DNA of 43,665 nucleotides, taken from positions 1 through 43,665 of the forward strand of contig WSXY01000015.1 of NCBI GenBank assembly GCA_009773565.1. Direction: 5' to 3'. Below, piece by piece: positions 1 through 43,665 of the stretch. The translations under genes were made by a program, and so were the position numbers. Source of the DNA: Actinomycetota bacterium (lineage in GTDB: Bacteria > Actinomycetota > Coriobacteriia > Anaerosomatales > Anaerosomataceae). The notes below the pieces were generated by a model. That model saw only the letters and a list, made by a program, of their open reading frames with translations. It made no database searches and had not been told where the DNA came from. Numbering within the stretch: position 1 is the first letter of the stretch; each line of letters begins with the position of its first letter.

Positions 1-8
1 CTGGACAT

Positions 9-98
9 GGCTAACCAGGGCATCAACCTGACGGCCAGAAGCGTCACGGTTGACACCGCAAGCACTCAGGCCGCAGGTTATGCCCAAAGACGTTGGGC
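9..98 (+). other. attC recombination site (attC0), left edge of cassette 1
   Basis: An imperfect inverted repeat begins with GGCTAAC (9-15) and ends with the consensus R' core GTTGGGC (92-98, GTTRRRY). The inner arms GGGCATCAACCTG and CAGGTTATGCCC pair except for one unpaired base on one arm, the extrahelical base typical of attC hairpins. Its arms differ from those of the three downstream sites, so it belongs to a differently derived cassette. The expected cut after G92 starts the next cassette at 93. Confidence 0.75.
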
Positions 99-130
99 AC
101 ACAGTGGTCATCGATCGGGGGGGGCGAGGC

Positions 131-367
131 ATGAGGCGTCTTGTGGTTCAGTTCATCTTCGTGGTCTGCGTTCTAATGGCGCTCCCGTGCATCGCCTACG
201 CAGATTACGTTCCCAGGGATGTCGCGGGTGCTGCGGCGACGAGAGACGCTGCAGAAACCGCCGCCGAAGCCACGACGATGTCCGCGTTGATCTATGGAGG
301 CGCCATCATCTTGGCCGGCGTCGCCGTCGGAGCCGGCATATACCTCGGACTGCGACACAAGAACTGA
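131..367 (+). CDS. small membrane protein of unknown function (cassette 1, gene A)
   Basis: A 78-residue protein with an N-terminal hydrophobic segment (residues about 5-22) that ends in an Ala-Tyr-Ala signal-peptidase-like site, an Ala-rich helical middle, and a second hydrophobic segment near the C-terminus (about residues 50-70) followed by a basic tail. It is probably an exported, membrane-anchored small protein. The frame is open from base 50, but the cassette starts at 93, and ATG131 is the first start inside it with a purine-rich G-run upstream. No family is recognised. Small membrane proteins are common integron-cassette cargo. Confidence 0.5.
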   Translation: MRRLVVQFIFVVCVLMALPCIAYADYVPRDVAGAAATRDAAETAAEATTMSALIYGGAIILAGVAVGAGIYLGLRHKN

Positions 368-382
368 CGTTTGCGAAGGGGC

Positions 383-625
383 ATGATCGTGAGGCGACTG
401 CTTCAAGGACAGGAACTGGAGGCGCGTGCTCGCGAGCTCGGCGTGAGTCTGAACTACCTCGTGAACCCGAATAGCGGCACCAGTGACGAGCCGGAGCTGC
501 AGCGGCGTGTTCTGGAGGCAGAGCGAGCCAGGCGAGAGTCATGGCTCTGGCTAGTTGCGCTGCTTTCTGCAGCCGCATCGATCGTCAGTGCTGTGGCGGC
601 TTGGGTTGCAGTCGCGCGCATCTAG
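383..625 (+). CDS. small C-terminally anchored membrane protein, unknown function (cassette 1, gene B)
   Basis: A protein of about 80 residues with a charged, Glu/Arg-rich N-terminal half predicted to be helical (QELEARARELG... EAERARRE) and one C-terminal transmembrane segment (WLWLVALLSAAASIVSAVAAW) of about 20 residues. It reads like a tail-anchored protein with a short coiled coil. GTG389 is better spaced from the purine run GAAGGGG (375-381) than ATG383 or TTG371, so the true start is uncertain by a few codons. It follows gene A in the same cassette and the pair may be co-transcribed. No homologous family is recognised. Confidence 0.5.
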   Translation: MIVRRLLQGQELEARARELGVSLNYLVNPNSGTSDEPELQRRVLEAERARRESWLWLVALLSAAASIVSAVAAWVAVARI

Positions 626-648
626 CACTTCGCAATCGTGGGCGTGGT

Positions 649-736
649 GCCTAACAAGCGCTTCCAGCTGACGGCGCGAGGTGTAGGCTACGAAGAGAGG
701 CGCTCGGTCCGCAGCTGAAGCGCAAATGCGTTAGAT
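649..736 (+). other. attC recombination site (attC1), end of cassette 1
   Basis: R'' is GCCTAAC (649-655) and R' is GTTAGAT (730-736). The arms GCGCTTCCAGCTG and CAGCTGAAGCGC pair with a single extra C on the left arm, which is the extrahelical base that sets recombination strand polarity in attC sites. The R'' of cassette 1 pairs with that cassette's own start (G+TTGGGC at 92-98) except for one G-T wobble. Cutting after G730 gives cassette 1 as 93-730. Confidence 0.88.
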
Positions 737-774
737 AGCCCTGGGCCATCGGTTGCTTCGGAGAGCGCGGTTAA

Positions 775-1014
775 GGGCGCCGCATCCGTGTCCGGTCGCC
801 TCGCAACCAGCGCGGTCTGTGGTGCAAGTCGCTGTTCGCTTATCACCGCGCCATCGCCAGCACGCCGGTGCACGTCTTTCTCGGCGCGTCGATAAGCATC
901 ACGAACGGCCAGGAAGCAGACGCACTGCAGGCGCGGGTCTGGTCTGCCGGGCGGATGAGTGTGCGCACACGGTTGTCGTCGTCCGGATCGCTCGTCCTGT
1001 CCGCGGCAATCTAA
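775..1014 (+). pseudogene. cassette 2 (731-1090): start-less reading frame, possibly a decayed gene
   Basis: Cassette 2 is only 360 bp and has no convincing gene. One frame is open from the stop at 772-774 to a TAA at 1012-1014 that lies inside the R'' core of attC2, a usual place for cassette genes to end. It would encode about 79 residues, including the stretch VHVFLGASISITNGQEADAL, but it has no ATG or TTG and only an internal GTG. It could be a decayed gene, a start-less fragment or a non-coding cassette. The opposite-strand frame that runs through it also covers both flanking attC sites and is a shadow. Confidence 0.25.
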
Positions 1015-1096
1015 CAAGCGCTTCCAGCTGGCGCGGCAAGCGTTAAGCTGTGAAGGGAAGTCGGTGGCGCGCAGCTGAAGCGCCAATGCGTTCGAC
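1009..1096 (+). other. attC recombination site (attC2), end of cassette 2
   Basis: R'' is ATCTAAC (1009-1015), the exact reverse complement of GTTAGAT, the R' that begins the same cassette at 730-736. This match is expected only if 731-1090 once existed as a circular cassette. Arms GCGCTTCCAGCTG and CAGCTGAAGCGC again differ by one extrahelical base. R' is GTTCGAC (1090-1096), off consensus at one position. Confidence 0.88.
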
Positions 1097-1112
1097 AGGG
1101 CAGGGGGCGGGG

Positions 1113-1868
1113 TTGGAGATTGGGACAATTCCGGCTGAGGACATAGAGGCCACGATCGAACGTCAATTCGGCATCGCCAGAGCCTATGCGTGGCCTGAGG
1201 TCGCCAAGGTACTTGCACTCTACTACGCGCCCATGGTCCTGCTGCTTGCCGTCGGGGCTGCCTGGCTGCTGGTCGATCAAGAAGGTCTTCGGCAGGTCCT
1301 CTTGGGCACTGCTGATGAAGCCTCAACCGCTGCGGTGGTAGCATCTGTGGTTTCGCTGCCGGGTACGCTGCTGGCGCTGGCCTATATCGCCTTACGCAAT
1401 CGCCTTCATGGCATGACCTGGGCGTCTCTCGGTGTACGCAAGGCACCGCTCGGGCGCAGCCTCAAGTACATGTTCGGCTTCTTGGCGCTGGCCGTCATGG
1501 CAGTGCTGGGGCTCGTCGCTGTGATGGTCGCGCTGCAGGTGCCAGAACCGGAGATGGCGGTGCGCCCCGCTCGGAGCGCGTCAACGTGGATCTGGCTGCT
1601 TGTGGGTGCTGTCATCATCGGGCCACTCGGTGAGGAGCTCATCCACCGCGGGATGATATTCGGCTTCCTCCGCCATCGGCATCGTGTCGTCATCGCCGCA
1701 CTGATCTCGTCGGTCATCTTTGCGCTACTCCATTTGTCGCCGGTGGCATTCGTCACAGCGCTCCCTCTAGGTCTGTACCTGTGCCTCATGTATCAGCGTC
1801 TCGGCAGCATCGTGCCTGGCTTGGTGTTGCATATGTCCTGGAACCTACTGGTCTCACTCGCCGGGTAG
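1113..1868 (+). CDS. CPBP (CAAX/Abi) family intramembrane glutamic endopeptidase, cassette 3
   Basis: A multi-pass membrane protein of about 251 residues. It carries the CPBP signature: an EELIHRG motif (EExxxR) in one helix, an FALLHLS segment, and a terminal HMSWN motif (HxxxN) that supplies the other active-site residues. Family members are intramembrane proteases used in prenyl-protein processing, bacteriocin self-immunity or anti-phage defence; the substrate here is unknown. Upstream start codons fall inside attC2, so TTG1113, just after a G-rich run and the first start inside the cassette (1091-1971), is preferred. The gene fills its cassette, as usual for integron cargo. A second CPBP gene start is found cut off at 18463-18559. 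Confidence 0.8.
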   Translation: MEIGTIPAEDIEATIERQFGIARAYAWPEVAKVLALYYAPMVLLLAVGAAWLLVDQEGLRQVLLGTADEASTAAVVASVVSLPGTLLALAYIALRNRLHGMTWASLGVRKAPLGRSLKYMFGFLALAVMAVLGLVAVMVALQVPEPEMAVRPARSASTWIWLLVGAVIIGPLGEELIHRGMIFGFLRHRHRVVIAALISSVIFALLHLSPVAFVTALPLGLYLCLMYQRLGSIVPGLVLHMSWNLLVSLAG

Positions 1869-1889
1869 GCGTGCGATGCGCAGCTGCCT

Positions 1890-1977
1890 GTCGAACAAGC
1901 GCTTCCAGCTGACGGCGCGAGGTGTAGGCTACGAAGAGAGGCGCTTGGTCCGCAGCTGAAGCGCCAAGACGTTAGGC
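1890..1977 (+). other. attC recombination site (attC3), end of cassette 3
   Basis: R'' is GTCGAAC (1890-1896), the exact reverse complement of GTTCGAC (1090-1096), the unusual R' that starts this cassette. R' is GTTAGGC (1971-1977). The arms GCGCTTCCAGCTG and CAGCTGAAGCGC show the same extrahelical base, and the central region (GGTGTAGGCTACGAAGAGAG) is almost identical to that of attC1. A fourth cassette therefore begins at 1972, but its body is interrupted by the IS3 element. Confidence 0.88.
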
Positions 1978-2010
1978 AGGGCTGACTTGTGTTGGTTGTT
2001 GGGGGGCGTC

Positions 2011-2042
2011 TGAAACGCCCCGGGTTTCACGTCGGCTCGTTC
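2011..2042 (+). repeat. left inverted repeat of the IS3-family element
   Basis: Starts TGAAACGCCCCGGGTTTCAC. It matches the reverse complement of 3291-3322 at about 26 of 32 positions. Confidence 0.85.
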
Positions 2043-2952
2043 ATTTGGATGCCACGGCTAGCGTGGCGACTTCCTGATTGTATCGCTCGAGTACCTGGAG
2101 CGGCGCCAGCCGCCTGATCCTCCCGTTCTCGATCACTCTGAGCGAACGATGCTTGCGACGGGCGTTGTACCAGCCGATGTAGCTCACGAGTGCGAGCTCG
2201 AGGTCCAGTCGGGTCCTCCACGTGTAGCGTTTGGTCAGCTCGCGCTTCAGCGTCGACATGATGGATTCGGCCATCGCGTTGTCCAGTGCCGTTCCTGTCC
2301 GACCCCTGCTCGGAGCAATGCCGGCCCTCTTCAGGCGCTCTGTGTACTCATAGGATGTGTATTGAGATCCGTTGTCCGAGTGTGCGATCGTGCCATCCGC
2401 GTGTTCCCGTCTGCTTGCTATCGCCATCTCAAGTGCGTCGGTCACCAGGCTCTGGCGCATGTGACTCGCGAAGTTCCAGCCGACGATGCGTCGCGTGTGG
2501 ACGTCAAGCACGACGGCCAGGTAGCCCCAGCCCTCCCAGGTGCGTATGTAGGTGAAGTCGGAGAGCCACACCGCGTCGGGGCGATCCGCGGTGAAATCGC
2601 GCCTCACGAGGTCGTCGGCGGCCACCGGCGAGGGACCCGGCATCGTCGTACGCTGCGCTTTTCCGTTCACGCAGCCCGCTATGCCCTCTTGGCGCATCAG
2701 GCGTTCCACGGTGCAGCGAGCCACCGAGATGCCCTCGTCGTTGAGTTCGTCCCATATCTTGAGCTGCCCGTAGATGCCACCGGCATCTCTGTGCACGCGC
2801 TTGATCTCACCGAGCAGGTATTCGTCGCGGAGCGCCCGCGCCGAGGGCGGCCGGGTGCGTCTGGCACGGTATGCGGAGGCGGACGCCTCTATCTCCCGAC
2901 ATATCGGCTCGACCCCGAAGCGTGCGCGATGCTCATCGAGAAACGCGCTCAC
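2041..2952 (-). CDS. IS3-family transposase OrfB (DDE domain)
   Basis: A 303-residue catalytic protein. The N-terminal part (about residues 1-110) is the HTH_21-like region of IS3 OrfB with the YGQLKIWDEL block. The rve-type DDE core follows, with first Asp in VWLSDFTY, second Asp in AHSDNGSQYTS and Glu in AMAESIMSTLKREL; the end has the WYNARRKHRSL motif of the family. The GTG start at 2952 overlaps the OrfA stop as GTGA, and OrfB lies in the -1 frame relative to OrfA. It can therefore be made by coupled re-initiation, or fused to OrfA by -1 slippage; a T5C tract about 40 nt upstream is the only visible candidate slip site. All catalytic residues are present. Confidence 0.92.
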   Translation of the reverse strand: MSAFLDEHRARFGVEPICREIEASASAYRARRTRPPSARALRDEYLLGEIKRVHRDAGGIYGQLKIWDELNDEGISVARCTVERLMRQEGIAGCVNGKAQRTTMPGPSPVAADDLVRRDFTADRPDAVWLSDFTYIRTWEGWGYLAVVLDVHTRRIVGWNFASHMRQSLVTDALEMAIASRREHADGTIAHSDNGSQYTSYEYTERLKRAGIAPSRGRTGTALDNAMAESIMSTLKRELTKRYTWRTRLDLELALVSYIGWYNARRKHRSLRVIENGRIRRLAPLQVLERYNQEVATLAVASK

Positions 2953-3248
2953 CTCGGACGGGGCTGGTCGAGTTCGCGGGCGAAAAACACGCTCGCCGCT
3001 TTCAGGATCTCGTTGGATCTTCTCAGGTCCCGATTCTCGCGACGCAGGGCGGCGAGTTCCTCGCGCTCGGCCGTGGTGAGCCGATCGGACCTCGTCCCGT
3101 CGTCGGCCTCGTCCTGGCGCACCCAGACCCTCAGGGTCTCATGATGCATGCCCAGATCACGCGCCACAGCAGCGATCGGACGGTCCGATTCGCGGGCGAT
3201 GCGCACCGCGCGCTCCCGGAACTCGGGTGGATACTTCGAAGCTCGCAT
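2949..3248 (-). CDS. IS3-family transposase OrfA (helix-turn-helix protein)
   Basis: A 99-residue protein with the HTH_Tnp_1 pattern: KYPPEFRERAVRIARESDRP, then IAAVARDLGMHHETLRVWV. A leucine-zipper-like stretch follows (EREELAALRRENRDLRRSNEIL), used in this family for multimerisation. A good Shine-Dalgarno (GGAAGGAG) precedes ATG3248. In characterised IS3 elements OrfA binds the terminal inverted repeats and modulates transposition together with the OrfAB fusion. Confidence 0.92.
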   Translation of the reverse strand: MRASKYPPEFRERAVRIARESDRPIAAVARDLGMHHETLRVWVRQDEADDGTRSDRLTTAEREELAALRRENRDLRRSNEILKAASVFFARELDQPRPR

Positions 3249-3290
3249 CAGACACGACTCCTTCCCTCCAGGATTCTAAGGAATCCTAGC

Positions 3291-3353
3291 CAAGGAGCCT
3301 CCGTCAAACCCGGGGCGCTTCACACTGAAACGCCCCGCGTTTGACAGAGGCAC
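3291..3353 (+). repeat. abutted inverted repeats: IS right end, 3-bp spacer, second IS-end-like repeat
   Basis: The right inverted repeat of the IS ends at 3322 (...CGCTTCA). After three bases (CAC, 3323-3325) a second copy of the end sequence begins in the opposite orientation (TGAAACGCCCCGCGTTTGAC at 3326-3345, similarity to about 3353). IRR-3 bp-IRL is the geometry of the circle junction in IS3-family transposition. It could be the scar of a nested or tandem insertion, or of insertion beside a pre-existing end. The second repeat contains TTGACA (3341-3346), but no matching -10 is seen at 17 bp. Confidence 0.75.
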
Positions 3354-3374
3354 TCCCGCTGGCGTCGCACCCCG

Positions 3375-3515
3375 GATTTGTCGCCCGATTTGTCGCCCAA
3401 ATACCTGGTGATTGTTGGTACTCGTTGGTACCTATTGGGACTCGCCGCAGCTCCGCTGTACCAACGAGTCCCAACGAGTCCCAATAGTCACAAGCACTTT
3501 CAGGATTCGAATTCC
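3375..3515 (+). repeat. array repeat, copy 1 (core truncated at GAATTCC)
   Basis: Two identical 12-mers GATTTGTCGCCC (3375-3398) are followed by AAATACCTGG, an imperfect hairpin (3409-3491) of 10-bp units such as GTTGGTACTC, and the linker AAGCACTTTCA. The core GGATTCGAATTCC ends similarity at 3515; the TTGGGGGCACCA tRNA end seen in copies 3, 4 and 6 is absent. The fic block follows. Confidence 0.9.
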
Positions 3516-3592
3516 GTCTGTTGCGAAACAGGCGGGCCGAACTGTGCAAAGGGATTGCTGCATGCGCGGGCTGGTCATGCGGTCCACGGCCG

Positions 3593-4780
3593 TCAGGCTT
3601 CGCGCGCCTCGTTGGCCGCATGCAAGCGATTCGCAAGTCCCATGAGAACGGCGTCCCTCTGGGCGACAATGTCCCCCGGCGTGCCGAGCCATCGCGGATC
3701 GAGTTCGGCGTGCCTTACCACGAGTTCATAGAGCGCTGGCGCAGCGACGTAGTGCGCGCTCCGTCCGGCCCCCCTGGCTTCGAGGGCACCGGATGCGACC
3801 AGCTTGCCCAAGTCGTGTGAGGCGGTCACCTCAGAGACGTCTGCCATCCCGCGGTAGTAACGGTTGGTGACCTCGCGCGCGAAGAAGGCGTCGTAGAGCG
3901 CATGCGTGGCGCGTTCGTTCAGGCCCATGTCGCTCACTGCGGTGTCCTGCAGCACCGTCCACAGGGCGCGTTCGGTGGTGTTGCGCAACGAGAGCGCCTC
4001 GACCTGGGCGACCTGCGCTTGCACGTGGACCTCGAGGAACGGGGTGACGTCGGTGTCAGGAGCCCACTTTGTTCCGAGACAGTCGAACGCGGAGTAGTAG
4101 TCCTCGAGGTGACGGCCCCACCACTCCTCAAGGCTGGTGAACTGGGGCAACCGGAATCCAGCGCGATACATCGAAAGCGATGCGACGATACGCGCAGTTC
4201 GACCGTTACCATCGGAAAACGGGTGGATGCCCGCCACCGACACGTGCGCGAGCGCCGATGTCAGCGGCCCGGGCTCCTCGGTTGCCTGAAGCCACGCCGC
4301 CAAGTCGTCCACGAGCGACGGCACCTTCTCGGCGGGAGGGGGCAGGTAGACCTGTGAGCCGCTCGCCCTGTTGGTGAGCCAGTTCTGGGTCTCCCTGAAC
4401 CGGCCCGCGCCCTTGGCATATGAACCGCCGAGTACGAGGTGGTGCAGTGAGAGCACCAGCTCGCTCTGCCACTGGAACGCATCCGCGTCGGCGCGGGCGA
4501 GTACGAAGCGCATCGCATCCCGGTAGCCGTCGACCAGGTCGATGTCTTCGACGGAGACGCCGGTCGGTCTGTCGCCTGCCAGGATCCTGCGGGCCTCGTC
4601 GACGGTGACCGCCACACCCTCCATGATCGTAGAGGCGGCAATTGCCTCGGCCTCAAGGTCGCGTCGCGTCCGGCCTAGCCAGATCCGGGGGAGCGGCCCC
4701 TGCGCATCCAGGTGGGCGCGGAGTTCTTCGATCCGGCGGACGCCGGTGGCGACGGCCTCGGTGATCTCGTATCGGTACAC
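3593..4780 (-). CDS. Fic-domain protein with N-terminal inhibitory helix (probable AMP-transferase)
   Basis: A 395-residue protein. The canonical Fic loop HPFSDGNGRTAR is at about residues 186-197, so the catalytic His and nucleotide-binding residues are intact. An upstream STIMEG (about residues 50-55) matches the inhibitory [S/T]xxxE[G/N] motif, placing it among Fic proteins with an intramolecular inhibitory helix. The C-terminal third (about 280-395) looks like a winged helix, as in chromosomal Fic proteins. The expected activity is AMPylation of a protein hydroxyl, kept off by Glu54. GTG4780 is preferred to ATG4837 because AGAAGGG lies 8 nt upstream and a TATAAT promoter lies at 4821-4826, inside the longer frame. 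It is the sole gene of its block. Confidence 0.85.
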   Translation of the reverse strand: MYRYEITEAVATGVRRIEELRAHLDAQGPLPRIWLGRTRRDLEAEAIAASTIMEGVAVTVDEARRILAGDRPTGVSVEDIDLVDGYRDAMRFVLARADADAFQWQSELVLSLHHLVLGGSYAKGAGRFRETQNWLTNRASGSQVYLPPPAEKVPSLVDDLAAWLQATEEPGPLTSALAHVSVAGIHPFSDGNGRTARIVASLSMYRAGFRLPQFTSLEEWWGRHLEDYYSAFDCLGTKWAPDTDVTPFLEVHVQAQVAQVEALSLRNTTERALWTVLQDTAVSDMGLNERATHALYDAFFAREVTNRYYRGMADVSEVTASHDLGKLVASGALEARGAGRSAHYVAAPALYELVVRHAELDPRWLGTPGDIVAQRDAVLMGLANRLHAANEAREA

Positions 4781-4820
4781 GGTGTGAGCCCTTCTGATTG
4801 AAGCATCAAACACTAACGTG

Positions 4821-4848
4821 ATTATATGATTAATCACAAAGAAGGCAA
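4821..4848 (-). promoter_or_regulatory. fic promoter with palindromic operator candidate
   Basis: Read on the minus strand: -35 TTGCCT (4848-4843), 16-bp spacer, perfect -10 TATAAT (4826-4821). The spacer holds the perfect 10-bp palindrome TGATTAATCA (4827-4836). The AT-rich patch stands out in this GC-rich region. The palindrome may be an operator, perhaps for the winged-helix part of the Fic protein itself (inference). Confidence 0.65.
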
Positions 4849-4885
4849 GAGCGGCTCCATTCTCGACTCGGATCGGAGCGCCCCA

Positions 4886-5025
4886 GATTTGTTGCCCGAT
4901 TTGTTGCCCAAATACATGGTACTTGCTGGTACTCGTTGGTACCTATTGGGACTCGCCGCAGCTCCGCTGTACCAACGAGTCCCAACGAGTCCCAATAGTC
5001 ACAAGCACTTTCAGGATTCGAATTC
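4886..5025 (+). repeat. array repeat, copy 2 (TTG variant, core truncated at GAATTC)
   Basis: Both 12-mers read GATTTGTTGCCC (4886-4909), so they agree with each other but differ from the TCG and GTG types. The hairpin follows (about 4918-5002) and the core TCAGGATTCGAATTC ends similarity at 5025. It sits directly upstream of fic on that gene's opposite strand and closes the fic block. Confidence 0.9.
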
Positions 5026-5109
5026 AGCTTAGAGGGGGTGTATCTGCCCACGTGCGGCTCAGGAGCACTCCCTGTTGCTCACAGTCCTGTTGGCCTTGCC
5101 TGCCCGCAC

Positions 5110-5133
5110 GTTCAAATCCCGTCAGCTCGATCA
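5110..5133 (+). other. tRNA- or tmRNA-3'-end-like fragment (possible old attachment site)
   Basis: GTTCAAATCCCGTCAGCTCG (5110-5129) plus ATCA resembles a T-arm plus acceptor 3' strand, closest in my reading to a tmRNA 3' end (...CCCGYCAGCTCCACCA). Bases upstream of the T loop do not pair with the 3' stem strand, as expected for a recombined fragment and not a working RNA. It lies 85 bp after repeat copy 2 and has a different sequence from that repeat's core, so it may be the scar of another integration. Confidence 0.35.
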
Positions 5134-5170
5134 TCACGATTGCGAGCACACTTGCGTGCTCTTTGAAACG

Positions 5171-5200
5171 AAACGGGACGGCCAGATGGCCGTCCCGTTT
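5171..5200. terminator. strong hairpin between repeat copy 2 and the AraC gene
   Basis: AAACGGGACGGCC and GGCCGTCCCGTTT form a perfect 13-bp stem with an AGAT loop. The A/T at both ends of the stem allow termination in either direction. It lies about 57 bp past the stop of the minus-strand AraC gene and is probably that gene's terminator. A smaller hairpin (GAGCAC...GTGCTC) lies just to its left (about 5144-5161). Confidence 0.75.
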
Positions 5201-5256
5201 CACATTCCTGTCCGGCGGTTGCGGGCGTGCCCGACGGTTGACTTGGCAGTGAGGCG

Positions 5257-6132
5257 CTACTGGGGCAGCGCCACCCGGTCCGACGCGGGTGTCACTCCAA
5301 ACATGCGCCGGTACTCGCGGCTGAACTGCGTCGAGCTTGCGTAGCCCACACGCTGTGCCGCCTCCTGGGCTGTCACGCCCTCGGCGGTGAGCAGCGCGCG
5401 GGCGCGGTGGAGGCGGACCTGCTTGACGTACTGCACAGGCGTGGTGGCGGTCACTTCCCGGAAGGTGTGGTGGAAGGTTGATGTGCCCATGTTCGCCTCG
5501 CGGGCCAGTGATGGGACGTCCAGGTCGTGGGCGTAGTCCTGATGGATGCGGCGGAGCACCCTGGCGATGTGGCCGTAGCGGCCAGCGTTCGACGTGGCGA
5601 GGCGCAGCACCTCGCCGTTCTCGCTCACCAGGATGCGATAGACGATCTCGCGCACGGTCTGCAGGCCGAGGATCCGCGCGTCTGCAGGGGAGGCGAGCGC
5701 GAGAGCGAGTCGCTCGGCGGCGTCCATCACCTCGGCGGTGAACGGCGATGAGTTCACGAATGTTGAGGGTTCGATGCCGGGGATGTCGCCCATCTCCAGG
5801 AGGAGCTCGCCCACGAGGATGGGGTCGATGTTGATCACGAGGCCGAGGAGCGGTTCGTCCTCGGAAGCCGTGGTTGCGCACTCCATGGGCATGGGTGCGG
5901 AGAGCAGCAGGTAGTTGTTCGCGTCGTACACGTACGATTCGTCGCCGAGCCACACGCGCTTGGAGCCCTGCGCCACTATGACGATCCGCGGCGTGTAGAT
6001 GATCGGGCGCCGGTCCGTGCGCTCGGTGGCACGCATGTACTCGACGCCGGACACGGGCGAGCGCGAGAAGCCGTTTACCTTGATGAGCGGTTCCAGCAGT
6101 TCGGCGAGGCGGGTCTTGGCGGCATTCGGCAT
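5257..6132 (-). CDS. AraC-family regulator, YqhC-like, divergent from yqhD
   Basis: A 291-residue regulator with an N-terminal AraC_N-type cupin domain (about 20-175, with the VWLGDESYVYDANNYLLLSA block) and a C-terminal double HTH (about 190-285: DVPSLAREANMGTSTFHHTF, then AQEAAQRVGYASSTQFSREY). It is transcribed away from the yqhD operon. In E. coli the AraC protein YqhC sits beside and activates yqhD-dkgA in response to reactive aldehydes; the same neighbourhood here supports the same role. It is strongly similar along its whole length to the AraC gene at 13022-13894, the first gene of the next block. ATG6132 follows GAAGGAA. Confidence 0.85.
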   Translation of the reverse strand: MPNAAKTRLAELLEPLIKVNGFSRSPVSGVEYMRATERTDRRPIIYTPRIVIVAQGSKRVWLGDESYVYDANNYLLLSAPMPMECATTASEDEPLLGLVINIDPILVGELLLEMGDIPGIEPSTFVNSSPFTAEVMDAAERLALALASPADARILGLQTVREIVYRILVSENGEVLRLATSNAGRYGHIARVLRRIHQDYAHDLDVPSLAREANMGTSTFHHTFREVTATTPVQYVKQVRLHRARALLTAEGVTAQEAAQRVGYASSTQFSREYRRMFGVTPASDRVALPQ

Positions 6133-6183
6133 GGGGCAATTCCTTCACGTGAGATGCAGTGGACGAGATACTACGCCGCACAA

Positions 6184-6203
6184 GAGAAATAGGCAAGAAC
6201 GAC
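6184..6203. promoter_or_regulatory. candidate AraC/YqhC-type operator in the divergent promoter region
   Basis: GAAATAGGCAAGAACGAC lies between the AraC gene and yqhD. A close relative (GGAATAGGCTACGAATCGAC) occurs at 13949-13966 in the same position relative to the paralogous AraC gene, and both precede divergently transcribed oxidoreductase or hydrolase genes. Conservation between two otherwise unrelated intergenic regions makes it a good binding-site candidate. Confidence 0.5.
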
Positions 6204-6291
6204 GCAGTCCTGTGTATGGGATTGAGCGGGAGTCGCTAGTAGGGTGTACCTCGGCACCACTCCACTCTGGACGGAAGGCAGAGGTACACGC

Positions 6292-7458
6292 ATGCTTGAT
6301 TTCGACTATCACAACCCCACGCGCATCATCTTCGGCAAGGACCGGCTCGATACGATCGGGTCGCTCGTGCCGGCCGATGCGCGGGTGCTCATCACGTACG
6401 GTGGCGGTAGCGCCAAGCGCTCGGGAATCATCGAGCGGGTGCGTGAGACGCTCGCGGGCAGAGAGGTCCACGAGTTCGGCGGGATCGAGCCGAACCCGCA
6501 GTACGACACGCTCATGAAGGCCGTCGAGGTCGTCCGTGCGGAGAACATCGACTTCCTGCTGGCGGTGGGAGGCGGCTCCGTCATCGACGGCACCAAGTTC
6601 GTCGCGCTTGCCGCGCACTACGATGGCGATGCGGCGGAACTCCTCGCGTACGGCCTCGCGCCGATCACCGCCGATGCGGCCAAGCGCGTTCTCCCGCTCG
6701 GCACGGTGCTCACGCTGCCGGCGACGGGCTCGGAGATGAACAGTGGCGCCGTGATCAGCCGCGGCGAGGTGAAGTATCCGGTGATGAGCGGCCTCGTGTT
6801 CCCGGTGTTCTCGATCCTGGATCCCACGCTCACGTTCTCGCTGCCGGAGACGCAGGTGGCGAACGGCGTGGTGGACGCGTTCGTGCACGTGACCGAGCAG
6901 TACATCACCTACCCCGTGGGCGCCGCCGTGCAGGACAGGATCGCCGAGGCGGTCCTGAAGACGCTCATCGACGTGGGACCCACCTCCGTTGCCGAGCCCG
7001 AGGACTACGCTGCACGCGCGAACCACGAGTGGAGCGCGACGCTCGCGCTGTGCGGCATCGTGGGCGCCGGCGTCCCGCAGGACTGGGCGACGCACATGAT
7101 CGGCCACACGCTCACTGCGCTCTTCGGCATCGATCACGGCAAGTCGCTCGCGATCGTGCACCCGTCGCTGCTCGATGTGCGCCGCGAGCAGAAGCGCGAG
7201 AAGCTGCTGCAGTACGCCGCTCGCGTGTGGGACCTCGACATGGGCGACGACGACGCGCGCATCGACGGAGCAATCGGCAGGACCAGGGCGTTCTTCGAGA
7301 GCCTCGGCATAGCCACACGCCTCGGCTCTTACGGCGTGACCGAGGCCGACATCCCGCGCGTCATCGAGAGCCTCGAGGCACAGGGCATGACAGCACTCGG
7401 CGAGACGGGCGATCTCACGCTCGAGCACGTGGATGCGATCCTGCGCGCTTCGCTCTAA
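6292..7458 (+). CDS. yqhD: YqhD-type iron-containing alcohol dehydrogenase / NADPH aldehyde reductase
   Basis: A 388-residue protein, almost exactly the length of E. coli YqhD and recognisably similar throughout (LITYGGGSAKRSG, FGGIEPNPQYDTLM, LLAVGGGSVIDGTKF, PATGSEMNSGAVIS, GAGVPQDWATHM). Metal ligands are the Asp and His of VVDAFVHVTEQ and the two His of THMIGHTLTALFGIDHGK. YqhD reduces many short-chain and reactive aldehydes with NADPH in the cytosol. ATG6292 aligns with the start of YqhD and follows a GGAAGG...GAGG purine run. It is the first gene of a six-gene operon (6292-12536) controlled, by inference, by the divergent AraC protein. Confidence 0.93.
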   Translation: MLDFDYHNPTRIIFGKDRLDTIGSLVPADARVLITYGGGSAKRSGIIERVRETLAGREVHEFGGIEPNPQYDTLMKAVEVVRAENIDFLLAVGGGSVIDGTKFVALAAHYDGDAAELLAYGLAPITADAAKRVLPLGTVLTLPATGSEMNSGAVISRGEVKYPVMSGLVFPVFSILDPTLTFSLPETQVANGVVDAFVHVTEQYITYPVGAAVQDRIAEAVLKTLIDVGPTSVAEPEDYAARANHEWSATLALCGIVGAGVPQDWATHMIGHTLTALFGIDHGKSLAIVHPSLLDVRREQKREKLLQYAARVWDLDMGDDDARIDGAIGRTRAFFESLGIATRLGSYGVTEADIPRVIESLEAQGMTALGETGDLTLEHVDAILRASL

Positions 7459-7494
7459 GCGACGCCGAATCACAAGATCAAAGGGGTAGATGAG

Positions 7495-8937
7495 TTGGCT
7501 TCTTCAATGAGTTCGCATCCGGGCACCGGCCGCCGTACGACGGCCGTGCTCGCGATCATCCTGGTGAGCTACGTGATGATCATCCTCGACACGTCCATCG
7601 TGATCGCGGGGCTGCCGAAGATCCAGGAGACGCTCGGTTTCTCGGCCACGCACCTCTCGTGGATACAGAGCGCGTACACGCTGGCGTTCGGCGGGTGCCT
7701 GCTGCTGGCGGCGCGTGCCGGCGATATCCTGGGACGCAGGCGGATGTTCCTCGCGGGGCTCGGGATCTTCACCGTGGCATCGCTCGGGGTCGGCACGGCG
7801 CAGACCGTCGCATGGATGCTTGCCTCGCGCGCGGTTCAGGGCGTCGGCGCGGCGATCCTGGCACCGACAACGCTGGCGCTTCTGCAGTCGAACTTCGCCG
7901 AGGGGCCGGAGCGCACCCGAGCAGTCGCCTACTATGGCGCCGCTGCGGGCATCGGCGCGAGCATCGGGCTCGTGTTGGGTGGCGTCCTCGCAGACTGGGT
8001 ATCGTGGCGTGTCGGGTTCTTCATCAACCTGCCGATCGGCGTGCTGCTGGCGTTGGGCACTGCCCGGTATGTGGCGGAGACCGAGCGGCACACGGGTCAC
8101 TTCGATCTGCGTGGCGCGATTCTGTCCACGGCGGGAATGTTCGCACTCGTCTTCGGCGTGGTGCGGTCGGCGGATACGGGATGGGCGGACGTGTCGACCG
8201 GACTCTCGCTTATGGCTGGAGTGGCCTTGCTCGTGATGTTCATTGTGAGCGAGTCGAAGGCGCGTCAGCCGATCATGCCGCTGCGGCTCTTCGCGAGCCG
8301 GGAGCGTTCCGGGGCATACGCTGGTCGTCTGCTGTTCCTTGGCGCGATGGTGGGATTCTTCTTCTTCACCACGCAGTTCATGCAGGGCGTGCTGGGCTTC
8401 GACGCGTTCCAGGCGGGTCTCGGATTCCTCCCGATGACACTGGTGAACTTCGCGGTGGCGTTGAATGTGCCGCGCCTCACGCGGCGCTTCGGTAATGGAC
8501 CACTACTCGCAGCCGGGCTGGCCATCACCTTCGTGGGGATGGCATGGCTGAGCCGTCTCGGCGCAGATTCGACGTACCTGCGCGACGTTGCGCTGCCGAT
8601 GGTTCTGATCGGCCTCGGACAGGGCTGTGCCTTGAGTCCGCTCACCGTCGCGGGTGTCAGTGGTGTAGCCGAGGAGGATGCCGGCGCCGCTTCCGGACTC
8701 GTGAACGTCGCGCACCAGCTCGGCCTGTCGCTCGGACTGAGCGCGTCGGTGGTAGCCTTCGCCAGGGCGAGTGCGGTTGCCGGAGGATCCGCAGCTCTCG
8801 CGAGCGGCGTGTCGGCGGCGCTGACGGCGGGAGCGGTCATGCTGGCGTTGTCATGGATCGTGGTGATGATGGCGATAGTCCGGCCGCGCGTGGATGGTGG
8901 ACAGCATGCCAGGACAAGCGGGGTGCAGGCGACGTGA
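7495..8937 (+). CDS. MFS drug/metabolite exporter, DHA2 (EmrB/QacA) family
   Basis: A 480-residue polytopic protein with the 14-helix layout of DHA2 transporters. It has the motif-C-like LDTSIVIAGLPKIQ segment in helix 1, GDILGRRRMFLAG (motif A) after helix 2, and IGASIGLVLGGVLAD (motif C of antiporters) in helix 5. It probably exports a toxic small molecule using the proton gradient. The TTG7495 start is placed 7 nt after AAAGGGG; an in-frame ATG7507 is the alternative. It follows yqhD by 36 bp, and its stop overlaps the ltrA-like start as GTGA, so the genes are coupled. Confidence 0.88.
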   Translation: MASSMSSHPGTGRRTTAVLAIILVSYVMIILDTSIVIAGLPKIQETLGFSATHLSWIQSAYTLAFGGCLLLAARAGDILGRRRMFLAGLGIFTVASLGVGTAQTVAWMLASRAVQGVGAAILAPTTLALLQSNFAEGPERTRAVAYYGAAAGIGASIGLVLGGVLADWVSWRVGFFINLPIGVLLALGTARYVAETERHTGHFDLRGAILSTAGMFALVFGVVRSADTGWADVSTGLSLMAGVALLVMFIVSESKARQPIMPLRLFASRERSGAYAGRLLFLGAMVGFFFFTTQFMQGVLGFDAFQAGLGFLPMTLVNFAVALNVPRLTRRFGNGPLLAAGLAITFVGMAWLSRLGADSTYLRDVALPMVLIGLGQGCALSPLTVAGVSGVAEEDAGAASGLVNVAHQLGLSLGLSASVVAFARASAVAGGSAALASGVSAALTAGAVMLALSWIVVMMAIVRPRVDGGQHARTSGVQAT

Positions 8938-10103
8938 GCACTCTTCCCGTGATCGGCAAGCGCGACGGGGTCACGCCGGTGGAACTGCTCTTCGACCTGG
9001 TCTTCGTGTTTGCGATGTCGGAGATCGCGCATCACTTGCTCGGGCATCTCACCACCCGGGGTCTGATCGAGGCGACCATCCTGCTGGTGGGGGTCTTCCT
9101 GGTCTGGCTCAACACGAGCTGGATCGCCACCGTTCTTCACGCCCAGGAACCGAGAGTACTGACGATGATCCTCGTCACCATGCTACTCAGCATGTTCATG
9201 AACGCCTCGATTGGGCGAGCCTACGGGTCGATGGGTCTCATGTTCGCGCTGCCCCTCGTCTTGGGCCAGGTGGGTAGGAGCGCTTGGATGGTCGCGGCAT
9301 CCCCAAACGAGGTGTACCGGGAGCACTACCGCAGGACGGTGGGGTGGCAGCTCATCAGCGCTCCATTGTGGCTGATCGGTGCGGTCAGTCCGCCTGAGGC
9401 GCGACTCTCGTACTGGGGAGCGGCGACCGTCATCGATCTCATCGGGACCTGGCTCGCACACCCGGTTCCTGGCCAGCGACTGCACTCGGTATACCTTGAG
9501 TTCGATGCCGACCACATGCTCGAACGCTGCAGGCTGCTTCTCATCGTCGCGTTCGGTGAGACGGTCGTTGCGATGGGAAGCGCCCTTGCGTCCTCCCGAA
9601 TGACTGGACTGACCGTGTTCGCGGGCGTCGTCGCCTTCGCCGGGATGATCGCGCTGTGGGCACTGTACTTCGGCAGTGGCGTTCGAGCCACGCTCGACCA
9701 CATCGCCCGGACGTGCGATCCGGTCAAGGCGAGCCGACTGGCCGGCAACGCCCTCGTTGTGATGGTCGCGGGGTTGATCGGAATCGCAGTGGGAAGCGAG
9801 ATCGTCATCGGTGCACCTTCGGCCCGGGGTGACTCCCTTGTCGTTGGCGCCTTGCTGTTCGGTGGTGCGATGGCCGGACTCGTGGCACACGCATGGTACT
9901 TGCGGGCCGTTCCGCGGCTCTCGGCCCGGTGGATCCTGTTCGGAGCCGCAGGTCTGGCATTCGCCGGTCTGGCGACCGCGTCTGCCCCTGGCGTTGTGCA
10001 GCTCGGGATCTGGAGTGTCGGCCTGACGGCGCTGGCGGTTGCCGACACGCGTGCGGGCAGACGATTCGATTCGGCAGATCCGCCAGTGGCGGACTGTGAC
10101 TGA
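8934..10103 (+). CDS. low temperature requirement protein A (LtrA) family membrane protein
   Basis: A 389-residue polytopic protein. The N-terminal VTPVELLFDLVFVFAMSEIA and FGETVVAMG blocks and the LLIVAFGETVV helix are typical of the LtrA family (PF06772). The biochemical function is not established for the family. The GTG8934 start overlaps the MFS stop by 4 bp, so the two membrane proteins are translationally coupled and may act together. Frames running upstream of 8934 are inside the MFS gene and were not used. Confidence 0.83.
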   Translation: MSTLPVIGKRDGVTPVELLFDLVFVFAMSEIAHHLLGHLTTRGLIEATILLVGVFLVWLNTSWIATVLHAQEPRVLTMILVTMLLSMFMNASIGRAYGSMGLMFALPLVLGQVGRSAWMVAASPNEVYREHYRRTVGWQLISAPLWLIGAVSPPEARLSYWGAATVIDLIGTWLAHPVPGQRLHSVYLEFDADHMLERCRLLLIVAFGETVVAMGSALASSRMTGLTVFAGVVAFAGMIALWALYFGSGVRATLDHIARTCDPVKASRLAGNALVVMVAGLIGIAVGSEIVIGAPSARGDSLVVGALLFGGAMAGLVAHAWYLRAVPRLSARWILFGAAGLAFAGLATASAPGVVQLGIWSVGLTALAVADTRAGRRFDSADPPVADCD

Positions 10104-10117
10104 GAGAGGACCGAACC

Positions 10118-12536
<2,419 letters not shown>

Positions 12537-12567
12537 ACCGGGCCTAATCGGGACTCGGTCTGTCCAC

Positions 12568-12721
12568 GATTTGTCGCCCGATTTGTCGCCCAAATACATG
12601 GTGACTGTTGGTACTCGTTGGTACCTATTGGGACTCACCGCAGCTCCGCTGTACCAATGAGTCCCAACGAGTCCCAATAGTCACAAGCACTTTCAGGATT
12701 CGAATTCCCTTGGGGGCACCA
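12568..12721 (+). repeat. array repeat, copy 3 (full length, with tRNA 3' end)
   Basis: Paired GATTTGTCGCCC 12-mers (12568-12591), hairpin 12601-12684 whose ends GTGACT/AGTCAC pair exactly, a central mini-hairpin CAGC-TCC-GCTG, the core TTTCAGGATTCGAATTCC, then TTGGGGGCACCA ending at 12721. The tail is a tRNA T-loop (TTCGAAT), 3' T-stem, acceptor strand and CCA. The 5' T-stem bases do not pair fully (CAGGA against TCCCT), marking the junction of element and tRNA sequence. Confidence 0.92.
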
Positions 12722-12921
12722 TAAAACCGCAGGTCAGGGGCTTGTGAATCCCTGAAGCGTGCTTGAAATCGGGCACCAAATCGTGCCGTCGTGAGGGCCC
12801 TCTAGAGGGCAGAACCGCAGCTCAGAGGCCATTTCAGCCCAATCTTGGTGCCAAAAAATCCCTGTTGCAGAGGATCGGCCATCGACATCGGCTTGGTGCC
12901 CGATTTGGTGCCCGAAACAAG
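12722..12921 (+). repeat. degenerate repeat module after copy 3
   Basis: This intergenic stretch holds decayed pieces of the array repeat. The TAAAACCGCAGGTCAGGGG start and the TCAGGG/CCCTGA hairpin follow the tRNA end. An inverted GATTTGGTGCCCGATTT occurs at about 12771-12787, a GGCAGAACCGCAGCTCAGAGG block at about 12808-12828, TTGGTGCCAAAAAATCCCTG at about 12845-12864, and direct TTGGTGCCCGATTTGGTGCC at about 12895-12914. The same blocks in the same order follow copy 4. No gene is seen here. The remaining 100 bp to the AraC stop shows nothing recognisable. Confidence 0.7.
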
Positions 12922-13021
12922 ACAAAGTGTGTGTCGGGCTCGAACACCCCCCGTCCCCGTGCGAGCACGACGGTGACCCCTGTACTCTCAATCCTGAGGT
13001 CGTTATGGAAGCAGTCGTGAC

Positions 13022-13894
13022 CTACGCGGTTGTCAGTGCCCGATCAGCTGCTGGACTCACGCCGAACATACGCCGGTACTCGCGTCCGAACTGGGACGGG
13101 CTAACGTAACCGACGCTGTACGCGGCTTCTTGGACACTCACGCCCTCTGACATGAGGAGCGTCCGAGCGCGGTGCAGTCTCGTTTGCTTGATGTACTGCA
13201 GCGGTGTCGTAGAGGTCACGTCGCGAAATGCGTGATGGAATGTCGACGTTCCCATGTTCGCCTCGCGGGCTAGAGAAGACACATCGAGTTCCGATGCGTA
13301 GTCATCATGAATGCGTCGCAAGACGCGAGCGATCTGTCCCTGTCGGCCCGAACTGGTCGCGACCATTCGAACGGTGTCGCCCTGAGGTCCGAGCAGTGCA
13401 TGGAACACAATCTCTCGGATGATCTGCCTGCCGAGGATCCGCGCATGAAGCGGTGAGTTCAAGACCGATGCGAGGCGGGTCGCCGCATCCAGGAGGTCGT
13501 GCGTGACGTTCGTCGCGCCCACGACGCGTGCTTGTTTCTCGTCGGTGGGTCGGTGATCGGTGTCCAGCAAGAGCTCGCCCACGGTGATTGGGTCTAGCTC
13601 GATCGTGAGGGCGAGCAGTGGTTCTCCGGGTGTAGGCGTCGCCTCACAGTCCATCGGCATGGGAGCCGAAAGAACTAGGTAGTTGTTGGCGTCATAGTCG
13701 AAGCGTTCCTCGCCAAGCCACACGCTCTTACGTCCCCGGGCGATGACGATCACAGAGGGCGAGTACATCATCGGGGTCCGAGGAATCCGCTCGTCAAACC
13801 GTGAGACTGTCACTCCCGGGATGGCCGTGGCCGTCTGCCCGGACTTGGGAGCGAGCTGCGAGATCAGTTCTGCGAGTTCCGTTGATTGGGGCAT
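13022..13894 (-). CDS. AraC-family regulator, paralogue of the YqhC-like protein
   Basis: A 290-residue protein with the same domains as the regulator at 5257-6132: AraC_N cupin (VWLGEERFDYDANNYLVLSA) and a C-terminal double HTH (DVSSLAREANMGTSTFHHAF, then SVGYVSPSQFGREYRRMFG). The two are similar from end to end, and both are the first gene after a repeat, on the minus strand, with a divergent enzyme gene. It probably controls the hydrolase/FMN-reductase pair at 14004-15541. The inducer is unknown; paralogy suggests a reactive carbonyl or related electrophile. Confidence 0.85.
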   Translation of the reverse strand: MPQSTELAELISQLAPKSGQTATAIPGVTVSRFDERIPRTPMMYSPSVIVIARGRKSVWLGEERFDYDANNYLVLSAPMPMDCEATPTPGEPLLALTIELDPITVGELLLDTDHRPTDEKQARVVGATNVTHDLLDAATRLASVLNSPLHARILGRQIIREIVFHALLGPQGDTVRMVATSSGRQGQIARVLRRIHDDYASELDVSSLAREANMGTSTFHHAFRDVTSTTPLQYIKQTRLHRARTLLMSEGVSVQEAAYSVGYVSPSQFGREYRRMFGVSPAADRALTTA

Positions 13895-13946
13895 GTCGTC
13901 CTCTATTCCGTAAGTACCTCAACGGGGCAATCATACCGTAGGCGAC

Positions 13947-13966
13947 AGGAATAGGCTACGAATCGA
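13947..13966. promoter_or_regulatory. candidate AraC-type operator upstream of the second AraC gene
   Basis: AGGAATAGGCTACGAATCGA lies 53 bp upstream of the AraC start and about 40 bp before the hydrolase. It shares the GAAATAGGC-A-GAA-CGAC pattern with the site at 6184-6203. Confidence 0.5.
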
Positions 13967-14003
13967 CAACCACTGACCTTCCTACTGCAGGAAGCAGCAC
14001 GTA

Positions 14004-15008
14004 TTGTCGACAGCATCAGATGCCTCTCGGATTGCGAGACACAAGACTAGGAATGGAGTGGTGAAGGTGGACGACTACATCTTCGATTTGCGGCCTGATG
14101 TGACCCGTAAGCCGGTCTCATACAAGAACCGCTACGGAATCACGATTGCAGCGGACCTCTATCTGCCGCGTGATTTCGATGAGTCGACGAGCCATGCGGC
14201 GCTCGTCATCGGCGCACCGTACGGCGGCGTCAAGGAGCAGGGACCTGGCATCTACGCGCAGGAGATGGCGGCACGCGGGTTCGTCGCGTTGACGTTCGAC
14301 CCGTCGTTCAATGGATACAGTGGTGGCGAGCCGCGCTACGTGACGTCCCCTGACATCTTCGTCGAGGACATCAGCGCCGGCGTCGACTTCCTGGGTACAC
14401 GACCGTTTGTGGACCGCGAGCGCATCGGTGCCATCGGCATGTGCGGAAGCGGTGCCTTCAGCTTGTGTGCCGCACAGGTCGACCGTCGCATCAAAGCCGT
14501 CGCGACGACCAGCATGTGGGACCATCACCGCTTCTACCACGAGGGCTGGGAAGACTGCTATACCGACGAAGACCGCAACAAGATCCTCGACGACTTGGGC
14601 GAGCAGCGCTACGTCGACTTCGAGAACCCACAGCCTGCGCTGACACCACGTGACGCTCCGTTCGTGGACGAGAACACCGACGACATTGGCCGGGAGTTCG
14701 GCGAGTTCTACTCGGCTCCTCGTGGATCCCATCACAACGCGTTGACTCAGCACACCCGCACGAGCGTTCTGTCGTTCATGAACTTCCCGCTGCTCGCGTA
14801 CGTACACACCATCTCTCCGCGTCCGATCCTCATCGTCGTGGGCGAGAAGGCTTTCTCCCGCTACCTCGGCGAAGGTGCCTTCGAGAAGGCTGCTGAGCCC
14901 AAAGAGCTCTACATCGTTCCTGGCGCCGGCCATGTCGATCTGTATGACAAGACCGACCTCATCCCGTTCGACAAGCTCGAAGCGTTCTTCAAGGAGAACT
15001 TGGCGTGA
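14004..15008 (+). CDS. alpha/beta hydrolase, YcjY-like, cysteine in the nucleophile elbow
   Basis: A hydrolase of up to 334 residues. The nucleophile elbow reads IGMCGSGAFSLCAAQ, with Cys where most family members have Ser, as in dienelactone hydrolases. GAGHVDLYD supplies the catalytic His near the C-terminus. An N-terminal PVSYKNRYGITIAADLYLPRDF block is typical of the YcjY/S15-like group often found beside AraC regulators. The function is probably ester or lactone hydrolysis; the substrate is unknown. TTG14004 gives the longest form. GTG14058 or GTG14061, just after AGGAATGGAG, are credible starts that would remove 18-19 residues. The stop overlaps the FMN reductase start as GTGA. Confidence 0.8.
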   Translation: MSTASDASRIARHKTRNGVVKVDDYIFDLRPDVTRKPVSYKNRYGITIAADLYLPRDFDESTSHAALVIGAPYGGVKEQGPGIYAQEMAARGFVALTFDPSFNGYSGGEPRYVTSPDIFVEDISAGVDFLGTRPFVDRERIGAIGMCGSGAFSLCAAQVDRRIKAVATTSMWDHHRFYHEGWEDCYTDEDRNKILDDLGEQRYVDFENPQPALTPRDAPFVDENTDDIGREFGEFYSAPRGSHHNALTQHTRTSVLSFMNFPLLAYVHTISPRPILIVVGEKAFSRYLGEGAFEKAAEPKELYIVPGAGHVDLYDKTDLIPFDKLEAFFKENLA

Positions 15009-15541
15009 AAGTAGTCGTCATCAGCGGTAGCTATCGCCGGAAGGGAGCTTCGGCATTCTTGGCGGATCGGTTCATCGATGGAGCCCGCGAAGCGGGTCAT
15101 GAGGTGTTCCGGTTTGATGCTGCCTTCGAGACCGTTGGTGGCTGCCGAGGTTGCGATTACTGTGCGCGAGGAACGAAGCCGTGCGTGCAGAACGACGGGA
15201 TGTCCGTCTTGAATCCGCACCTTGTGGATGCAGACTTCGTCGCATTCGTGACGCCGCTTCACCACTTCCACATGTCGGCGCAGCTGAAGGCGGTGATCGA
15301 CCGGTTCTACGCGAACGATGCCCGACTGATGGGAGGTAAGCGGGCGGTGTTGCGGGCAACAGCCAAGAGCGGGAGTTCGCGGACCATTCAAGGGCTGGTC
15401 GACTCGTACATGACAATCATCAGGTATCTGAGTTGGGCAAACGCCGGCGAAGTGCTGGCGCTTGGGTGCGGCGATCGCAATCTCATCGAGGTCTCAGTAT
15501 TTCCAGACGCTGCGTGTCGGCTGGGAGTGAGCCTGAAGTAG
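15005..15541 (+). CDS. NADPH-dependent FMN reductase / iron-sulfur flavoprotein-like
   Basis: A 178-residue flavodoxin-fold protein with the FMN phosphate loop VVISGSYRRKGAS at the N-terminus, then a Cys-rich GGCRGCDYCARGTKPCVQND block as in the NADPH-dependent FMN reductase/iron-sulfur flavoprotein family, and FVTPLHHFHMSAQLKAVIDR for flavin contacts. The Cys spacing (CxxCxxC...C) could hold an Fe-S cluster or serve redox chemistry. GTG15005 overlaps the hydrolase stop, so the two are coupled, probably acting on one substrate. The following 264 bp to repeat copy 4 holds no recognisable gene. Confidence 0.83.
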   Translation: MKVVVISGSYRRKGASAFLADRFIDGAREAGHEVFRFDAAFETVGGCRGCDYCARGTKPCVQNDGMSVLNPHLVDADFVAFVTPLHHFHMSAQLKAVIDRFYANDARLMGGKRAVLRATAKSGSSRTIQGLVDSYMTIIRYLSWANAGEVLALGCGDRNLIEVSVFPDAACRLGVSLK

Positions 15542-15805
15542 GCGGATAGCACTGGGTCATGTGCGGCGTCATCGCGGTTGCCGCCGAGTTGGTTCGGGCG
15601 ACGACGAAGGCAGTTCGTGACACATAGGGCACAACAGGATCGCTTCTACCGATCTGACCACTACTTGTACGGGGACTCTTAATCCCAAGGTCACTGCTCG
15701 AAAGCCCCCCGTGAGCGGGTCCACTGAGTCCGGCCCTCCAACGCCGTCACATCGTCGCGGAGGGCAGTCGACTGAATGTTCTCGACGACGCTCTGCCATG
15801 CCCTC

Positions 15806-15959
15806 GATTTGGTGCCCGATTTGGTGCCCAAATACCTGGTGACTGTTGGTACTCGTTGGTGACTATTGGGACTCACCGCAGCTCCGCCGTACCAACGAGT
15901 CCCAATAGTCACCAACAGTCACCAACACAATCAGGATTCGAATTCCCTTGGGGGCACCA
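15806..15959 (+). repeat. array repeat, copy 4 (GTG variant, altered hairpin units)
   Basis: Paired GATTTGGTGCCC 12-mers (15806-15829), hairpin arms (about 15839-15926), core TCAGGATTCGAATTCCCTTG and tRNA end GGGGGCACCA to 15959. The hairpin units differ from other copies: the left arm has GTTGGTGACT in place of GTTGGTACCT, and the right arm has GTCACCAAC twice. The new left unit still pairs with the new right unit over 20 bp (GTTGGTGACTATTGGGACTC). Confidence 0.92.
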
Positions 15960-16250
15960 TAAAACCTCAGGTCAAAGGCCTGAAATTCCCTGTTGCGTGC
16001 ATAGAATCGGGCTACAATTTGGGTCCGGATTTCGTCGTTTTGGGGCCTCATTGGGGGCAAAGCCGCAGGTCAGAAGCCATTTCAGCCCCAATTTGTCGCC
16101 CAAAAATCCCTGTTGCTGATAATCGGAGTGCGAGATCGAGTTGTCGCCCGATTTGTCGCCCAAATACGCGGCGAAAGGTCGGGCTGCGATACCGATGTCG
16201 CCTGCTCACTTGAAACCCGATCCATGAGAGCAAAGCCGCAGCTCAGAGGC
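15960..16250 (+). repeat. degenerate repeat module after copy 4
   Basis: This region parallels 12722-12921. It has TAAAACCTCAGGTCAAAGG, a TTGGGGGCAAAGCCGCAGGT block at about 16054-16073 resembling a damaged tRNA end plus flank, AATTTGTCGCCCAAAAATCC at about 16089-16108, and TTGTCGCCCGATTTGTCGCC at about 16141-16160. A last GCAAAGCCGCAGCTCAGAGG lies at about 16230-16249. These look like stacked remnants of earlier repeat copies. No gene is supported in this stretch. Confidence 0.7.
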
Positions 16251-16288
16251 ATGAAAGGCGGTCGTCTTCTTGGCCCAGCGACCGTCAC

Positions 16289-16358
16289 TTGCGATTGCTG
16301 TTGTCTGGAAGTAGTATGTTGTGCATGATGCGCAACACAACCACTTCAGACAACAGCA
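16289..16358 (+). promoter_or_regulatory. promoter and long inverted-repeat operator of the AbiE-like pair (leaderless transcript likely)
   Basis: -35 TTGCGA (16289-16294), 17-bp spacer, -10 TAGTAT (16312-16317) puts the transcription start near 16324-16325, on the ATG. A 31-bp imperfect inverted repeat (16296-16326 against 16328-16358; outer 12 bp TGCTGTTGTCTG perfect, inner TGTTGYGCAT) covers -10 and start codon. AbiEi antitoxins are known to repress by binding inverted repeats at their own promoter, so this is a strong operator candidate. Confidence 0.7.
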
Positions 16359-17407
16359 CATTCTCTCGGGCGCTCGACGAACTTCGCTCGCGCCTACCCC
16401 AGACGTGGCGCGTGGACGTCATCGATCAGCGGGCCTATCTCCCCGGGCCGGACGCGGTCGTGCGTGTCGCCGGACCGGACGGGCAAGCGTCGATCCTGTT
16501 GATAGAGGTGAAGAGTCGGCTCGATCCCAAAGACGTCGACCCGCTCGTATCTCGATTCGAGATGCGACTCTGGCAGAACAGTGAAGCGACCCCGGTCGTT
16601 GTGGCTCGCTACCTCGGCGAACGGACGCGCGAGTCTTTGCGCGCGCGGGAAGCCGGCTACATCGACCTGACTGGCAACATGTACCTGCGACTCAATGCTC
16701 CGGCCGTGGCGATCGAGCGGGCCGGCGCCGACAAGGATCCCGAGCCGACGCAGCGTCCCGCGCGCTCTCTGAAGGGGGCCAAGGCCGGTCGGCTCGTGAG
16801 GACGCTCGCGGACTTCACCCCGCCGCTCGGAACACGTGAAATCGCGAAGATCGCGCAAATCGACGCCGGCTACGTCTCGCGTCTGCTCGCGCTGCTCGAA
16901 CGAGACGACTACATAGGGCGCGAACCTCGCGGCCCGGTCACCCGCATCGACTGGCCCAACCTTCTCCGCGCGTGGACCAAGGACTACTCGCTCGATTCCT
17001 CCAACCTTGCCACGTCCTATCTGCAGCCTCGAGGCCTTCCGGCGTTGCTGGACGGCCTGCGCCGGCAGGACAGCGAGGATGGTCTGACCTACGCGATCTC
17101 CGGCTCGCTTGCCGCCGCTCGGCGGGCTCCGATCGCTCCGGCACGCCTCGGTGTCGTCTACGTCGAGCGCCTCGACGAGGCCGCGCAAGTGCTCGGTCTG
17201 CTCCCCGCCGAGACCGGGGCGAATGTGCTTCTCGTCGAGCCGTTCGACAGCGTCGTCTTCGAGCGCACGGTTCTCGACGAGGGCTTGAGGTACGTGGCCC
17301 CTTCGCAGATCGCCGCCGACCTGCTCACGTCTTCCGGCCGCGGGCCGGAAGAAGCGGAAGCGCTCATCGAGTGGATGCTCTCCGACGAGGAGGCCTGGCG
17401 TGTATAG
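16325..17407 (+). CDS. AbiEi-like antitoxin/regulator: PD-(D/E)xK-like domain plus winged helix
   Basis: A protein of about 360 residues. The N-terminal third has a nuclease-fold pattern (PDAVVRVAG, then SILLIEVKSRLDP: Asp, Glu and Lys spaced as in PD-(D/E)xK proteins). The middle (about 150-205) has winged-helix features (LGTREIAKIAQIDAGYVSRL). It overlaps by 8 bp the nucleotidyltransferase gene, the toxin-like partner, which is the arrangement of AbiE type IV toxin-antitoxin operons. Predicted role: DNA-binding antitoxin that represses the operon. The PD-(D/E)xK-like domain is not part of classical AbiEi, so a direct nuclease or RNA role is possible. ATG16325 or ATG16328 is chosen because the promoter predicts a leaderless message. 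Confidence 0.65.
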   Translation: MMRNTTTSDNSTFSRALDELRSRLPQTWRVDVIDQRAYLPGPDAVVRVAGPDGQASILLIEVKSRLDPKDVDPLVSRFEMRLWQNSEATPVVVARYLGERTRESLRAREAGYIDLTGNMYLRLNAPAVAIERAGADKDPEPTQRPARSLKGAKAGRLVRTLADFTPPLGTREIAKIAQIDAGYVSRLLALLERDDYIGREPRGPVTRIDWPNLLRAWTKDYSLDSSNLATSYLQPRGLPALLDGLRRQDSEDGLTYAISGSLAAARRAPIAPARLGVVYVERLDEAAQVLGLLPAETGANVLLVEPFDSVVFERTVLDEGLRYVAPSQIAADLLTSSGRGPEEAEALIEWMLSDEEAWRV

Positions 17408-18269
17408 CGAGGAGTACGTCGTCGCCCGCAGGACTCTTCTCGACGCGCTCGATGCACTCGAGGGCCACCGCGACGCACTCGTGCTCGTCGGCGCGCAGGC
17501 GATCTACCTCCACACCGGCGCCGCCCAGTTCGCCGTCGCCGAGTTCACGACTGATGGCGACGTCGCCATCGACCCGCGCCTTCTGTCGGGTGATCCCGAG
17601 ATCGCTTCGGCGATGCGCAAGGCCAAGTTCTTTCTCGATGAGCGCGACGGCAGGGAACTGGTGGGCGTGTGGGCCTCGATGCGAGAGATTGCCGGCGTGC
17701 CTGCGAAGGTGACCGTCGATCTTCTCGTGCCCGACGCCCTCGGGGGCGCAGGGCGGCGAGCCGCCCGGGTGCCACAGCACGAGAAGGGCTCGATGCTCAA
17801 GGTCCACGGGTTAGAGGCGGCGCTGGTGGACAATATCGTGATGGGCATCGGTGCGCTCGAAGTGACGGATACACGCAGCTTCTCCATGAAGGTGGCCGGT
17901 CCCACGGCACTGCTGATCTCCAAGACGATCAAGCTGTCCGAGCGGGTGACGGCCGGTGCGCTCGAACGAGGACGACCCGACAGAGTGAAGCCCAAGGATG
18001 CACTTGACGTGCTTCGACTGTTGCAGGCGATCCCGAGCGTTCGGCTGGCTGAGGGCATTGCGGGTCTGTTGGAAGATGAGACTGCCGGGCCCGTCACCTC
18101 AGAGGCGCTCAGCAAACTGCCGGATCTCTTCGGCAACCCCGACTCTCCAGGCAGTCAGCTCGCGGCCGAGGCAGCAGCGCCAGAGCCGCCCGACGTGATC
18201 GCAGCATCGTGCGCCGCGCTGTGTCGAGAGCTGCTTGACGCACTCCGCGCGCAGGGAATTGACGGCTGA
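17400..18269 (+). CDS. nucleotidyltransferase, AbiEii/MNT-like (probable toxin)
   Basis: A 289-residue protein. An N-terminal nucleotidyltransferase motif LVGAQAIYLHTG (about residues 27-38) is followed by TTDGDVAID (about 50-58), giving the hG..(x)n..DxD pattern of the pol-beta-like superfamily used by AbiEii toxins. The C-terminal half is helical (KTIKLSERV, KDALDVLRLLQAI), as expected. AbiEii-type enzymes transfer nucleotides to tRNA or another target and stop growth. GTG17400 overlaps the antitoxin gene end (8 bp), ensuring co-translation. The pair is the only cargo of this block, and repeat copy 5 begins 68 bp later. Confidence 0.7.
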   Translation: MYSEEYVVARRTLLDALDALEGHRDALVLVGAQAIYLHTGAAQFAVAEFTTDGDVAIDPRLLSGDPEIASAMRKAKFFLDERDGRELVGVWASMREIAGVPAKVTVDLLVPDALGGAGRRAARVPQHEKGSMLKVHGLEAALVDNIVMGIGALEVTDTRSFSMKVAGPTALLISKTIKLSERVTAGALERGRPDRVKPKDALDVLRLLQAIPSVRLAEGIAGLLEDETAGPVTSEALSKLPDLFGNPDSPGSQLAAEAAAPEPPDVIAASCAALCRELLDALRAQGIDG

Positions 18270-18337
18270 TCCACGATGCCCACGTTCGCTCCGGGGGGCC
18301 TTGGTTGCTGGGTGAGATGATCATTCAGCACGCCCCA

Positions 18338-18462
18338 GATTTGTCGCCCGATTTGTCGCCCAAATACATGGTGACTGTTGGTACTCGTTGGTACCTATTG
18401 GGACTCACCGCAGCTTCGCTGTATCAACGAGTCCCAACGAGTCCCAATAGTCACAAGCACAA
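18338..18462 (+). repeat. array repeat, copy 5 (core missing, fused to a truncated gene)
   Basis: Paired GATTTGTCGCCC 12-mers (18338-18361) and hairpin (18371-18454) match copy 3 closely. After AAGCACAA similarity stops: the GGATTCGAATTC core and tRNA end are absent. The next base pairs belong to a minus-strand CPBP gene that is cut at this point. Confidence 0.88.
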
Positions 18463-18559
18463 TTCCTGCCCCCGCGAGGACCAGCGGCAGCCAGATGAGC
18501 CACGACCACGCGAACGTGACCACGAAGAACCGGTAGGGGAACCGCTTGTCCTCTGCCAT
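18463..18559 (-). pseudogene. 5' fragment of a CPBP intramembrane protease gene, cut by repeat copy 5
   Basis: The ATG at 18559 overlaps the hydrolase stop as ATGA, so this was the next gene of the operon. Only about 32 residues remain (MAEDKRFPYRFFVVTFAWSW, then LIWLPLVL), typical of the first helix of a CPBP/CAAX protease. At about 18462 the sequence becomes repeat copy 5, and the frame runs on into it to a stop at 18395. The catalytic EExxxR and HxxxN motifs are lost. The break gives the exact boundary between foreign block and repeat. Confidence 0.7.
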
Positions 18560-19713
18560 CAGTCCTCCTCGCTGGGGTCCGCGAGCCCGTTTGCGCCTGC
18601 CAGTACATCCGCCCGCATTATCTCGCACGTCTTCGCAGGCTCCTCGAACAGCGGGCTGTGCGCCGAGTGCTCGAACGTGTAGAAGCCCTTCAGCGGCGCG
18701 TCCAACTGCTCGTAGTAGGCCCTCGCCAGCGGATACGAGACGGTGTAGTCGTACGTGCCGTGCAGGAAGTAGATGGGGATCTCCAGCCGCGTGACCCTCT
18801 TGGTCAGGTCCGTCGCGAGCTCGACGCTCCACAGCTGTCTGCCGGAGACGATCTTGCCGCGCCACACGCTAATCTTCTCGCCCAGCGTATACTCCGGGCT
18901 TCGGAAGGACTCCAGGAGCAGACCGGTGACGATTGAGCGCATGTCGTGGGTCGTGCCGACGCCGAGGTCGTGCATCGCGACGTCACGGATCGAGTTGTAC
19001 GTGTCCGGCAGGGGGACCGAGTCACCGACCGCCGCTGCCTCCAGCTTCCGCGCCATGCCGGCGTTCCCGTTCGCTTCGAAGCGCTCGAGCATGTAGTCGT
19101 GCGCCAACTGCTCAGAGCGGAGCTGGTAGGACATCTGGGCAACGCCGATGTAGGCGTGGTACTTCTCCGGCGCCCGCGCGGCCGCCTGGATGCCGATGAA
19201 GGTGCCGCCCGAGTGCCCCATGAGGTAGATCTTGTCCTGGTCGAAGCGTTTGCGGAGGTAATCGGTCAGCGCCAGCGTGTCGGCCACGACCTGCTCCGCT
19301 GTCAGGGACTCCGGTGCCATGCCTGGGTTGAAAGACAGGCCCGAGCCGCGCTGCTCCCACCAGACCACGACGAAGTCCTCGTCGAGACCTGTGGGGTAAC
19401 GCTCGGTCAGGAAGTAGTCAGGCATGCCGCCATGGAGGTAGAGCAGCACCGGCTTACTCGCGCCCTTGCCCTTAATGAACATGCCCTGCTCGACACCGTT
19501 GATGGTGACGCGGGTCTTCTCCGAGATGCTGTCCGGCAACGGGCTCCCGTTGTCATCCACGAATGGCGTCGGCCGTCCTGGACTCAGGAGGAGCAGCACG
19601 CCCACAAGAACGAGTGCCGAAACCAGCAAGACGGAAGCGGCGATCAACATTACACACCCGACCTTTCGTGCGAACGTTTGGGCAGACGGCCCACGGCCTT
19701 CGCCACTAACCAT
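18559..19713 (-). CDS. membrane-anchored alpha/beta hydrolase (proline-iminopeptidase-like)
   Basis: A 384-residue protein with an N-terminal membrane anchor (about residues 15-45, VLLVSALVLVGVLLLL) and an exported alpha/beta hydrolase domain. LYLHGGMPDYF is the oxyanion-hole HGG motif, VVWWEQRGSGLS the following strand, LMGHSGGTFIG the nucleophile elbow (GHSGG), IYFLHGTYDYTV carries the acid and FEHSAHSPLFEEP the His. HGG plus WWEQRGSG resembles prolyl-aminopeptidase-like hydrolases. ATG19713 overlaps the upstream DUF4386 stop (ATGA), and the 3' end overlaps the truncated CPBP start in the same way. A longer start at 19776 is unlikely. Confidence 0.82.
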   Translation of the reverse strand: MVSGEGRGPSAQTFARKVGCVMLIAASVLLVSALVLVGVLLLLSPGRPTPFVDDNGSPLPDSISEKTRVTINGVEQGMFIKGKGASKPVLLYLHGGMPDYFLTERYPTGLDEDFVVVWWEQRGSGLSFNPGMAPESLTAEQVVADTLALTDYLRKRFDQDKIYLMGHSGGTFIGIQAAARAPEKYHAYIGVAQMSYQLRSEQLAHDYMLERFEANGNAGMARKLEAAAVGDSVPLPDTYNSIRDVAMHDLGVGTTHDMRSIVTGLLLESFRSPEYTLGEKISVWRGKIVSGRQLWSVELATDLTKRVTRLEIPIYFLHGTYDYTVSYPLARAYYEQLDAPLKGFYTFEHSAHSPLFEEPAKTCEIMRADVLAGANGLADPSEED

Positions 19714-20399
19714 CACTCGGTCTCCGGTCGTCTGTCGAGGGCTCGCACCATGACGATCCCGAGCCACAAGAACCACACGATCTGCAGCAGTCCGAACGCG
19801 GCTTCCAGTCCGCTCAACGCAGGCACCACTGAGAGGATCCCGGCTGCGCCGATTACCACACCCAGCCAGTTCAGGGCGCGTGGGAACACCTTCGCGCTAA
19901 GTGCGGTTGCGTTCAAGAGCAGAAACCAAACTCCGCCGAGGACTTCGCCACCGGATCCGCCCAGGGCCGAAGCTACGGGCTCGATCACCTGCCACGCCGC
20001 CACAGCCTGATCGGGGGCGGTGGCGTAGAGCCGGACCACCACTCCCATGCCGTAGTTGAACACCATGACGCTTGCCAGCAGAAGGCCGGCCCGAATGAGT
20101 CCCACGACCGTTGCGAACTGCGCTGTCGACGGCGCGTACTCCTTCAGGCGCTGGTGGATCGCCAGCGTCACAACGATCAGCGCGAGTGCGACGAACTCGA
20201 ACGAGACGACGTGCATCCAGTACATGCTGGCGTAGTTGTCCCTGAGCGAGATGACCTTCTGGATCGGGTCGACCACGCCGGGGTAGTTCACCAGGAAGAC
20301 GAAGTAGGGGATCGCCGCGAGGTACGCCACCGCGATGTAGAGTGCCGCGATACCGCCTGCCCTCTGCATCGCCGCACGGGCTCGAGCGTGTGCATCCAT
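19713..20399 (-). CDS. DUF4386-like six-helix membrane protein
   Basis: A 228-residue polytopic membrane protein. Helices are seen around AALYIAVAYLAAIPYFVFLV, FEFVALALIVVTLAI, VVGLIRAGLLLASVMVF, GGVWFLLLNATAL, WLGVVIGAAGILSVV and FGLLQIVWFLWLGIVM, with the conserved final W-G region of DUF4386 proteins. Function unknown. ATG20399 is four bases after the previous gene's stop, so the genes are coupled. It is the third gene of the operon downstream of the MalT-like regulator. Confidence 0.65.
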   Translation of the reverse strand: MDAHARARAAMQRAGGIAALYIAVAYLAAIPYFVFLVNYPGVVDPIQKVISLRDNYASMYWMHVVSFEFVALALIVVTLAIHQRLKEYAPSTAQFATVVGLIRAGLLLASVMVFNYGMGVVVRLYATAPDQAVAAWQVIEPVASALGGSGGEVLGGVWFLLLNATALSAKVFPRALNWLGVVIGAAGILSVVPALSGLEAAFGLLQIVWFLWLGIVMVRALDRRPETE

Positions 20400-20403
20400 G
20401 TGA

Positions 20404-21108
20404 CTACGCCTGGCTCTCGGCAACGGAGGCCAGTGCCCGCTGATCGAACCCCTTGGCGATCAACCAGATGGCCAGCGCCATCTCCTGGAGACCGATCGGG
20501 ATGTTGAGCACTGTGTTCACCGTCGTGAAGCCGAACTCCTGCGTGAAGCCCGCGATTACGGTCGAAACCATGAACAACATGATCGCGACGAGTCCCCAAC
20601 CCGACAGCCAGCGGGGAACGAGCCGCGACCTGTAGAGCACGACGTAGTACATGAATGCTCCAACGCCGAACGGGAGCAGCGCGAAGAACCCATGCACCCA
20701 CTCGCGCGCCGCGAGCACCAGATTCGAGGTCGTCATCGCCGAGGACAAGCCGGCGGAGCCTGCTGCTACAGCACCCTGACCCACAGTCAGCAGCGCAAGC
20801 AGCCCGAGGGCCCCGACCACGACGAACACGGCTTCGACCAACCTGCCGGCGACCGATCCAAGGGCCAGAGCCGGGTTGAGCTTCTTTAGGATCGGATACA
20901 GTCCGACGGCGATGCCCGCACCGGTCAGTGCCCACACGAACTCGATGAGCGCGGTCATCACCACGCGGTCTTCGTTCGCCACCAACTTGGCGATATCGAC
21001 GGGGGTGACCAGCGCACCGCCCAGTGGGACGATGCTCAGGATCGACGTTGCCGAGCACAGGATGAACAGGACCCCTACCGCGATCGCGCTTCCTCTGTAC
21101 GTTCGCAT
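20404..21108 (-). CDS. DUF4386-family membrane protein
   Basis: A 234-residue integral membrane protein with the DUF4386 layout: first helix with GVLFILCSATSILSIVPLGG, LIEFVWALTGAGIAVGLYPI, FVVVGALGLLALLTVGQG, FFALLPFGVGAFMYYVVLYR followed by SRLVPRWLSGWGL (the most typical family block), and two more helices. Function unknown. A textbook Shine-Dalgarno (AGAAGGAG) precedes ATG21108, one base after the end of the small gene at 21110. Frames extending to 21189 add an uninformative basic leader and were rejected. Confidence 0.78.
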   Translation of the reverse strand: MRTYRGSAIAVGVLFILCSATSILSIVPLGGALVTPVDIAKLVANEDRVVMTALIEFVWALTGAGIAVGLYPILKKLNPALALGSVAGRLVEAVFVVVGALGLLALLTVGQGAVAAGSAGLSSAMTTSNLVLAAREWVHGFFALLPFGVGAFMYYVVLYRSRLVPRWLSGWGLVAIMLFMVSTVIAGFTQEFGFTTVNTVLNIPIGLQEMALAIWLIAKGFDQRALASVAESQA

Positions 21109-21109
21109 C

Positions 21110-21394
21110 TCAATCTCCTTCTTCTGTTGGTTGTGGCGCCGGGTCGGCTTCAAGGCGATTGACCGAGACGAGCGGTATACCCAGGTCACGCACCTTCGTG
21201 AGGAGTCCGTGCAGCGCGGCCTGGTCGACTACGGCGCCCGTTAGGAGCGTGTCGCCGTTGTCTTCCAGTGCGATCGACAGGCCCGAGAACCAGCTTGTCC
21301 ACGCGTGTCCGAGATGGCCTTCGATCCTGATCTGGTAGACCGCGGGCCAAACCGGGTCTGTTCTCTCGCCTCGCCGCTCTGCCACTGTCCTCAT
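21110..21394 (-). CDS. small soluble protein, unknown role, regulator-linked
   Basis: A 94-residue protein with a conserved-looking core: YQIRIEGHLGHAWTSWFSGL, SIALEDNGDTLLTGAVVDQA and ALHGLLTKVRDLGIPLVSVN. I recall similar small proteins (EGHL...W..WF.GL...G.VVDQAALHGLL) beside LuxR-type or other regulator genes; their function is unknown to me. It is the first gene after the LuxR-type regulator, separated by 103 bp that should hold the operon promoter, and is followed immediately by the DUF4386 genes. ATG21394 is chosen; a longer frame reaches 21562 but overlaps the regulator gene. Confidence 0.65.
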   Translation of the reverse strand: MRTVAERRGERTDPVWPAVYQIRIEGHLGHAWTSWFSGLSIALEDNGDTLLTGAVVDQAALHGLLTKVRDLGIPLVSVNRLEADPAPQPTEEGD

Positions 21395-21497
21395 CGCCCT
21401 TGCCACCGGTTGAGGCGTCCAGGTGCGCCGCCTGGAAGAGCATGGGCGCGCGCCAGTACACTGACATCGGTCGAAGGGACTACTCAGGGGACTAATC

Positions 21498-24221
21498 TCA
21501 GAGGAGGGGCAGGATGCCCAGTTCCCGTGCCCTGGCGACGGCCTGCGTGCGGCTGTGGGCATCCAGCTTGTCGTAGATGCTGCGCGCGTGGGCCTTGACC
21601 GTGAAGAGCGAGAGATACAACCGGGCGGCGATTTCTCGGTTCATGAGTCCGGCGGCGATAAGCTGGAGCACTTCGATCTCTCGCTCGCTCAGAAGTTCCT
21701 TGTCTTTGGTTCGCGCTCCGGACGAGTCGGTGCCATCGGACTCAGCTGACGGGAAGGCCGCCAGCAACCGCCTCGCGCGTTCTGGCTCCACCCCTCGGTC
21801 AGCGGTCTCCTTGAGCAGCCGGGCCATCTGCGCGCCCTCGTTCACGAAAACCAGGACGTAGCCTTCCGGCTCAGCCAGGGAAAGGGCGCGCTCCAACTGC
21901 GCCAGGGCCGAGGAAGTATCGCCGAGCGCCTGGTGGGCGAGCGCCTGCAACGCCAGGATCTCGATCGCGCTCCCGATCCTGCCGCCCGCTTCCGCCGCAT
22001 CCAGGAGGCGTTCCAGTAGTCCTGCGGCGTCGCGGATCGCGCCCGTCGCGCCCTCACTCTCGCCCCGGTCGATGAGCGCTCTCGCCAGCGTCACGTGCTC
22101 GAACTCGCGCAGGTAGCTGAGATCGTCGTCGACGGACAGGTCCCGTTCACGCGCCCACTCCAGCGCTTCGGTCACCCTGCCCTGCGCAGTCCAGATCCGG
22201 GCCTTCTGAGCCGAGATGGGGCGCGCGTCCGGCGTGGGGCTCCTGATGAACAGGCGCTGAGCCTCGTCCAGCAGGCCGAGAGCGCCCTCCAAGTCGCCTT
22301 GCGCCTCGCGGAGCCGAGCCTGGGCGATACACCAGCGGTACCGCCAGAACGGTAACTCGCCTTGCTCGCCGAGCTCCTTGCTTCTCAGCAGGTGTGCCGA
22401 GGCGGCAGCCAGGTCGCCCCGTTCGATGGCCAACTCAGCCAGTCCCCGATACAGTTCGGCCGCGTCCAGAGGCAGAGGCTCGCCCTGGTCCATCGCGACC
22501 CGCAACAATCGTTCGAGTGCGTCCGCGGCCTCGCGCAGACGACCCAGCGCCGGCCTGACGTCGGCCGGGACGGACAGGGCGCTGATCGCGGTAGGGAGGT
22601 TGCCGGCTGCAAGCAGTCTCGAGCTGAAGTCGACGAAGACCCGGTCGGCGGCGTCCAGGTCGCCGCTGGCCCAGTACGTCATCCCCATGAGTCCGATTGC
22701 CTGTTCGCGCCTGAGATGATCGCCTTCGGGCAGGAGTTCAAGTACCCGTTGAGTGTGCTCGAGGGTGCCGGGCACGTCACCAACAGCCATGGCGTTGTAG
22801 GCGCGTACCACAGCTACTGTCGCCAGCAGTGACCGAAGCGGTTCTTCGTCCACGACAACTGTTCGTCCGCTTCGCCCGGGCTTCAGCCCCCGCTCTGCGT
22901 CCTTCAGCCGCGCCTCGGCGGCCTCCAGTTCACCGCCGCCCAACAGCGCGCAGGCATACCAGGCGCTGAGCATGGGCCGGGCGCGGACCATCTCGTCCGG
23001 CAGTGCCCTCGTCCACCTGAGCCACGTGGGGGTCTGGGAGCTGTCCTCCGTCATCAGGCCCGCTTGCTCGATCAGATCAGCCGCCCACCCGAGGTCCTCG
23101 GCGCACAGGGCATGCCGGATCGCTTCGGATCGCGAGCCGTTCGCCTCGTACCACTCGCTCGCCCTGCGGTGCAGAAGCGGCAGCTGATCGGGCAGTTCCT
23201 CGAGCAAGTGCGCTTGCAGGACGTCGGCGAAGAGGTGGTGATAGCGGTACCACTGACGCTCTTCATCGAGTGGGACGACGAACAGGTTGTCGCGCTCCAG
23301 GCGTTCGAGCATCTCCTTGCCATGCTTCTGCCCGGTGACGGCATCGCACAGGGACCCGCACATCGTGTCGAGGATGGCGGTCTGCAGCAGGAAGTCGCGT
23401 GTGCGTTGTGGCTGGCGCTGGAGGACCTCCTCGACCAGGTAGTCCAGCACGAAACGGTTGCTGCCGGTGAACGCCTGGATGAAGCCAGTGGCGTCCGGCC
23501 GCCCCTGAATGGAGAGCGCCGCCAATTGCAGGCCGGCGATCCAGCCCTCGGTGCGGGTCCCAAGGGCAGAGATGTCCTCTGCCGAAAGGTCGAGGCCCAT
23601 CACCCGGTTGAGGAACTCGGCGGCTTCGGAAGGCGCGAAACGCAGGTCGGCCGCGCGCAACTCGGTCAGTTGGTCCCGAGCCCGCCACCGGGCCAGGGGA
23701 AGACGCGGATCCTCCCGGGTGGCGATGACAACGTGCAACTGTGGCGGCAGATGCTCCAGCAGGAACGCGAGCGCTTCGTCCACCGGTTCGGAGTCGACGA
23801 GATGGTAGTCGTCGAGAACGAGGACGACACCGTGCGGGAGGGCCGCAACTTCGTTGAGTAGGGTAGACAGCATCGATTCGGTGGGCGGCGGCTGGGGGGA
23901 CTGCAGCGTGTCCAGCACCCCTTGCCCTACATCCGCCGCGACCGTCCGCAGGGTAGCGACGAGGTAGGCGAGGAAGCGCGCGGGGTCGCCGTCCCCTTCG
24001 TCCAGGGAGAGCCAGGCCGGACGAACATCCAGATCGAGGCGTTCGAGGCCGGCCATCCACTCGCAGACCAGCGTGGTCTTGCCGAAGCCAGCCGGCGCGG
24101 ACACCAAGATCAGCCGGCTACGCAGACCCTCGTCCAGCCGCTCGATCAGGCAGGGGCGAAGAACCGCGTTGGGTCGAGGCGGCGGCAGATAGAGCTTGGT
24201 GTCGAGAATCGGCGTCGACAT
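21498..24221 (-). CDS. MalT-like LuxR-family ATP-dependent regulator (LAL type)
   Basis: A 907-residue signal-transduction ATPase. Residues 41-50 are the Walker A loop SAPAGFGKTT; VLVLDDYHLVDSEPVDEAL is Walker B; a STAND-type NTPase and winged-helix region follow. The middle (about 400-800) is a TPR-like superhelix that senses a ligand in MalT. The C-terminal 65 residues are a LuxR HTH (LLSEREIEVLQLIAAGLMNR, then EIAARLYLSLFTVKAHARSI). It probably activates the operon that starts at 21394 in response to an unknown small molecule. ATG24221 aligns with family starts (MSTPILDTKLYLPPPR), though no clear Shine-Dalgarno precedes it. Confidence 0.9.
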   Translation of the reverse strand: MSTPILDTKLYLPPPRPNAVLRPCLIERLDEGLRSRLILVSAPAGFGKTTLVCEWMAGLERLDLDVRPAWLSLDEGDGDPARFLAYLVATLRTVAADVGQGVLDTLQSPQPPPTESMLSTLLNEVAALPHGVVLVLDDYHLVDSEPVDEALAFLLEHLPPQLHVVIATREDPRLPLARWRARDQLTELRAADLRFAPSEAAEFLNRVMGLDLSAEDISALGTRTEGWIAGLQLAALSIQGRPDATGFIQAFTGSNRFVLDYLVEEVLQRQPQRTRDFLLQTAILDTMCGSLCDAVTGQKHGKEMLERLERDNLFVVPLDEERQWYRYHHLFADVLQAHLLEELPDQLPLLHRRASEWYEANGSRSEAIRHALCAEDLGWAADLIEQAGLMTEDSSQTPTWLRWTRALPDEMVRARPMLSAWYACALLGGGELEAAEARLKDAERGLKPGRSGRTVVVDEEPLRSLLATVAVVRAYNAMAVGDVPGTLEHTQRVLELLPEGDHLRREQAIGLMGMTYWASGDLDAADRVFVDFSSRLLAAGNLPTAISALSVPADVRPALGRLREAADALERLLRVAMDQGEPLPLDAAELYRGLAELAIERGDLAAASAHLLRSKELGEQGELPFWRYRWCIAQARLREAQGDLEGALGLLDEAQRLFIRSPTPDARPISAQKARIWTAQGRVTEALEWARERDLSVDDDLSYLREFEHVTLARALIDRGESEGATGAIRDAAGLLERLLDAAEAGGRIGSAIEILALQALAHQALGDTSSALAQLERALSLAEPEGYVLVFVNEGAQMARLLKETADRGVEPERARRLLAAFPSAESDGTDSSGARTKDKELLSEREIEVLQLIAAGLMNREIAARLYLSLFTVKAHARSIYDKLDAHSRTQAVARARELGILPLL

Positions 24222-24398
24222 GGGGCAATCATAGGGCAAAACCCGAGAAGCCGCGTGTCCACGCTGGATAGCGTGAACGTCAGCGGGTCTGCTGGGCCGC
24301 AGCGCCTACAAGCGCGTCTACTAGGCCCGACCACTGAACGACGACACGTCGTTAGGGACGGTAATCGTCTTATGGCGGCGCACTCTGTGTCTGCTCCG

Positions 24399-24540
24399 GA
24401 TTTGGTGCCCAAATACCTGGTGACTGTTGGTACTCGTTGGTACCTATTGGGACTCGCCGCAGCTCTTGAGTACCAACGAGTACCAGCGAGTCCCAATAGT
24501 CACAAGCACAATCAGGATTCGAATTCCCTTGGGGGCACCA
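24399..24540 (+). repeat. array repeat, copy 6 (one 12-mer only, full tRNA end)
   Basis: A single GATTTGGTGCCC (24399-24410), hairpin 24419-24502, core ATCAGGATTCGAATTCC and TTGGGGGCACCA to 24540. The hairpin tip reads CAGCTCTTGAG and has lost the CAGC-TCC-GCTG mini-stem. The tRNA end is followed by AAGATT, the flank shared with the terminal copy at 28661-28677. Confidence 0.92.
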
Positions 24541-24550
24541 AAGATTAAGC

Positions 24551-24579
24551 AAACCCGCAGTTCTCTGAGCTGGGGGTTT
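24551..24579 (+). terminator. rho-independent terminator following the tRNA end of copy 6
   Basis: AAACCCGCAG and CTGGGGGTTT pair around TTCTCTGAG and are followed by a T-rich run (GTTGTTTCT). This is what a genuine tRNA 3' flank looks like, so copy 6 may preserve a real tRNA-gene flank. The 230 bp from here to the DHFR-like gene at 24810 contains no recognisable gene. Confidence 0.7.
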
Positions 24580-24809
24580 GTTGTTTCTCTGGGCCGGTGA
24601 AGTGGATCTCACACCCGATTCAGTGCCTTCGGGCTACATGGTCGATACCGATAGAGGAGGTGGCTGGATGTTCGGCTTCTCGTCTACGGACGAGGATGAT
24701 GTGGTCATCAGCACGGGTATAAGGACATGGCGGTCCTGGAGGTCGCGAACATCTTGATCGGCGCAGTCGTTCACCGCTGCGTTCCACCCAAGTACCAAAG
24801 GAGCGCCCC

Positions 24810-25391
24810 ATGGGCAAGGTAGTCATGTACGCGTCGGTGTCGGTGGACGGCTTCATCGCGGACGAGAATGACCAGCCCGGACCGCTGTTCGACTGGTTGG
24901 TCAGCGGTGACGTCCCATTGGACGAGAGCGGCTACGTGAAGGTATCTCAGGCGTCCTACGACTATGTCCAGCCGTACTGGGACCAGATCGGGGTCACGGT
25001 CGTAGGCCGCCACGTCTTCGACATGACAGACGGCTGGGACGAGAAGCCTCCGAGCGGCATTGACCACGTGGTCGTCGTGACCCACCGGCCGCAGCCGGTG
25101 GGTTGGGACCCCGAGGTGCCGTTTCACTTCGTCGAAGGCGTCGAGGCCGCCCTGGCCAAGGCGCAGGAGCTTGCGGCTGACCGCGTTGTCGAGGTCGCCG
25201 CTGGCGACGTCGGTGGCCAGGTACTTGCCGCGGGTCTGATCGATGAGGTGCGGATGGACGTCGTACCCGTGGTGTTCGGGTCGGGCAAGCGTTACTTCGG
25301 GTCGGTCGAAGCGCAGCACCTTTTGGAGGATCCTGACGCGTTGGTTCAAGGCAACCGGGTGCTTCACGTGCGCTATCGGGTGCGCCGTTGA
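24810..25391 (+). CDS. RibD C-terminal / dihydrofolate reductase-family protein
   Basis: A 193-residue reductase-fold protein beginning MYASVSVDGFIADENDQPGP, the usual opening of stand-alone RibD_C proteins. VVGRHVFDMTDGW and the glycine-rich GDVGGQVLAAGLIDEVRMDV cofactor loop follow, then PVVFGSGKRYF. Such proteins bind NADPH; most have unknown substrates and are accessory genes in actinobacteria. AAAGGAG sits 7 nt before ATG24810. It is the first gene of the sixth block. Confidence 0.85.
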   Translation: MGKVVMYASVSVDGFIADENDQPGPLFDWLVSGDVPLDESGYVKVSQASYDYVQPYWDQIGVTVVGRHVFDMTDGWDEKPPSGIDHVVVVTHRPQPVGWDPEVPFHFVEGVEAALAKAQELAADRVVEVAAGDVGGQVLAAGLIDEVRMDVVPVVFGSGKRYFGSVEAQHLLEDPDALVQGNRVLHVRYRVRR

Positions 25392-25398
25392 ACCGATC

Positions 25399-25500
25399 TC
25401 GGGAGAACAGGGTTTGGCATGGTCATCCGGTCTGGTTCTTGGACGGCAACCCGGTTGTCGGGTACAGCAGGCAGAAGGCTGGCGTACGCTATGGCACTGG
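25399..25500 (+). pseudogene. decayed DUF1801-like fragment
   Basis: The frame through 25399-25485 reads WHGHPVWFLDGNPVVGYSRQ then KAGVR, closely resembling the conserved HPVWFLNGNPIVGYSK block of DUF1801 (YdhG/iron-chaperone-like) proteins. After VR the likely continuation moves to another frame (LWHWFTS), and no start codon lies upstream. This looks like a frameshifted, truncated remnant. The 120 bp beyond it to 25621 shows nothing else. Confidence 0.35.
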
Positions 25501-25620
25501 TTCACGTCATACGGAACGGCGCTCAGTTCAATGACTAACACGTTGGCTCCGGCGGTCCGCATAGCGATGGTCGAGCACGTTGAGGCTGGATGAGATGAAG
25601 CACGACGATTCGTCACAGCC

Positions 25621-26133
25621 ATGATCCTCCCCAAGGTCCGTGACCCCCGTTTCATCACCATCCGCCGCGGGGGGACGCTCACGGACGACGACCATCGGCT
25701 CCTGGCTTGGTGGGCGGCTGCGTGCGCAGAGCATGTTCTGCCCCTCTTCGAGTCGGTGAAGCCATCGGACCCGCGGCCCCGTCGGACGATCGAGAGTACT
25801 CGGGCGTGGGCGCGCGGCGAGATGACGATGTCTCAGGCCCGCGCGGCGGCTGGCGCCAACGCTGCGGCACGAGAGCTGAGCGGAGCCGCTCGGTACGCTG
25901 CATATGCCGCCGGCCAAGCGGTAGCCGTGTCGCATGTCGCCGCACACGAGCTCGGTGCTGCGGCTTATGCGATCAAGGCCGCGCGTGAGGCAGCACCCGA
26001 TGGCGATTCAGAGCGCGTCGGCCGCCTCGAGTGTCAGTGGCAGCGCGAGCAGTTGCCGGAGGCGATTCGCGACCTTGTCCTGGACGACCAGCGAATGCGA
26101 AACGATATCTGCTGGTCGGTATTCGACTGCTGA
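25621..26133 (+). CDS. putative immunity protein, Imm-5-like
   Basis: A 170-residue Ala-rich helical protein. The opening RDPRFITIRRGGTLTDDDHR and the LLAWWAAACAEHVLPLFE and AVAVSHVAAHELGAAAYAIK blocks match the Imm-5-like immunity family as I remember it. Such proteins protect against polymorphic toxins; some exist as orphans. No toxin gene is visible nearby, so the role here is uncertain. The start is not marked by a good Shine-Dalgarno. Confidence 0.7.
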   Translation: MILPKVRDPRFITIRRGGTLTDDDHRLLAWWAAACAEHVLPLFESVKPSDPRPRRTIESTRAWARGEMTMSQARAAAGANAAARELSGAARYAAYAAGQAVAVSHVAAHELGAAAYAIKAAREAAPDGDSERVGRLECQWQREQLPEAIRDLVLDDQRMRNDICWSVFDC

Positions 26134-26222
26134 CGGGCTTGCGGCTGGGCGGCCGCGGAAGCTCACAAGGTTCTGCCCTCGGCGATTGCCCAACCAAGCC
26201 GTCAGCCCCGTTCACGACTCCA

Positions 26223-26984
26223 TTAAGAGATCCTCCGGCGGTAGATGATCATGGCGGCGATGTACGAGACGATGAGGAGGCCCACACACCAGGCAAGGGC
26301 AATCCAGATGTCGCTGCCGACCGGCTGTTGTGTGAGAAGGTCGCGGATCGCGTTTACGATGGATGTCACCGGCTGGTATTCGGCGAAGGCGCGCACCGGG
26401 CCGGGCATGGTGCTGGTGGGCACGAATGCCGAGCTGATGAACGGCAGGAAGACGAGCGGGTAGGAGAACACGACCGCGCCGTCCGCGGTCTTCGCCGAGA
26501 GGCCCGGAATCACCGCGAGCCACGTCAATGCAAGGGTGAACAGAGCCAGGATGCCAGCGACCGCGAGCCACGCCAGCATTCCCGCCCCCGAGCGGAAGCC
26601 CATGAGGAGAGCGACGGCCACGACGACCACGAGCGACATGACAATGGCGACCAGCGATGACAGGACATGCGCCCACAGCACGGAGGACCGCGCGATCGGC
26701 ATGGAATGGAATCGGTCGAAGATTCCGCTGTTCATGTCCAAGAAGAGCCGGAAGGCGGTGTAGGAGACGCCTGAAGCAACCGTGATGAGAAGGATGCCCG
26801 GCAGTAGGTAGTTCACATACGAACCCGACCCTGTGTTGATCGCGCCGCCGAACACGTAGACGAACAGCAGCATGAACATGATCGGCATGATCGTTGTCGT
26901 GATGATGGTGTCCATGCTGCGCATGATGTGGCGCAGGGATCGCCCCGTCAGTACGGCGGTGTCGCCGAAGAAGTGCGTGTTCAT
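26223..26984 (-). CDS. ABC-2 type exporter permease, DrrB-like
   Basis: A 253-residue permease with six predicted helices, including TIITTTIMPIMFMLLFVYVF, YLLPGILLITVASGVSYTAF and YPLVFLPFISSAFVPTSTMP. EYQPVTSIVNAIRDLL is a hallmark of DrrB-type drug-export permeases. ATG26984 overlaps the ATPase stop (ATGA). Together they form an export pump, last in the PadR-DUF1048-ATPase-permease operon. Confidence 0.88.
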   Translation of the reverse strand: MNTHFFGDTAVLTGRSLRHIMRSMDTIITTTIMPIMFMLLFVYVFGGAINTGSGSYVNYLLPGILLITVASGVSYTAFRLFLDMNSGIFDRFHSMPIARSSVLWAHVLSSLVAIVMSLVVVVAVALLMGFRSGAGMLAWLAVAGILALFTLALTWLAVIPGLSAKTADGAVVFSYPLVFLPFISSAFVPTSTMPGPVRAFAEYQPVTSIVNAIRDLLTQQPVGSDIWIALAWCVGLLIVSYIAAMIIYRRRIS

Positions 26985-27793
26985 CGCTGTTCCTCACTCG
27001 TGAGTGCCGCCGATGCGGTGCCGACGTCACTGCCGTTGCCGCCGTCACCGACGATGGTAAGGAAGACGTCTTCCAGGGTCGGCAGCTTCTCGACATATTC
27101 GACCTTGGCGGGCGGGAGCAGCTGCTTGAGCTCAGCCAGCGTGCCGTTGACGATGATCCGGCCATCGTGCAGGATCGCGATCCGCTCGGCGAGATGCTCG
27201 GCCTCGTCCAGATCCTGAGTCGTGAGCAACACCGTCGTACCGCGCTCGGTGAGTTCCTTGACGGTCCGCCACACCTCGAGGCGCGCCTGGGGGTCGAGCC
27301 CGGTCGTCGGCTCGTCGAGGAAGATGACGGGCGGATTCCCGATGAGGCTCATCGCGATATCGAGGCGGCGGCGCATGCCACCGGAGTACGTCGATACCTT
27401 CCTCGCGGCCGCCTCGGTCAGCGTGAAGCGTTCGAGCAGTTCATCCGCGACGGCGTCGGGGTTCTTGAGGTGCCGCAGCTGGGCGACCATCACGAGGTTC
27501 TCGCGCCCGCTGAGGATCTCGTCGACGGCTGCGAACTGCCCGGTGAGGCTGATGGACTCCCGCACGTCGGCGGCTTGTTTCGCGACATCGAAGCCGCCGA
27601 CGCTGGCGGTCCCTGCGTCGGCCTTGAGTAGCGTGCACAAGATGTTCACGACTGTCGTCTTGCCGGCCCCATTGGAGCCGAGCAGCGCGAAGATGCTGCC
27701 CGACGCCACGTCGAAGTCCACGCCGCGCAGCACCTTGAGTTCCTTGTACGACTTCTCAAGGCCGCGCACGCGGATTGCGATATCTCCGCTCAT
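26981..27793 (-). CDS. ABC exporter ATP-binding protein, DrrA-like
   Basis: A 270-residue ATPase: Walker A LGSNGAGKTT (about residues 38-47), signature YSGGMRRRLDIA, Walker B VIFLDEPTTGLD, switch His replaced by Gln (LLTTQDLDEAE) as usual in DrrA proteins, and the C-terminal DrrA-type extension LPTLEDVFLTIVG. It powers the permease at 26223-26984. ATG27793 overlaps the DUF1048 stop by ATGA, so the upstream extension in that frame was rejected. Confidence 0.9.
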   Translation of the reverse strand: MSGDIAIRVRGLEKSYKELKVLRGVDFDVASGSIFALLGSNGAGKTTVVNILCTLLKADAGTASVGGFDVAKQAADVRESISLTGQFAAVDEILSGRENLVMVAQLRHLKNPDAVADELLERFTLTEAAARKVSTYSGGMRRRLDIAMSLIGNPPVIFLDEPTTGLDPQARLEVWRTVKELTERGTTVLLTTQDLDEAEHLAERIAILHDGRIIVNGTLAELKQLLPPAKVEYVEKLPTLEDVFLTIVGDGGNGSDVGTASAALTSEEQR

Positions 27794-28155
27794 TGCTGTC
27801 CGCCTCGCTCCGCGTCCCCGATCGACTTGATAAGGCGTGCGCGTTCCTTGTCGATCCAATGGGTGCCGCTGTAGGCCTGGGCGAACGTCTCGGCGAACTC
27901 GACCGGGTCCTCGCCGACGATTGCGCGCACCGGCGTGCCGTCCGCGACGGCGCGCTCCCAGAGCTCGACGTGGTCGCCCATCATCGTGATGAGGGTTTCT
28001 CCGTCCACGATGCCCGCGTAGTACATGAAGTACCGGTCCAGCGCCTTCGCGACAGTGCCGTACGGCTCGGGAAGCGCGTCGATGCGTGCCTTGTACTGCT
28101 TGTACTGCTTCTTCTGCTCGAGCGATCCGATGACGGTCTCGATCCAGTTGGCCAT
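27790..28155 (-). CDS. DUF1048-family protein
   Basis: A 121-residue helical protein (QYKARIDALPEPYGTVAKAL, DRYFMYYAGIVDG, DPVEFAETFAQAY). DUF1048 proteins are usually encoded between a PadR regulator and a drug-export ABC pair, as here; the function is not known. The start is 2 bp after the PadR stop, and the stop overlaps the ATPase start. Confidence 0.82.
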   Translation of the reverse strand: MANWIETVIGSLEQKKQYKQYKARIDALPEPYGTVAKALDRYFMYYAGIVDGETLITMMGDHVELWERAVADGTPVRAIVGEDPVEFAETFAQAYSGTHWIDKERARLIKSIGDAERGGQQ

Positions 28156-28157
28156 GA

Positions 28158-28487
28158 TTACTCCTCGCCTTCGTGTAGCTGCTTGAGTTGTGCCGTGAGC
28201 AAGCTCCAGGTCTGCCAGAACTCCTCGAGATAGGCCTGTCCCTGCGCGTTGAGCGAGTACACCTTCCGAGGCGGCCCCTTCTCGGAAGGGTGCCTCTCTA
28301 CGTCGGCGAGGCCTCTTTGCTCGATTCTGATAAGCAGCGCGTAGACAGTTCCCTCGACGATGTCCGTGAGGCCCATCTCCCGCAGCCGCGTGGTGATCTC
28401 GTATCCGTATGCTGGCCGTCTAGACAGGATCGCGAGGACGATGCCCTCCAGCGTCCCTTTGAGCATCTCTGTCATCTGCTTGCCCAC
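28158..28487 (-). CDS. PadR-family transcriptional repressor
   Basis: A 109-residue PadR winged-helix protein: LKGTLEGIVLAILSRRPAYG, YEITTRLREMGLTDIVEGTV and RKVYSLNAQGQAYLEEFWQ, with a C-terminal dimerisation helix. PadR proteins repress neighbouring exporter operons and are released by toxic compounds. Its own promoter carries a palindrome at 28513-28536, so autoregulation is likely. Confidence 0.9.
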   Translation of the reverse strand: MGKQMTEMLKGTLEGIVLAILSRRPAYGYEITTRLREMGLTDIVEGTVYALLIRIEQRGLADVERHPSEKGPPRKVYSLNAQGQAYLEEFWQTWSLLTAQLKQLHEGEE

Positions 28488-28512
28488 AAAACACCTCTCG
28501 GTCTACTAAGCG

Positions 28513-28557
28513 CTACTAGGTACTGGTACATAGTAGCACAGAGTAGTCGCAGAGCAA
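28513..28557 (-). promoter_or_regulatory. padR operon promoter with palindromic operator
   Basis: On the minus strand: -35 TTGCTC (28557-28552), 16-bp spacer, -10 TACTAT (28535-28530). A 24-bp palindrome, CTACTATGTAC-CA-GTACCTAGTAG, spans 28513-28536 with one mismatch per arm and covers the -10. The dyad with TG/CA at its centre resembles PadR operators in type (ATGT-ACAT-like). Confidence 0.7.
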
Positions 28558-28660
28558 ACGCCAGAATGGCGAGGCGGTGAGCGGGCGGTGTTCGCCCCCG
28601 GCCTGTAAACGTGAGTCACGGCGATCGCGTGGCGAGATGCCGCTGGACGGCGTCGCAGAG

Positions 28661-28677
28661 TTCCCTTGGGGGCACCA
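28661..28677 (+). repeat. terminal tRNA 3'-end fragment, right boundary of the array (copy 7)
   Basis: TTCCCTTGGGGGCACCA is identical to the tRNA end in copies 3, 4 and 6 and is followed by AAGATT as in copy 6. No hairpin or 12-mers precede it. I interpret it as the original chromosomal tRNA flank, the distal end of the array. Confidence 0.75.
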
Positions 28678-28686
28678 AAGATTCTA

Positions 28687-28718
28687 CGCGAGTCCCTCTG
28701 TGCAACCAGGGGGCTCGC
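28687..28718 (+). terminator. hairpin after the terminal tRNA fragment
   Basis: GCGAGTCCCTCTG and CAGGGGGCTCGC form a stem around TGCAAC, 10 bp after the tRNA CCA. It occupies the same position as the terminator after copy 6 and is probably the old terminator of the tRNA gene. The T-tract after it is weak. Confidence 0.5.
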
Positions 28719-28891
28719 CTGCGTTCTCGCTGCTGTTGTGTCCACGTTTGAGCGGACAAGCCCATATACTGAGTGGGAGCGGCTCTCCGACTGCGGAGTG
28801 CCGTGTCAGCGCCTTCGGACACACGAGTAGGAGTACACGCAATGGTGCGACTGTGCGGTGGAGAGCGAGTACTCGGGACGGTGAACGCGGC

Positions 28892-31090
28892 ATGGTGACG
28901 CGACCATCGGCAGATGAACGCGCGGCGGCCGAGATCGTGGCTGCGGCCGTGGCGCGAGGGCTCGGCGCGCTGGACGAGTGGCAGGCGAAGTCGTTACTCG
29001 CCGCTTACGGCATCGCCATCCCTGGGGGCGGCCTTGCACATAGCGAGGATGAGGCCGTAGCCATCGCCCGGCGGCTCGGCGGCCCGGTGGCCATCAAAGC
29101 CATCGGCGCCCACGTCACTCATAAGACGGAGTGCGGACTGGTTGCGCTGAACCTGAGCGACGACGAGGCCGTCCGGACCGCTGCTCGCTCGCTTCTGGCG
29201 CTCACTGAAGGTGAGGGCGCCCGGCTTCTCGTCGAGCGGATGGTTCGGGGAGCACGCGAGTTCATGATCGGCATGAAGCGCGATTCTCTCTTCGGCCCCG
29301 TCATCGTTTTCGGCATCGGAGGAATCTTCGCCGAGGCGCACAAGGACATCGCGCTCGGCGTGACGCCCCTGAGGGACCGTGACATCGAAGGCATGCTTGC
29401 CGGGATCAGGGCGAGCGCACTGCTCGGCGAGTTCCGCGGCATGCCACCCGTGGACCGCGCGGCGCTGGTAGGTGCTATCCGCGCGCTCGCGCGCATCGCC
29501 GAGGAGCACCCGGCCGTGATGGAGATCGACGTGAACCCCCTCATCGTGGAGGGCTCAACGCCGGTAGCCGCCGATGCGCTCGTGATTCTCGATCACGCCG
29601 TGGGGCGAGGCGCGTCTGCGACCCACTCGCGTGTCATCTCAACCCCGGATCTGACGCCGCTCTTCTCGCCGCGGGCCGTCACGGTCATCGGTGCCTCGGA
29701 CGATGCTCGCAAATGGGGCGGATCTCTCGTCCGAAACCTCATCGACGGCGATTTCGCTGGTCCCATCTACCCTGTGAACGGCCGCGGAGGCACCGTGCAG
29801 GGTCTGCCCGCTTACGCGAGCATCGTCGAGCTGCCGGAAGTCCCGGACCTGGCGTTGGTGGCGCTGGGGGCTACTCACGTGAGTGCCGTGATCGAGCAGT
29901 GTGGCGAGCGCGGGATACCCGTCGCGCTTGTGGTGGCCGCGGGCTTTGCCGAGGCGGGGGAGGCGGGCGCCGAGGCAGAGGCGGAGCTGGTTGAGACGGC
30001 CCGGGTTTCGGGTGTCACGCTCATTGGGCCCAACTGCATGGGCCTGCTCGCCACGCATAGCAAGCTTCACGCCGTCGGTTTCCTGGAGTTGCAGCCGCAG
30101 CCCGGCGGTCTGAGCATCATCTCCCAGTCCGGCAACATCGGCGTGCAGTTGGTCACCAGGGCCGAGCGGCGCGGCGTCGGCATCGACAAGTACGTGTCGG
30201 TCGGCAACCAGGCGAGCACGAGCGCCCTCGACGTTCTGGACGCGCTCGGAGACGACGAGAAGACGGCCGCCGCCCTCGTCTATCTCGAAGGCATTGGCGA
30301 TGGTCGTCGCTTTCTCGAAGTCATGCGTCGCATCACGCCCAAGAAGCCGGTCGTGGTTTTGCGCGGCGGTCTGACGGAATACGGTCGCCGCGCAGCCGCA
30401 TCGCACACCGGCGCCATGGCGGGTTCGGCCGACGTCTTCATGGCGGCAGCCCATCAGGCGGGTTGCCTTGTGCGCACCGGCCCGGATGAGAGCCTGGACC
30501 TCGCGCTGTGTCTCAGCGCACTGCCGCGGCCGGCCGGCCGCCGCGTGGCGGTCATGACGCTCGGTGGAGGCTGGGGCGTGCTCGCGGCCGATGAGCTGGC
30601 TCGCAACGACCTCGAACTGGCCCCGCTGGAGCCGAGCGTGCTTGCTGCCCTCGATGAGCTGCTTCCCGGCTACTGGTGTCGCAGCAACCCCGTCGACCTG
30701 GTGGCCGCCATAGGCTCGGACCTCTCCAGCCGCGCGCTTACGGTACTCGCGGAGAGCGAGATGGTGGACGCTGTCGTCGTGTTGGGCATCCTTCGCAGCC
30801 CGTCGACCGGCTGGACGTCGGACGAGCCCGCAGCCGCTGGCGTAGCGGGCGGATCCGGGCGCGGCAGCTTCAACACTGCCGAGAACGCTTTCCTCGACCG
30901 CGTCACCGAGCTCATGACGAGCACGGGCAAGCCGATCATCAACGTTCCCCTGCGCCCCCTCGAGGCCGCGACCTTCCCGGGTGGTGGTCGATACGACCCG
31001 GTCATGCTCTATTCGCCGGTCGCCGCCGTACGCGCGCTGGCCGCCATGGCCTGGTACGGCGAGTACGTCGACGGCCAAGAGGGTCCATAG
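28892..31090 (+). CDS. ADP-forming acyl-CoA (acetate-CoA) ligase, fused subunits, beta-alpha order
   Basis: A 732-residue fusion. The N-terminal part (about 1-240) is the ATP-grasp beta-type domain (LGGPVAIKAIGAHVTHKTEC, VFGIGGIFAEA, MEIDVNPLIV). The rest is the CoA-binding and ligase alpha-type region (AVTVIGASDDARKWGGSLVR, LIGPNCMGLL, SIISQSGNIGVQL), with the phospho-histidine segment AASHTGAMAGS and a final RSNPVDLVA block. It converts acyl-CoA, ADP and phosphate to acid, CoA and ATP, an energy-conserving step in anaerobes. The ATP-grasp-first order is a permuted arrangement relative to alpha-first enzymes. ATG28892 is favoured because the open frame upstream covers the tRNA remnant. Confidence 0.88.
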   Translation: MVTRPSADERAAAEIVAAAVARGLGALDEWQAKSLLAAYGIAIPGGGLAHSEDEAVAIARRLGGPVAIKAIGAHVTHKTECGLVALNLSDDEAVRTAARSLLALTEGEGARLLVERMVRGAREFMIGMKRDSLFGPVIVFGIGGIFAEAHKDIALGVTPLRDRDIEGMLAGIRASALLGEFRGMPPVDRAALVGAIRALARIAEEHPAVMEIDVNPLIVEGSTPVAADALVILDHAVGRGASATHSRVISTPDLTPLFSPRAVTVIGASDDARKWGGSLVRNLIDGDFAGPIYPVNGRGGTVQGLPAYASIVELPEVPDLALVALGATHVSAVIEQCGERGIPVALVVAAGFAEAGEAGAEAEAELVETARVSGVTLIGPNCMGLLATHSKLHAVGFLELQPQPGGLSIISQSGNIGVQLVTRAERRGVGIDKYVSVGNQASTSALDVLDALGDDEKTAAALVYLEGIGDGRRFLEVMRRITPKKPVVVLRGGLTEYGRRAAASHTGAMAGSADVFMAAAHQAGCLVRTGPDESLDLALCLSALPRPAGRRVAVMTLGGGWGVLAADELARNDLELAPLEPSVLAALDELLPGYWCRSNPVDLVAAIGSDLSSRALTVLAESEMVDAVVVLGILRSPSTGWTSDEPAAAGVAGGSGRGSFNTAENAFLDRVTELMTSTGKPIINVPLRPLEAATFPGGGRYDPVMLYSPVAAVRALAAMAWYGEYVDGQEGP

Positions 31091-31124
31091 CCGGGCCGAC
31101 GCTCAACGGATTAGGCCTGACGCA

Positions 31125-31152
31125 GAGGGCCGACTGTCTCCAGTCGGCCCTC
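31125..31152. terminator. terminator hairpin after the acyl-CoA ligase
   Basis: GAGGGCCGACTG and CAGTCGGCCCTC form a perfect 12-bp stem with a TCTC loop. It lies between the convergent ligase gene and the small gene at 31183-31443 and can serve both. Confidence 0.8.
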
Positions 31153-31182
31153 AAGGCTAGTCAGACGTACACGTACGACGCT

Positions 31183-31443
31183 CTACTTCCCGCCGCCGGT
31201 GAGCATGTCGGTGATCCCGGCGACCACGTCGGTCGCCTGGCCCGTCGCGCCGCCGAGTGCGTCGCCGGCCTGCGCCGCGATGTCACCCGCAGCCCCGGTT
31301 GTGCCGCCGAGCACGTCCGTTGCCTGCTGCACTACATCGCCCAAGCCAGCCGACTCGGCAGCCGTCGTCGCCATGTCGCCAAGGCCGCCGAGCAGACCGC
31401 CGGCCGTCTCTTTGAGCGTGTCGAAGATGTTCCCTAAAGCCAT
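31183..31443 (-). CDS. small Gly/Ala-rich amphipathic protein, unknown function
   Basis: An 86-residue protein of repeated short Gly/Ala helices (LKETAGGLLGGLGDMATTAA, then DVLGGTTGAAGDIAAQAGDA, LGGATGQATDVV). The period is near 11-14 residues, giving an amphipathic pattern like LEA-type or phasin/gas-vesicle-accessory-like helical proteins, but no family is recognised. GGAGGAG lies 5 nt before ATG31443, so translation is well supported. The 310 bp to the SRPBCC gene contains the CGACT-GT-AGTCG palindrome near 31647 and no gene. Confidence 0.65.
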   Translation of the reverse strand: MALGNIFDTLKETAGGLLGGLGDMATTAAESAGLGDVVQQATDVLGGTTGAAGDIAAQAGDALGGATGQATDVVAGITDMLTGGGK

Positions 31444-31754
31444 CTGGCTCCTCCAATGCTGAGGCACCTGCCGTAAAGCGGGCGCTCTGTCCGCCGGACT
31501 CACCTTGCGTCCGGTCCACCAGATTCTAACAGGAGGCATGCGCCTGCATGGATATCACACAGAATGCACAGACTTGCCGATAGGCTTGATATCGGCATCG
31601 TTTGCGGTCAGCTACGTCTACAATCAAGTCTTGTGTAACCTATATCGACTGTAGTCGGCCTGTCACCCGGCGCGGCATTCACAGAAGGTGCGACGGCTAC
31701 GTCGGGGGATAGGGAACAAGAGTAGGGACCCGTCAAAGAGCCGAAAGGAAGCGC

Positions 31755-32189
31755 ATGCGAGCGCGAGGAAGTATCGTGATTGCTCGGGAGCCGGAAGCGG
31801 TCTTCCAGTTTGTCTCCGACCCCGCGAAAGACACGTCATGGCGGAGCTTTGTAACCGCCTCGCACGCTTCGGACGGTGCAGTGGCTGTCGGGTCGCGTGT
31901 GCGCCAAACCTACTCGTACCAGGGGCGCACTGCTGACCTCAAAGTCGAGGTCACCGAATACGCACCGCCAGAGCGCATCGGCTTTCGAACACACGGTCAG
32001 CTCCGCGCGCGCATCAACTACACGTGCGTCCCCGAGGCCGGAGGTACGCGGTTCAACATGTCGCTTGCCGCTGACATCCCCGGGCCGGCCGCGTTGTTCG
32101 AGGCGCGCATACAGCGAGAAGCTGATGGCGCGATCGCCGGGGATCTCAAGCGGCTAAAGGCTGCTCTGGAGCAGTCAGAGCGTTCGTGA
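31755..32189 (+). CDS. SRPBCC-family protein (polyketide cyclase/START-like fold)
   Basis: A 144-residue protein with the SRPBCC pattern: REPEAVFQFVSDPAKDTSWR at the start, a strand-rich middle (LKVEVTEYAPPERIGFRTHG), GGTRFNMSLAADI, and a C-terminal helix. The fold makes a hydrophobic cavity for a small ligand or lipid; the ligand is unknown. AAAGGAAG precedes ATG31755. tRNA-Val begins 44 bp after its stop, with a TACAAT -10-like element (32192-32197) between. Confidence 0.78.
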   Translation: MRARGSIVIAREPEAVFQFVSDPAKDTSWRSFVTASHASDGAVAVGSRVRQTYSYQGRTADLKVEVTEYAPPERIGFRTHGQLRARINYTCVPEAGGTRFNMSLAADIPGPAALFEARIQREADGAIAGDLKRLKAALEQSERS

Positions 32190-32233
32190 GATACAATACG
32201 TTCGCTCGGTGACAGATTCGTGGATCCGGTCGT

Positions 32234-32308
32234 GGGCGATTAACTCAGCGGGAGAGTGCTTCCTTTACACGGAAGAGGTCGGGGGTTCGAACCCCTCATC
32301 GCCCACCA
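32234..32308 (+). tRNA. tRNA-Val (anticodon UAC)
   Basis: A 75-nt complete cloverleaf: acceptor GGGCGAT with ATCGCCC, anticodon stem CTTCC/GGAAG with loop TTTACAC (anticodon TAC), T-arm GGGGGTTCGAACCCCT, encoded ACCA end. It is not the tRNA whose 3' end recurs in the array (that acceptor strand is TGGGGGC). Confidence 0.97.
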
Positions 32309-32543
32309 TCACACGCTTGCACCTGCCAATCTGCTACCATGTGCTCGACGAAGGGGAGTAGCCGGCCCGGTACTATACCGGGTGATGCGGTCGACAATCT
32401 CGGGCCATACGGCCCCGGTCGCATCCTCCGTGGCGAGACCTTCGGCACTGTCGTGCCGGAGGCCTACATCCAAAAGGGCCCAGGGACTCCGGGACGAGAG
32501 TGGCGCGCATAGTACGTTTGACCGCCACGACCGAAGGACCACG

Positions 32544-35207
32544 ATGACCGAGACAGCCACAACCTCTCCCGAGAGCCCCGCCGCCGTCCGCTGGTACGGC
32601 ATGGCCGCGCGAGAGGTTCTTGCGGCGACGGGCACAGATTCGCGTGACGGACTGTCTTCCGCAGAGGTCGATGCAGCGAGAGCGGCTGGAGGCGTGAACG
32701 AACTGCCGCAGCCGCCACGGCGCTTGCGCATCATAATCTATCTCGCGCAGTTCAATGATGTGATGATCTGGCTGCTCATGGTTGCTGCCATCATCTCTGC
32801 ATGGAGTGGCGACCCCATCGACGCTGCGGTTATCGGCGTCATCCTGCTGATCAACGCCGGATTGGGCTACGCGCAAGAAGTTCGTGCCGAGGCGGCGATC
32901 GAAGGGCTGAGGCTGCTTTCAGCGCCGCAGGCTACCGTCGTTCGAGACGGCCAGAAGATCCAACTACCCGCGCGCGAGATCGTCAAAGGCGACCTGGTAA
33001 TCCTCGCGGCTGGCGACATCGTTCCCGCCGACCTTCGGCTCATTGAGGCACCAAACCTCGAGGTTGACGAGTCGGCACTCACCGGCGAGTCCGTGGGCGT
33101 GCCGAAACACATCGATGCGGTCACGGGTGACTATGTTGGGCTTGGCGACCGCACCAACATGGTCCACCTTGGGTCGACGATCCAACGAGGCCGTGGAGTC
33201 GGGGTCGTCGTGGCGACAGGGGCGCGTACCGAGATGGGGCGCATCGCCGCAGTGACCGGGGCACCAAACCCGACAACACCGTTGCAAGACGAGCTGAAGC
33301 GGGTAGGCGGTGTGATCGCGCTCGTCGTTGTACTGGCGTCGGGCGGCGTCTTCCTGGCGGGCTGGTTGGCGGGCCGACCGCTCGAGTTCATGTTCCTCGC
33401 TGCGGTTTCGCTGGCGGTTTCAGCCGTGCCCGAGGCGCTCACCGCCGTTGTGACCATCAGTCTCGGTGTGGGCGTGCGTCGCATGGCTCAACAGAACGCG
33501 ATCGTACGTCGGCTGCACTCGGTCGAGACTCTCGGTGCGACAGACATCATCGCGACCGACAAGACCGGTACGCTGACCCGCAACCGCATGGCCGTCGTGA
33601 CACTCCATACGACATCGGGCCGAATTGAAGCATCCGACCTGAGCGCCGACTCGCCCGCATGGACGCGCGACATCATGCGCGCGGCCGTGCTCGCGAACGA
33701 CGCAGAGGTGCGAGAGGGTCACGCCATCGGTGACCCGACAGAGACAGCACTTGTGGAGATTGCTCGCTCGTCTGGTATCGAGAAGACTGACCTCGAGACC
33801 GCTTTCCCGCGTATCGCCGAGGTTGATTTCACGTCGGATCGCAAGATGATGACGACGCTCCATCGCGACGGGGACAGCTTCGTCGCCTTCACCAAGGGCG
33901 CGCCAGAGGTCGTCCTCGAGTTGTGCGCGATCGACCCCGCCGAGAAGGCGAGTGCCCTGCAGACGGTGATCGATCTTGCCTCCGACGGTCTACGCACGCT
34001 CGCGGTAGCCGAGCGTCGTTTCGAACTCGAGCCTACGGACCTCAAGGCCGAGGAGAATGGCCTCACCTTCCTCGGTATCGTAGGTCTTATCGACCCACCT
34101 CGCCCCGAGGTACCCGCTGCGATCCGTATCGCCCAGGATGCCGGTATCCGCGTCATCATGGTGACCGGTGACCACGAGGTCACTGCGCGTGCGATTGCGC
34201 ACGAAGTCGGTCTCCCTGACACAGGCGCGGTTCTCGGCGGGCGCGATGTCGACCGCATGTCCGACGAGGAACTCGCCGTGATTCTCGAGTCCACCACCGT
34301 CATCGCGCGCGTCGATCCGCTCCACAAGATGCGCGTCGTGCAGGCGCTTCGCTCGCGCGGACACGTCGTCGCGGTCACCGGTGACGGCGTGAATGACGCT
34401 CCCGCACTTAAGACCGCCGATGTTGGTGTGGCGATGGGCGTCTCGGGCACCGAGGTCGCCAAGGACGCTTCGGACATGGTGCTCGCCGACGACAATTTTG
34501 CGACGATCGTCGCAGCCGTTCGCGAGGGCCGCGTGGTGTTTGACAACCTGACAAAGTTCGTCCACTTCCTGCTCTCAGCCAATGTCAGTCAGGTCATGCT
34601 CTTGTTCTTCGTGACAGTTGCCGGGCTGCCCGTACCGCTCTTCCCGGTCCACCTTCTATGGACGAACCTCATGACCGACAGCCTTCCGGCACTAGCCCTG
34701 GGCGTCGATCCAGAGGAGAAGGGCATCATGCGGCGTCGCCCGCGCGGCCCCGAAGAGAGCGTCGTATCGCGTCCGGCAGTCCTTGGTATGCTCGGCCGAG
34801 GAAGCGTCCTTATGCTCGGGACGGTCTCAGTGTTCCTCGGCGTCTTGCTCGTCCGAGGGGTGCCGCTGCTTTCGGCCGGAGATGCTGTCTACGCCGAGGC
34901 AGTCCTCTACGCCCAGACGGCGACATTCACTGCGCTCGTCTTGCAGAAGCTGCTCTTCTCGCTCACGTTCCGGTCGCACACACACAGCATCTTCTCCCGG
35001 GAGTCGTTCAAGAACCCGCTGCTGCTCTGGGCAATCGCCGGAGGAGCGGTACTTCAGCTTGCCGTCGTATACATCCCGGGAGCGGGTGCGATCTTCCGGA
35101 CGATTCCGCTCGGTCTCTCCGAATGGGCGATCATGGTGCCGGCGATGGTTGTGCCAGTGCTGCTCATTGACCTGCAGAAGGTGCTCTCTGGACAGCAAGC
35201 GGGCTAG
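32544..35207 (+). CDS. P2-type cation-transporting ATPase (Ca2+-ATPase-like)
   Basis: An 887-residue pump. The actuator motif TGES lies in the SALTGESVG stretch, the phosphorylation motif is DKTGTLT, nucleotide binding includes TKGAPE, the hinge TGDGVNDAPALK. Helix M4 has AVPEAL and M6 has LWTNLMTDSLPALALG, supplying Glu, Asn and Asp ligands as in P2A Ca2+ pumps. The N-terminal cation_ATPase_N domain lies around residues 15-90. It probably exports Ca2+ or a similar divalent ion across the cytoplasmic membrane. ATG32544 is used because upstream in-frame sequence includes the tRNA gene. The 235 bp between tRNA and this start show no further gene. Confidence 0.92.
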   Translation: MTETATTSPESPAAVRWYGMAAREVLAATGTDSRDGLSSAEVDAARAAGGVNELPQPPRRLRIIIYLAQFNDVMIWLLMVAAIISAWSGDPIDAAVIGVILLINAGLGYAQEVRAEAAIEGLRLLSAPQATVVRDGQKIQLPAREIVKGDLVILAAGDIVPADLRLIEAPNLEVDESALTGESVGVPKHIDAVTGDYVGLGDRTNMVHLGSTIQRGRGVGVVVATGARTEMGRIAAVTGAPNPTTPLQDELKRVGGVIALVVVLASGGVFLAGWLAGRPLEFMFLAAVSLAVSAVPEALTAVVTISLGVGVRRMAQQNAIVRRLHSVETLGATDIIATDKTGTLTRNRMAVVTLHTTSGRIEASDLSADSPAWTRDIMRAAVLANDAEVREGHAIGDPTETALVEIARSSGIEKTDLETAFPRIAEVDFTSDRKMMTTLHRDGDSFVAFTKGAPEVVLELCAIDPAEKASALQTVIDLASDGLRTLAVAERRFELEPTDLKAEENGLTFLGIVGLIDPPRPEVPAAIRIAQDAGIRVIMVTGDHEVTARAIAHEVGLPDTGAVLGGRDVDRMSDEELAVILESTTVIARVDPLHKMRVVQALRSRGHVVAVTGDGVNDAPALKTADVGVAMGVSGTEVAKDASDMVLADDNFATIVAAVREGRVVFDNLTKFVHFLLSANVSQVMLLFFVTVAGLPVPLFPVHLLWTNLMTDSLPALALGVDPEEKGIMRRRPRGPEESVVSRPAVLGMLGRGSVLMLGTVSVFLGVLLVRGVPLLSAGDAVYAEAVLYAQTATFTALVLQKLLFSLTFRSHTHSIFSRESFKNPLLLWAIAGGAVLQLAVVYIPGAGAIFRTIPLGLSEWAIMVPAMVVPVLLIDLQKVLSGQQAG

Positions 35208-35311
35208 CAAACGCTTGACCGCGACTGGACCGTGAAGCACTATGTCGCCAGGCCTCACGCGCTAGAAGTCTGTTCGTTGTCGCGTAGGCGTCGCTCTTCG
35301 GAGGTGAGATC

Positions 35312-36016
35312 GTGTTACCGATCCTTGCGGGTCTCATCATCTTTCTCGCCCTCGTGCTGATCGGCGCATTCTTCGACCCGATCGGGTGGGGGTACCTCCT
35401 CTCCGGCAAGGTCGATGTCGTCGCTGATGCACGGCTTTCCGAGCCGCTTCACGGCATTCCCGTCATCTACTTCGTTTCGGTCCTGGCGCCCGGCGTCGGT
35501 GTAATCGCGTCGATGGGAAATGTGCCGCCGTTGGCCCGCGCCGTCACTGGAATAGCGCTCGCTATCTTCCTCCTCGTCACGATGTGGGACATGCGGAGGC
35601 GGCGAGGAACGCTCGCGGTCTATATTCGCCTTCGCCGGGAGGAGCTGAGTTTCCACCCGATGGGCGATGTCATCGAGGTGCCGAAGCTCATGTTCGGCGT
35701 GATGAACCAGCCAGGCCCCGTTGTGTGGCTACTCGGTGCGTTTGTGGTCGTTGTGCGCGCTATCGCGGAATTCCCGCACGAGTCATGGCTGGGAACGCTG
35801 CCACTCGTCGCAATCGCCGCAGCGGCGGTGTACGTGTGGTTCATCCAGCGCCGGAGCATCTGGGAACCGCTCGCGAAGCGCCTGCGCGCGGCCTCGTTCA
35901 TCGATGGTGATCGGCTGGTCGACCAGCTAGAGGCCGCCCTCGACGTCGATCCTGAGGTCATCATGGTGCGCCGTGCGGCTGACGCGATGGTTGCGCGAGT
36001 CATCAGCGGAACCTAG
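35312..36016 (+). CDS. multi-pass membrane protein, unknown function
   Basis: A 234-residue protein with hydrophobic helices at about residues 2-18, 48-68, 74-92, 133-153 and 160-178, and a soluble C-terminal tail (about 180-234) that is charged and helical (LVDQLEAALDVDPEVIMVRR). No family is recognised. GTG35312 is preceded by GGAGGTGAG. It is 104 bp after the P-type ATPase and could be co-transcribed with it. Confidence 0.65.
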   Translation: MLPILAGLIIFLALVLIGAFFDPIGWGYLLSGKVDVVADARLSEPLHGIPVIYFVSVLAPGVGVIASMGNVPPLARAVTGIALAIFLLVTMWDMRRRRGTLAVYIRLRREELSFHPMGDVIEVPKLMFGVMNQPGPVVWLLGAFVVVVRAIAEFPHESWLGTLPLVAIAAAAVYVWFIQRRSIWEPLAKRLRAASFIDGDRLVDQLEAALDVDPEVIMVRRAADAMVARVISGT

Positions 36017-36139
36017 GCTTCCCGGGGCCGATACCGCCTGTCAGCCTTTCTCAGGTGGACTCAGATTTCATCAGACTTGCAGGATGTCTCCATGAGCCGC
36101 CGAATCCCCTGGAACCACGTGATTCCGGGAGGTTGCCCC

Positions 36140-36523
36140 ATGATGGAGAAGAGCACCCGTCAGACGTCCGACGAGACGCTTGGCATGCGCGTGTTCGAGG
36201 TGAGCCGGCAGCGTGCTGTCGAGCGTTGTATTCAGCGGTGGCGCAACGGCCTGAAGGCCGACTGGTCGCTACTCTCGTATGAGGACATCGGTAATCTCCG
36301 CTGGATGGCTGGCGAGATCTGGGCGAACCGCTCGCGGGAAGAGTGGGACACCCTTCACTTCAGCAAGATCAACCTGCACGAGACACGACTCGTCGTCTCG
36401 CATGCGGATCGACTTCGGCGCCACGGCGTGAACCGCATGGCGACAATCGACACCGTCGTGGAGCTTCTTCATGCAGCCCGCTCCGGGCACGAGGGCGTAG
36501 CCGAGGAGTCACTTTCCTGCTGA
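36140..36523 (+). CDS. conserved-looking hypothetical protein
   Basis: A 127-residue basic, helical protein (RQRAVERCIQRWRNGLKADW, YEDIGNLRWMAGEIWANRSR). No family is recognised. ATG36140 (MMEKSTRQTS) follows GGGAGG by 7 nt and is preferred to upstream in-frame starts at 36077 and 36092. The gene overlaps the end of the convergent gene at 36509-37267 by 15 bp. Confidence 0.55.
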   Translation: MMEKSTRQTSDETLGMRVFEVSRQRAVERCIQRWRNGLKADWSLLSYEDIGNLRWMAGEIWANRSREEWDTLHFSKINLHETRLVVSHADRLRRHGVNRMATIDTVVELLHAARSGHEGVAEESLSC

Positions 36524-37267
36524 GCCCGTGGTTACCTCTACGCGCGCGGAGCTGTCGAACGGGTTCGTCCGCACCGCGAGCGAGAACAGGTACGGGTACT
36601 GCGACTTGAGATGCTGCAGGTGGCCGAGCCACTGACCCGCGAGTGCAGCGTACGCGCGCTTGATGTCGCCCGAGAGGTGCGCGAGGTCGCTTGACGGGAG
36701 CGCGCCGAGGTCCGTGCGGTGTTCAAGCTCGTCGGCGACGTGGAAGATCGCCCACAGCGTGTCGGTGAATGACTCGTGCTCCAGGAGGTTCTGGTTCTCC
36801 AGCAGCCGGAGCAGGAACGCCCGTTTCTCGCTCAGGTACGTTTTGAGCGCCCCCAGGTCGCCGTTCCTCGCATCGATCTTGAAGTCATGGTGCGCGATCT
36901 TTGCCTGAGCATCGGCGAACCTGCGGTCATTCCAGCCCGGCTGTGCCACGAGGTCGTCGCGGACCTCGTCGACCGCGGCATCGTAGGTCGCGAATGTCGC
37001 GAGGAGGTCCGTGCCCATCTCGGCAAAGAACGCTCCGATGACCATGTTGAGCTTGTGGAGCAGGTCGCGCTTGGCGCGGCGCTCGAGCAGCTCGTTCATG
37101 ACCATCGTCACCAGGAGAACCTGTATCGGGACGAAGGCGATGTTGCCGATGAGGTACACAAAAATGCTGCGCGCGTCGTGGAAGATAAGGAACTGGATCG
37201 TGTACATCGCAGTCGACGCGATCAGAAGGCCGATCGCGAGTCTCAGGCGCCAGCGCCGGTCGGTCAT
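36509..37267 (-). CDS. membrane-anchored helical protein, unknown function
   Basis: A 252-residue protein with two N-terminal transmembrane helices (LAIGLLIASTAMYTIQFLIF and IFVYLIGNIAFVPIQVLLVT) and a long cytosolic helical domain of about 190 residues rich in charged residues (VMNELLERRAKRDLLHKLNM, YLSEKRAFLLRLLENQNLLE). No family is named with confidence. GAGGAG precedes ATG37267. The in-frame extension to 37531 passes through the neighbouring gene's promoter and is rejected. Confidence 0.65.
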   Translation of the reverse strand: MTDRRWRLRLAIGLLIASTAMYTIQFLIFHDARSIFVYLIGNIAFVPIQVLLVTMVMNELLERRAKRDLLHKLNMVIGAFFAEMGTDLLATFATYDAAVDEVRDDLVAQPGWNDRRFADAQAKIAHHDFKIDARNGDLGALKTYLSEKRAFLLRLLENQNLLEHESFTDTLWAIFHVADELEHRTDLGALPSSDLAHLSGDIKRAYAALAGQWLGHLQHLKSQYPYLFSLAVRTNPFDSSARVEVTTGSAGK

Positions 37268-37364
37268 GAGGTCTCCTCGACGGTTCGGGGTGATGACCGC
37301 ATAGTACCCCGAGCGGGTATCTACCATGCAATGCGGTAGCTGACGGTACGCGCGGAGGTGCTTG

Positions 37365-37676
37365 ATGTCGATTCGGGTTCGCATGACGGCGATAGTAGCC
37401 GTGCTACTTTCGATGCTGTTACTGGCGGGGTGTGGAGGCGCTGCGACCCCCGACCCGGTGACTCCTCCAGCGACTGGCGGCACCGCAGGCGTTCTCGATG
37501 GCTCGACGCTGGTGGACACTGTGTGCACCAAGTGTCACTCGCGCGATCGTATCAATCAGGCGAGCAAAGATCTTGTTGGCTGGCAGTCGACGATCAACCG
37601 GATGGTCTCGCAGCATGGGGCCGTAGTGACCACCGAAGAGCAATCCGCCATCGCGATCTATCTGTCGAACCGCTAG
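37365..37676 (+). CDS. monohaem c-type cytochrome lipoprotein
   Basis: A 103-residue secreted protein. A lipoprotein signal peptide ends at the lipobox LLAGC (Cys about residue 22), followed by a Pro/Thr/Gly linker and one haem c motif CTKCH (CxxCH). A likely distal Met ligand lies in NRMVSQHG. It resembles small quinohaemoprotein or dihaem cytochrome-like domains (WQSTINRMVSQHG...AIYLSN). It should be anchored to the outer face of the membrane and carry electrons. GGAGG is 6 nt before ATG37365. Confidence 0.83.
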   Translation: MSIRVRMTAIVAVLLSMLLLAGCGGAATPDPVTPPATGGTAGVLDGSTLVDTVCTKCHSRDRINQASKDLVGWQSTINRMVSQHGAVVTTEEQSAIAIYLSNR

Positions 37677-37748
37677 ACCTGCGGTTGCGCCGGCGGGTCA
37701 GTGGCAGCATAATCAGCGCGCACACAACCGAGGACTGGAGACAAGCGC

Positions 37749-38618
37749 GTGCCCGAGTTACTCTCTGCCGACGCGCCTGAGCTTCGCATTCAGCAGTTCG
37801 ACCTGCCGCTTACGTCGCTTCGCGTTGGAATCGCCGGCGAGGGTCCGCCTGTCATCATGGTTCCCGCGACGATCTCACTCATCGAGGACTGGTCCTCGAT
37901 GATCCAGTTCATCGGCAAGCGCTTCACGGCGCACTTCTTTGAGCTCCCCGGGCATGGCGGAAGCACTCCCTTTGCCGAGGGCTACTCGGCAGAGCGTGTT
38001 GCCGAGACGATCGGGCATCTTGCAGACGCCATCGGAGCCGAGAAGTTCACGCTTCTCGGCTTCTCGTTTGGCGGGCTCCTCACCCTGAAGGCGCTCCAGA
38101 TGCATGAGCCGCGAGTCGATCGCGTGGTGCTCTTCTCGCCGTTTGTGTCGCGTAAGGCGCTCAGGCATTCTCCGGCGAAGCTCGCGATGCTTCGCAGCAC
38201 GATAGCGATACTCAGGCCGGAGCTCGCGCGCCGCGGGATGTTGTCACTGCTCCGCAACCCGGCGACTGTTTCGCTCATCGACTGGTACATGCGTGACGTG
38301 GGCAAGTTCGAGACCGCAGCGGACCTGAAGAAGCGGCTGTTGGGGTTCTCGGCGTCCACGCTTGACGTGTTGTTGGCGCAAGTCGCGCAGATCCTCACGA
38401 CCGAGGGCGACGACCTTGCCGGCCCGTTTGATGCTCCGTGCCTGCTGGGGATGTCGGTGAACGACCCGATGCTCGATTTCGGTTTCACACAAGAGTTCGT
38501 GAAAGCGCAGTTTCCTGACCTCACCGAGGAGCGTTGGGATTGGGCGTACCACGCCTCGCCGCACCCGTTGACGGTTGAGGAGTACACCAACGACTTCGCC
38601 GCGCTGCTCGACTGGTAG
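37749..38618 (+). CDS. alpha/beta hydrolase
   Basis: A 289-residue alpha/beta hydrolase. VIMVPATISLIEDWSSM, FFELPGHGGSTPF and the nucleophile elbow LLGFSFGGLLTLKAL (G-F-S-F-G) define the fold. The acid and His are probably in the last third (MSVNDPMLDFG and YHASPHPLTVEEY). Substrate unknown. GTG37749 is used; a Shine-Dalgarno-like GGAG (37737-37740) lies 8 nt upstream. Confidence 0.82.
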   Translation: MPELLSADAPELRIQQFDLPLTSLRVGIAGEGPPVIMVPATISLIEDWSSMIQFIGKRFTAHFFELPGHGGSTPFAEGYSAERVAETIGHLADAIGAEKFTLLGFSFGGLLTLKALQMHEPRVDRVVLFSPFVSRKALRHSPAKLAMLRSTIAILRPELARRGMLSLLRNPATVSLIDWYMRDVGKFETAADLKKRLLGFSASTLDVLLAQVAQILTTEGDDLAGPFDAPCLLGMSVNDPMLDFGFTQEFVKAQFPDLTEERWDWAYHASPHPLTVEEYTNDFAALLDW

Positions 38619-38736
38619 GCGTGCTTTGGCCATCGCGCGGAGCCTGTAAGAGGCGTTGAGAACGCATATTCGGCTGTCTCCATCGGCGATATCGGGTATC
38701 GTCAGAGGTGTGAATTCCGATTCCCGAGGAGGCACC

Positions 38737-39303
38737 ATGACCGACGAGATGACGACTCCGGCCGATGCGACCGCGGACAGCGATTGGTTCGAGGAGCTTG
38801 AGGCCGAGAATCTGGTGATCTCGCGACTCGAGGCTGACACGCTCACGCTGATTACGAGCGCCGTCGGTGCGGCGACAGTGGGGGATGCAAAAGTCACGAC
38901 TTCCGCCGTCGGCGCGTTGCTGGCGAGCAACGATGTTACGATGAGTGCAGGCGCTGCCGGTGCTGTTGCCGCTCAGGGAAACGTGACGCTCGATAAGACC
39001 GGTGCCGCAGCAGTCATCGCGGGCGGAGACATCTCTCTGTCGCAGGCGGGCGCCGAACTTGTTCTCGCAGGCGGTTCGGTGAGCATGGAGTCCAGTGGCG
39101 CTGGCATCGTTGCCGGTCGCGAGATTGCTATCAAGGACGGCTGGGTCGGGCTTGCCATCGGCGGCAACGTCGAGATCGCCGAAGGTGTCGACGTCATGTT
39201 CGGCCCGCGTGAGGCGGTCTTTGTGGGCGCGGCGTTTGGTGCGTTCTTCGCACTCGTTCTAGCGCTTGTCCTCGGCACACGCCGCGGTGGTTTCGAGGAA
39301 TAG
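38737..39303 (+). CDS. beta-solenoid-like protein with C-terminal membrane helix
   Basis: A 188-residue protein. After an acidic leader (about residues 1-30) come about eight short repeats of 6-15 residues with alternating small hydrophobics (TLITSAVGAATVGDAKVTTS, LLASNDVTMSAGAAGAVAAQ, AAAVIAGGDISLSQAGAELV, LAGGSVSMESSGAGIVAGRE), the pattern of a left- or right-handed beta helix such as bactofilin-like or polymer-forming proteins. One transmembrane helix (VFVGAAFGAFFALVLALVLG) and a short basic tail end it. GAGGAGG precedes ATG38737. It may form a membrane-linked filament or cap; this is inference. Confidence 0.65.
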   Translation: MTDEMTTPADATADSDWFEELEAENLVISRLEADTLTLITSAVGAATVGDAKVTTSAVGALLASNDVTMSAGAAGAVAAQGNVTLDKTGAAAVIAGGDISLSQAGAELVLAGGSVSMESSGAGIVAGREIAIKDGWVGLAIGGNVEIAEGVDVMFGPREAVFVGAAFGAFFALVLALVLGTRRGGFEE

Positions 39304-39328
39304 CCTGCACCCCCCGGGAGGCGATACC

Positions 39329-40285
39329 GTGAGCCGGATTCGCGTCGGCACCTGTTCGTGGACAGACAAGACGATGATCGAGACATGGTATCCGCCCAAG
39401 ACGACCTCGGCGGACGCTATGCTTCGGTATTACGCTGCGCGCTACGACACTGTCGAGGCCGACTCGCCGTTCTACGCGATACCGCGCCCGACGATCGCCT
39501 CGAACTGGGCAAAGCGCACGCCCGAGGGGTTTATCTTCCACGTGAAGGCGTTCGGCCTGCTCACGCGCCACAGCGTCGCGTTGCGGCAGCTTCCGCCCGA
39601 GCTTCGCGAGCTTGTGGGCGAGGTTGACGAGCGCGGTCGTGTGCGTCATCCGTCGAAGGAGCTGCTCGACGCGACGTTCGCCAGCTTCACTGAGTTCGTG
39701 GAGCCGCTGCGCGAAGCCGGCAAACTTGGCGGCATCCTTATGCAGTTCGCGCCATACATAACCGCTACTGATCGCACGGAGATGCTCGATCATCTCAACT
39801 TCCTGGAGTACGCGGCCGAGAAACTCGCCGGGATGCGGATGCTCGTGGAGTTCCGACATCCGTCGTGGGTCACCGGCAAGCAAGAGGCCGAGACGTTGAA
39901 GTTCCTCTCGGACAGAGGGTTCACGTACGTGAGCGTGGACACGCCCCAGTTCAAAGACAAGTCGACGATGCCGCCTATCGCTGCTGCGACAAGTGACTGG
40001 TCGTGCGTTCGGATGCATGGACGCAACGTCGACACGTATTTCGCGAGCAACGTAACCGCCGCCGATCGCTTCGACTATCTCTATAACGAGGCGGAACTTG
40101 GCGAGTGGGCGCCGCGGGTGCGCGATCTTGCAGCCGAAAGCGACGTCACGTGGGTGCTCTTCAACAACTGCAAGTACGATTACGCGCCGAGAAATGCGCG
40201 CGAGATGATCGCGATGCTCGGTGACAGTGCTGCGCCGTACGAGGGCGCCGCCGAGCCCGATGATCAGCTCGATCTCAAGCTCTGA
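39329..40285 (+). CDS. DUF72-family protein
   Basis: A 318-residue TIM-barrel-like protein opening RIRVGTCSWTDKTMIETWYP, with VEADSPFYAIPRPTIASNWA, FIFHVKAFGLLTRH, LVEFRHPSWV, YVSVDTPQ, RMHGRN and WVLFNNCKYDYAPRNA blocks. All are highly characteristic of DUF72 (YecE-like). The biochemical function is not established. GGGAGG precedes GTG39329 by 10 nt. It is 25 bp after the solenoid gene, perhaps the same operon. Confidence 0.92.
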   Translation: MSRIRVGTCSWTDKTMIETWYPPKTTSADAMLRYYAARYDTVEADSPFYAIPRPTIASNWAKRTPEGFIFHVKAFGLLTRHSVALRQLPPELRELVGEVDERGRVRHPSKELLDATFASFTEFVEPLREAGKLGGILMQFAPYITATDRTEMLDHLNFLEYAAEKLAGMRMLVEFRHPSWVTGKQEAETLKFLSDRGFTYVSVDTPQFKDKSTMPPIAAATSDWSCVRMHGRNVDTYFASNVTAADRFDYLYNEAELGEWAPRVRDLAAESDVTWVLFNNCKYDYAPRNAREMIAMLGDSAAPYEGAAEPDDQLDLKL

Positions 40286-40365
40286 CCGGTCTGTGCGCGC
40301 GACCACTTAAAGGGAATCGCCAGTCTCCTGCCGAAGCACCACCCTAAGGGACGACACTCTGGGGG

Positions 40366-40899
40366 GTGATGAGCGTGGGGCGCGTACTGGTGGTGTATGA
40401 CTCGAGATTCGGCGCAACGCGCGACATCGCCGAGGAGATCAGCCGGTCAATCCGCGGTGTCGGTCTTGGCACCGAGGTGCTCTCGGTGGGCGCAAATCCT
40501 GATCTCGAAAACTACTCAGCCGTCGTCTTAGGTGCACCCGTCTACAGCGGTCAGCTCAACACGGGACTCTGCGACTGGGTTAACAAGCACGCTGACCGGC
40601 TTGAGCTGATGCCGACGGCGGTCTTTGTGGTCGGCGCGACCATGCGAGAGGACACTCCCGAGGTCCGTGCGAAGCTCGACACGGTGCTCGGCCAGGCCAT
40701 CTGCGACCACCCGAACCTCGGCAGTGCAGCGCCACGCGGCTACTTCGCCGGTCGGGTCGACCCTCATAAACTGATACCGCAGCAGCGGTTCGTCATGAAG
40801 ATGGCGAAGCTTCCGAGTGGCGACTGGGTCGATCTCGACGTCGTGCACAAATGGGCGATCGAGATTGCCTGCAAACTTGTCTCTCGCGTCTCGGCCTGA
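40366..40899 (+). CDS. flavodoxin-domain protein (HemG-like)
   Basis: A 177-residue flavodoxin-fold protein. The phosphate loop YDSRFGATRDIAEEI (about residues 11-25), VVLGAPVYSGQL (54-65), WVNKHADRL and a C-terminal DWVDLDVVHKWAIEI match the menaquinone-dependent protoporphyrinogen oxidase (HemG)/Flavodoxin_5 group. It could be a haem-synthesis enzyme or a general flavodoxin-like redox protein; no other haem gene is adjacent. GTG40366 or ATG40369 are equally possible starts. Confidence 0.83.
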   Translation: MMSVGRVLVVYDSRFGATRDIAEEISRSIRGVGLGTEVLSVGANPDLENYSAVVLGAPVYSGQLNTGLCDWVNKHADRLELMPTAVFVVGATMREDTPEVRAKLDTVLGQAICDHPNLGSAAPRGYFAGRVDPHKLIPQQRFVMKMAKLPSGDWVDLDVVHKWAIEIACKLVSRVSA

Positions 40900-40915
40900 G
40901 GAACGCTTGGCGCTG

Positions 40916-41626
40916 TTACTGCGCAGGCGGCAGATACGAGTTGCGCACGTCCTGCACGAGTTCCCCGTCGCGAACCTCGAGGATCCGATCCGTCTGCTGC
41001 GCGACCGCGCGGTCGTGCGTGACGATGAGGAACGCCGTGCCCGTCTCGGCACCCACCTGGCGGAAGAGCTTGTATACCTGCTCGGTGTTGACGGTGTCGA
41101 GGTTGCCGGTGGGTTCGTCGGCAAGTAGGAGCGCCGGGCGGTTCATGAGCGCGCGCGCGATCGCGACGCGCTGCTTCTGACCGCCGGAGAGCTGGTCGGC
41201 GCCTTTGTCCTCCAGCCCGGTCAGTCCGAGCAGGCCGAGGGTCTCCTCGGCGAGCTTCCTGGACTCCATAGGAGGCCTGCCACCGATGAGCGCTGGCATG
41301 AGCACGTTCTCAAGAACCGAGAACTCCGGCAGCAGGTGGTGGAACTGGAAGACGAAGCCAACGAGTGAGTTGCGGAGCTTCGCAAGTGCCGGCTTGCCGA
41401 GCTTCCCGACATCCTGGCCGTGGTAGACGACCGTTCCTGCCGTTGGCGTGTCGAGCAGGCCGAGGAGGTTCAGGAGCGTCGACTTGCCGGAGCCGGACTG
41501 CCCGACGATGCTCGCGAACTCTCCTTCGTTGAGCGTGAAGCTCACGCCGCGGAGCGCGTGGGTGGAGGTGTCGCCCTCGCCGTAGACTTTATCGAGGCCG
41601 GTGGCCTCAAGGAGCACGTCAGCCAC
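40916..41626 (-). CDS. ABC transporter ATP-binding protein, LolD/MacB type
   Basis: A 236-residue ATPase: GQSGSGKSTLLNLLG (Walker A), QLSGGQKQRVAIAR signature, LLADEPTGNLD (Walker B), IVTHD switch. LNEGEFASIVG and GLLDTPTAG are typical of the LolD/MacB/FtsE group. It works with the permease encoded just upstream, with which it overlaps by 8 bp. Confidence 0.92.
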   Translation of the reverse strand: MADVLLEATGLDKVYGEGDTSTHALRGVSFTLNEGEFASIVGQSGSGKSTLLNLLGLLDTPTAGTVVYHGQDVGKLGKPALAKLRNSLVGFVFQFHHLLPEFSVLENVLMPALIGGRPPMESRKLAEETLGLLGLTGLEDKGADQLSGGQKQRVAIARALMNRPALLLADEPTGNLDTVNTEQVYKLFRQVGAETGTAFLIVTHDRAVAQQTDRILEVRDGELVQDVRNSYLPPAQ

Positions 41627-42758
41627 CCTGGATCACCTCGATCGGATCGAGCGCGGACGTTTTTCGGATCGGGATGATGCTCGACAGCAGCGCGACGACG
41701 ATACCGATTCCGGCCGAGAACGCGACGAACCCCGGCTTCGGCGTGATCGAGAAGGACGCGCCCGCGAACGAGAAGCCGAAGAGCAGGAAGAAGCCGAGCG
41801 CGAGGCCGGAGAGCGTGCCACCGACGCCGAGTATCGTCGCCTGCCACAGGAAGATGCGTCCGGCTGCCGCGTCGTTCATGCCCATCGCCTTAAGGATGCC
41901 GATCTGCCGCGTCTTCTGGACCGCCGAGATAGCGAGCGTGGAGGCGATGCCGAGCGCGACCGCGATGAGCACGAACGCCTGGATCATATACGACGACGAG
42001 CCCTGGCTCTGGAGCGCGGTCAGCAGGTCCTTGTTCTGCTCCTGCCATTCGACTATCCGCAGGTCCTTCAGCCGCGCGCGCCAGTCGGTCGCGACTGCTG
42101 CCGAGTCGAACGGCGCCACGAGCTGCGTCTCAAGCGCGGCGTACTCGTCTGAGCGCCAGCCGAGGAGCGCCCGGGGAACCTCGGCACTCACGAACGCCTG
42201 TCGAGCGTTCACCTGCGAGCTGCCGAGGTCGAAGACGCCGGAGATGGTGAGCGTGCGCTCCTTGTTGCCGGGGAAGGTGAGCTGTATCTTCGTGCCGGGA
42301 GAAAGCGCGTACTTGTCGGCGAAGTCCTTGCCGACAAGGATGTCGCCGCGGTTGAGGCGCGCGGTGCCGGCGGTCAGTCGCCCGGAGATGCTGGAGAGCG
42401 CGTCAAGCGACTTGAGGTCGCCACCCTTGAGCGTGAGCGGGGTGCTCTCATTGCCGTTGGAGTAGAGGCCGTTGACGGAGAGCGTGGGCGCGACGGCACC
42501 GGACTTCACACGCGCGTCGTTCCTGACGACTGCGAGGACGCGCTCGTCCACCTTGAACGAGTCGCCCTCGGAAAGTGCCGTGATCGTTACCTGTGATGTC
42601 GAGCCGATCGTCTGCTGGACGAGGGAATCCTGGAGGCTCGTGATGAGCGAGCCGACGAAGATCTGCACAGCGATGCCGACGGCGATGCCGGCGATGATGA
42701 AGGCGGACTGGACACGCGATTTCTGGAGGAAGCGCCAGGCGATCTTGAGTGACAGCAT
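41619..42758 (-). CDS. ABC transporter permease, MacB/FtsX (LolC/E) type
   Basis: A 379-residue permease: a first helix (SAFIIAGIAVGIAVQIFVGS), a large extracytoplasmic MacB_PCD domain (about 45-250), then three C-terminal FtsX helices around MIQAFVLIAVALGIASTLAI, FLWQATILGVGGTLSGLALG and FSAGIGIVVALLSSIIPIRK, ending with the usual LDPIEVIQ. Such systems act by mechanotransmission in export or lipoprotein handling. Substrate unknown. Its start lies directly beside the B12-protein gene end (1-bp spacing). Confidence 0.9.
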   Translation of the reverse strand: MLSLKIAWRFLQKSRVQSAFIIAGIAVGIAVQIFVGSLITSLQDSLVQQTIGSTSQVTITALSEGDSFKVDERVLAVVRNDARVKSGAVAPTLSVNGLYSNGNESTPLTLKGGDLKSLDALSSISGRLTAGTARLNRGDILVGKDFADKYALSPGTKIQLTFPGNKERTLTISGVFDLGSSQVNARQAFVSAEVPRALLGWRSDEYAALETQLVAPFDSAAVATDWRARLKDLRIVEWQEQNKDLLTALQSQGSSSYMIQAFVLIAVALGIASTLAISAVQKTRQIGILKAMGMNDAAAGRIFLWQATILGVGGTLSGLALGFFLLFGFSFAGASFSITPKPGFVAFSAGIGIVVALLSSIIPIRKTSALDPIEVIQGG

Positions 42759-43415
42759 CTACGCCTCACCCAGGTCGTCGAGAATCGATGCGATGTCGGG
42801 TACCTCGGTGTCGCTCCAGCTGGAATGCCCGTGCGCGAACGCCGGGCCGCCCACCCACACGATGAGGCCCGGCATCGCGCATGCGAGCGCGTTCACATAG
42901 TCGCGTAGCTGCACGCGGTTGTAGTGCGTGGATGCCGAGAGCAGCACCGTGTCGGCACCGAGTTCCCGCACGGCGCTCACGAGTTCGTCTCGCGGCACGG
43001 CGGCTCCGAGAAAGTGCGTGCGGTAGCCGAGGAGCGCAAAGCGGTCGGTGAGCATGCGCAGGCCGAGGTCGTGGTACTCGTCGGCGGGGCAGGCGAGCAC
43101 GATCGTGCGGCCGCTCTGCGGGAGCGCCCGCGCTGCGACCTCGGTATGAAGCGACTCGATGATCGTGCGCACCACGGCTGTCGTGTAGTGCTCCTCCCAC
43201 ACCTCCTCTTCGCCGGCCTGCCACCGTGTGCCGGTGAGCGTCATCAGCGGGGAGAGCACGTGCGCGTAGAGCTGCGGGATCGTGAGCGAATCGCCGACGA
43301 TAGCCGCGTGCGCAGCAGCAATGGCGCCGTTGCGATCGCGCGCACATATAAGGCGGTCGATTTCGAGCATGAGCGCCTCGGCTCGTGCGGAGGTCTCGGA
43401 GGTGCTGCGTGTCAT
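42759..43415 (-). CDS. stand-alone B12-binding protein with CarH-type light-sensor signature
   Basis: A 218-residue protein with an N-terminal helical bundle (about 10-95) and C-terminal Rossmann-like B12-binding domain (about 102-215). The bundle contains W65 followed by nine residues and E75-H76, the Wx9EH motif that in CarH/LitR-type photoreceptors packs on the adenosyl group. The lower-ligand motif is ExHxxG (E113-Y-H115-D-L-G118). There is no DNA-binding HTH, so it cannot act as a repressor by itself. It is first in the operon with the MacB-type ABC transporter. Alternatives are an AdoCbl chaperone or partner of another regulator. Confidence 0.8.
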   Translation of the reverse strand: MTRSTSETSARAEALMLEIDRLICARDRNGAIAAAHAAIVGDSLTIPQLYAHVLSPLMTLTGTRWQAGEEEVWEEHYTTAVVRTIIESLHTEVAARALPQSGRTIVLACPADEYHDLGLRMLTDRFALLGYRTHFLGAAVPRDELVSAVRELGADTVLLSASTHYNRVQLRDYVNALACAMPGLIVWVGGPAFAHGHSSWSDTEVPDIASILDDLGEA

Positions 43416-43631
43416 CGGGCTCCTCTCGGTGCTGTCAGGAAAATCCTACCCCAGCGGGGGTCGAACTACACGTGAAAGCTGAGGAGAGACAAGGCGAGAG
43501 AAGAGATTCCGTGCGGCGGGTTGATTGACAAAGCTAGTGCAAAACGGGAGTCCGGTCCGCCGCCGTCGTAGTTAGTGCACAGATTCGCTGGTAGAAGGCT
43601 CTGTTTGCCGCGGGCCGGAAGGAGGATCTGC

Positions 43632-43665
43632 GTGTCCTCTCGTCCTCTTGGGCGGCTCGGCGGGT
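43632..43665 (+). CDS. start of a gene cut by the window edge
   Basis: GTG43632 lies 6 nt after GGAGG, in a GGAAGGAGG run (43618-43625), and begins MSSRPLGRLGG before the window ends. The 216 bp before it, divergent from the B12-protein gene, contain no other gene. The product cannot be assigned. Confidence 0.35.
   Translation, partial: MSSRPLGRLGG

Follow-up and report, generated by a model that had tools for sequence, protein, structure and literature searches.

The repeat, its cassettes and their distribution

The window, the whole 43,665-nt stretch analysed here (contig WSXY01000015.1, assembly GCA_009773565.1), contains a row of gene cassettes that all end in the same repeat (Table 1). 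Six copies of this 219-nt repeat family were counted, all on the + strand; the initial annotation had numbered copies up to five. Its description of copy 3, a pair of 12-mers followed by inverted 10-bp units, was recovered at the same place far beyond chance, and the mini-stem that it drew at the centre is present. The start that it gave, 12568, is correct, but the unit does not end at 12684 and continues through the tRNA-Glu 3' end to 12721. Read in TTGG phase, the left units of copy 3 are ATGGTGACTG, TTGGTACTCG, TTGGTACCTA, and TTGGGACTCA, and the inverted right units are CCAATGAGTC, CCAACGAGTC, CCAATAGTCA, and CAAGCACTTT. The asymmetry between the arms, said to be conserved, is common to copies 1, 2, 3, and 5, but the right arms of copies 4 and 6 differ.

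Table 1. Positions of the repeat copies, the parts of copy 3, the cassettes and tRNA-Val in the window
Feature	Positions	Strand	Remarks
Predicted att repeat, copy 1	3375..3515	+	core broken after GGATTCGAATTCC
Cassette with Fic protein (3593-4837, -)	3516..4885	.	
Predicted att repeat, copy 2	4886..5025	+	core broken after GGATTCGAATTC
Cassette: AraC regulator, MFS, LtrA, flavodoxin, two aldo/keto reductases	5026..12567	.	
Predicted att repeat, copy 3 (the repeat under study)	12568..12721	+	made up of the 12-mer pair, the array of 10-bp units, and the core from tRNA-Glu
Two direct 12-mers GATTTGTCGCCC, putative integrase arm-type (P) sites	12568..12591	+	adjoining
Left array, 10-bp units TTGG-N6, first unit ATGG	12598..12637	+	
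16-bp centre CCGCAGCTCCGCTGTA with mini-stem CAGC-TCC-GCTG	12638..12653	.	kept across copies
Right array, inverted 10-bp units CCAA-N6	12654..12693	-	
Core GGATTCGAATTCCCTTGGGGGCACCA	12696..12721	+	26 bp, identical to the 3' end of tRNA-Glu(TTC)
Cassette: AraC regulator, hydrolase, FMN reductase	12722..15805	.	left end: inverse 12-mer at 12771, 12-mer at 12902
Predicted att repeat, copy 4	15806..15959	+	GTG-type 12-mers; longest perfect palindrome
Cassette: 372-aa ORF, weak nucleotidyltransferase-like ORF	15960..18337	.	
Predicted att repeat, copy 5	18338..18463	+	core lost
Cassette: alpha/beta hydrolase, DUF4386, LuxR/MalT-type regulator	18464..24398	.	
Predicted att repeat, copy 6	24399..24540	+	one intact 12-mer; final repeat before tRNA-Val
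tRNA-Val(TAC)	32234..32308	+	distal chromosomal edge of the array; neighbour of tRNA-Glu in empty genomes

The 53 cassettes that we measured range from 1.3 to 30 kb (median 4.3 kb), with the repeat at the end of each. Their cargo includes Fic (SoFic-like), AbiE-type and Mads-like genes, metal-transporting ATPases, and oxidoreductases with AraC regulators. Entire cassettes are common to different genera while their neighbours differ. For example, the Fic cassette of the window is nearly identical over ~1355 nt to one in another genus (G015) with different neighbours, and the cassette at 15960-18337 also occurs in four other genomes at 83-88%. A search for the tyrosine integrase family (PF00589) gave no match in the cassettes of the window's genome (G000) or in the arrays read from G008, G013, G015, G018, G039, and G001; a single partial match falls in the G007 region, in a gap of 40 kb that contains no repeats.

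G000 (2.27 Mb, 25 contigs) has at least 11 repeat copies plus fragments, on contigs C20 (the window contig), C7, and C1. Repeat matches were found in 35 genomes from 22 genera (199 relatives searched), and the loci read in relatives, which belong to the order Anaerosomatales, class Coriobacteriia, yielded about 99 copies. When a 21-nt pattern from the centre was compared with 84,980 species genomes, the matching records were titled Actinobacteria, Actinomycetota, Coriobacteriia or Anaerosomatales, the sole exception being one titled Aeromicrobium sp. The placement of the repeat in one order rests on these record titles together with the "same order" kinship of the 199 relatives. The pattern had no exact match in viral contigs, which leaves a viral origin unsupported. 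Groundwater and other uncultured actinobacteria carry rows of cassettes, each closed by a copy of the repeat. Literature searches on the order and on tRNA-Glu elements in Coriobacteriia gave no description of this array, and the text of the paper describing Anaerosomatales gave no hit for integrase, mobile or genomic island.

Three integron attC-like sites lie at the start of the contig, around a CAAX-protease cassette (window 648-743, 1008-1103, and 1889-1984). Contig C3 has an integron-integrase-like gene (C3:99749) and similar attC-like sites near its end. A chromosomal integron may therefore adjoin the array.

The tRNA-Glu core and the neighbouring integrase

In G000, the 26-bp core is found nowhere but at tRNA-Glu (C1:79914) and within the repeats. 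At att sites used by tRNA-integrating tyrosine integrases, the core is characteristically identical to the target tRNA's 3' end. A tRNA and Rfam family search of the window matched tRNA-Val alone, passing over the repeats because they contain merely the 3' end of a tRNA. In genomes without repeats, the genes for tRNA-Lys, tRNA-Glu, and tRNA-Val are contiguous, with a Glu-Val gap of ~85-110 bp (L229, L234, and L235); in occupied genomes, the arrays sit between tRNA-Glu and tRNA-Val. We infer that C1, C7, and C20 are pieces of one split locus.

A perfect core is kept in 80 copies. Four broken cores part from the consensus at core positions 13-16, directly after GGATTCGAATTC (window 3503-3515 and 5014-5025, and two repeats of L063). 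This hints at strand exchange in the T-loop, and exchange probably takes place within the core, at TTCGAAT. The three of the six window copies that have broken cores are probably immobile.

Two further observations concern this tRNA. A second, unrelated sequence class, GACCTGCRACAATGC ... GAAACCCCC, lies upstream of the same tRNA-Glu core in L099, L100, and L068 (core near 4248) and probably represents the half-site of another family of elements that uses this tRNA as well. Near tRNA-Val, some relatives also have another tRNA-Glu-like gene whose 3' end is similar (GGAGATTCGAATTCTCCTGGGGGCACCA; L236 14479-14555, L042, and L084).

A tyrosine integrase gene overlaps the 3' end of tRNA-Glu in G000 (L022). 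Relatives at ~90% identity occur in seven other genomes, all repeat-bearing, and the gene overlaps tRNA-Glu in all eight loci, as would be expected of the cognate integrase of the core. The frame is open and accompanied by attL arms in most of the eight, while the G045 copy has an internal TGA. More distant integrases (27-44% identity) at other sites have no obvious tandem 12-mers of the same kind.

A 45-53 kb element adjoins the integrase in the four genomes that were read, and in all four its far end is the repeat. In G000, it encodes a MobP3 relaxase (172.7 bits, cut-off 150), RadC-like, ParA, ParB-like and NlpC/P60 proteins, a VirB4-like ATPase, TrbL, and a CD1115-type coupling protein (T4CP; 296.4 bits, cut-off 250). 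The element also encodes an O-like replication protein, and a sortase/SpaA-type protein, scanned from G001, is conserved. Judged by these genes, which include integrase, relaxase, T4CP, and T4SS components (VirB4-like and TrbL), the element is an ICE. A conserved intergenic region upstream of its relaxase (G000 C1 ~67660-68300, within L209) carries AGAGAACGCAGGATAAGC, the complement of which holds an RP4-like nic motif (GCTTATCCTGCG) that is invariant in four ICEs; we regard this region as a candidate oriT. Truncated relatives of the coupling protein start right after some repeats (G018 region 50680-51819; G000 C7, locus L052), which suggests that the cassettes in question are decayed ICEs.

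A closely related integrase is kept in only 8 of ~30 repeat-bearing genomes, and several cores are broken. Furthermore, near-identical cassettes may differ in the 12-mer variant of their right repeat. The half-site does not, therefore, travel strictly with its cassette, and gene conversion between copies must also act. All of this would suit an entirely passive history, in which the array is an ancient remnant, reshuffled solely when its 130-bp repeats undergo homologous recombination or gene conversion with one another. However, the 80 perfect cores, the open integrase frames with their attL arms, and the nearly identical Fic cassette in two genera among different neighbours argue against it, and we consider such a history rather unlikely.

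The 12-mer pairs and the 10-bp unit array

The 12-mers occur on both sides of the core, 116 and 128 bp before it in the repeat and 32 and 44 bp after it beside the integrase, the latter in all eight loci and with the members of a pair alike at the variable positions. Variation falls at positions 7-8 (TC, GT, TT or TA). The two members of a pair agree in 76 of 82 copies against 37% expected, the maximum in 10,000 shuffles being 46. This concerted variation fits slippage and conversion, as the same cassette junction can carry GTG/GTG in one genome and TCG/TCG in another. Their concordance and their place on both sides of the core support a role as arm-type sites, and the 12-mers are best read as sites to which the integrase would bind. 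The initial annotation had suggested arm-type sites, and this suits the 12-mers; applied to the 10-bp units it fails, with triple TTGG arrays absent both from the interior of the ICE and from the flank of the core that faces the integrase. We dropped the 12-mer variant as a marker of integrase specificity, as a single ICE can have different variants at its two ends (in G000 and G018, TCG next to the integrase and GTG at the far end).

The cassettes have the attR-type repeat throughout. Of 83 copies, 33 have an exact 12-mer in the 230 bp that follow the core, or 50 if one mismatch is allowed, and many cassettes hold 12-mers at set post-core positions, in particular +50 in inverted orientation and ~+171/181/191/201 in direct orientation. 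The attP of the excised ICE would read, in order, arm pair (-128, -116), 10-bp array, core, arm pair (+32, +44), and integrase.

Between the outer arm pair and the core, the TTGG/CCAA columns are nearly invariant (mean entropy 0.07 versus 0.46 in other columns, p = 1.6e-5). The arm-to-core distance is 116 bp in 71 copies, 106 in 6, 96 in 2, and 126 in 1, that is, it changes in steps of 10 bp. The earlier proposal that a 10-bp period places binding sites on one face of the DNA fits both results.

The other proposal compared the repeat with attC sites. On this reading, polarity would be set by mismatches conserved in a hairpin of the folded bottom strand, and the cassettes would be moved by an integron-type recombinase. 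The copies do fold well as single-stranded DNA, with z-scores of -2.9 to -8.1 for the six window copies; the arm asymmetry recurs in many copies, the cassettes all share one orientation, and the same genome appears to have a real integron with attC-like sites and an IntI-like gene. However, the arms do not coevolve. Swapping arms between copies yields folds about as good as those of the native pairs (14 of 60 permutations for RNA, 6 of 60 for DNA), and RNAalifold did not recover the long hairpin, giving one covarying cell that 200 of 500 permutations equalled. Covariation among copies from relatives, the check put forward with the proposal, is thus at permutation level. In addition, the repeat has no attC boxes (R, L) when read by eye, the 26-bp tRNA core and the paired 12-mer arms belong to the double-strand type of integrase site, and the associated recombinase is the ICE integrase, which scores 28 bits against a cut-off of 265 for integron integrases. 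We therefore regard an attC-like site as highly improbable. The invariance of TTGG, the 10-bp steps, and the lack of coevolution between arms indicate that the selected feature resembles a protein contact at each helical turn rather than base pairing. One repeat has lost 10-bp units, a loss named at the outset as a potential counterexample if the element stayed mobile: the G056 site (L111, arm at 4826), which is degraded, has kept only the outermost inverted repeat and none of the inner units.

Inverted repeats are typical of oriT, and the array ends every cassette although the cassettes are without transfer genes. It could accordingly be the oriT of the ICE, or another single-strand signal beside the att site, that makes every cassette mobilisable. 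Against this stand the lack of coevolution, the tight coupling of the array to the core at fixed 10-bp-stepped spacing, and the nic motif found upstream of the MobP3 relaxase, which together make an oriT role very unlikely. Tandem 10-bp units also look like centromere-like (parS) or iteron sites, and the ICE encodes ParA, a ParB-like protein, and the O-like replication protein; one of the latter two might bind the array and so keep the excised circle. But the array lies exactly between the arm-type pair and the core, it is kept in minimal cassettes without par genes, and no second array was seen near the par genes, and so we find this role unlikely. Triple TTGG arrays are confined to the att repeats, with none within four ICEs. 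We also looked through the rest of the ICE for a copy of the array with an autoregulatory role, and there was none.

The repeat appears to fit an array contacted once per helical turn, by a protein that bends DNA or acts in excision, better than it fits an attC-like fold. The ICE directionality factor RdfS is bound at one protomer per 10 bp (PMC11963761). A conserved 170-aa protein of the ICE has a weak excisionase match (E = 5.5e-4) and consists of two homologous halves (34% identity; Smith-Waterman score 101 versus a shuffled maximum of 48), making it a candidate binder of the TTGG array. We give a directionality factor on the array roughly even chances.

Proposed mechanism and comparison with known systems

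Taken together, we consider it very probable that the repeat is the P-arm (attR) half-site of a tRNA-Glu(TTC) tyrosine integrase in a system of ICE and CIME-like cassette accretion. The ICE integrase would insert at the 3' end of tRNA-Glu(TTC), with the 12-mer pair as its arm-type sites and the 26-bp core as the place of strand exchange. A DNA-bending recombination directionality factor would most likely load onto the inverted TTGG-N6 array, with a subunit at every helical turn. The stretch between tRNA-Glu and tRNA-Val would have filled up with the ICE and, in tandem with it, integrase-less cassettes that each close with the same half-site. Movement of the cassettes is presumably due to the ICE integrase, acting in trans or, when they travel with the ICE, in cis. 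The sequences themselves establish the anatomy of the att site, its anchoring at tRNA-Glu, the link to the integrase, the lack of a tyrosine integrase in the cassettes (but for the partial match in G007), and the occurrence of the same cassettes in different genera. The att-site and array reading is well supported, whereas the identity of the protein on the TTGG array and movement of cassettes in trans are plausible. More tentatively, the system might be a double-stranded, tRNA-anchored counterpart of the integron, in which the ICE integrase shuffles cassettes in trans through the shared half-site, conversion homogenises the 12-mers and 10-bp units, and genera exchange an order-wide pool of cassettes.

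The array suggests a major hot spot of gene acquisition in a widespread, barely cultured subsurface order, and the repeat would show how uncultured actinobacteria collect and swap genes. An integrase open to testing and a candidate for the directionality factor are now named, the half-site is defined exactly, and the TTGG-N6 array is a clear test case for the loading of a directionality factor at one subunit per turn.

In the attP sites of lambda and mycobacteriophage L5, arm-type sites flank the core and leave room between for a bending or directionality factor. The site described here, like these and the att site of ICEMlSymR7A (PMC11963761), has arm sites on both sides of the core and room between arm and core for such a factor. 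It differs from all three in its intervening inverted TTGG-N6 array in exact 10-bp register and in 12-mers that vary in concert. With integron attC cassettes it shares a same-orientation array and a conserved palindromic site ending each cassette. However, it has a tRNA core and arm-type sites without covariation, and its 1.3-30 kb cassettes have their own regulators and genes on both strands. With no conserved single-strand hairpin, no R/L boxes on reading by eye, and an associated integrase far below the integron-integrase cut-off, the array is not an integron relative.

CIMEs have lost integration and transfer genes, keep attL/attR, and stand in tandem with an ICE at one site, as in the ICESt1 type of Streptococcus thermophilus (PMC5704250). 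The array likewise consists of tandem elements beside an ICE that, on the basis of the PF00589 search, are without integration and transfer genes, and the system works like ICE and CIME accretion and for the most part fits its definition. Unlike the ICESt1 type, it has seven or more cassettes in a single row, occurs in numerous genera of the order, involves an ICE at tRNA-Glu that is unrelated, and has a half-site with a 10-bp unit array. The nearest large arrays known to us are the Dehalococcoides ssrA islands, many of which lie in tandem downstream of one RNA gene with a direct repeat of its 3' end at each, some without an integrase (PMC3146451). Both systems are tandem islands at one RNA gene with 3'-end repeats, but the Dehalococcoides islands are mobilizable elements with a serine recombinase (CcrB-like; PMC3146451), whereas the array described here is linked to an ICE tyrosine integrase. 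Large cassette arrays can thus form around a tRNA-specific ICE integrase, which invites a natural comparison with integrons and the Dehalococcoides ssrA islands.

Follow-up and report, generated by a model that had tools for sequence, protein, structure and literature searches.

Repeats matching the 3' end of tRNA-Glu(TTC) as probable attachment sites of tandemly accreted, integrase-less cassettes in an actinobacterial order

The nearest described situation to the locus analysed here is the accretion of ICEs with CIMEs (PMC5704250). In Streptococcus thermophilus, the integrase-bearing conjugative element ICESt1 is found beside integrase-less elements which have kept their attachment sites, and such CIMEs arise by the decay of an ICE and then accrete (PMC5704250). 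Multiple tandem islands are also found downstream of the RNA gene ssrA in Dehalococcoides, where they are marked by a 20-bp direct repeat, and where 15 islands lack an integration module (PMC3146451). At the level of the recombination event itself, the crossover region of Tn1549 is a heteroduplex of 5-7 nt (PMC5871717). No earlier description of a system like the one below was found for the present order in the open-access papers searched.

The stretch of DNA analysed, referred to as the window, comprises 43,665 nucleotides of a draft actinobacterial genome and contains seven copies of a repeat (Table 1). The best reading is that they result from the tandem accretion of an ICE with CIME-like, integrase-less cassettes, in a form which is unusually widespread and modular. 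On this view the repeats are the attachment (att) sites used by integrative elements for which the tRNA-Glu(TTC) 3' end is the target. A head element beside the tRNA, integrative conjugative-like and 45-53 kb long, would supply the only matching tyrosine integrase, and the cassettes behind it would be integrase-less and no shorter than 1.4 kb (lengths run from 1.4 to 46 kb, with a median of 3.7 kb, for 60 cassettes in the arrays fetched), a typical cassette opening on the left with a right (P') arm and closing on the right with a P arm and the tRNA core. Exchange would probably take place in a word of about 6 nt after the CCA, with mismatch tolerated as in Tn916-like coupling sequences. This reading as a whole is considered likely.

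The first-pass annotation had proposed that the repeat core is a tRNA 3' end and that the intact gene should be sought in the assembly. That proposal was borne out, the tRNA being tRNA-Glu: elsewhere in the assembly, contig C1 carries an intact tRNA-Glu(TTC) gene whose 3' end is exactly this one (G000:C1:79914, minus strand), where it adjoins tRNA-Lys. Exact copies of TTCCCTTGGGGGCACCA are restricted genome-wide to contigs C1, C7 and C20, other matches being weak and carrying three mismatches, and every complete site of the genome carries the core of tRNA-Glu. The full core GGATTCGAATTCCCTTGGGGGCACCA occurs exactly in copies 3, 4 and 6, and chance is excluded, since none of 100 shuffles matched the observed repeat counts. 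The positions and ends given earlier for the seven copies were confirmed (3, 4 and 6 complete; 1, 2, 5 and 7 reduced), as were the continuations TAAAACC after copies 3 and 4 and AAGATT after copies 6 and 7, and the remark that CAGGA and TCCCT pair in the three loop-proximal positions only. The same annotation had described a graded truncation, and here the reduced copies are real, but copies 1, 2 and 5 are explained by secondary deletion rather than as crossover products. The intact version of copy 1 in G015 is about 28 bp longer, copy 2 is missing about 109 bp of core and right arm relative to the C7 junction, and relatives of the copy 5 cassette in G039, G027 and G016 have a complete core; copies 1, 2 and 5 are, on these alignments, products of later decay by deletion and not of crossover.

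The sequence after both copies 6 and 7 had been taken for the flank of the tRNA gene, which holds for copy 7 but not for the continuation of copy 6: AAGATT is a junction word that the two copies have in common, and the native flank lies beyond copy 7 only. The sequence after copy 7 matches the right end of the array in G008, and the same CoA-ligase-like gene follows in both. Empty sites, in which tRNA-Glu is followed by a terminator, are present in G002, G003, G011, G012 and G017; in that of G002 a tRNA-Val lies about 108 bp past the tRNA-Glu, and a tRNA-Val is found downstream in the window as well. In one array (L180, G019:C61) the native terminator flank occurs in two diverged copies, one at the tRNA and one at the array end, as though a flank of foreign origin had come with one cassette. 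Window positions 5110-5199 resemble a tRNA-Pro 3' end with its terminator, with three mismatches to an intact tRNA-Pro at C10:41872, and are a relic of another tRNA target.

Table 1. Positions, in window coordinates, of the att copies, junction words, arms and cassettes.
Feature	Position	Strand	Remarks
att copy 1	3382..3515	+	P arm and core ending at GAATTCC (core part 3503-3515); ~28-bp deletion relative to G015
Cassette 1-2 cargo	3593..4780	-	Fic/DOC-family protein
att copy 2	4894..5025	+	P arm and core ending at GAATTC (core part 5014-5025); ~109-bp deletion, core end and proximal right arm gone
Cassette 2-3	5026..12574	.	AraC regulator, Fe-alcohol dehydrogenase, MFS, LtrA, flavodoxin, two aldo/keto reductases; no recombinase
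att copy 3, P arm	12575..12695	+	paired direct repeat GATTTGTCGCCC on the outside, followed by ~10-bp TTGGTACTCG-like motifs in an inverted array
att copy 3, 26-nt core	12696..12721	+	identical to 3' end of tRNA-Glu(TTC)
Junction word TAAAAC after copy 3	12722..12727	+	putative crossover/coupling sequence
Right (P') arm after copy 3	12728..12920	+	begins CGCAGGTCAG, ends in paired GATTTGGTGCCC repeat; belongs to next cassette
Cassette 3-4 cargo	12921..15813	.	AraC regulator, hydrolase, FMN-reductase-like
att copy 4	15814..15959	+	P arm and complete core (core 15934-15959)
Junction word TAAAAC after copy 4	15960..15965	+	
Right (P') arm after copy 4	15966..16170	+	
Cassette 4-5 cargo	16412..18269	+	two ORFs; second weakly NTP_transf_8
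att copy 5	18345..18462	+	P arm without core; core deleted here, complete in relatives
Cassette 5-6 cargo	18559..24221	-	serine hydrolase, two DUF4386, LuxR/MalT-type regulator
att copy 6	24396..24540	+	P arm and complete core (core 24515-24540)
Junction word AAGATT after copy 6	24541..24546	+	equal to copy 7 word; sequence beyond differs
Cassette 6-7 cargo	24810..28487	.	RibD_C, ABC-2 permease, ABC ATPase, DUF1048, PadR
Copy 7	28659..28677	+	core remnant without P arm (TTCCCTTGGGGGCACCA at 28661-28677); right end of array
Word AAGATT and native tRNA-Glu terminator flank	28678..28718	+	position equivalent to G008 CATTCTACGTAGACC...
Chromosomal right flank	28892..31090	+	ATP-grasp/succinyl-CoA-ligase-like gene; adjoins array end in G008 and G015 too

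A P arm of about 120 bp is joined to the core at 11 places in the genome, on C1, C7 and C20, with the same orientation within contigs; if these contigs adjoin, an order taken from the draft genome, the array would extend over about 131 kb. Within the arm, direct repeats GATTTG(TC/GT/TT)GCCC form a pair, and TTGGTACTCG-like motifs form an inverted array, whose spacing of about 10 bp suggests double-stranded protein binding. Within a junction the core is followed by about 6 variable bases and then by a right arm of about 200 bp starting C(G/T)CAGGTCAGAG, while the junction nearest the tRNA has the right arm only. The tandem repeats GATTTGnnGCCC at the far left of the P arm (for example at window 12579-12602) are of the same variant within a site in 45 of 46 pairs, and the variants (TC/TC, GT/GT, TT/TT) differ from site to site. 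The idea that a cassette's two arms match in their outer repeat variants was rejected (12 of 23, P=0.08), and the version based on the inner repeats was weak also. Many right arms contain a perfect hairpin of the type TAGCCCGATTTCGAG-TG-CGAAATCGGGCTA, as at junctions C1:34795 and C1:5195, and some cassettes start with a tRNA-type terminator in place of the right arm; both may restore termination after the tRNA.

The window's segments contain no integrase (no PF00589 match) and are flanked by junctions of arm, core and P' arm. Six PF00589 matches were obtained genome-wide, and the single one within the array lies beside the tRNA, at C1:79214. This integrase retains the catalytic R, K, HxxR, H and Y, and its reading frame ends inside the antisense strand of the tRNA (VPPREFESLLPP); in the circle the frame would close with VPPREFES. 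Its similarity to the Tn1549 Int is recognisable (phmmer E about 1e-6, weaker than to two other integrase structures), though its membership of that family is unproven. Outside the order, the relatives of the integrase are mostly those of phages and Streptomyces, with about 30% identity, so that likening its mechanism to that of Tn916 is an analogy. Assignment to a known integrase family was tried and rejected, no NCBIfam model scoring above its cut-off; a viral origin was likewise rejected, core and integrase both being absent from IMG/VR.

The segment between the tRNA and the next att site is 45-53 kb long in four genomes and is conserved at 84-92% DNA identity. It contains genes for RadC, ParA/ParB-like proteins, a MobP3 relaxase (above cut-off), a VirB4-like ATPase, NlpC/P60 and a coupling ATPase, and because the relaxase, the VirB4-like ATPase and other such genes are present, this head segment (45 kb in the present genome) is probably an ICE. 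Wherever the collected junctions include the ICE-type right arm belonging to an intact integrase gene, the tRNA precedes it. A further gene, P0002 (L038:17763-18662), overlaps the integrase start, is conserved in the ICEs compared and encodes a C-terminal zinc-finger-like motif (CPxCG...CSDRCRKR); its product is a possible accessory or directionality factor. A fragment homologous to the coupling-protein gene was recognised in C7, and this fragment in the C7 and C1 arrays is an ICE remnant. Decayed ICEs would be a further source of integrase-less cassettes.

Besides that fragment, the cargo of C7 and C1 includes P-type ATPases, cupredoxin and DsbD-like proteins, and the window also holds an IS3-type transposase. 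Defence cargo was considered and rejected, as none of 10 C7 and window proteins had a PADLOC match. Integron-like attC motifs (RYYYAAC ... GTTRRRY, about 96 nt) occur inside the array at window 648-743, 1008-1103 and 1889-1984, with a similar motif in the G013 array, and a true integron integrase (481 bits, TIGR02249) is encoded elsewhere in the genome, at C3:99419.

Of 396 genomes of the class, 33 have the arm, and these all belong to one order; across families the arm is about 90% identical. The named relatives are Coriobacteriia/Actinobacteria MAGs. At the sequence level, movement of cassettes between genera is demonstrated. A P-type-ATPase cassette in G000 and G015 is 99.8% identical over 3.4 kb, against 76% for the flanking chromosome, and the identity stops exactly at the last core base, after which the sequences diverge. 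G008 and G023 have two tail cassettes in common (96.9% over 8.7 kb; flank 80%), further cassettes lying between the tRNA and this tail in G008. Cassette 1-2 recurs at 90-97% identity in G015, G008, G013, G007 and G044, and cassette 4-5 at 84-87% in G039, G027 and G016. An integrase of about 90% identity was found in 8 of 61 genomes searched, the present genome counted; most array-bearing genomes lack it, and the arrays there may be largely static or may be served by another enzyme. The wider significance of these patterns is that genes are exchanged, via a defined att site, across an uncultured order known largely from MAGs.

A natural insertion is provided by one pair of relatives, representing one event. 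In G058 the sequence tRNA-Glu-CATTTCCTCAGGTCAAAG is uninterrupted, while in G045 an integrase-bearing insert of 9,898 bp lies exactly at the tRNA-Glu core, with flanks 97-100% identical to those of G058. The insert is flanked by CATTTCCTCAGGTCA at both ends, and the word CATTTCCT at both ends is that of the target. The two cases G045 and G008 point to insertion mainly at the tRNA end.

The first-pass annotation had placed the crossover near the GGATTCGAATTC palindrome; this placement was not supported, the data pointing instead to the word of about 6 nt after the CCA. For the 122 junction pairs with right arms identical to at least 90%, the word has an identity of 0.52 (all pairs: 0.47), the core one of 0.99 and the bases after the word mostly one of 0.9-1.0; the word is unlinked to the left arm as well (0.49 against 0.42). 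Neighbouring junctions have equal words in 10 of 57 cases against 3.3 expected (P=0.001; P=0.0002 with shuffling within genomes), where these word tests include sequences of common ancestry, which are not independent. The word is mostly 6 nt long, rarely 4 or 7, and at junctions with identical adjoining 70 nt the words disagree at most positions (CGTTTT in G008, TATAAC in G000_B, AAAC in L102). Because the word is unlinked to both arms, tends to be common to neighbours and is the same at both ends of the insert, strand exchange probably occurs within it, and the partners need not match; a tolerated heteroduplex, as in Tn1549, fits this pattern. A word unlinked to both flanks is a population-level signature which locates the likely strand-exchange point without experiment.

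The T-loop is a common sub-location of integrases, and a crossover near GGATTCGAATTC, with the word as a neutral spacer, would accord with this, as it would with the start of arm/tRNA identity at GGATTC and with the break of several truncated copies within or just before the left half of the core. It is disfavoured because it predicts a word that moves with the right arm, which the word does not; words differ in most bases beside identical 70 nt, the target's word stands at both ends of the G045 insertion, and the truncations examined are accounted for by deletion, so that this alternative is improbable. A more substantial competitor, though still unlikely, is the accretion of fossils, in which full elements inserted repeatedly and independently at tRNA-Glu and each later lost its integrase, with no service in trans. 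Integrase C-terminal relics and coupling-protein (T4CP) fragments at several array junctions, the deletions that broke several cores and the lack of a close integrase in most arrays would all follow from such a history. Small cassettes without a mobility gene, however, are found repeatedly in different genera at 87-99.8% identity, beside different neighbours and with arms and cores intact, and the arms are maintained at about 90% identity across families.

The single integrase at one end, the one site per cassette and the large inverted repeat in the P arm could also be read as the marks of attC-like sites which fold as single strands, in a true relative of integrons. This is highly improbable, as the sites are tRNA-derived, compensatory change was found in none of 22 predicted pairs of the P-arm hairpin, the P-arm mutations are concentrated mainly on one half, and the integrase scores 28 bits against the 265-bit cut-off for integron integrases. 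That the repeats, numerous and intergenic as they are, form a dispersed REP/MITE-like family with no role in integration is hardly credible in the face of an exact tRNA core, two different arms and a clean 9.9-kb insertion at the core.

Under the preferred reading of ICE and cassette accretion, the head integrase probably recognises the cassette sites in trans, and therefore cassettes could be excised, exchanged and stacked; recombination between these sites, its chemistry and the circular intermediates are inferred. If action in trans is real, tandem accretion works as an integron-like cassette system, with multi-gene blocks such as those for metal-transporter ATPases. The fuller proposal of an integron-like, tRNA-anchored capture system, with an ICE integrase serving in trans, homology-independent exchange at the word, growth mainly at the tRNA end and an order-wide pool of cassettes, is put forward tentatively, the chances being somewhat against it. 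What is new here is the order-wide common arm, the small cargo-only cassettes that move between genera and the unlinked word.

Compared with the ICE/CIME situation, the present locus is alike in that segments without integration genes (no PF00589 match) keep their att sites, and in that a co-located element has an integrase at the same tRNA-Glu core together with a MobP3 relaxase and VirB4-like genes. It differs in having up to 11 arm-bearing sites per genome and an order-wide common att arm, in the exchange of small cargo-only cassettes between genera, and in the heterologous crossover word at the tRNA end. The ssrA islands of Dehalococcoides likewise stand in tandem behind an RNA gene and share a repeat, 15 of them lacking an integration module, but they use a serine recombinase (DsiB), many of them carry integration modules, and they lie at ssrA instead of tRNA-Glu (PMC3146451). 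Tn916, Tn1545 and Tn1549 have a non-homologous crossover region of 5-7 nt and variable length (PMC5871717, PMC11838328), to which the sequence patterns of the word correspond; unlike the elements at the single tRNA gene here, they insert at many sites, and the present integrase is only distantly similar to theirs. Tycheposons and additive flexible islands resemble the array in being anchored at tRNAs, in having a tyrosine recombinase or repeated tRNA 3' ends, and in the variability of their cargo, while the parts of the source consulted describe no common arms of about 120 bp, conjugation genes or junction word for them (PMC10872708). Integrons, finally, also have a single recombinase at one end and cassettes in an array with one site each. 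The sites here, in contrast, would be double-stranded and are tRNA-derived, the cassettes are long, multi-gene and of mixed orientation, the integrase is not an IntI (28.4 bits against the TIGR02249 cut-off of 265), and the P arm lacks the compensatory changes (0 of 22 pairs) that a folded single strand of the attC type would be expected to leave.
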